A stretch of DNA of 28,435 nucleotides from Dermatophilus congolensis. Lineage in GTDB: Bacteria; Actinomycetota; Actinomycetes; Actinomycetales; Dermatophilaceae. Positions 1 to 28,435 of this stretch are shown here, piece after piece. Each line of letters starts with the position of its first letter. Position 1 is the stretch's first letter. The position numbers and the translations under genes are program-made. The notes under the pieces are model-generated. The model was given only the letters and a program-made list of their open reading frames with translations. It searched no databases and was not told the DNA's origin. The stretch spans positions 1 through 28,435 of the forward strand of contig JAUNUP010000037.1 in the NCBI GenBank assembly GCA_030538115.1, in the 5' to 3' direction.

Positions 1-90
1 CGCGGATGTGCCGTGCGCGGGCTTGACGACGGCGGGCAGCCGCTTGAATGCGCCCCCCCGCCGTCGCTGGTGCCACGTGCTGGGGCGGGG

Positions 91-127
91 GCGGTGTGCG
101 GCCGTATCAGGGAAGGCCGCACACCGC
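91..127 (-). terminator. Hairpin terminator after ahpC
   Basis: A perfect 13-bp inverted repeat (GCGGTGTGCGGCC at 91-103 and its complement at 115-127) has an 11-base loop. It begins 22 bases past the ahpC stop codon. No T-run follows on the minus strand, which is common for actinobacterial terminators. It probably ends the ahpC transcript and so separates it from anything further left. Positions 1-90 hold no gene I can support. Confidence 0.8.
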
Positions 128-148
128 GTGAAGCTCAGTGGAGAATGA

Positions 149-712
149 TCAGATCTTGCCCACGAGGTCGATCGAGGGAGCCAGGGTCGACTCGCCCTCT
201 TCCCACTTGGCGGGGCAGACCTCGCCCGGGTGGTTGCGGACGTACTGGGCGGCCTTGATCTTGCGGACCAGCTCGGAGGCGGAGCGGCCGACACCCTCGG
301 GGGTGATCTCCAGGTACTGGATGACACCGTCGGGGTCGATGAGGAAGGTGCCGCGGTCGGCGACGTTGGCGCCTTCACGCATGACGTCGAAGTTGTTGGT
401 GATGACACCGTTGCGGTCGCCCAGCATGTAGTACTGGATCTTGCCGATGGTCTCGGAGTCGGAGTGCCAGGCCTTGTGCACGAAGTGGCTGTCGGTGGAG
501 ACCGAGAAGACCTCGACGCCGAGCTTCTGCAGCTCGTCGTAGTGGTCGGCCATGTCGCCCAGCTCGGTCGGGCAGACGAAGGTGAAGTCGGCCGGGTAGA
601 AGAAGAACACGCCCCACTTGCCGAGGACGTCGGCCTCGGTGACGTCGACGAACTCGCCCTGCTTGAAGGCGGTGGTCGAGAAGGGGAGGATCTTGCTGTT
701 CAACACGGACAT
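149..712 (-). CDS. ahpC: Alkyl hydroperoxide reductase subunit C (2-Cys peroxiredoxin)
   Basis: Cytoplasmic thiol peroxidase that reduces hydrogen peroxide, organic hydroperoxides and probably peroxynitrite. The 187-residue protein has the length and composition of the E. coli AhpC type. The peroxidatic cysteine is Cys47 in the motif [10 protein letters not shown], and the resolving cysteine is Cys166 in [10 protein letters not shown] near the C-terminus. This differs from the longer mycobacterial AhpC that works with AhpD, so the expected reductant is AhpF or a thioredoxin-like system; no ahpF is in the window. The ATG at 712 is preceded by AGG about nine bases upstream. A strong hairpin follows the gene, so it is probably monocistronic. 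The upstream region carries palindromes of the kind bound by OxyR-type LysR regulators. Confidence 0.96.
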
Positions 713-748
713 GCTGTGTACCTCACAAAGTGGTGGGGGTTGCTTCCG

Positions 749-761
749 ATAGACAATCTAT
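749..761. promoter_or_regulatory. Inverted repeat over the likely ahpC promoter
   Basis: ATAGACAATCTAT is a perfect 5-3-5 inverted repeat about 40 bp upstream of the ahpC start. On the minus strand it overlaps a TATAGA stretch that could be the -10 box. A repressor or peroxide sensor binding here would control ahpC; which one is not shown by the sequence. Confidence 0.4.
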
Positions 762-815
762 ATCTTCTCGACGCTTTTTTGAAGTCATTGTTGATCGTTT
801 GCGCTCATCGAGTCG

Positions 816-830
816 ATAGTCGACACCTAT
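816..830. promoter_or_regulatory. ATAG-N7-CTAT palindrome, OxyR-like half operator
   Basis: ATAGTCGACACCTAT fits the ATAG-N7-CTAT spacing known for OxyR and the T-N11-A rule of LysR-family sites. It lies about 105 bp upstream of ahpC. The right arm ACACCTATC recurs at 856-864, 33 bp away, which is about three helical turns. OxyR binding is inferred from the family and from the adjacent peroxiredoxin gene. No oxyR gene is in this window. Confidence 0.45.
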
Positions 831-936
831 CAGCGCGGGGTTGACAGTGCGGTAAACACCTATCGAACAGCAGGTTTCCGGTACGGGACGACCCGCTGGG
901 GGCGGGCTGCGCGATGATGGGCCCGGAGACGGGTCC

Positions 937-1380
937 GTGATGAGCGTGACCGACGCAGTGATGAGAGGGTGGGCGGCGACAGTGGCGGCCAAGAAGACCG
1001 ACGACATGAGCCTTCAGCTGAAAGTGATGGTCATCCTCATCGCGACCGTCACGACGGTGGCCCTGGCCGTGTGGGCCGTGTACATCGCACGGGCCACGGA
1101 AGAGAAGCCCGCCCCCGAACTCGCTGCCTCCGTGCAGAACTGGGCCGCAGCCGAGCGTCCCGGCGTGGACGTCAACGGCATCGTGCACCACGGCAAGTGG
1201 CCGTCGTGCGCCACCGCCACCGTCGAGTACGTCGACGGCACCCAGGCCAAGGTGGTCAGCGTGTACGACAACGGCTGGAAGTCGGCGGGAACCGACGCGG
1301 CCTCGGTGGGCCTGCGCCAGGTCAAGACCGAAGACCGCTGCCTGGAGATGGCCCGCACGGGAGTCCTCCCCGGCGAGTAA
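937..1380 (+). CDS. Unknown membrane-anchored small protein
   Basis: I do not recognise this gene. The 147-residue product has a short charged N-terminus, one hydrophobic segment at about residues 28-51, and a soluble C-terminal part of roughly 95 residues likely to lie outside the membrane. That part contains two cysteines (Cys91 and Cys135) that could form a disulfide. The start is uncertain: GTG at 937 is followed directly by ATG at 940, and ATG codons at 961 and 1006 would also keep the membrane segment. No strong ribosome site decides between them. The gene is convergent with dapE, with 26 bases between the stop codons. Codon use is typical for the window, which supports real coding over the overlapping frames. 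Confidence 0.7.
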   Translation: MMSVTDAVMRGWAATVAAKKTDDMSLQLKVMVILIATVTTVALAVWAVYIARATEEKPAPELAASVQNWAAAERPGVDVNGIVHHGKWPSCATATVEYVDGTQAKVVSVYDNGWKSAGTDAASVGLRQVKTEDRCLEMARTGVLPGE

Positions 1381-1386
1381 GTCCGG

Positions 1387-1403
1387 GCAGGCCCAGTGCC
1401 TGC
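1387..1403. terminator. Short hairpin between convergent genes
   Basis: GCAGGC and GCCTGC form a perfect 6-bp stem with a 5-base loop, between the stop of the 937-1380 gene and the stop of dapE. The position suits a bidirectional terminator, but the stem is short and no T-run follows, so support is weak. Confidence 0.3.
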
Positions 1404-1406
1404 GAG

Positions 1407-2564
1407 TCAGGTCAGCCAGCGGCGGAGGGCGTTCAGGCAGGTCTCGATCTGATCGATCGGGCAGTGTTCGTCGTCCTTGTGGGCCAGGAGAGGGTCGCCA
1501 GGGCCGAAGTTGACCGCAGGCACTCCCAGGGCCGAGAAGCGGGCCACGTCTGTCCAGCCCTCCTTCGCCCTGACCTGGATTCGGCGTTCATCCTGATCAC
1601 TGTGGGAATCGCCCGATCCTTGGGCATCGCCCTCGCCTGCGGAACCTGCCCCACCGGAGGCGGCGGCGACCGCGCGCACGAAGTCTTGAGCGATGGGCCG
1701 GTCGAGGCCCGGCCTGGCGCCCCCCGCAAGGTCGACGACCTGTACCTCGTACGGCGCGAACCACTGCTCCGTCAGCGCCACCGCCTGTTCGCCGGAGAGG
1801 TCGGGGGCGAAGCGGTAGTTCACCGTGACGACACACTCGTCGGGGATGACGTTGTTGCCCGCTCCCCCGGCGATCTTCACGGCCGAGAGGCCCTCGTGGT
1901 AGGTGAGCCCGTCGACGTCGACGACTCGTGCCTCGTGCGCGCGCAGCACGTCGACAACAGCTCCCGCCTTGTGGATCGCGTTGTCGCCCATCCACGGTCG
2001 CCCCGAGTGGGCGGCCACCCCGGGCACGGTCACCTCGACACGCAGCGTGCCCTTGCAGCCGCCCTCGATGTCGGCCCCGGTCGGTTCGAGGAGCACCGCG
2101 AAGTCGGCTTCGAGCAGGTCGGGGCGCGCGTCGGCGAGGTGGCCGAGGCCGTTGAGGTGCGAGGCGACCTCTTCGTTGTCGTAGAAGACGTACGTGATGT
2201 CGCGGTTGGGCTCGGGCACGTCGAGAGCTAGGCGCAACTGCACCGCGACTCCTCCGAGCATGTCGACGGTGCCGCGCCCCCAGAGCACGCCGTCGATGAG
2301 GCGGGTCGGCAGGTTGCGCCCGTGCGGCCCCTCTGAGATCGGAACGGTGTCGAGGTGTCCGGCCAGCACGACCCGCTCAGCCCGCCCGAGGTCCGTGCGA
2401 GCGACTACGACGTTGCCGTGCCGCGAAACCTCCAGGTGGGGGGCGGTGCGCAGCAGCGTCTCCACGGCATCAGCGAGCCGAGCCTCGTCACCACTCACGG
2501 ACTCCACATCACACACGGCGGCAGTGAGAGCGACGACATCGAGGGCGGGGTCGAGGTATGCCAT
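1407..2564 (-). CDS. dapE: Succinyl-diaminopimelate desuccinylase
   Basis: M20-family metallopeptidase that hydrolyses N-succinyl-LL-diaminopimelate to LL-diaminopimelate and succinate in lysine and peptidoglycan precursor synthesis. Metal and catalytic residues are visible: His70 and Asp72 in AGHLDTVPI, Asp101 in GRGTVDMLGG, the Glu pair 131-132 in YDNEEV, Glu160, and His362 in LLAHKDDEH. The dimerisation lid lies between about residues 175 and 290. At 385 residues it is slightly long because of a Gly/Ser/Asp-rich insert at about 303-330, just before the conserved GWTDVARFSALG stretch. The ATG is preceded by a TAGGCT box six bases upstream, pointing to a leaderless transcript. dapC and dapD of the same pathway are elsewhere in the window. 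Confidence 0.93.
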   Translation of the reverse strand: MAYLDPALDVVALTAAVCDVESVSGDEARLADAVETLLRTAPHLEVSRHGNVVVARTDLGRAERVVLAGHLDTVPISEGPHGRNLPTRLIDGVLWGRGTVDMLGGVAVQLRLALDVPEPNRDITYVFYDNEEVASHLNGLGHLADARPDLLEADFAVLLEPTGADIEGGCKGTLRVEVTVPGVAAHSGRPWMGDNAIHKAGAVVDVLRAHEARVVDVDGLTYHEGLSAVKIAGGAGNNVIPDECVVTVNYRFAPDLSGEQAVALTEQWFAPYEVQVVDLAGGARPGLDRPIAQDFVRAVAAASGGAGSAGEGDAQGSGDSHSDQDERRIQVRAKEGWTDVARFSALGVPAVNFGPGDPLLAHKDDEHCPIDQIETCLNALRRWLT

Positions 2565-2570
2565 GGCCCG

Positions 2571-2576
2571 AGCCTA
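2571..2576 (-). promoter_or_regulatory. Putative -10 box of a leaderless dapE transcript
   Basis: On the minus strand TAGGCT ends six bases before the dapE ATG, where TANNNT -10 boxes of leaderless actinobacterial genes sit. No Shine-Dalgarno sequence lies between. The same TAGGCT precedes dapD at a near-identical distance. Confidence 0.55.
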
Positions 2577-2598
2577 CGATCGCGACAGCGAAGGCGAC

Positions 2599-4197
2599 TC
2601 AGATCTCGTCTCGGAGGACGTTCTTGAGGATCTTGCCCGTGCCGGAGCGCGGGTAGTCGGTGCGGATGACGACCTCGCGCGGGTGCTTGTAGCGGGCCAA
2701 CCGGCTGTCGCAGAAGGCCCTGATCTCCTCCAGCGTCGGGGCGGTCGACGGGTCCATCGGGATGATGACAGCGACCGGCACCTCGCCCCACTTCTCGTCT
2801 TTGCGGCCCACGACCGCCACCTGGGCGACCTTCGGGTGGTCGGCGACAACGTTCTCGACCTCGGCGCAATAGATGTTCTCGCCGCCGGAGATGATCATGT
2901 CTTTGATCCGGTCGACAACGTACAAGAAGCCCTCGTCATCGACTCGCACGAGGTCGCCGGAGTGGAACCAGCCGCCCCTGAACGCCTCCGCCGTTGCGGC
3001 CTCGTCGCGCCAGTACCGGCTCATGACGCCCGGCCCCCGGTACACGATCTCGCCGACCTCCCCCGGAGCAACGGGGTTCATCATCGGGTCGACCACCGAC
3101 ACGGAGAACGAGTGGATGGCCTTGCCCACCGACCCGACTTTGCGGAACGAATCGGCCGCCGACAGCGACACCCCGGAGGCGGTGGTCTCGGTCTGCCCGA
3201 ACGCGGCGGTGATGCCGGCCTTCGGGAAGGTGTCGAGCATCCGCCGCAGCAGCGCGGCGGTGGCGGGCGCAGCGCCCCACGACATGAACCGCAGGTGTAG
3301 GTCGCGATCGCCCACACGGGGTTCGTCGCACAGGTCCTGCCACTGGGCCGGGACCATGAACGTGGTGGTGACCTTCTCGGCCTCCATCGCGTCAAGGATG
3401 GTGGTCGCGTCGAACGCGGCACTCGGCATGATGAGCGCGGTCGCACCCATGTTGAAGTGCCCGAGCCACGCGCACATCGCGGCGATGTGAAACAGGGGCG
3501 AGGCGATCATCACGATGTCGGTCTCGTCGATCATCCAGGCCCGCGCGGTGCGCATGGCGTTGGACGAGAAGTTGCCGTGCGTGAGAACCGCCCCCTTGGG
3601 GCGCCCGGTCGTACCGGAGGTGTACATGATCGCGGCGTCGTCGCCCGCCTGGGTGACGGCCGGCGGCACGGCCGGGCCGGCCTCCTCCTCGGAGAGCGAC
3701 GCACCGTGCTCCGTGCCGGCCTCGAGGGGCCACAAGGGCACGCCAGTACCGCCCATACCGGCCTCGTCCATGGCGGCGCGGGCGACCGGCATGAGCCGGT
3801 CCGAGGCCACCACCGCCGACGGCTCGGAGTTGCCGACCAGGTAGGCGACCTCGCCGGCGGAGAGCCGGAAGTTCACCGGCACGAGCACGGCACCCAGGTA
3901 CCAGCTGGCCAGCGTGACGTGCAGAAACTCCGGGCGGTTCGGTGACAGCAGAAGCACCCGGTCGCCGCGCCCGACACCGTTGTCCGCGAGTACGGAGGCG
4001 ATGTGCCGCACCTCGTCGGCCAGCTCGCGGTACGTGGTCGAGTTGCCCTCGAAGCGGAGCGCCACGTGGTCGCTCAGCTCGTGGGCGTGCCGCAGCAACC
4101 AGGCCAGCGGAGTGTTCGTGCGGGAGAGCGCGAACTCGACCTCGCCCCACGCCTCGGCTGCCGTGGATCCGGGCTGAATCTTCTGTGTCTCGGTCAT
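2599..4197 (-). CDS. Acyl-CoA synthetase / AMP-dependent ligase
   Basis: ANL-superfamily ligase that activates a carboxylic acid with ATP to an acyl-adenylate and then to the CoA thioester. The 532-residue protein shows the P-loop YTSGTTGRPKG at about 192-202, a GQTETT adenylate-binding motif, the hinge region GDLVRVDDEGFLYVVDRIKDM, and the C-terminal catalytic lysine (about Lys522) in SGTGKILK. The ATG at 4197 is chosen because AGGAG stands ten bases upstream; an in-frame extension to 4293 has no support. It is the last gene after an ABC importer, 49 bp from the second permease, so the imported compound is plausibly its substrate. Whether that is a fatty, branched, aromatic or alicyclic acid cannot be told from the sequence. 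Confidence 0.9.
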   Translation of the reverse strand: MTETQKIQPGSTAAEAWGEVEFALSRTNTPLAWLLRHAHELSDHVALRFEGNSTTYRELADEVRHIASVLADNGVGRGDRVLLLSPNRPEFLHVTLASWYLGAVLVPVNFRLSAGEVAYLVGNSEPSAVVASDRLMPVARAAMDEAGMGGTGVPLWPLEAGTEHGASLSEEEAGPAVPPAVTQAGDDAAIMYTSGTTGRPKGAVLTHGNFSSNAMRTARAWMIDETDIVMIASPLFHIAAMCAWLGHFNMGATALIMPSAAFDATTILDAMEAEKVTTTFMVPAQWQDLCDEPRVGDRDLHLRFMSWGAAPATAALLRRMLDTFPKAGITAAFGQTETTASGVSLSAADSFRKVGSVGKAIHSFSVSVVDPMMNPVAPGEVGEIVYRGPGVMSRYWRDEAATAEAFRGGWFHSGDLVRVDDEGFLYVVDRIKDMIISGGENIYCAEVENVVADHPKVAQVAVVGRKDEKWGEVPVAVIIPMDPSTAPTLEEIRAFCDSRLARYKHPREVVIRTDYPRSGTGKILKNVLRDEI

Positions 4198-4246
4198 GAT
4201 CCTGGGCTCCTCGCGGGAATCTGCTGGTCGGCTGAGGCGGTGTAGG

Positions 4247-5086
4247 TCAGTTCTTCCAACCCCGCTGGACGCGGTGGTCGAGGAGGGCGACAAGGCCGTT
4301 GGCGACGAGACCGACGAGTCCGATCACCACGAGCAGCGCCCATACGGAGGCAGCGTCGAAGGTCTGTTGGCGCACGACCAGCAGGCGTCCGATGCCGGCG
4401 CCGGCGCCGATGATGTCGATGAGCAGCGCGATGACGAACCCCTGCGAAACCGCGACCCGGGTGCCGGTCATGATGGCCGGCAGCAGGGAGGGCAACACGA
4501 TCTTGCGCATCTGGTCGAATGTGCTCAGGCCCAGCACGCGTCCCATCTCGAGGCGTACCGGCGGGATCGTCTTACGGGCGCTGATGGTGGACAGCAGGAT
4601 CGGCCAGACGATCGAGATGAGCATGACCACGGCCGACATGCCGACGGTGACGCCGAAGATGACGGTCGCGACCGGCACCAGCGCGGGCGAGGGCATGGCC
4701 CGGAAGAAGTCGAGGATGGGGCTGAGGGCTCGTTCAGCGAGGCGGCTCGAGCCGATGAACCAGCCCGCCGCCACGCCCACGACCACCGACAACGCCAGGC
4801 CGTAGACGAACGTGAGCACCGTGCGCATGAGCGCAGGCATGAGTTCGTCGGCGGCGTGCATGTTCTTGGTGGCTTCCCACCACGTGTCGGGGCTGGGAAA
4901 GGTGAACGACATCGGGCTGCCGAGCACCTGCCAGGCGATGAGGCCCAGCACGAGCGGGGTGAGGCCGAGGAGGAAGGCGGCCCGGCCGTCGATGCCCTTG
5001 CCACTGCTCTTCGCCCGTCTCGGCTGTTTCTTAGGGTTCCGCGGGTTCTTTCGAGCGGAGCGGGAGGTCGTTTCGGCGACGCTCAT
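4247..5086 (-). CDS. ABC importer permease (SsuC/TauC type), second subunit
   Basis: Integral membrane subunit of an importer in the nitrate/sulfonate/taurine/thiamine-precursor group. The 279-residue protein begins with a basic cytoplasmic tail of about 33 residues rich in Lys, Arg and Pro, followed by about six hydrophobic segments. The EAA-type loop that docks on the ATPase is visible as EMGRVLGLSTFDQMRKIVLP with the downstream PAIMTG. It starts one base after the stop of the first permease, so the two are translationally coupled. Having two different permease genes suggests a heterodimeric channel. The substrate is unknown. Confidence 0.9.
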   Translation of the reverse strand: MSVAETTSRSARKNPRNPKKQPRRAKSSGKGIDGRAAFLLGLTPLVLGLIAWQVLGSPMSFTFPSPDTWWEATKNMHAADELMPALMRTVLTFVYGLALSVVVGVAAGWFIGSSRLAERALSPILDFFRAMPSPALVPVATVIFGVTVGMSAVVMLISIVWPILLSTISARKTIPPVRLEMGRVLGLSTFDQMRKIVLPSLLPAIMTGTRVAVSQGFVIALLIDIIGAGAGIGRLLVVRQQTFDAASVWALLVVIGLVGLVANGLVALLDHRVQRGWKN

Positions 5087-5087
5087 C

Positions 5088-5840
5088 TCATCTCACCCCT
5101 TCGGGCTGGAGCCGGTTGACGATGGTGGTGAGGCCGACGCTGAACAGCCAGCCGAGCCAGCCACACACGACGACCAGCGCCCACTGCTGCCCGGTCTGCA
5201 GTGCGTTCTGGGCGCTGATGAGCCCCCACCCGATACCGAACGGGACGATGATCATTTCCGCGACGATCACGGCGGTCAGCGCAGTGACGGCCGCCAGGCG
5301 GGCGCCGACGAGCAGGCTCGGCATGATCGCGGGGAGCGTGAGCTTGCGGACCGACGTGACCTTGCTGAACCCGAACATCCGCCCCACCTCGGCGAGCCGC
5401 GGGTGCAGGCCCCGCACTCCGTCGGCGGTGTTGACGAGCATCGGCCACATCGCGGCGAGCGAGGCGACCATGATCTCGGTGCGCAGTTCGGCACCGAAGA
5501 CGAGCAGGAAGACCGGCATGATCGCGGTCACCGGCACGGTGCGCAGCACGTCGAACGACGAGTTCGTGAACGTGCGGAATCCGTTGGACAGGCCGAGAAG
5601 CAGCCCGAAGAAGCCGCCGATGGCGATGCCGATACCCGTGGCAGCGAACGCCGAGAGCACGGTGTGCACGACGGGTTCGATGAGGTCCTTGTTCTCGATC
5701 AGCTCGGTGAAGCCGACGACGACCTCGGTCGGAGACGGCAGCGAGCGCAGATCCGATAGTGGCCCGACAGTGGCTACCACCTGCCACAACGCGATGGCGA
5801 CGGCGATGACGGCCAGACCCGGAAGGTTGACGCGGCTCAT
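5088..5840 (-). CDS. ABC importer permease (SsuC/TauC type), first subunit
   Basis: Membrane subunit of the same importer, 250 residues with about six hydrophobic segments and a typical N-terminal transmembrane start (LPGLAVIAVAIALWQV). The ATPase-docking loop is EVGRMFGFSKVTSVRKLTLP followed by PSLLVG, equivalent to that of the neighbouring permease, so both belong to the BPD-transport inner-membrane family. It starts one base after the stop of the ATPase gene and ends one base before the next permease. The tight spacing indicates one mRNA. Confidence 0.9.
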   Translation of the reverse strand: MSRVNLPGLAVIAVAIALWQVVATVGPLSDLRSLPSPTEVVVGFTELIENKDLIEPVVHTVLSAFAATGIGIAIGGFFGLLLGLSNGFRTFTNSSFDVLRTVPVTAIMPVFLLVFGAELRTEIMVASLAAMWPMLVNTADGVRGLHPRLAEVGRMFGFSKVTSVRKLTLPAIMPSLLVGARLAAVTALTAVIVAEMIIVPFGIGWGLISAQNALQTGQQWALVVVCGWLGWLFSVGLTTIVNRLQPEGVR

Positions 5841-5841
5841 C

Positions 5842-6633
5842 TCAGGCGCCCTTGGCGAGGTCGATCGACTCGGCGAGCTTGTGCCGCAGCCCGAGGAATT
5901 CGGGCAGCTCGCGCGTGGTGACCTGGTGGCGCGGCCGGGGCAAGTTCACGTCGACCTCCATCGACATGTGCCCCGGCGTACCTGCAGAGACGTTGCCGGA
6001 GATCACGTACGTGCGGTCGGAGAGGTAGATCGCCTCTTCGAGGTCGTGCGTGATGAAGATGATGGTCGCCTCGTTGACCTCGTGCAGTTGCAGAATCACG
6101 TCCTGCAACGCGGCCTTGGTGAGCGCGTCGAGGGCGCCGAACGGCTCGTCCATGAGAACGACGCGTGGGTTGACGGCGAGGCCGCGGGCGATCTGTACAC
6201 GCTGCTGCATACCGCCGGAGAGGCTCGCCAAATAGTCGTTCTCACGTCCGCGCAGTTGCACGAGGTCGATGGCGCGCTCGACCCGCTCGGAGATCTCGGA
6301 CTTGCTCAGCTTTCCCTCGAGCGGGAGAGCGATGTTTTTCGACACCGTGCGCCACGGCAACAGAGCATTTCCGTAGTCCTGAAAAATCGTCACGACTCCC
6401 TCGGGTGGCCCCGAAACAGTTTTTCCCTGCAGTTTCAACGAGCCCTCAGAAATCGGAGTCAGCCCCGCCAGTGCCCGCATGAGGGTGGTTTTTCCGGTTC
6501 CCGATCGGCCGACGATGCCGATCACCTCACCCGGAGCGATGGACATCGTGATATCGGCCAGAATGCGCCGGGATCCCGACCTGTTCGACAGGTCGACCGC
6601 GACGGAGTCGAGTTCGTACATGGCTTCGGACAT
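5842..6633 (-). CDS. ABC importer ATP-binding protein
   Basis: Cytoplasmic ATPase that powers the importer. In 263 residues it has a Walker A motif GRSGTGKTT (about 43-51), a Q-loop in [15 protein letters not shown], the ABC signature [17 protein letters not shown], Walker [13 protein letters not shown], and the H-loop [11 protein letters not shown]. The LPWRTV and EPFGALD forms are typical of the SsuB/TauB/NrtD/ThiZ group. The start ATG at 6633 has AGGGAT about seven bases upstream; an internal ATG at 6621 is possible. A stable hairpin lies between this gene and the upstream binding-protein gene. Confidence 0.93.
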
Positions 6634-6697
6634 GGGGGATCCCTTTACGGCCGGAGGTGGGAGCGGTGGAGCGCCGCAAATGCGGTCGGAATGGTGC

Positions 6698-6731
6698 GCG
6701 GTCCGGGTGCGACGTAGAACACCCGGACCGC
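6698..6731 (-). terminator. Intra-operon hairpin between binding protein and ATPase genes
   Basis: A perfect 12-bp inverted repeat (GCGGTCCGGGTG at 6698-6709, complement at 6720-6731, 10-base loop) lies in the 108-bp gap downstream of the lipoprotein stop. It could partly terminate transcription or protect the upstream mRNA from 3' decay. Either effect would give more binding protein than membrane subunits, as is usual for such importers. Confidence 0.65.
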
Positions 6732-6741
6732 GATTGACGAT

Positions 6742-7737
6742 TCAGCGCTGGTAGATCTTGAACTTGTCGGCCGGGAATTCACCCTGAAGCACGCCATTGG
6801 TGGCGAGTACATCCCAGGACGCCTTGAACTGCGCTTCGTCGAGTTCGAGCGTGTACTTGGGAATGATTGCGTCGGCGGCCAGTTCGTCTGTGAGGTTGAG
6901 CCACGTCTTGAGAATCCGGCGCGACTCGTCTTCGTTGTCGCGGATGAAGTCCGCACCGGCCTGAACACCATCGAGCCAGGCGTTGACGGTCTCCTTGTTG
7001 TTGTTGACCCATTCGGTCTTGGCTGCGTAGTTCGACGAAGATGCGGTCGTGACCTGGCCACCCGAGGCGACCTTGTGCGCCTCGACCGCGAGGTCCTTGC
7101 CCCACAGCACGTACCCGTCGCGCTCGAGAACGCCGTAGTACGGGTTCGCGGTGAGCGCCGCGTCGATATTGCCGGCCTTGAGGTTGTCGGGGTGGCTGTT
7201 GTACGGCATCTGCACGATCTCGTACTCGTTCGGCTTTACGCCCTCCTTTGCGAGGAGGTACTTCAGCGACTCGGCGGTAAGCCCCGTAAGCGTGGGGGCA
7301 CCGATTTTCGCGCCGCGCAGTTCGCTGAGGTTGTTCAGCTTCTGCTTGGTCGCCAACGTGATGCTGACGTACTCGTCAGAGGCATTCGTCGTGTTGTTCA
7401 GAAGGGTGTTGTCCAGACCCCTCGCCTGCGACGGGGTGTACACGCCACTGTGAGTGAAAACGATATCGAACTGCTGGCCCGCCGCCGACTGCCAGGCCGA
7501 AACCTCGAGACCCTCGGTCAGGTTGATGTTCAGGCCGCGCTCACTGAAGAAGCCCTTCTCCATCGCAACCTTCACCGGAAGGCTGGAGACGCCGGGAACC
7601 ATCGTGACGCGGAGGTCTTTGGCGCCGCCGTCGCCACTGGCACCACTGTCGCCGTCACTGCCACAAGCGGCTGCGAGACCGAGAGCGCCTGCCGCGACGA
7701 TTGCGAGGGCGGACTTACGAAGGCGTGTCGAGTTCAT
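6742..7737 (-). CDS. ABC importer substrate-binding lipoprotein (NMT1/THI5-SsuA fold)
   Basis: Extracytoplasmic receptor for the importer, anchored as a lipoprotein: basic N-terminus, hydrophobic core and lipobox LAAAC with the lipidated cysteine at residue 25, followed by a Gly/Ser/Asp linker. The mature domain starts KDLRVTMVPGVSSLPVKVA and reads as a two-lobed type II binding protein of the nitrate/sulfonate/taurine or thiamine-precursor family, including the segment FFSERGLNINLTEG. Total length is 331 residues. The ATG is preceded by GAGGAT at six-base spacing. It is first in the importer operon, 130 bp downstream of an ATAG-N7-CTAT palindrome. The substrate cannot be assigned: aromatic or other carboxylates fit the adjacent CoA ligase, while sulfonates or thiamine precursors fit the family name. 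Confidence 0.9.
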   Translation of the reverse strand: MNSTRLRKSALAIVAAGALGLAAACGSDGDSGASGDGGAKDLRVTMVPGVSSLPVKVAMEKGFFSERGLNINLTEGLEVSAWQSAAGQQFDIVFTHSGVYTPSQARGLDNTLLNNTTNASDEYVSITLATKQKLNNLSELRGAKIGAPTLTGLTAESLKYLLAKEGVKPNEYEIVQMPYNSHPDNLKAGNIDAALTANPYYGVLERDGYVLWGKDLAVEAHKVASGGQVTTASSSNYAAKTEWVNNNKETVNAWLDGVQAGADFIRDNEDESRRILKTWLNLTDELAADAIIPKYTLELDEAQFKASWDVLATNGVLQGEFPADKFKIYQR

Positions 7738-7868
7738 GGGTGATCCTCATCGATCAGGGACTCTCGGTTTTCTCGCCGAAGCGCAACCTGTGTGAGCCGC
7801 GAATTTTCATTGGAGAAAGCACAACATTCAGGGGAGTTCGGCGGCAAAGACCAGAAGCCGAACCAAGT

Positions 7869-7887
7869 GATAGCCCACGCCTATGCA
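7869..7887. promoter_or_regulatory. Putative operator of the importer operon (shared motif, site B)
   Basis: GATAGCCCACGCCTATGCA contains ATAG-N7-CTAT and matches the site at 9340-9358 at 16 of 19 positions. It lies about 130 bp upstream of the lipoprotein start, in a 207-bp gap that otherwise shows no gene. The spacing fits a LysR-type (T-N11-A) or other dimeric regulator. The regulator itself is not in this window. Confidence 0.55.
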
Positions 7888-7944
7888 TGAGCATCGGCAC
7901 TGCGGAGGCGGGCCCGCGACGTCGTCGCGACCTCAGCGCGAGCG

Positions 7945-9090
7945 TCAGAGGCGCTCGACGATGGTGGCGTTGGCCTGGCCCCCGCCCTCACACATCGTCT
8001 GGAGGCCGTACTGCAGGCCCTCGCGCCGCATGCGGTGGATCATCGTGGCCATGAGTCGCGCTCCCGAGCCGCCGAGGGGGTGACCGAGGGCGATGGCGCC
8101 CCCGTTCGGGTTGAGCTTGGCCGGGTCGGCGCCGATGTCGTTCAGCCACGCGAGCGCCACGGGCGCGAAGGCTTCGTTGACCTCGAACGTGTCGATCTCC
8201 TCCAGGCTCAGCCCCGAGCGTTCGAGGGCCTTGCGAGTGGCCGGGATCGGGCCGGTCAACATGATCACCGGATCGGAGCCGACGACCACGGCGGTGTGCA
8301 CGCGGGCGAGCGGGGTGAGGCCGAGCTCGGCGGCCTTCTCGGCGGTCATGACCAGCACCGCGGCCGAACCGTCGGACATCTGCGACGAGCTCGCCGCCGT
8401 GACGGTGCCGTTCTCGGTGAACACCGAGTTGAGGGTCGCGAGCTTCTCCAGGGTGCCCCCTCGGCGCACGCCCTCGTCCTGGGTGACGACGGTTCCGTCG
8501 GCCAGCGTGATCGGCACGATCTCGTCGTCGAAGGCGCCGGAGTCCTGAGCCGCCGCGGCCCTGCTGTGGCTGAGCAGCGCGAACTCATCGCACTGCTCCC
8601 GCGGGATGCCCCACTGCTCCGCGATCATCTCGGCGCCGACGCCCTGGTTGGGGCGCGTCTGACCGAAGCGGGCACGGAAGCTGGGGCCGTAGTTGTCGGC
8701 ATCGCCGCGCGGCGAGCCCATCGGCACGCGCGTCATCGACTCGACGCCGCCGGCGACGACCGCGTCGTAGTGGCCCGCGACCACACCGGCCACGGCGAAG
8801 TGCAGGGCCTGCTGCGACGAACCGCACTGGCGGTCGACGGTGACGCCGGGGATCTCGAGCGGCCAGCCCGCCGCGAGCACCGTGGTGCGGGCGATGTCGC
8901 CGCTCTGCTCACCGGCCTGGCCGACGCAACCCCAGATGACGTCGTCGATGTGCGCCGGGTCCACTCCGACACCTCCGACGAGCCCCTGGAGCACCTGGGC
9001 CCCGAGCTCGACCGGGTGCAGGTCGGCGAAAACGCCTCCGCGCCGACCGACGGGGCTACGGACTGCGCTGACGATGACTGCTTCCCTCAC
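7945..9090 (-). CDS. Acetyl-CoA acyltransferase (thiolase), FadA family
   Basis: Thiolase that cleaves a 3-ketoacyl-CoA with CoA, the last step of a beta-oxidation cycle. In 381 residues the acyl-accepting Cys89 sits in VDRQCGSSQQ, Asn305 in NEAF, His337 in GHPLGGSG and the proton-transferring Cys367 in CEGGG, the complete catalytic set. The QCGSSQQ form resembles the group containing actinobacterial degradative thiolases such as steroid FadA5, so a catabolic role is likelier than acetoacetyl-CoA synthesis. The GTG at 9090 gives the family N-terminus (REAVIVSAVRSPVG) and has AAGGGA upstream. The open frame continues to 9318 but that stretch does not look coding. About 250 bp upstream lies a palindrome shared with the importer operon. 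Confidence 0.92.
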   Translation of the reverse strand: MREAVIVSAVRSPVGRRGGVFADLHPVELGAQVLQGLVGGVGVDPAHIDDVIWGCVGQAGEQSGDIARTTVLAAGWPLEIPGVTVDRQCGSSQQALHFAVAGVVAGHYDAVVAGGVESMTRVPMGSPRGDADNYGPSFRARFGQTRPNQGVGAEMIAEQWGIPREQCDEFALLSHSRAAAAQDSGAFDDEIVPITLADGTVVTQDEGVRRGGTLEKLATLNSVFTENGTVTAASSSQMSDGSAAVLVMTAEKAAELGLTPLARVHTAVVVGSDPVIMLTGPIPATRKALERSGLSLEEIDTFEVNEAFAPVALAWLNDIGADPAKLNPNGGAIALGHPLGGSGARLMATMIHRMRREGLQYGLQTMCEGGGQANATIVERL

Positions 9091-9339
9091 GGGCTCGATC
9101 CCTTCGCTGGGGTCGCACGCGTACGACAACGGCGCATCGGCGTGCGGATGGACGGGCGGCGCGGCGACACGGGCCGGGTTGTCACAACCGGAGCCGGGTC
9201 GACGACTGCACGTCCTCCAGATGAGGAGCGCCGACGACATCGAACGTGTCGGCGTGTGGCGGCGTGCAGGTGAGCGCCTGTATGCCTCAATCCAAAGGCA
9301 GGGCCGAAGAAGGGTCAAAGACGTAGCCGCGAAGCAACC
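9091..9339 (-). other. Long non-coding leader upstream of the thiolase
   Basis: No convincing gene lies in these 249 bases. If transcription starts near the palindrome at 9340-9358, the thiolase mRNA has a leader of about 200 nt. On the minus strand TTGACC, 18 bases and TGGATT form a possible but weak promoter inside it. At 9201-9221 a 21-base stretch matches the phnG upstream region at 18 positions. Confidence 0.4.
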
Positions 9340-9358
9340 GATAGGCCAGACCTATGCA
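9340..9358. promoter_or_regulatory. Putative operator upstream of the thiolase (shared motif, site A)
   Basis: GATAGGCCAGACCTATGCA has perfect ATAGG and CCTAT arms around five bases and matches site B upstream of the importer at 16 of 19 positions. It lies just after the phnM stop codon, so it marks the border between the C-P lyase operon and the CoA-linked genes. Confidence 0.55.
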
Positions 9359-9369
9359 GTCGTGGCTGG

Positions 9370-10536
9370 TCACGCCACGCGGGCACCCTGCCTGAACACC
9401 GAGCGCACGACCGGCACGCCGATGGAGGCGGGGTTCTGCGAGACCGGAGTCGGATGGGCATGCACGCGCACGAGATCCGCGCGCTGCCCCGGCGCGATCT
9501 CCCCGCGGTCGTCGAGTCCGACGGACCTGGCCGGGTTGGTGCTCACGAGCGCGACCGCCTCCGGCAGGTCGATCTTGCCCCGAGACACGAGGCCGAACAC
9601 CGCCTGCAGCGGGCTCGACGGCACGTAGTCGGAGGAGAGGATGTGCAGCAGCCCGCGATCGAGCAGCGTCTCGGCAGCGACGTTGCCGGAGTGGCTGCCT
9701 CCGCGCACCATGTTCGGTGCCCCCATGACGACCGACATCCCGTGTGCCACAGACGCTTCGGCCGCCGCCACGGTGGTGGGGAATTCTGCGATGCGGGCTC
9801 CGTCGGCGAGGGACTCCGCGACGTGCTCCGGGGTCGCGTCGTCGTGTGCCGCCAGCGACAGGCCACGCTCGCGGGCCGCGGCGGCCACTCCCTTCCGGTT
9901 GCGTTCGGAATTACGTTCTCCCTGCGCCATTCTCGAGTCGATGAAGGCCTCGAACTCGTGCTCCGGTACCAGGCCTTTGCCGACGTAGTAGAGCTTGTAC
10001 TGCTCGAGGCTCTCGAACTGCCGTTGTCCCGGCGTGTGGTCCATGAGCGAGACGAGCCGGATGCGTGGGTTGTCGGCATAGCGCTCGAACTGTTCGTGGC
10101 AGTCAGCGGCCGAGACCTCGCAGCGCAGGTGCAGCGCGTGGTCGGCTCTGAACAACCCCGCGGTCGCGGCCGAGTCGATCACGCTCAGCAGCTCGGCCAC
10201 GGCCTCGGCGATCGAGGCCTCCTCGTCGGCGGAGCCGAGACGCACCGCGTCGAGCACCGTCGTGGCGCCCGCGGCGGTCATCTGGGCGTCGTGGGCCAGG
10301 ACCGCGGGCAGCGCCTCCCAGCGCACGCCGGGGCGCGGGTTGAGGTGGTATTCGGCGTGATCCGTGTGCAGTTCGACGATGCCGGGCAGCACGTAGTCAC
10401 CATCGAGATCGTGGGCCGAGGGCAACTGGGTGTCGCCGATGTCGGCGACGAGGCCGTTGCGGACGAGCACCGCCGCGTGCCGCACCTCGTCACGCAGCAC
10501 GACACGGGCGTTGGACAGAACGAGTTCGGTTGTCAT
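9370..10536 (-). CDS. phnM: Alpha-D-ribose 1-methylphosphonate 5-triphosphate diphosphatase
   Basis: Amidohydrolase-fold enzyme that removes diphosphate from 5-triphosphoribosyl 1-alkylphosphonate, giving the substrate for PhnJ. The 388-residue protein has the family form of the metal site (VELHTDHAEYHLNPRPGV, about residues 54-71), a later histidine in LSLAAHDDATPEH, and an Asp in LSSDYVPSS close to the C-terminus. Its ATG overlaps the phnL stop by four bases (ATGA), so translation is coupled. It is the last gene of the phn operon here; no phnN or phnP follows. A 6-bp stem (9361-9366 with 9374-9379) overlaps its stop codon and might act as a weak terminator. Confidence 0.95.
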   Translation of the reverse strand: MTTELVLSNARVVLRDEVRHAAVLVRNGLVADIGDTQLPSAHDLDGDYVLPGIVELHTDHAEYHLNPRPGVRWEALPAVLAHDAQMTAAGATTVLDAVRLGSADEEASIAEAVAELLSVIDSAATAGLFRADHALHLRCEVSAADCHEQFERYADNPRIRLVSLMDHTPGQRQFESLEQYKLYYVGKGLVPEHEFEAFIDSRMAQGERNSERNRKGVAAAARERGLSLAAHDDATPEHVAESLADGARIAEFPTTVAAAEASVAHGMSVVMGAPNMVRGGSHSGNVAAETLLDRGLLHILSSDYVPSSPLQAVFGLVSRGKIDLPEAVALVSTNPARSVGLDDRGEIAPGQRADLVRVHAHPTPVSQNPASIGVPVVRSVFRQGARVA

Positions 10537-11306
10537 GCGCGGCCTTCCGAGGCGTGGGCGACAAGATTGTGTTCGGTGAACTCCTCGACGTGCACCACCC
10601 GGTCGGCGACCCGGTCACGCACGTCGGCGTCGTGGAAGATGCCGAGCACCCCGGTGCCGGCCGCGAGCTTCTCCTGAATCAACGCGACCACGACATCGCG
10701 GTTCGCGGCGTCGAGCGAGGCGGTCGGCTCGTCGAGCAGCAGGAGCGGGAGGTCGGCGATGAAGCCGCGGGCAATGTTGACCCGCTGCTGCTCGCCTCCG
10801 GAGAACGTCGCAGGTGGTAGTGACCACAGCGTCGTCGGGATCGCAAGCCGAGTCAGGAGGCGAGCCGCTCGTTCACGGGCTGGTCCCACCTCCACTCCGC
10901 GCTCCAGCAGTGGGCTCGCGACCACGTCGAGCGCGGGCACGCGCGGCACGCAGTGCAAGAACTGGCTGACGTAGCCCATCGCGTACCGGCGGGCCTGCAG
11001 GATCGAACGCGGATCCCCCACGGCCACATCGAGGTCGATGCCCGCAGTGCGCAGGCGGATCTCGCCTCGGTCGGCGGCGTAGTTGCCGTAAACCATCTTG
11101 AGGATCGAGCTCTTGCCCGCACCGGAGACGCCGCCGAGCACGACGCACTCCCCTGCGTGGACCTCGAAGGCGAGCCGGCGCAGCACCGTGAGGTTCTGGC
11201 CGCCCTGCAGGTGCATCGTGAACGACTTGTCGACACCAGTGAGCGCGAGGACCGGCGTGGTGGAAGTCGTGGAGGTCATGGCTGTCGTGGCTGTCGTGGC
11301 GGTCAT
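10533..11306 (-). CDS. phnL: C-P lyase system ABC-type ATPase PhnL
   Basis: ATPase-like subunit that, with PhnG, PhnH and PhnI, takes part in forming ribose 1-methylphosphonate 5-triphosphate. The 257-residue product shows Walker A GVSGAGKSS (about 59-67), signature FSGGEQQRVNIARGF and Walker B LLLLDEPTASLD. I place the start at the ATG at 11306 because AAGGGTGACC directly precedes it. The in-frame ATG at 11279, after the repeat-rich MTATTATTAM segment, has no ribosome site. The first 18 residues are almost only Thr, Ser, Ala and Met, encoded by short tandem repeats, and are likely disordered. The gene starts two bases after the phnK stop and overlaps phnM by four. Confidence 0.94.
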   Translation of the reverse strand: MTATTATTAMTSTTSTTPVLALTGVDKSFTMHLQGGQNLTVLRRLAFEVHAGECVVLGGVSGAGKSSILKMVYGNYAADRGEIRLRTAGIDLDVAVGDPRSILQARRYAMGYVSQFLHCVPRVPALDVVASPLLERGVEVGPARERAARLLTRLAIPTTLWSLPPATFSGGEQQRVNIARGFIADLPLLLLDEPTASLDAANRDVVVALIQEKLAAGTGVLGIFHDADVRDRVADRVVHVEEFTEHNLVAHASEGRA

Positions 11307-11308
11307 GG

Positions 11309-12088
11309 TCACCCTTGCAGGATCGAAGCGACGAGGAGCTGGGTGTAGGGCGCCTGCGGGTCGTCGAGCACCCGGTCGGTGAGTCCCGATTCGATGACCC
11401 CGCCGTCCTTCATCACCAGCGTGCGGTGCGAGATGAGGCGCGCGACCGCTAGGTCGTGGGTGACCACGACGACGGCGAGGCCGAGGTCGCTGACGAGCGT
11501 GCGGATGAGGTCGAGCAGCTTGGCCTGCACCGACACGTCGAGCCCGCTCGTCGGTTCGTCCATGAACACCAGGCGCGGCGAGACGACGAGGTTGCGGGCG
11601 ATCTGCAGCCGCTGCCTCATGCCGCCGGAGAACTGGGCCGGGACGTCGTCGACGCGGTCGCGAGGGATCTCGACCCGCTCGAGCCAGCGGATCGCCTCCG
11701 CCCGGATGTCGCCGTAGTGACGCCATCCGTTGGCCATGAGCGGCTCGCCGACGTTGCCGCCCGCACTCACGTGCATACGCAGGCCGTCGGCGGCGTTCTG
11801 GTGCACGAATCCCCATTCGCTGCGCCACAGCCGGCGCACCGCGGTCTCCGACAGGTCGGCGAGATCGACCACTCGCCCGTCGGCGAGGCGGTAACGGACC
11901 GTGCCCTCGTCGGTGCTCAGCCGCTGCGACAAGGTGCTGAGCAGTGTCGACTTGCCCGATCCCGACTCGCCCACCACGGCAAGCACCTCGCCCGGCCACA
12001 GCTCGACATCCACCCCGCGACAGCCGTACCTGGTGCCGTAGCGGTGCCCGACACCGCGGGCCTGCAGCAGCGGGGTCGCGTCGCTCAT
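11309..12088 (-). CDS. phnK: C-P lyase system ABC-type ATPase PhnK
   Basis: ATPase-like subunit that docks on the PhnGHIJ core and supports the C-P lyase cycle; it is not part of a membrane transporter. The 259-residue protein has Walker A GESGSGKST (about 40-48), a Q-loop in WGFVHQNAADGLRM, signature FSGGMRQRLQIARNLV and Walker B LVFMDEPTSGLD. The sequence VELWPGEVLAVVGESGSGKSTLL and the N-terminal GVGHRYG are typical of PhnK. The ATG overlaps the phnJ stop by four bases. Oligopeptide-type ABC ATPases are similar, but the position between phnJ and phnL settles the identity. Confidence 0.95.
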   Translation of the reverse strand: MSDATPLLQARGVGHRYGTRYGCRGVDVELWPGEVLAVVGESGSGKSTLLSTLSQRLSTDEGTVRYRLADGRVVDLADLSETAVRRLWRSEWGFVHQNAADGLRMHVSAGGNVGEPLMANGWRHYGDIRAEAIRWLERVEIPRDRVDDVPAQFSGGMRQRLQIARNLVVSPRLVFMDEPTSGLDVSVQAKLLDLIRTLVSDLGLAVVVVTHDLAVARLISHRTLVMKDGGVIESGLTDRVLDDPQAPYTQLLVASILQG

Positions 12089-12990
12089 CGGGTGACCTCG
12101 CTGGTCGCAGCGGCCTCAGTAATCACATGGGGCTCAGGTGCACCGGCGCCTGCAGCCATGCCGACCGTCTCGCAGTGGTCGCTGTCGGAGCAGACGAACA
12201 TGTCGCCTCCTTGGTCGTCGGTGATCACCTGGTCGAGGTAGACACCCGTCGATCCGCACAGCGCGCACGGGCGCTCGAACTCCTGCGGTTCGAACGGAAA
12301 GTCCTCGAACCCGAGGCTCTCGACCGGGGTGTACGGGGGTACGGCGTAGATGCGCTTCTCGCGCCCGGCTCCGTACAGGTGCAGCGCCGGGCTGTGGTCG
12401 AGCTTGGGGTTGTCGAAGCTCGGGGTCGGCGAGGGAGACATGAGGTACCGGCCGTTGACCAGCACCGGATAGTCGTAGGTCTTGGCGATGTGGCCGTACT
12501 TGGCGATGTCCTCGTAGAGCTTGACGTACATGAGGCCGTACTCGTCGAGGGCGTGCATGCGCCGGGTCTCGGTCTCGCGTGGCTCGAGAAAGCGCAGCGG
12601 CTCGGGGATCGGCACCTGGTAGACCATGATCTGTCCCTCGGTCAGCGGCTTCTCGGGGATGCGGTGCCGGGTCTGGATGACCGTGGCCGCATCCGTGCTG
12701 GTCGTAGTGGACATGCCGACGACCGTGGCGAAGAAGGCCCGGATCGAAACCGCATTCGTCGTGTCGTCTGCGCCCTGGTCGATGACCTTGAGCACGTCGT
12801 CGGGCCCGATGATCGCGGCGGTCAACTGCACCCCGCCCGTACCCCAGCCGCGCGGCAACGGCACTTCGCGGGAGGCGAACGGCACCTGGAAGCCGGGGAT
12901 CGCCACGGCCTTGAGCAGCACGCGGCGGATCATCCGCTTGGTCTGCTCATCGAGATAGCCCAGGTTGTAGTGGATGGGATCGGTCGTCAT
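12085..12990 (-). CDS. phnJ: Alpha-D-ribose 1-methylphosphonate 5-phosphate C-P lyase
   Basis: Radical SAM enzyme that breaks the carbon-phosphorus bond, releasing an alkane such as methane and ribose 1,2-cyclic phosphate 5-phosphate. The unusual cluster motif CX2CX21CX5C is exact: Cys242, Cys245, Cys267 and Cys273, each one position later than in E. coli (241, 244, 266, 272). The radical-bearing glycine equivalent to E. coli Gly32 is Gly33 in AIPGFQVPFASRE. The core closely follows E. coli PhnJ over nearly the full length (DQGADDTTNAVSIR, IQTRHRIPE, GAGREKRIYAVPP). The 301-residue protein should be catalytically competent. Four-base overlaps with phnI and phnK show one coupled operon. Confidence 0.98.
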   Translation of the reverse strand: MTTDPIHYNLGYLDEQTKRMIRRVLLKAVAIPGFQVPFASREVPLPRGWGTGGVQLTAAIIGPDDVLKVIDQGADDTTNAVSIRAFFATVVGMSTTTSTDAATVIQTRHRIPEKPLTEGQIMVYQVPIPEPLRFLEPRETETRRMHALDEYGLMYVKLYEDIAKYGHIAKTYDYPVLVNGRYLMSPSPTPSFDNPKLDHSPALHLYGAGREKRIYAVPPYTPVESLGFEDFPFEPQEFERPCALCGSTGVYLDQVITDDQGGDMFVCSDSDHCETVGMAAGAGAPEPHVITEAAATSEVTR

Positions 12991-14123
12991 GACTGGGCCT
13001 CCTGCCCGTTCGACCCGATGCGTGTGCTGTGCGCTTCGTCAGTGCTGTGTCGCTCGTCGTGGTCTCGACGCAGTCGCTTGACGAGGTGCAACTCGGCCTG
13101 GAAGTCGACGTAGTGCGGCAGTTTGAGGTGCTCGACGAAGCCCGCGGCCTGTACGCCGTCGGCGTGGCTGAGCACGAATTCCTCGTCCTGCGCGGGCGAG
13201 ACGACCCGCTCGCCGAGTTCGTCGGCCCGCAGGGCCCGGTCGACGAGCGACATCGACATGGCCTTGCGCTCACCGCGCCCGAAGACGAGACCGTAGCCGC
13301 GCGTGAACCGCGCCGGCGTGTCTGCGCTGCCGGTGAACTGGTTGATCATATGGCATTCGGTGACCTCGATGCGGCCCAGCGGCACAGCGAAGCCCAGTTC
13401 GGGAGCGTCGAACTCGACCTCCACCTCGCCCACGCGGATCTCGCCGGCGAACGGGTGCGTGTTGCCGAAGCCGCGTTGCGTGGAGTAGCCGAGCGCGAGA
13501 AGGAATCCCTCGTCGCCCCTGGCCAGGCCCTGCAGGCGCTCGGCGCGGCTCATCGGGTAGACCGACGGTTCGCGGGTGAGGTCGGCGGGCTCGGGGTCGT
13601 CCCAGTTCTCGCGACGGTCGGGTTCGAGCAGCGCGCCGGCTCCGAGGATGTCGGAGACGCGCGGCATAGCCACGGGCGTCCCGGGATCACCGTTGGGATC
13701 AGTGTCGGGCTCGGGCCCGGCCGTGTCGCGCTCGGTGAACAACCGGTGCGTGTAGTCGAACGTCGCGCCGAGCTGCTGGCCACCCGGAATGTCTTTGAAC
13801 GGAGCCGAGATCCGGCGCTGGGGCGGCAGCGCGGCCGTGTCGATGGGCTCGGTGTACCCGAACCGGGGCAAGGTGGTGCGGAAGGACCGCACCAGCGTTA
13901 CCGCCTCCAGCACGTCGCCTTGCGTCTGCAGCAGCGCCCTGGCCGCGAGATCCGGGTCGTACAGCGATCCCTCGGTCATCACCCGCGAGACCAGCACCGG
14001 CAGTTGCCCCGCCACCGCCTCGTGGCCGATCACGGGCACCTCGGGGTTTCCGCGCCCCTCCTTGGCGAGCAGGGCATGCGCGTTGGCGATGGCCTTCTCG
14101 CCACCCTTGACCGCGACGTACAT
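12987..14123 (-). CDS. phnI: C-P lyase core subunit PhnI (purine nucleosidase / transferase)
   Basis: Core subunit that, with PhnG, PhnH and PhnL, exchanges the adenine of ATP for a phosphonate. The protein starts MYVAVKGGEKAIANAHALLA, the family N-terminus, with ATG at 14123 forming a TGATG overlap with the phnH stop and GGAGAGG about eight bases upstream. It has 378 residues against about 354 in E. coli. Extra length is in a Pro/Asp/Gly-rich loop at about residues 128-147 and in a polar C-terminal tail rich in His, Ser and Thr (DEAHSTRIGSNGQEAQS). The conserved segment MSRAERLQGLARGDEGFLLA and the later HLKLPHYVDFQAELHLVK identify it. Confidence 0.95.
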   Translation of the reverse strand: MYVAVKGGEKAIANAHALLAKEGRGNPEVPVIGHEAVAGQLPVLVSRVMTEGSLYDPDLAARALLQTQGDVLEAVTLVRSFRTTLPRFGYTEPIDTAALPPQRRISAPFKDIPGGQQLGATFDYTHRLFTERDTAGPEPDTDPNGDPGTPVAMPRVSDILGAGALLEPDRRENWDDPEPADLTREPSVYPMSRAERLQGLARGDEGFLLALGYSTQRGFGNTHPFAGEIRVGEVEVEFDAPELGFAVPLGRIEVTECHMINQFTGSADTPARFTRGYGLVFGRGERKAMSMSLVDRALRADELGERVVSPAQDEEFVLSHADGVQAAGFVEHLKLPHYVDFQAELHLVKRLRRDHDERHSTDEAHSTRIGSNGQEAQS

Positions 14124-14764
14124 CAGGCCACCTCTCCGGTCGCCGCAGGCACGACGGCGCTCGTCCGTGGCAGGGCGACGATCGACTCGTCGGTGACCGC
14201 AACGAGGTCGACTCCCCGAGGGAACAGCTCGCCGTTGTGCCGCCAGGTCGTCACGAAATCCGCCGGCGCCCACGGGGCGTCGATGGTGATCGAGCCGTCG
14301 ATGCCCGGCCCGGTCGCGCAGAACGTCCCTCCCTCGCCCTGCTCCCGATCCCGGGCGTCGAGCAGGATCGTGGCCGACTCGTGCGGAGCCTCGTCGGTGC
14401 CCAAACGCAGGTCGCGCCACGAAGGGATCGTGTCGGGCGTCGCGATGACGAACGCCGCGTCCATGCTGTCGGCGACCGGTCGGACTCCGGCGTGGAAGGC
14501 GAGGTACGCCATCGCCTCCGCGTCGTTCGCGAGCGTCGGGTGTGCCCAGACCGGAGTGTCCTCATCGAGCAGAGTCAGGGCGACGGCGGCGAGCCCGCCT
14601 CCGAGGGCTGCCGGCGCCCCAGCGAGCGGCGGAATCGCCACGGTGCGCCCCGGATACGACAGCGCCTCGAGCACACCGCGGAATACCCGTTGCGCCCCCA
14701 CGGCAGAGTCGGCTGGGTTGGCGGGGTCGGGGCTCCCGGCGGGTACGTGCATGTTCTGGCTCAT
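14123..14764 (-). CDS. phnH: C-P lyase core subunit PhnH
   Basis: Structural and accessory subunit of the PhnGHIJ complex, needed for the nucleotide exchange step. The 213-residue protein has the conserved start AQRVFRGVLEALSYPGRTVAIPP at about residues 24-46 after a short Pro/Asp-rich leader, and the motifs LTLLDEDTPVW and GPGIDG. E. coli PhnH is about 194 residues, so this one has a slightly longer N-terminus. Its ATG overlaps the phnG stop by four bases, and its stop overlaps the phnI start by one base. Confidence 0.93.
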   Translation of the reverse strand: MSQNMHVPAGSPDPANPADSAVGAQRVFRGVLEALSYPGRTVAIPPLAGAPAALGGGLAAVALTLLDEDTPVWAHPTLANDAEAMAYLAFHAGVRPVADSMDAAFVIATPDTIPSWRDLRLGTDEAPHESATILLDARDREQGEGGTFCATGPGIDGSITIDAPWAPADFVTTWRHNGELFPRGVDLVAVTDESIVALPRTSAVVPAATGEVA

Positions 14765-15288
14765 CCGTTCTCCCTGGCCACAGTGAAGAAGTCGACCTTG
14801 GTGCTGCGCGCCTCGGCATCGCGCAGGGCGTCGCGCTGGTGCTGCCTGCGCTCCAGCGGCTCGACGACATCGGCGAGCACGCGCTCACGCACGGTCTCGT
14901 CGGCGAGCAGACCGTCGAAGGTCGCGGCCAACCAGGCGTGCGCGTGGGCCGTGCCGAGCACGTAGGCGCTGCCTACCTGATCCGCGGCAAGCGGTTCACC
15001 GCTCAGACGCAGCGTCGCGCGCGTCACGGCCGCCTCTCCGACGTTGAACCGGTCGCCGCCGCCTCCGATGCGGCCCCGCACCATCACCAGGCCCACCTGC
15101 GGTCCGCGGATTGCGTCGACCTGCGGCTTCGGCTCCCAGGCGGCCCAGGCTTCGGTGAGCTCGGCGGAGGTGGCGCGGGCGAGCACCCCCATCCACCGGC
15201 GCCTGGGTGCGTTCGCGTCATGCGCCTGAGCTGCCTGAGCTGTGCCTGCTGTCTGAGCTGTCTCGGTTGTCGGGGACGAAACGGTCAC
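14761..15288 (-). CDS. phnG: C-P lyase core subunit PhnG
   Basis: First gene of the phn operon; PhnG forms the PhnGHIJ core with its partners. The product is 175 residues when started at the GTG at 15288, which has GGAGG five bases upstream. A GTG at 15300 would add four residues but lies over that ribosome site. The family core begins at RRRWMGVLARATSAEL (about residue 29) and includes GPQVGLVMVRGRIGG and the FNVGEAAVTRATLRL segment. The first 28 residues are a Thr/Ala/Gln-rich run coded by short repeats, absent from the about 150-residue E. coli protein. PhnF probably represses this promoter. Confidence 0.93.
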   Translation of the reverse strand: MTVSSPTTETAQTAGTAQAAQAHDANAPRRRWMGVLARATSAELTEAWAAWEPKPQVDAIRGPQVGLVMVRGRIGGGGDRFNVGEAAVTRATLRLSGEPLAADQVGSAYVLGTAHAHAWLAATFDGLLADETVRERVLADVVEPLERRQHQRDALRDAEARSTKVDFFTVARENG

Positions 15289-15326
15289 GCGGACCTCCAC
15301 GGCTGTGCTCTCGTGCGGACGACTGC

Positions 15327-15332
15327 ACGCTA
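15327..15332 (-). promoter_or_regulatory. Putative -10 box of the phnG operon
   Basis: On the minus strand TAGCGT fits the actinobacterial TANNNT -10 consensus and lies about 38 bases upstream of the phnG GTG. The matching -35 region, 17 bases further upstream, is poorly conserved and overlaps the GTCTA-N6-TAGAC palindrome. Confidence 0.35.
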
Positions 15333-15351
15333 TCCAGAATGAACAGAAGTC

Positions 15352-15367
15352 GTCTATCTATCTAGAC
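15352..15367. promoter_or_regulatory. Putative PhnF operator
   Basis: GTCTATCTATCTAGAC is an inverted repeat (GTCTA, six bases, TAGAC) in the 153-bp gap between the divergent phnG and phnF genes. Its GT...AC ends and TA-rich core are in the style of sites bound by HutC-subfamily GntR regulators. It overlaps the likely -35 region of phnG, as expected for a repressor, and lies about 75 bp upstream of phnF. Binding by PhnF is inferred. Confidence 0.55.
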
Positions 15368-15426
15368 AACTTTTCGATGACCGTGGGGTGAAGACCTGGC
15401 GACACCGCCGAAGCGGGCTTGCGCGG

Positions 15427-15432
15427 TAATCT
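15427..15432 (+). promoter_or_regulatory. Putative -10 box of phnF
   Basis: TAATCT fits TANNNT and ends nine bases before the phnF ATG, so the mRNA would have a leader of only one to three bases. No Shine-Dalgarno sequence is visible. Confidence 0.45.
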
Positions 15433-15441
15433 CGACAGACC

Positions 15442-16191
15442 ATGTCTCCCGCAACGCGCTCGACCAGCGGCTACTCCGCCTGGCGCCTCATCGCCGAGGA
15501 ATTGCGCAGCCAGATCGCCGACGGCACCTATCCCTCCGGCTCCAAACTGCCGACCGAGAGCGAGATCGCCGACCGCTTCGGCGTGCACCGCAACACGGCC
15601 CGTCAGGCGATCGCGTCGCTTGTGGCCGACGACCTCGTCGAGAAGAGGCACGGCAGCGGAACCTTCGTCATGGACCAGACCCTGCTCGTCCACCGCATCG
15701 GCCTGCGTACCCGGCTAAGCGACAGCGGCAGGCAGGGCGATTCGACCTCGATCCGGCTACTCTCGGCGGCGCTGGAGAGCGCTCCGCCCGCCGACGTGGC
15801 GACCCACCTCGACCTGAGCGGGCGAGCCGCTCTACGGATCGAGACGACCAGCGCCGTCAACGAGAACACGATCTCGCGGGCAACGTCGTGGTTCGACGCC
15901 GACCTGACCCCCGGACTCGACGAACACCTCGCCCGCACGCGGTCGATCACATCCGCCCTGCGTGCCGTGGGAATCGACGACTACCTGCGCGCCTGGACGA
16001 CGATCGGGGCACGTACCGCCACCGCGGCCGAGTCGACCGACATAGGTGTACCTCAGGGCACCACCGTGCTCGTGCTGCGGTCGCTCAACACCCTGATCGA
16101 CGGCACGCCGCTGCAGTACGCGAACACCCGGTTCCGGGCCGACCGAGTCGAGCTCGACGTGACCAACGACGGGCTCACGCGACACGACTGA
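15442..16191 (+). CDS. phnF: GntR/HutC-family transcriptional regulator of the phn operon
   Basis: DNA-binding regulator, 249 residues. A winged helix-turn-helix occupies about residues 11-76 (WRLIAEELRSQIADGTYPSG, TESEIADRFGVHRNTARQAI, HGSGTFV), followed by a UTRA effector-binding domain to the C-terminus (GTTVLVLRSLNTLIDGTPLQ). It is divergent from phnG and shares its control region, the usual PhnF arrangement. In Mycobacterium smegmatis PhnF is a repressor of phosphonate/phosphate uptake genes, so repression lifted under phosphate stress or by a ligand is the likely mode. The ligand is not evident from the sequence. Confidence 0.9.
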   Translation: MSPATRSTSGYSAWRLIAEELRSQIADGTYPSGSKLPTESEIADRFGVHRNTARQAIASLVADDLVEKRHGSGTFVMDQTLLVHRIGLRTRLSDSGRQGDSTSIRLLSAALESAPPADVATHLDLSGRAALRIETTSAVNENTISRATSWFDADLTPGLDEHLARTRSITSALRAVGIDDYLRAWTTIGARTATAAESTDIGVPQGTTVLVLRSLNTLIDGTPLQYANTRFRADRVELDVTNDGLTRHD

Positions 16192-16216
16192 GCCGCCGGC
16201 GCAAGACCGGCGGCTC
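16190..16216 (+). terminator. Hairpin terminator overlapping the phnF stop
   Basis: GAGCCGCCGG at 16190-16199 pairs perfectly with CCGGCGGCTC at 16207-16216 across a 7-base loop. The stem starts inside the phnF TGA. There is no T-run. A second small palindrome (GTCAC, five bases, GTGAC, 16231-16245) lies before the end of the facing dehydrogenase gene and may serve the other strand. Confidence 0.7.
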
Positions 16217-16296
16217 CGTCGACGCATGCTGTCACTCACTGTGACGCGGGATGACGTGTCTACACCGCGCCCGTGACGTGCTGTTCTCGACGCGAC

Positions 16297-17394
16297 TCAG
16301 GCGAGCACCTCCACAGTGCGGTAGTCGCCGACGCGAGAGCCGAGCTGCGCGAGGTGCGCTCGCGAATCGCCCCAGGTGTGCGTGATGGCTCGCAGTCGCG
16401 CGGTGAAGTGGCCGACAGGGAACTCGGCCGTCACACCGATACCGCCGTGCATCTGGATCGCGTCGCGGCCGATGAGCTTCGCCGCCTTGTCGACGACGAC
16501 GCGGGCGCGCAGCACGGTGGCGATGTCGAGCGGCTGCACGTCGGCCACCATCGCCGCGAACAGGGTTGCGCTGCGCGAGAGTTCGAGCGCGGCGTACATG
16601 TCGGAGGCGCGGTGCGTGAGGGCCTGAAAAGTCTCGAGCTTCACCCCGAACTGCTGCCTCGTGCGCAGGTAGTCGGCCGTCATCGTCAGGGCCTCGCCCA
16701 TCGCACCCACGGCCTCGGCGCACAGCAGCACCGCACCGAGGGCGATGCCCTCCTGCACGGCCTGCTCGGCCAGTTCGCCCGTGGCCAGCAGCGTGGCCGG
16801 GGTCGAGTCGAAGTCGACCTGCTCGACGCTCACGCCGGGGCTCTCCACGAGGAACAGCGCCGTCGTGCCGTCGACCGCGGCCGTCGCGACGAGGTGCGTA
16901 GCCGCCGGGGCGTAGCGAACCGGCGCCTTCGATCCGGTGAGCGTCCACCCGTCACCCGCCTGCTCCGCCCTCACCTCCACCGGAGCGGGGAACGGCTGGG
17001 TCCACGCCCGCAACGGCTCGGTGAGAGCCGGGACGACCAGCGCCTCACCCTCCGAGATGCCGCCGAGGATCTGGGTGCGCAGCTCGTCGGAGGCGCAGCG
17101 GCGCACCATGGCACCGGCGGCGACGATCTCGGCCAGCGGCACCTGCACCCGCGAGCGACCCAGCTCGGTGGCGGCCGCTGCGAGGTCGGCGAATTCCGCT
17201 CCGACACCGCCGTCGTCCTCCGACCACGGCATCGCCGGGAGGCCGAGTTCGACCAGGGCGCCCCACAGCTCGGGGTCGTGGGCGGCGGGAGCGGCCGAGC
17301 GACCCGCCTCCGCGGCGGGTTTGCCGTGACGGGCGAGAACCCCGCGCACGGCTTCGGCCAGGGCCTTCTGCTCTTCGGTCACGATGAAGTCCAC
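16297..17394 (-). CDS. Acyl-CoA dehydrogenase family protein, small subunit type
   Basis: FAD-dependent acyl-CoA dehydrogenase fold, 365 residues. N-terminal helical domain MDFIVTEEQKALAEAVRGVL, middle beta domain with a GSKAPVRYAPAATHLVATA segment, and C-terminal helical domain with RTRQQFGVKLETFQALTHR and the FAD-contacting QMHGGIGVTAEFPVGH. The C-terminal region where single-chain enzymes carry YEGT ends instead in TWGDSRAHLAQLG, with no catalytic glutamate. This resembles the small partner of heterotetrameric actinobacterial dehydrogenases (the PimD or ChsE type). The gene starts with GTG 12 bp after the stop of the larger dehydrogenase gene, with AAGGGG upstream. Confidence 0.88.
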   Translation of the reverse strand: MDFIVTEEQKALAEAVRGVLARHGKPAAEAGRSAAPAAHDPELWGALVELGLPAMPWSEDDGGVGAEFADLAAAATELGRSRVQVPLAEIVAAGAMVRRCASDELRTQILGGISEGEALVVPALTEPLRAWTQPFPAPVEVRAEQAGDGWTLTGSKAPVRYAPAATHLVATAAVDGTTALFLVESPGVSVEQVDFDSTPATLLATGELAEQAVQEGIALGAVLLCAEAVGAMGEALTMTADYLRTRQQFGVKLETFQALTHRASDMYAALELSRSATLFAAMVADVQPLDIATVLRARVVVDKAAKLIGRDAIQMHGGIGVTAEFPVGHFTARLRAITHTWGDSRAHLAQLGSRVGDYRTVEVLA

Positions 17395-17406
17395 GTCGCG
17401 AGCCCC

Positions 17407-18576
17407 TTAGCCCTTGAGTCCGAGGATGGTGGCCGCGATGATGCTGCGCTGGATCTCGCTGGTGCCGCCGTAGATGGTGGATTTGCGGTAGTTGAGGTCG
17501 GCGGGCACCGCGTGCGAGGCCCAGCCGGGGATGGCCGGCAAGTCGTCCCAGACCAGCGACATCGGCCCGCTCACGTCGATCGCGAATTCGAGGATCTGCT
17601 GCTGCAGTGACGAGGCCTGCAGCTTGAGGATCGAGGAGACCGGGTCGGGTTTGCCGTCACGCGAGCCCGCGCTGATCCGCACGACGGTCAGCTCCAGCGC
17701 CATCACGTCGGCCTCGAGTTCGGCGATGCGAGAGGCGATGCCGGAGTCGTCGAGCAGGGTCCCGTCTGCGCACTTCACCTCGGCGGCGTGGTCTTTGAGC
17801 GCGACGAGCCAGCGCTTGAGCAGTCCCGTGTTGGCCACGCCGACGCGTTCGTTGCCGAGAAGGAACTTGGCATACTCCCAGCCCTTGTTCTCTTCGCCGA
17901 CAAGCTGGTCGGCAGGCACGCGCACGTTGTCGAGAAAGACCTCGTTGACCTCGACGCTGCCGTCGAGCATGCGGATGGGACGGATCGTCACGCCCTCGCT
18001 GCGCATATCGAACAGGATGAACGAGATGCCGGCCTGCTTCTTCGCGGTCGGGTCGGTGCGGACGAGCGCGAACATCCAGTCGGCGTGCTGCCCGAGCGTG
18101 GTCCACGTCTTCTGCCCGTTGACGACGTAGTAATCGCCGTCGCGCACCGCCGTGGTACGCAGCGATGCGAGGTCGGAGCCGGAGTCGGGCTCCGAGAAGC
18201 CCTGGCACCACCAGATCTCGGCGCTCGCGGTCTTGGGCAGGAAGCGGGCCTTGAGCTCCTCGGAGCCGAAGGCCGCGATGACCGGCCCGACCATCGCCAC
18301 GTTGAACGGCAGCGGCCGCGGCACTCCGCTGGCCTGCATCTCCTCGTTGTAGATGTGGCGCTGCAGCGGGGTCCACTCCTGACCACCCCATTCCACGGGC
18401 CAGCCCGGTACCGCGAGCCCGGCTTCGGCGAGCAGGGCCTGGGAGCGTCGGGTCACATCCGGCGCAGGGTAGGTGCCTGCCTCGCTCTGGCGCAGCTCGG
18501 CAGGGATGGCATCGTCGATTCGAGAGCGGATGCTCGCCTGAAAGGCTGCGTCCTCGGGTGACAGGCTCCGTTGCAT
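17407..18576 (-). CDS. Acyl-CoA dehydrogenase family protein, large subunit type
   Basis: FAD-dependent acyl-CoA dehydrogenase fold, 389 residues from the ATG at 18576, or 398 from a GTG at 18603; neither has a clear ribosome site. Motifs: GWPVEWGGQEWTPLQRHIYN in the N-terminal domain, WCQGFSEPDSGSDLASLRT at the flavin/substrate site, NGQKTWTTLGQHADW, and ELTVVRISAG in the C-terminal domain. Near the end IYGGTSEIQR has glycine where medium-chain enzymes have the catalytic Glu of YEGTSQIQR, so the base must lie elsewhere, as in the isovaleryl-CoA and some heteromeric types. It is probably the PimC-like partner of the following gene. Likely reaction: alpha,beta-desaturation of an acyl-CoA made by a synthetase. 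Confidence 0.9.
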   Translation of the reverse strand: MQRSLSPEDAAFQASIRSRIDDAIPAELRQSEAGTYPAPDVTRRSQALLAEAGLAVPGWPVEWGGQEWTPLQRHIYNEEMQASGVPRPLPFNVAMVGPVIAAFGSEELKARFLPKTASAEIWWCQGFSEPDSGSDLASLRTTAVRDGDYYVVNGQKTWTTLGQHADWMFALVRTDPTAKKQAGISFILFDMRSEGVTIRPIRMLDGSVEVNEVFLDNVRVPADQLVGEENKGWEYAKFLLGNERVGVANTGLLKRWLVALKDHAAEVKCADGTLLDDSGIASRIAELEADVMALELTVVRISAGSRDGKPDPVSSILKLQASSLQQQILEFAIDVSGPMSLVWDDLPAIPGWASHAVPADLNYRKSTIYGGTSEIQRSIIAATILGLKG

Positions 18577-18643
18577 GTGTTCGAAGGTAGCCAGGGCACC
18601 CACCGCCCGACCATGCCCCTGACCAGTGCGATCAGTTAACCGA

Positions 18644-18662
18644 CCGTGTGGCGCTACCTATG
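18644..18662. promoter_or_regulatory. Degenerate copy of the shared operator (site C) with adjoining palindrome
   Basis: This stretch matches site A upstream of the thiolase at 13 of 19 positions, including all of ACCTATG, but lacks the ATAG arm. It overlaps a separate perfect palindrome, ACCTA, seven bases, TAGGT, at 18656-18672. Both lie 70-95 bp upstream of the dehydrogenase pair. Confidence 0.35.
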
Positions 18663-18686
18663 GTGACTAGGTCCCCAGCACACGGC

Positions 18687-18726
18687 GTCACGCTGCCTCT
18701 TGCTGTGTCACGCTGCTTCCCGCTGT
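18687..18726. repeat. Two 20-bp tandem repeats
   Basis: Units at 18687-18706 and 18707-18726 both start GTCACGCTGC and end GCTGT, and differ at 3 of 20 positions. They lie just past the end of the chemotaxis-protein gene. GGCGTCAC before and GTGATGCC after could pair around them (8 bp, one G-T), so the array may be part of a terminator. Confidence 0.5.
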
Positions 18727-18737
18727 GATGCCGCAGG

Positions 18738-20414
18738 TCACAGCGTGAAGTGGGCCACCAGCTCGTTCATCTCGGCCGCCTGCTTCGCGAGCCCTCCGGA
18801 GGCGTCTGCCACCGTGCGCGCGCCGTCGCGGGCGGCCACGGCCTGGCTCGCCGCCTGAGTGATGCTGCCCGTGATGCCACCGGCGCCGTGAGCCGCGTCG
18901 GTCACGCTGCGACCCATCTCGCCGGTGGTCGCGGTCTGCTCCTCCACCGCCGAGGCGATCGTGGCCTGCGAGTCGTTGATCGCGCCGACGATCGAGGCGA
19001 TCTCCGTGATCGCGCCGACCGCCGCCTCCACGTCCGACTGGATCGCTTCGACACGGCGCTCGATGTCTTCGGTCGCCGATCCGGTCTCCTGGGCCAGGTC
19101 TTTCACCTCGCTCGCGACCACCGCGAAACCCTTGCCCGCCTCGCCGGCGCGGGCGGCCTCGATCGTCGCGTTGAGGGCCAAGAGATTGGTCTGCTCCGCG
19201 ATGCTCGTGATCGACCTGACGACCTCCCCGATCTCGGAGCTCGATCGCCCGAGTTTGGCGACTGTGTCACCGGCTCGTTCGGCCACGTGTACGGCTTCAC
19301 CGGCCACGTGCGCGGCGTCGTTGGCGCTGCGCGAGATCTCTAGGATGGACGCGGCCATCTCCTCCGTGCCCGCCGCGACCGTGTCGACGCTGCGCGCCAC
19401 CGCTTCGACCTGGCCGGAGGAGGCCGACAGTTGCTCGGCCGTCGTCACGGCCCCCGAGAGGATGTCGGCGGCCTGCCGCGAAACGTCGGTCGTGGCGCTG
19501 GCCAGCAGCCCCGCCGTGTGGCTCACCCGCGACAGTACGTCGCGCATCGACACGCGCATCGCTTCGGCGGACTCGGCCATCTGGCCGATCTCGTCGCTGC
19601 TGTCGACCTTCGCGGCGACTCGCAGATCGCCACGCCCCATCGCCTCCAGGGAGTCACGCACCGCCTGGACGTGCCGGATGATGATGCGCGACGTCACCAA
19701 GCCCATGCCGACGCCGACGATCAGTGCCACGACCAGCGCGACCACCAGGGCGATGAGGGCGGCGCGCGCCTGGTTCGCCTCGGCCTCGGTCTCGGCCGCG
19801 ATCGCCCCGTCGGCTGCTGCGCGCATGTCGGCGACAGCCGCGTTCATCGCCGCCAGCGCGGCTCCGGTCTCCTGATCCCACAAGACACCGACCGTGTCGA
19901 CACCGGCCTGGTCACCGCGCTCAAGGGCCTTCATCGCCTTGTCGGTAGAGGCGAGAAACGCGGCCACGGCCTGCTGCGTCGCCTCGTACTGGGTGACCGC
20001 CTCGGGACTCATTCGGGAGGTGTCGAACCGCGGCCACGTCGCGTTCAGGCCCTCTTTGGCCTTGGCGTACATGCCGTGGCCCTTCTTCACGTCCTCCTGC
20101 TGGTCTTGCAGTCCGTTGATCATGGTGAACCGCAACGCGAGCATGACGTTCGCCTGGCCCAGGTTGAGGTCGGCGAGGGCATCGCTGACCGCGTGCACGT
20201 GCGACACCTGCTCTGCCGACTCCTGCGACGACTGGATGCCGAGGCCGCCGACCACGGCGACGACCACCGCGGCCAGCGCACCGACGACCGCGATGCCGAG
20301 GATCTTGACCCGAAGGCCCACGCGATCGAGCACCCCTGCGGCACGCGCGACGCCCCCAGCACCCTCTGTGCCTCGGGTCGCGACCTGCGTAGTTGACGTC
20401 ACGGTGTTCTCCAT
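18738..20414 (-). CDS. Methyl-accepting chemotaxis protein
   Basis: Membrane chemoreceptor, 558 residues. TM1 is at about 38-60, then an extracytoplasmic sensor of about 155 residues, likely a four-helix bundle ([20 protein letters not shown]), then TM2 at about 217-240, a HAMP domain at 241-295 and a long coiled-coil signalling domain. The signalling tip, which binds CheW and CheA, is at about 395-440 ([34 protein letters not shown]). The ATG at 20414 is followed by a GTG at 20402 for which the ATGGAG itself would be a ribosome site, so the true start may be either. No cheA, cheW or flagellar gene is in the window. Ligand unknown. Confidence 0.93.
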
Positions 20415-20548
20415 TCCAGTCGGCCGAGTGCCCAATCGGTTGGGGGTCCCGGCTTCTGAGCGGCGTACACGAACGCCCCGTCACATCCGCGAGGCGGCGC
20501 GGACGCCCGCAACCCGGGCGACGGTGCCTCGGTGTCGGTGGCCTGCAA

Positions 20549-20554
20549 TAGGCT
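20549..20554 (+). promoter_or_regulatory. Putative -10 box of a leaderless dapD transcript
   Basis: TAGGCT ends seven bases before the dapD ATG, the spacing expected when transcription starts at the A of the start codon. No Shine-Dalgarno sequence is present in between. dapE has the same hexamer at six bases. Confidence 0.6.
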
Positions 20555-20561
20555 GGCCCGC

Positions 20562-21491
20562 ATGACTTCGCGATCCGCCTGGGGCTGGGGCTTGGCCACG
20601 ACGACGACCGCAGGGCGCGTGCTCGACACGTGGTACCCGGCGCCCGCGCTCGGTGAGCCCACCGACGACGCCGCCCCCGCAGACCTGACCTCCCTCGCCC
20701 GCGACGACGTGGAGCGCGGCGTTGCCACCTCCGTCGTCAAGACGGTCATCGACCTCGACGCCGGCCCGGCCGACACCGCTGACGCCTACCTGCGCCTGCA
20801 CCTGCTCAGCCACTGCCTCGTCGAGCCGAACAGCATCAACCTCGACGGCATCTTCGGTGCGCTGCCCAACGTCGTATGGACCAACCACGGCCCGTGCGAC
20901 GCCGAGAACTTCGAGGCCACCCGCCTGAAGCTGCGCGCCCGCGGCCCGGTCACCGTGTACGGGGTCGACAAGTTCCCCCGCATGGTCGACTACGTCGTGC
21001 CTGCCGGCGTGCGTATCGGCGACGCCGACCGCATCCGCCTCGGCGCGCACCTCGCCTCCGGAACCACGGTGATGCACGAGGGCTTCGTCAACTTCAACGC
21101 CGGCACGCTCGGCCACTCGATGATCGAGGGCCGCATCAGCCAGGGCGTCATCGTCGAAGACGGCTCCGACATCGGCGGCGGCGCCTCGACCATGGGCACG
21201 CTCTCCGGGGGCGGCTCGCAGCGTGTGCGCATCGGTAAGCGCTGCCTCGTCGGCGCGGAGGCGGGCGTGGGCATCGCCCTGGGCGACGACTGCGTCGTGG
21301 AGGCGGGCCTGTACGTCACCGCGGGCACCAAGGTGACTCTCGACGACGACCGCGTGATCCCTGCCCGCGAACTGTCGGGCGTGAACGGTCTGCTGTTCAT
21401 TCGCGATTCGGTGAGCGGCAAGGTCCGCGCGAAGGCACGTAAGGACTCCGCGGGGGTCGTCCTCAACGCAGATCTGCATGCCAACGACTGA
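20562..21491 (+). CDS. dapD: Tetrahydrodipicolinate N-succinyltransferase
   Basis: Transfers succinyl from succinyl-CoA to tetrahydrodipicolinate, opening the succinylase branch of lysine/diaminopimelate synthesis. The 309-residue protein has the actinobacterial DapD layout: an N-terminal domain ([20 protein letters not shown]), a middle segment ([17 protein letters not shown]), and a left-handed beta-helix made of hexapeptide repeats ([55 protein letters not shown]). It is likely a trimer. The ATG at 20562 suits a leaderless mRNA; a GTG at 20532 would add ten unlikely residues. The next gene overlaps its end by 14 bases. dapE, its usual divergent neighbour in mycobacteria, lies 18 kb away. 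Confidence 0.95.
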
Positions 21492-22365
21492 TTCGACTTC
21501 CGCCTCTCCCCGCTCCAGGGAGCAGGCCCGACGCCGGCGGCGACAGGTTGTGACCTGGGTCGTCGCCGGCGCCGTTCTCGCCACGGGAGCCATCGCCGCG
21601 CTCACGCAGCTCGGCGGGCCCACCGTGCTGCCCGGCACCTGCGAGGTGCGCACCGAGGGCGGCGGGTCGTTGCCCCTGACCACCGAACAGGCGCACATCG
21701 CCTCGATCATCGGTGCGGTCTCGCTCGACGACCGCCTCCCTCGTCGCGCTGCCGTGATCGCCACGGCGACGGCGATGCAAGAGTCGAAGCTGCGCAATCT
21801 CGACTACGGCGACCGTGACTCCCTCGGTGTCTTCCAGCAGCGCCCGAGCCAGGGGTGGGGCAACCCGGCGCAGTTGCAGGACCCGGTGTACGCCACGCGC
21901 GAGTTCTACCGACACCTGGTGAAGGTCGACGGCTATCTCGACCGTCCGCTCACCGAGGTGGCCCAAGACGTGCAGAAGAGCGGCTTTCCCGACGCCTACG
22001 CCAAGCACGAAGAAGACGCGACCGTGATCGCCAACGCTTTCACGGGCGATGCCCCTTTCTCGGTGACGTGCCGGCTCGACGGGCCTTCGCGGAGCACCTC
22101 GGCCTCGGATATCGCCACCGAGGTGAACGACCTGTTCGGGACGCGGGCGCGCGGGTCCGACGGAGCCGTGCGTGTGAACACCGATTCTCCGCGCGGCGCC
22201 TCCGCCATAGCCTCGTGGGGAGTCGCGAACGCGGCGCGACACGGCATCACGTCGGTCTCTTACAACGGCCACACGTGGACGCGGGCGAGTGACGCGACGA
22301 CGCTGCGCTGGGCGCCGGACTCCAACGCGCCGGGTACGCGCTCGGCGACGCTGCGCACCGGCTGA
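21478..22365 (+). CDS. Membrane-anchored lysozyme-like protein of unknown role
   Basis: I recognise a common actinobacterial uncharacterised family but no established function. The 295-residue product has a basic N-terminal tail ([10 protein letters not shown]), one membrane segment at about 24-44 and an extracytoplasmic domain. The segment [20 protein letters not shown] (about 95-114, Glu102) followed by [14 protein letters not shown] resembles the catalytic-Glu region of lysozyme-like or transglycosylase folds. Two cysteines (Cys55, Cys198) could pair. The last about 90 residues ([15 protein letters not shown] onward) look like a separate region. The ATG overlaps the end of dapD by 14 bases, so expression is probably coupled, and a link with cell-wall synthesis is an inference from that. 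Peptidoglycan cleavage is unproven. Confidence 0.8.
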
Positions 22366-22373
22366 GACCCGCT

Positions 22374-22379
22374 TAGCCT
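22374..22379 (+). promoter_or_regulatory. Putative -10 box of the flavodoxin-fold gene
   Basis: TAGCCT ends seven bases before the ATG at 22387. The intervening GAGGTGC also contains a GAGG that could serve as a ribosome site, so both a leaderless and a read-through transcript are possible. Confidence 0.4.
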
Positions 22380-22386
22380 GAGGTGC

Positions 22387-22899
22387 ATGGCCGAACTGCT
22401 CATCGTGCACCACTCCCCTTCCCGGTCGATGCGCGCCCTCACCGAGGCGGTGGTCGCCGGCGCGAACGACGACGAGATCGAAAATGTGCAGGTCACAGTG
22501 AGTGCAGCCCTCGACACCACGGCGGATCAGGTGCTCGTGGCCGACGGCATCCTCTTGGGCACTCCCGCGAACTTCGGCTACATGTCGGGCGCCCTCAAGC
22601 ACTTCTTCGACTCGACTTTTCTCCAGATCGGCGGCGCACTCGGCAGCGACGGTAGCGGCGACACTTCAGGTGACACGGCCGGCGAAGCCACAAGTCAGTC
22701 CACGAAAACCCCGTACGGCGTGTACGTGCACGGGCGCTACGACACGACGGGCGCGGTCCGCTCCGTCGCAGCCATCACGGGCGCACTCCCCTGGCGCCAG
22801 GCCGCCGAGACCCTCGAACTGCTCGGCGACGTCGACGACGACGCCCTCGCCCGCGCCTACGAACTCGGTGGAACGCTGGCCGCTCTCGTGATGCCCTGA
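22387..22899 (+). CDS. Flavodoxin-fold NAD(P)H:quinone/FMN reductase family protein
   Basis: Probable FMN-binding redox protein of the flavodoxin or NADPH-dependent FMN reductase group, 170 residues. A first beta strand and phosphate-binding loop (LLIVHHSPSRSMRALTEAV, about 4-22) and a second loop (DGILLGTPANFGYMSGALKH, about 53-72) match the FMN site layout. An 18-25 residue Gly/Ser/Thr/Asp-rich insert follows (about 84-107), then YGVYVHGRYDT and the C-terminal helix. Electron partners are unknown. The gene lies 21 bp after the lysozyme-like gene and ends before a strong bidirectional terminator. Confidence 0.82.
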   Translation: MAELLIVHHSPSRSMRALTEAVVAGANDDEIENVQVTVSAALDTTADQVLVADGILLGTPANFGYMSGALKHFFDSTFLQIGGALGSDGSGDTSGDTAGEATSQSTKTPYGVYVHGRYDTTGAVRSVAAITGALPWRQAAETLELLGDVDDDALARAYELGGTLAALVMP

Positions 22900-22922
22900 G
22901 GCACAAGGAGAACGATCAGCAG

Positions 22923-22965
22923 CACGAACGCCGCCCCCACCGATGTGGTGGGAGCGGCGTTCGTG
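22923..22965. terminator. Strong bidirectional terminator between convergent genes
   Basis: CACGAACGCCGC (22923-22934) pairs with its complement at 22954-22965. After one C/A mismatch, CCCACC pairs with GGTGGG around a 5-base loop. The 18 paired bases sit between the flavodoxin-fold gene (plus) and gltA (minus), 13 bp from the gltA stop, and can serve both strands. Confidence 0.9.
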
Positions 22966-22978
22966 ACGAGTCGAAACC

Positions 22979-24262
<1,284 letters not shown>

Positions 24263-24310
24263 TTCGGGGTGGCGTCCTTTCCGAGGATTGTTCGTCCCTT
24301 TGACGGTAAC

Positions 24311-25474
24311 TCACACGGACAGTCGAGCGGCGGCGGAGAGCACTGCCTCGTCGGAGGCCGTGAGCGCAATCCGCACGTGGCGCTGCCCACGAACACCGTA
24401 GAAAGCGCCGGGAGCTGCGACGATGCCCCGCTCTGCGAGCATCGCGATCGAATCCCAGCAGTCTTCGTCGCGAGAAGCCCACAGGTACAGGCCGGCTTCC
24501 GAATCGCTCACCTCGAAACCGAAGTTCGTGATCGCGGGCAGCAGGATCTCGCGGCGACGACGGTAGATCTCACGCTGCACGGCTACATGCTCGTCGTCGC
24601 CGAGCGCCACCCGCATCGCCGCCTGCACGGGAGCGGGCATCATCATGCCCGCGTGCTTGCGGATCTCCAGCAGCGACTGCACGATCTCGACGTCACCGGC
24701 CACGAACGCGGCCCGGTATCCGGCGAGGTTGCTCTGCTTGGAGAGCGAGTACACGGCCAGCAGACCGGTGTGGTCGCCTCCGCAGACCCGCGGGTCGAGG
24801 ATGCTCGGCACGCCCGTCGCTTGCCCCGCCCTTATCGCGTCTGCGGCCTCAGGGCGCCAGTCGAGTTCGGCGTAGCACTCGTCGCTGGCCACGATCACGC
24901 CGTTCGCGCGGGCCCAGGCCACGACCTTCGCGAGGTGCTCGACTCCGAGAACCTTGCCGGTCGGATTGCCAGGGCTGTTGACCCACAGCAACTTCGGGGT
25001 ACGCCCCGCGCCGGGAGGCCCGAAGGCCGCCAGCCCGTCGATCACCACGGGTTCGGCGCCGGCGATGCGAGCGCCCACGTCGTAGGTCGGGTAGGCGACT
25101 GCCGGGATGCCGACCACGTCGCCCGCGCCCAGCCCGAGCAGCGTCGGCAGCCACGCCACCAGTTCTTTGCTGCCGATCGTCGGCAGCACGCCGTCGGGGT
25201 CGACACCCGGCACGCCTCGGCGCCGCTCGAACCACGCGGCCACAGCCTCACGCAACGGTGCGGTGCCGTAGGTCAGCGGGTAACCGTGTGCGTCGGAGGC
25301 GGATTCGAGAGCCTTGCGGATCACGTCGGGCGTCGGGTCGACAGGCGTGCCCACCGACAGGTCGACGACGCCGTCGGGGTGGCCTGCGGCCGTCTGCCGG
25401 TACGGGATCAGCGAATCCCAGGGGAAATCAGGTAGAGACCTCACACCGGCCTGCGCGCCCGCGGTGCCGGGCAC
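24311..25474 (-). CDS. dapC: Succinyldiaminopimelate transaminase
   Basis: PLP-dependent class I/II aminotransferase that makes N-succinyl-LL-diaminopimelate from N-succinyl-2-amino-6-ketopimelate with glutamate. The 387-residue protein has the DapC signatures LPDFPWDSL, HPDGVVDLSVGTPVDPTPD, PTIGSKELVAWLPTLLGLG and AYPTYDVGARIAGAEP. PLP contacts are Asn170 in SPGNPTG, Asp198 in VASDECYAE and the Schiff-base lysine Lys246 in SLSKQSNLAGYR. The GTG at 25474 lies three bases after the ferredoxin stop; a GTG ten codons downstream (VRSLPDFPW) is possible. The ferredoxin-dapC order is the same as in Mycobacterium tuberculosis. Confidence 0.95.
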   Translation of the reverse strand: MPGTAGAQAGVRSLPDFPWDSLIPYRQTAAGHPDGVVDLSVGTPVDPTPDVIRKALESASDAHGYPLTYGTAPLREAVAAWFERRRGVPGVDPDGVLPTIGSKELVAWLPTLLGLGAGDVVGIPAVAYPTYDVGARIAGAEPVVIDGLAAFGPPGAGRTPKLLWVNSPGNPTGKVLGVEHLAKVVAWARANGVIVASDECYAELDWRPEAADAIRAGQATGVPSILDPRVCGGDHTGLLAVYSLSKQSNLAGYRAAFVAGDVEIVQSLLEIRKHAGMMMPAPVQAAMRVALGDDEHVAVQREIYRRRREILLPAITNFGFEVSDSEAGLYLWASRDEDCWDSIAMLAERGIVAAPGAFYGVRGQRHVRIALTASDEAVLSAAARLSV

Positions 25475-25477
25475 GCC

Positions 25478-25798
25478 TCACTCGCCCTGCGGAGGCAGGA
25501 CCGAGATCAGCGCGTGGTCCTTCTTGATGAGGCCCAGCTTCGCGGCACCACCGGGGCTGCCCAGGTCGTCGAAGAACTCGACGTTGGCCTTGTAGTAGTC
25601 GGCCCACTCGTCCGGCACGTCGTCTTCGTAGAAGATCGCCTCGACGGGGCAGACCGGTTCGCACGCACCGCAGTCGACGCACTCGTCGGGGTGGATGTAC
25701 AGCATCCGCTCACCCTCGTAGATGCAGTCGACAGGACATTCCTCGATGCAGGCCTTGTCCTTCAGGTCGACGCACGGCTGGGCGATGACGTAAGTCAT
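25478..25798 (-). CDS. fdxA: 7Fe ferredoxin
   Basis: Small electron carrier, 106 residues. The cysteine pattern follows the Azotobacter FdI type with one residue shift: Cys9, Cys17 and Cys50 for the [3Fe-4S] cluster; Cys21, Cys40, Cys43 and Cys46 for the [4Fe-4S] cluster; and Cys25 free. The C-terminal acidic stretch ([20 protein letters not shown]) is typical of actinobacterial FdxA/FdxC. The ATG at 25798 has GGAGG nine bases upstream. It is co-transcribed with dapC. Partner enzymes are not shown by the window; the gene pairing with dapC is conserved but its reason is unknown. The 162 bp upstream hold no gene. Confidence 0.95.
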
Positions 25799-25918
25799 GG
25801 GTACGAACCTCCTGGTGAGCGTGGAACTGTCCCAGTATGCCCGTGCAAAAGACGTACCGGGGTGCCGGGTCCACCCTACGACCAGAGCGAGGCCGCGACG
25901 TCTCCGGGTGGTGGCAAG

Positions 25919-25937
25919 GTCGGCGAAGTGAGCCGAC
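25919..25937 (-). terminator. Possible terminator after the flavin reductase
   Basis: GTCGGC and GCCGAC form a 6-bp stem with a 7-base loop, 24 bp past the flavin reductase stop. The stem is short and has no T-run, so the call is tentative. Confidence 0.35.
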
Positions 25938-25960
25938 ACCCCTGCCTCGGTCGCTCGTGC

Positions 25961-26455
25961 TCAGTCCAGCGTGCGGTAGGCGCCCCGGTAGTACAGCAGC
26001 GCTTCACCGACACGTTCGGGCAGGTGCACGGTCTCGACGCGGCCGACCAGGATCGCGTGGTCACCACCGGGGTACTCCTGCCACGTGCTGCACTCGAGGG
26101 TTGCGCTCGCCTCCTCGAGCAGCGCCACGCCGCTCTCGCTGCGCCGATGCGGCACCCGGTCGAGTTGCCCGTGGGCGGGGCGCCCGTGCACCGCGAGCCA
26201 GTCGGCCGCAGGTCGCTGCGTCGACGCGAGCACGTGAACGGCCCAGACCTTCGCCTCCCTCACGGCCTCCAGAAAACGCGATTCGTTGTGGATGCAGGCC
26301 AGCACGAGCGGCGGCTCCAACGACACCGACGTGATCGAGTTCGCAGTCATCGCATGGTCGAGCCGACCGTCGTGGGTCGTCAGCACCGTGACCCCGGTGG
26401 CGAATCTGCTCATCGCCTGCCGGAATTCGTCTCGGGGCAGAGTCAGGTCGGTCAC
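25961..26455 (-). CDS. Flavin reductase-like domain protein
   Basis: FMN-binding split-barrel protein of the NAD(P)H:flavin oxidoreductase family, 164 residues. It has the family start DEFRQAMSRFATGVTVLTT, the flavin-contacting AMTANSITSVSLEPPLVLACIH, WAVHVLASTQ and a C-terminal HAILVGRVETV. Such proteins supply reduced FMN to a two-component monooxygenase or act alone; no monooxygenase is in the window. The GTG at 26455 overlaps the mshB stop by four bases (GTGA) and has GGAGG seven bases upstream, so it is co-translated with mshB. Confidence 0.9.
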   Translation of the reverse strand: MTDLTLPRDEFRQAMSRFATGVTVLTTHDGRLDHAMTANSITSVSLEPPLVLACIHNESRFLEAVREAKVWAVHVLASTQRPAADWLAVHGRPAHGQLDRVPHRRSESGVALLEEASATLECSTWQEYPGGDHAILVGRVETVHLPERVGEALLYYRGAYRTLD

Positions 26456-27351
26456 AGCAGCCCCTCCGTGTACGTTCCGGCCTCTCCCGGCGCGCGAGGC
26501 ACCACTTCGCCGGTGTCGGGGTCGAGGCGCGCGAAGTACTCGGCGCGCGCCAGCCGGGCGGCGATGTCGTTGGAGAGGGCGTAGAAGCCGTCGTACACGC
26601 TCACCTGCGTGCGGTGGTGGCGCAGGGCCTCGTCCCGCAGGGCCAGGTCTTCGGGAGTTCCGGTGACCACGTGGGTGATCACCGCCGGGTCGACGACCGA
26701 AGGCGGGTACGGGTCGTCGGAGGCGGGCAGCACCACGACATCGCACTGGTCGCTCTCGGGCACGTGCTCGCGAATCCAGGCCCGGTCTGCGGACGCGACG
26801 TCGGCGGGCACGAGGGTGGCGAACAGCGCGGGCCGCTCCCGGTGCGGAAGCGCAGCGACGGCGGCGCGGGTGGCCTCGTGAACCCGAATGTGGTCGGGAT
26901 GGCCGTAGCCGCCGGTCCCGTCGTAGGTGACCACGACGTCGGGCGCGATCTCGGCGATGTGCGCGCCGATCGCCTCCGCCACCTGCGCGAGCGGGGCCCG
27001 ACAGAGGGCGCGCGGGTCGTTGTTCTCGTCCGTGCCGGCCATACCGGAGTCGCGGTACCGGGCACCGGTGAGAGTGTCGCGGTCTTCGCCGAGCACCCGC
27101 TCCGAGACACCCAGCGTCGCCATCGTTGCCCGTAGTTCGCTCCTGCGGTAGGCGCCGAGGGCGTCGTCGCGATCGGGGGTCAAGTGTGCGAGCTCGCGCG
27201 GGATGACCTCGCCCTCGTCGCCGAGCGTGCAGGTCAGAACGTGCACGCGAGCGCCGGAACGTGAATAGTGCGCGAGCGCCACCCCGGTCGCCAGGGTCTC
27301 GTCGTCGGGGTGAGCGTGTACGAACAACAGGATCGGCGCCGTCGTTGACAT
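26452..27351 (-). CDS. mshB: GlcNAc-Ins deacetylase of mycothiol biosynthesis
   Basis: Zinc-dependent deacetylase acting on 1-D-myo-inositol 2-acetamido-2-deoxy-alpha-D-glucopyranoside, the second enzymatic phase of mycothiol synthesis. The 299-residue protein begins with FVHAHPDDETL carrying the zinc ligands His14 and Asp17, and GYGHPDH supplies His154 (His147 in the mycobacterial enzyme). Length and the MSTTAPILLFVHAHPDDE start match MshB rather than the related Mca amidase. The ATG at 27351 is preceded by TACGGT six bases upstream, suggesting a leaderless mRNA. It indicates an organism that uses mycothiol as its main low-molecular-weight thiol. Confidence 0.92.
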   Translation of the reverse strand: MSTTAPILLFVHAHPDDETLATGVALAHYSRSGARVHVLTCTLGDEGEVIPRELAHLTPDRDDALGAYRRSELRATMATLGVSERVLGEDRDTLTGARYRDSGMAGTDENNDPRALCRAPLAQVAEAIGAHIAEIAPDVVVTYDGTGGYGHPDHIRVHEATRAAVAALPHRERPALFATLVPADVASADRAWIREHVPESDQCDVVVLPASDDPYPPSVVDPAVITHVVTGTPEDLALRDEALRHHRTQVSVYDGFYALSNDIAARLARAEYFARLDPDTGEVVPRAPGEAGTYTEGLL

Positions 27352-27357
27352 CTGCCC

Positions 27358-27363
27358 ACCGTA
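27358..27363 (-). promoter_or_regulatory. Putative -10 box of mshB
   Basis: On the minus strand TACGGT fits TANNNT and ends six bases before the mshB ATG, giving a leaderless transcript if used. No good Shine-Dalgarno competes, although the GGTGGG that overlaps it could act weakly. Confidence 0.4.
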
Positions 27364-27544
27364 TCCGGTGGGGACTATCGCTGTTCGACCACGGCTACGT
27401 AGGCTCGTGACCATCGGAATTCCGGCGGTGATTTCGTTCACCGGTAACCCGTTGTTCAGGTCAGACTTGTTCGATGGGCCCGCCTAGGCTCCGCGGCGAA
27501 GACACGTCAACGACGCAACATACGAGAACGCGAGGGAACGCACG

Positions 27545-28435
27545 ATGCAGATGAGCATGCGGGAGTACATCGACTCGATGCGCACCGAGGGCTACACGGT
27601 TCGCAGCGATGAGCACGGCTCCGACCCCGACCTCATCGACCCGGGCGGCCGCGCGGTCGACACCTGGCGCGAGGGTTACCCCTACGACGAGCGCATGCCG
27701 CGCGAGCAGTACGACGTGGAGAAGTACCAGCTTCAGGTGGAGTTGCTGAAGTTCCAGTACTGGACCCAGGACAACGGCCTGAAGCACGTCATCATCTTCG
27801 AGGGCCGCGACGCCGCCGGTAAGGGTGGCACGATCAAGCGGTTCACCGAGCACCTCAACCCGCGGTACGCCCGCACCGTGGCGCTGGCCAAGCCCACCGA
27901 CCGCGAGTCGGGGCAGTGGTACTTCCAGCGGTACGTGCAGCACCTGCCGACCTCGGGCGAGATCGTGCTCTTCGACCGTTCCTGGTACAACCGCGCCGGA
28001 GTCGAGCGGGTGATGGGGTTCTGCACCGACGACGAGTACAACCGGTTCATGCAGCAGGCGCCGACTCTGGAGAAGGCCCTGATCGACTCCGGTATGTCGT
28101 TGACGAAGCTGTGGTTCTCGGTGACGCAGTCGGAGCAGCGGACCCGGTTCGCGATCCGGCAGATCGACCCGGTGCGCCAGTGGAAGCTGTCGCCGATGGA
28201 CCTGGAGTCGCTGGACCGTTGGGGCGCGTACACGGACGCGAAGGAGGAGATGTTCCGCCTGACCGACACTGAGATCGCCCCGTGGACGACGATCAAGAGC
28301 AACGACAAGAAGCGCGCCCGCATCAACGCGATGCGGTTCTTCCTCAACCAGTTCGACTACGAGGGCAAGGACACGACGGTGGTCTTCCCGGCGGACGAGA
28401 GGATCGTCCGCCGAGGCATCGACGCCGTCGACGAC
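27545..28435 (+). CDS. ppk2: Polyphosphate kinase 2, 3' end beyond the window
   Basis: PPK2-family kinase that transfers phosphate between polyphosphate and nucleotides. The frame is open for 297 codons from the ATG at 27545 to the window end without a stop, so the C-terminus is missing. Walker A EGRDAAGKGG is at about 86-95, the lid/Walker B region FDRSWYNRAGVERVMGF at about 148-165, followed by VTQSEQRTRFAIRQIDPVRQWKLS. An N-terminal extension of about 55 residues precedes the EKYQLQVELLKFQYW helix. GAGGGA lies six bases upstream of the ATG; ATG codons at 27551 and 27557 are alternatives. Sub-class (ADP- or AMP-phosphorylating) cannot be fixed by eye. The gap to mshB (about 190 bp) contains a TAGGCT box at 27486-27491. 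Confidence 0.93.
   Translation, partial: MQMSMREYIDSMRTEGYTVRSDEHGSDPDLIDPGGRAVDTWREGYPYDERMPREQYDVEKYQLQVELLKFQYWTQDNGLKHVIIFEGRDAAGKGGTIKRFTEHLNPRYARTVALAKPTDRESGQWYFQRYVQHLPTSGEIVLFDRSWYNRAGVERVMGFCTDDEYNRFMQQAPTLEKALIDSGMSLTKLWFSVTQSEQRTRFAIRQIDPVRQWKLSPMDLESLDRWGAYTDAKEEMFRLTDTEIAPWTTIKSNDKKRARINAMRFFLNQFDYEGKDTTVVFPADERIVRRGIDAVDD

Follow-up and report, generated by a model that had tools for sequence, protein, structure and literature searches.

The window, that is, the whole 28,435-nucleotide stretch of Dermatophilus congolensis DNA that was analysed, holds the genes of an importer and an acyl-CoA ligase, a thiolase and a pair of acyl-CoA dehydrogenases, together with ahpC and a C-P lyase block. 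The genes are arranged as follows:

149 to 712, minus strand: ahpC
2599 to 4293, minus strand: AMP-forming acyl-CoA ligase, FadD5-like; the true start probably lies within the frame
4247 to 5086, minus strand: permease of the ABC importer
5088 to 5840, minus strand: permease of the ABC importer
5842 to 6633, minus strand: ATPase of the ABC importer, with relatives in L001 and L002 (77-78%)
6742 to 7737, minus strand: solute-binding protein, NMT1/NitT-TauT type, with seven homologs (63-96%)
7945 to 9090, minus strand: thiolase, ortholog of the second thiolase of Janibacter (81%) and Kribbia (83%)
9370 to 16191: C-P lyase block, phnG-phnM on the minus and phnF on the plus strand, between pimD and the thiolase and outside the regulon
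16297 to 17394, minus strand: PimD-like acyl-CoA dehydrogenase, below the PimD cut-off
17407 to 18603, minus strand: PimC-like acyl-CoA dehydrogenase, below the PimC cut-off, with relatives in genomes G001, G002, G055, G066, and G098

L001 and L002 are the two loci to which a scan of named genomes led, from Janibacter sp. Soil728 (G001) and Kribbia dieselivorans (G002), respectively. We took the thiolase to start at 9090, in a frame that is open to 9318, because no family match starts before residue 77-78. Used as a query against a database, with scoring limited to the 7990 candidates that had most words in common with it, the binding protein returned 15 proteins, seven of them 64-96% identical; against solved structures it gave one match at 1e-5, the putative exported protein 3qsl.

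Two palindromes stand upstream of these minus-strand genes. As the preliminary description of this DNA had reported, GATAGCCCACGCCTATGCA (7869-7887) and GATAGGCCAGACCTATGCA (9340-9358) are identical at 16 of 19 positions, share the core ATAG-N7-CTAT, and precede the importer operon and the thiolase, respectively. The first base of the core lies 147 bases from the start of the solute-binding protein gene and 265 bases from that of the thiolase. A degenerate third copy, said to match at 13 of 19 positions, had been placed before the acyl-CoA dehydrogenase pair at 18644-18662. We rejected it as such, having found matches at 2 or 3 of 19 positions in the same orientation and at 7 or 8 when reversed; the best register within 6 bases reaches 11 of 19. 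Since nine places in the window reach 13 of 19, the match at 18644-18662 is no evidence. Two features had been overlooked: an exact palindrome at 816-830, before ahpC, and a GTCTTTG box 18 bases behind both of the palindromes described above. ATAG-N7-CTAT thus occurs in exactly three copies in the window (shuffle mean 0.02; none of 100 shuffles reaches three). An RNA element was rejected, as no Rfam family reached its gathering score in the window. The elements are:

7869 to 7887, no strand assigned: palindrome, upstream arm of the importer composite element
9340 to 9358, no strand assigned: palindrome, upstream arm of the thiolase composite element
7845 to 7884, minus strand: composite promoter element of the importer operon, with ATAG-N7-CTAT, a linker containing TTCG, and GTCTTTG (-35 region)
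9316 to 9355, minus strand: composite promoter element of the thiolase
816 to 830, no strand assigned: third ATAG-N7-CTAT palindrome, OxyR-type, before ahpC and outside the regulon

The first two palindromes form the upstream arms of a more extended signature, ATAG-N7-CTAT-N18-GTCTTTG, which occurs twice in the window, before the importer operon and before the thiolase. When eight exact-palindrome promoters were compared in the direction of their genes, all had the box at 18 bases, as GTCTTTG in seven and as GTCTTGG in one. GTCTTTG is present nine times in the window on both strands together, and on the minus strand solely at the two sites. A first-order Markov model predicts 5e-7 occurrences of the composite in the window, a figure that is after the fact, because the box was found on these very promoters; genome searches are, for this reason, the fairer test.

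The composite was found in 4 of 186 genomes of the family, at 10 places (three each in G001, G002, and G066, and one in G055). Its spacing was 18 at all 10, in a search that permitted 17-19, and every one of them precedes import, thiolase or enoyl-CoA hydratase genes; the reversed control had no place in the same 186 genomes. Among 396 genomes of the order, some of which overlap the family set, it occurred in one, G001 itself, so that a single family accounts for all occurrences of the signature in this analysis. The bare palindrome is far less specific. As ATAGG-N5-SCTAT it is present in 57 of the 186 family genomes, and as ATAG-N7-CTAT it is only slightly commoner genome-wide than its reversed control (5 places versus 2 in G001, 4 versus 3 in G002, 3 versus 1 in G066, and 2 versus 1 in G098). 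Ten of the 14 exact palindromes in these four genomes have the box at 18 bases (nine GTCTTTG, one GTCTTGG), and all 10 precede genes of this catabolic set; the four without a box are two in G001 and two in G098, one of the latter before ahpC.

The earlier proposal that one regulator governs both uptake and thiolysis gains support from these relatives: in Janibacter and Kribbia, exact sites precede both the ortholog of the binding protein and thiolases, and hardly any genome that lacks these genes has the longer signature. The thiolase that bears the site in the two species is a paralog (59%) of the window thiolase, not its ortholog. No composite was found before the second thiolase, which is the ortholog (81-83%), in the Janibacter, Kribbia, and G055 loci. 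A long inverted repeat closely precedes the Kribbia copy of this second thiolase (L002, upstream of 17041, minus strand). Kribbia has one further exact palindrome, before a second NMT1 protein, and one of the Kribbia sites, L002:2392, falls within an open frame of 251 residues that has no family matches and is probably spurious. The composite also precedes an enoyl-CoA hydratase gene in G001, G066, and G002 (68-85% mutual identity) and in G055 (78%), and a degenerate composite precedes a metallo-hydrolase gene in Janibacter and Kribbia. The G066 site at L054:11871 leads into the DctP and DctQ genes of a TRAP importer (L054:9035-11871), the DctP protein of which matches solved TRAP binding proteins of several kinds; no relative of the ABC importer was found in the two G066 loci read.

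The acyl-CoA dehydrogenases had been counted into the regulon on the strength of the copy at 18644-18662. That ground is lost, and their membership is supported only by way of the half-sites before pimC in relatives. Two half-sites with a period of 22 bp (ATAG-N18-ATAG) gave four hits in 249 kb of loci, which, overlaps being counted, represent three distinct places, all three before pimC (in Janibacter, Kribbia, and G066); with any other period from 14 to 34 the number of hits was 0 to 3. The pair is absent before pimC in G055 and G098. The window has:

18657 to 18663, minus strand: single CCATAGG half-site before pimC, weak; three relatives have two, 22 bp apart

Between pimD and the thiolase lies the C-P lyase block, with phnM to phnG at 9370-15300 on the minus strand and phnF at 15442-16191 on the plus strand; phnF scores 214.3 against TIGR02325 (cut-off 156.8). 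In Kribbia (L002) and G055 (L080), pimC, pimD, and the second thiolase are contiguous on one strand, and the window has the three genes in the same order and on the same strand, with the block between them. The simplest reading is that the C-P lyase block was inserted and split the catabolic operon, and that the thiolase is now served by its own composite promoter. The sequence GTCTATCTATCTAGAC, at 15352-15367 between phnG and phnF, we take, from HutC-type sites, to be a plausible PhnF operator.

We aligned 13 sites, two from the window and 11 from relatives. Because they were picked by palindrome and box, the letters of both are fixed by choice; columns outside the selection are fixed as well, namely G at 5 and C at 25 (13 of 13 each). 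T is found at 24 in 11 sites (G in the others) and at 62 and at 67 in 12 each, position 0 is C or T, 23 is W, and 26 is R. The conserved layout is ATAGG-N6-CTAT, a short half-site (mostly WTCG) 22 bp after the start of the first arm, GTCTTTG, and T-N4-T at -10 spacing; the palindrome has the form T-N11-A in both window sites and in the 11 sites of relatives. We took positions 38-43 as the -35 and 62-67 as the -10, a poor one with its T-N4-T, which puts the start near 74. With start points predicted from the conserved -10 positions, the palindrome would be centred at -66 and the half-site, in the second repeat, at -44. For the window, the 13-site alignment predicts leaders of 74 bases (importer) and 192 bases (thiolase), from the following elements:

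7811 to 7823, minus strand: predicted -10 hexamer (7818-7823) and start (~7811) of the importer operon
9282 to 9294, minus strand: predicted -10 hexamer (9289-9294, TGGATT) and start (~9282) of the thiolase

Published centres of the paired LysR-type sites, IR1 and IR2, are -65/-43 for GcvA and IlvY, -63/-41 for MetR, and -66/-44 for OxyR and CynR (PMC5002191); the centres predicted here equal those given there for OxyR and CynR.

Beside these catabolic genes, Janibacter, Kribbia, and G066 carry a tail-to-tail pair of LysR genes. Their products, LysR1 and LysR2, have HTH_1 and LysR_substrate domains. LysR1 is located behind the first thiolase in Janibacter and Kribbia, and the two proteins are 61% identical. 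At 1e-50, LysR1 was present in 4 of the 186 family genomes (G001, G002, G066, and G098), three of which have the composite, and LysR2 stands tail to tail with it in all four. The gene for LysR2 and the next target gene point away from each other, and the stretch between them holds a composite that is full in G066 and degenerate in G001 and G002. The composite thus occurs in three of four genomes with LysR1 versus 1 of 182 without it (~1.5e-5 by hand, kinship ignored). Two genomes run against a simple rule: G055 has a composite site and a best LysR1 match of 28%, and G098 has LysR1 (54%) and LysR2 and lacks the composite. A FadD5 match of only 142 residues suggests decay in G055. Neither LysR1 nor LysR2 of the relatives has a match in the window at 1e-4, which fits the earlier suggestion of a regulator acting from elsewhere in the genome; it is probably an ortholog of LysR1 or LysR2 encoded outside the window. 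The window does contain the gene of a GntR regulator, phnF (15442-16191), which by its family belongs to the C-P lyase operon.

Taken together, the regulon is real and of a known kind. We consider it highly probable that the palindromes are the IR1 operators of two promoters activated by a LysR-type regulator, for which an ortholog of LysR1 or LysR2 is the probable candidate. Judged from the sequences, the tripartite promoter probably switches on the uptake and breakdown of a carboxylic acid in a few actinobacteria. IR1 would be the upstream high-affinity operator, or recognition site, of each promoter, and a LysR-type tetramer would bind it near -66 together with the weaker half-site near -44. 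RNA polymerase would then be able to use the weak -35 and -10 once an inducer is present, which is probably the acid itself or the corresponding CoA thioester. Activation would lead to uptake and CoA activation (binding protein, ATPase, permeases, and ligase) and to thiolysis, and in relatives also to expression of the hydratase operon, of the first-thiolase operon and, through the variant site, of pimC-pimD.

The published OxyR consensus (PMC5720770, PMC5002191) has the core ATAG-N7-CTAT as its repeat unit, and the window's own ahpC carries such a site. OxyR itself might therefore bind both palindromes and place the importer and the thiolase in a peroxide response. We looked at 29 loci (L020-L048), drawn from the 57 genomes with ATAGG-N5-SCTAT and compared with AhpC only; counting four of these and one more, the palindrome lies just before ahpC relatives (74-79%) in five family genomes. 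The six ahpC promoters, from the window and these five relatives, have another downstream stretch, CAAACGATC in four and variants in two, and all six lack GTCTTTG at the fixed distance; CAAACGATC is found behind neither of the two catabolic sites of the window. Because the layout of the ahpC site differs in this way, a single regulon for all three exact palindromes was ruled out. The proposed weight matrix, if built from the palindrome alone, would mix in the OxyR-type sites before ahpC. Against OxyR there is also the restriction of the composite to four family genomes. In addition, LysR1, to which this test was confined, scores 55.8 bits (Janibacter) and 65.8 bits (Kribbia) against the OxyR model, the cut-off being 329, and the two proteins contain one and no cysteine, respectively, versus the two redox cysteines expected of OxyR. 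We therefore regard control by OxyR as very improbable. With a shared core and a different downstream layout, two LysR-type circuits appear to coexist in this genome.

A palindrome regulator of another family, such as TetR or GntR, could also be imagined, with GTCTTTG as merely a shared core promoter, given that many families use palindromic operators and that G055 retains its site without a close LysR1. A palindrome ~66 bp upstream of the predicted start, followed by a half-site at a distance of 22 bp, is, however, the layout of a LysR-type activator (PMC5002191); the pimC promoters of three relatives have half-sites 22 bp apart, and among those cluster genes that were put through family searches no TetR, GntR or similar regulator was noticed. 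We think this unlikely. PhnF is the only regulator identified in the window, and the site at 9340-9358 lies just behind phnM, so that the sites might be thought part of phosphonate use. Both of them lead into the thiolase and the importer, though, not into phn genes, the identical promoter serves these genes in relatives, and the window PhnM has no match at 1e-15 in the loci of 12 relatives, which leaves PhnF with next to no probability. Hardly any weight, finally, can be given to a functionless resemblance by chance or passive descent. The relatives belong to one family, in which some conservation is expected, and the bare palindrome hardly exceeds its reversed control; but the linkers vary while spacing and boxes are constant, the spacing being invariant wherever the composite was found, and the promoter also precedes the unrelated TRAP importer.

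An LysR-activated promoter of the kind we favor resembles the IR1/IR2 promoters of GcvA, IlvY, CynR, and OxyR (PMC5002191) in its 15-bp inverted repeat of the form T-N11-A centred near -66, in a weaker second site 22 bp downstream, in its weak promoter, and in having one LysR gene divergent from a target. It differs from them in that the second site is a short half-site, GTCTTTG is conserved at -35, two LysR genes stand tail to tail, and the regulator is unlinked to its targets in the window. With the OxyR regulon (PMC5720770) it has in common the identical palindrome core, a separate site of this sort being present before ahpC in the window. In contrast to that regulon, the targets are acid catabolism genes, the downstream boxes are others, and LysR1 fails the OxyR model.

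LysR regulons of the BenM/CatM type serve aromatic acid catabolism, with a pathway acid as inducer, catabolic targets, and an N7 palindrome with the arms ATAC/GTAT. The present system shares the LysR activator, the catabolic targets, and the N7 palindrome, whereas its arms are ATAG/CTAT and its genes have the appearance of a CoA-dependent pathway resembling beta-oxidation; among the annotated proteins there was no ring-cleaving dioxygenase. KstR2, a TetR repressor with another operator, controls a steroid ring degradation regulon, which is likewise actinobacterial and has acyl-CoA dehydrogenase pairs, an NMO/FabK-like reductase, SDR, FadD, and a thiolase; the proteins annotated here included no CoA transferase of the ipdAB type. 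The clusters of the relatives contain acyl-CoA ligases, dehydrogenase pairs, several hydratases, SDRs, an NMO/FabK-like reductase, a family III CoA transferase, a TPP enzyme, and two thiolases. Our guess, which this set of enzymes would suit, is that the substrate is a carboxylic acid, either cyclic or branched, and that its degradation proceeds through CoA thioesters.

No description of this regulon was found in the open-access literature searched. We tentatively entertain a more far-reaching possibility, which we hold to be rather doubtful: the regulon would be an undescribed one, with two LysR paralogs, encoded tail to tail, that together recognise a single tripartite promoter; the palindrome core of this promoter is that of OxyR, and the downstream boxes alone would keep it separate from OxyR. 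The promoter would be a portable module, kept during an exchange of ABC and TRAP importers and added to the thiolase after the phosphonate operon had split pimC-pimD-thiolase, and the acid, perhaps alicyclic, would be degraded by a new route. The replacement of one importer by another under the same promoter suggests that regulation can persist after the transporter it served is gone, and the sharing of the OxyR core within one chromosome raises the question of how crosstalk between two LysR proteins is avoided. Because of its specificity, the signature allows the regulon to be listed by sequence and regulator candidates to be named, which offers a direct route to the acid, via inducers on one reporter.

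LysR1 was present in 1 of 394 genomes of the class, and since this is G001 itself, its occurrence in distant actinobacteria provides no independent test. Homologs near 50% among the database matches listed are from Streptomyces, Nonomuraea, and Nocardioides. The open reading frame L001:6826-7635 was rejected as a separate protein, being the antisense of LysR2. On another contig, Kribbia has a second tail-to-tail LysR pair (L057:8918-10689; 48% to LysR1), with a partial signature at L057:7879.
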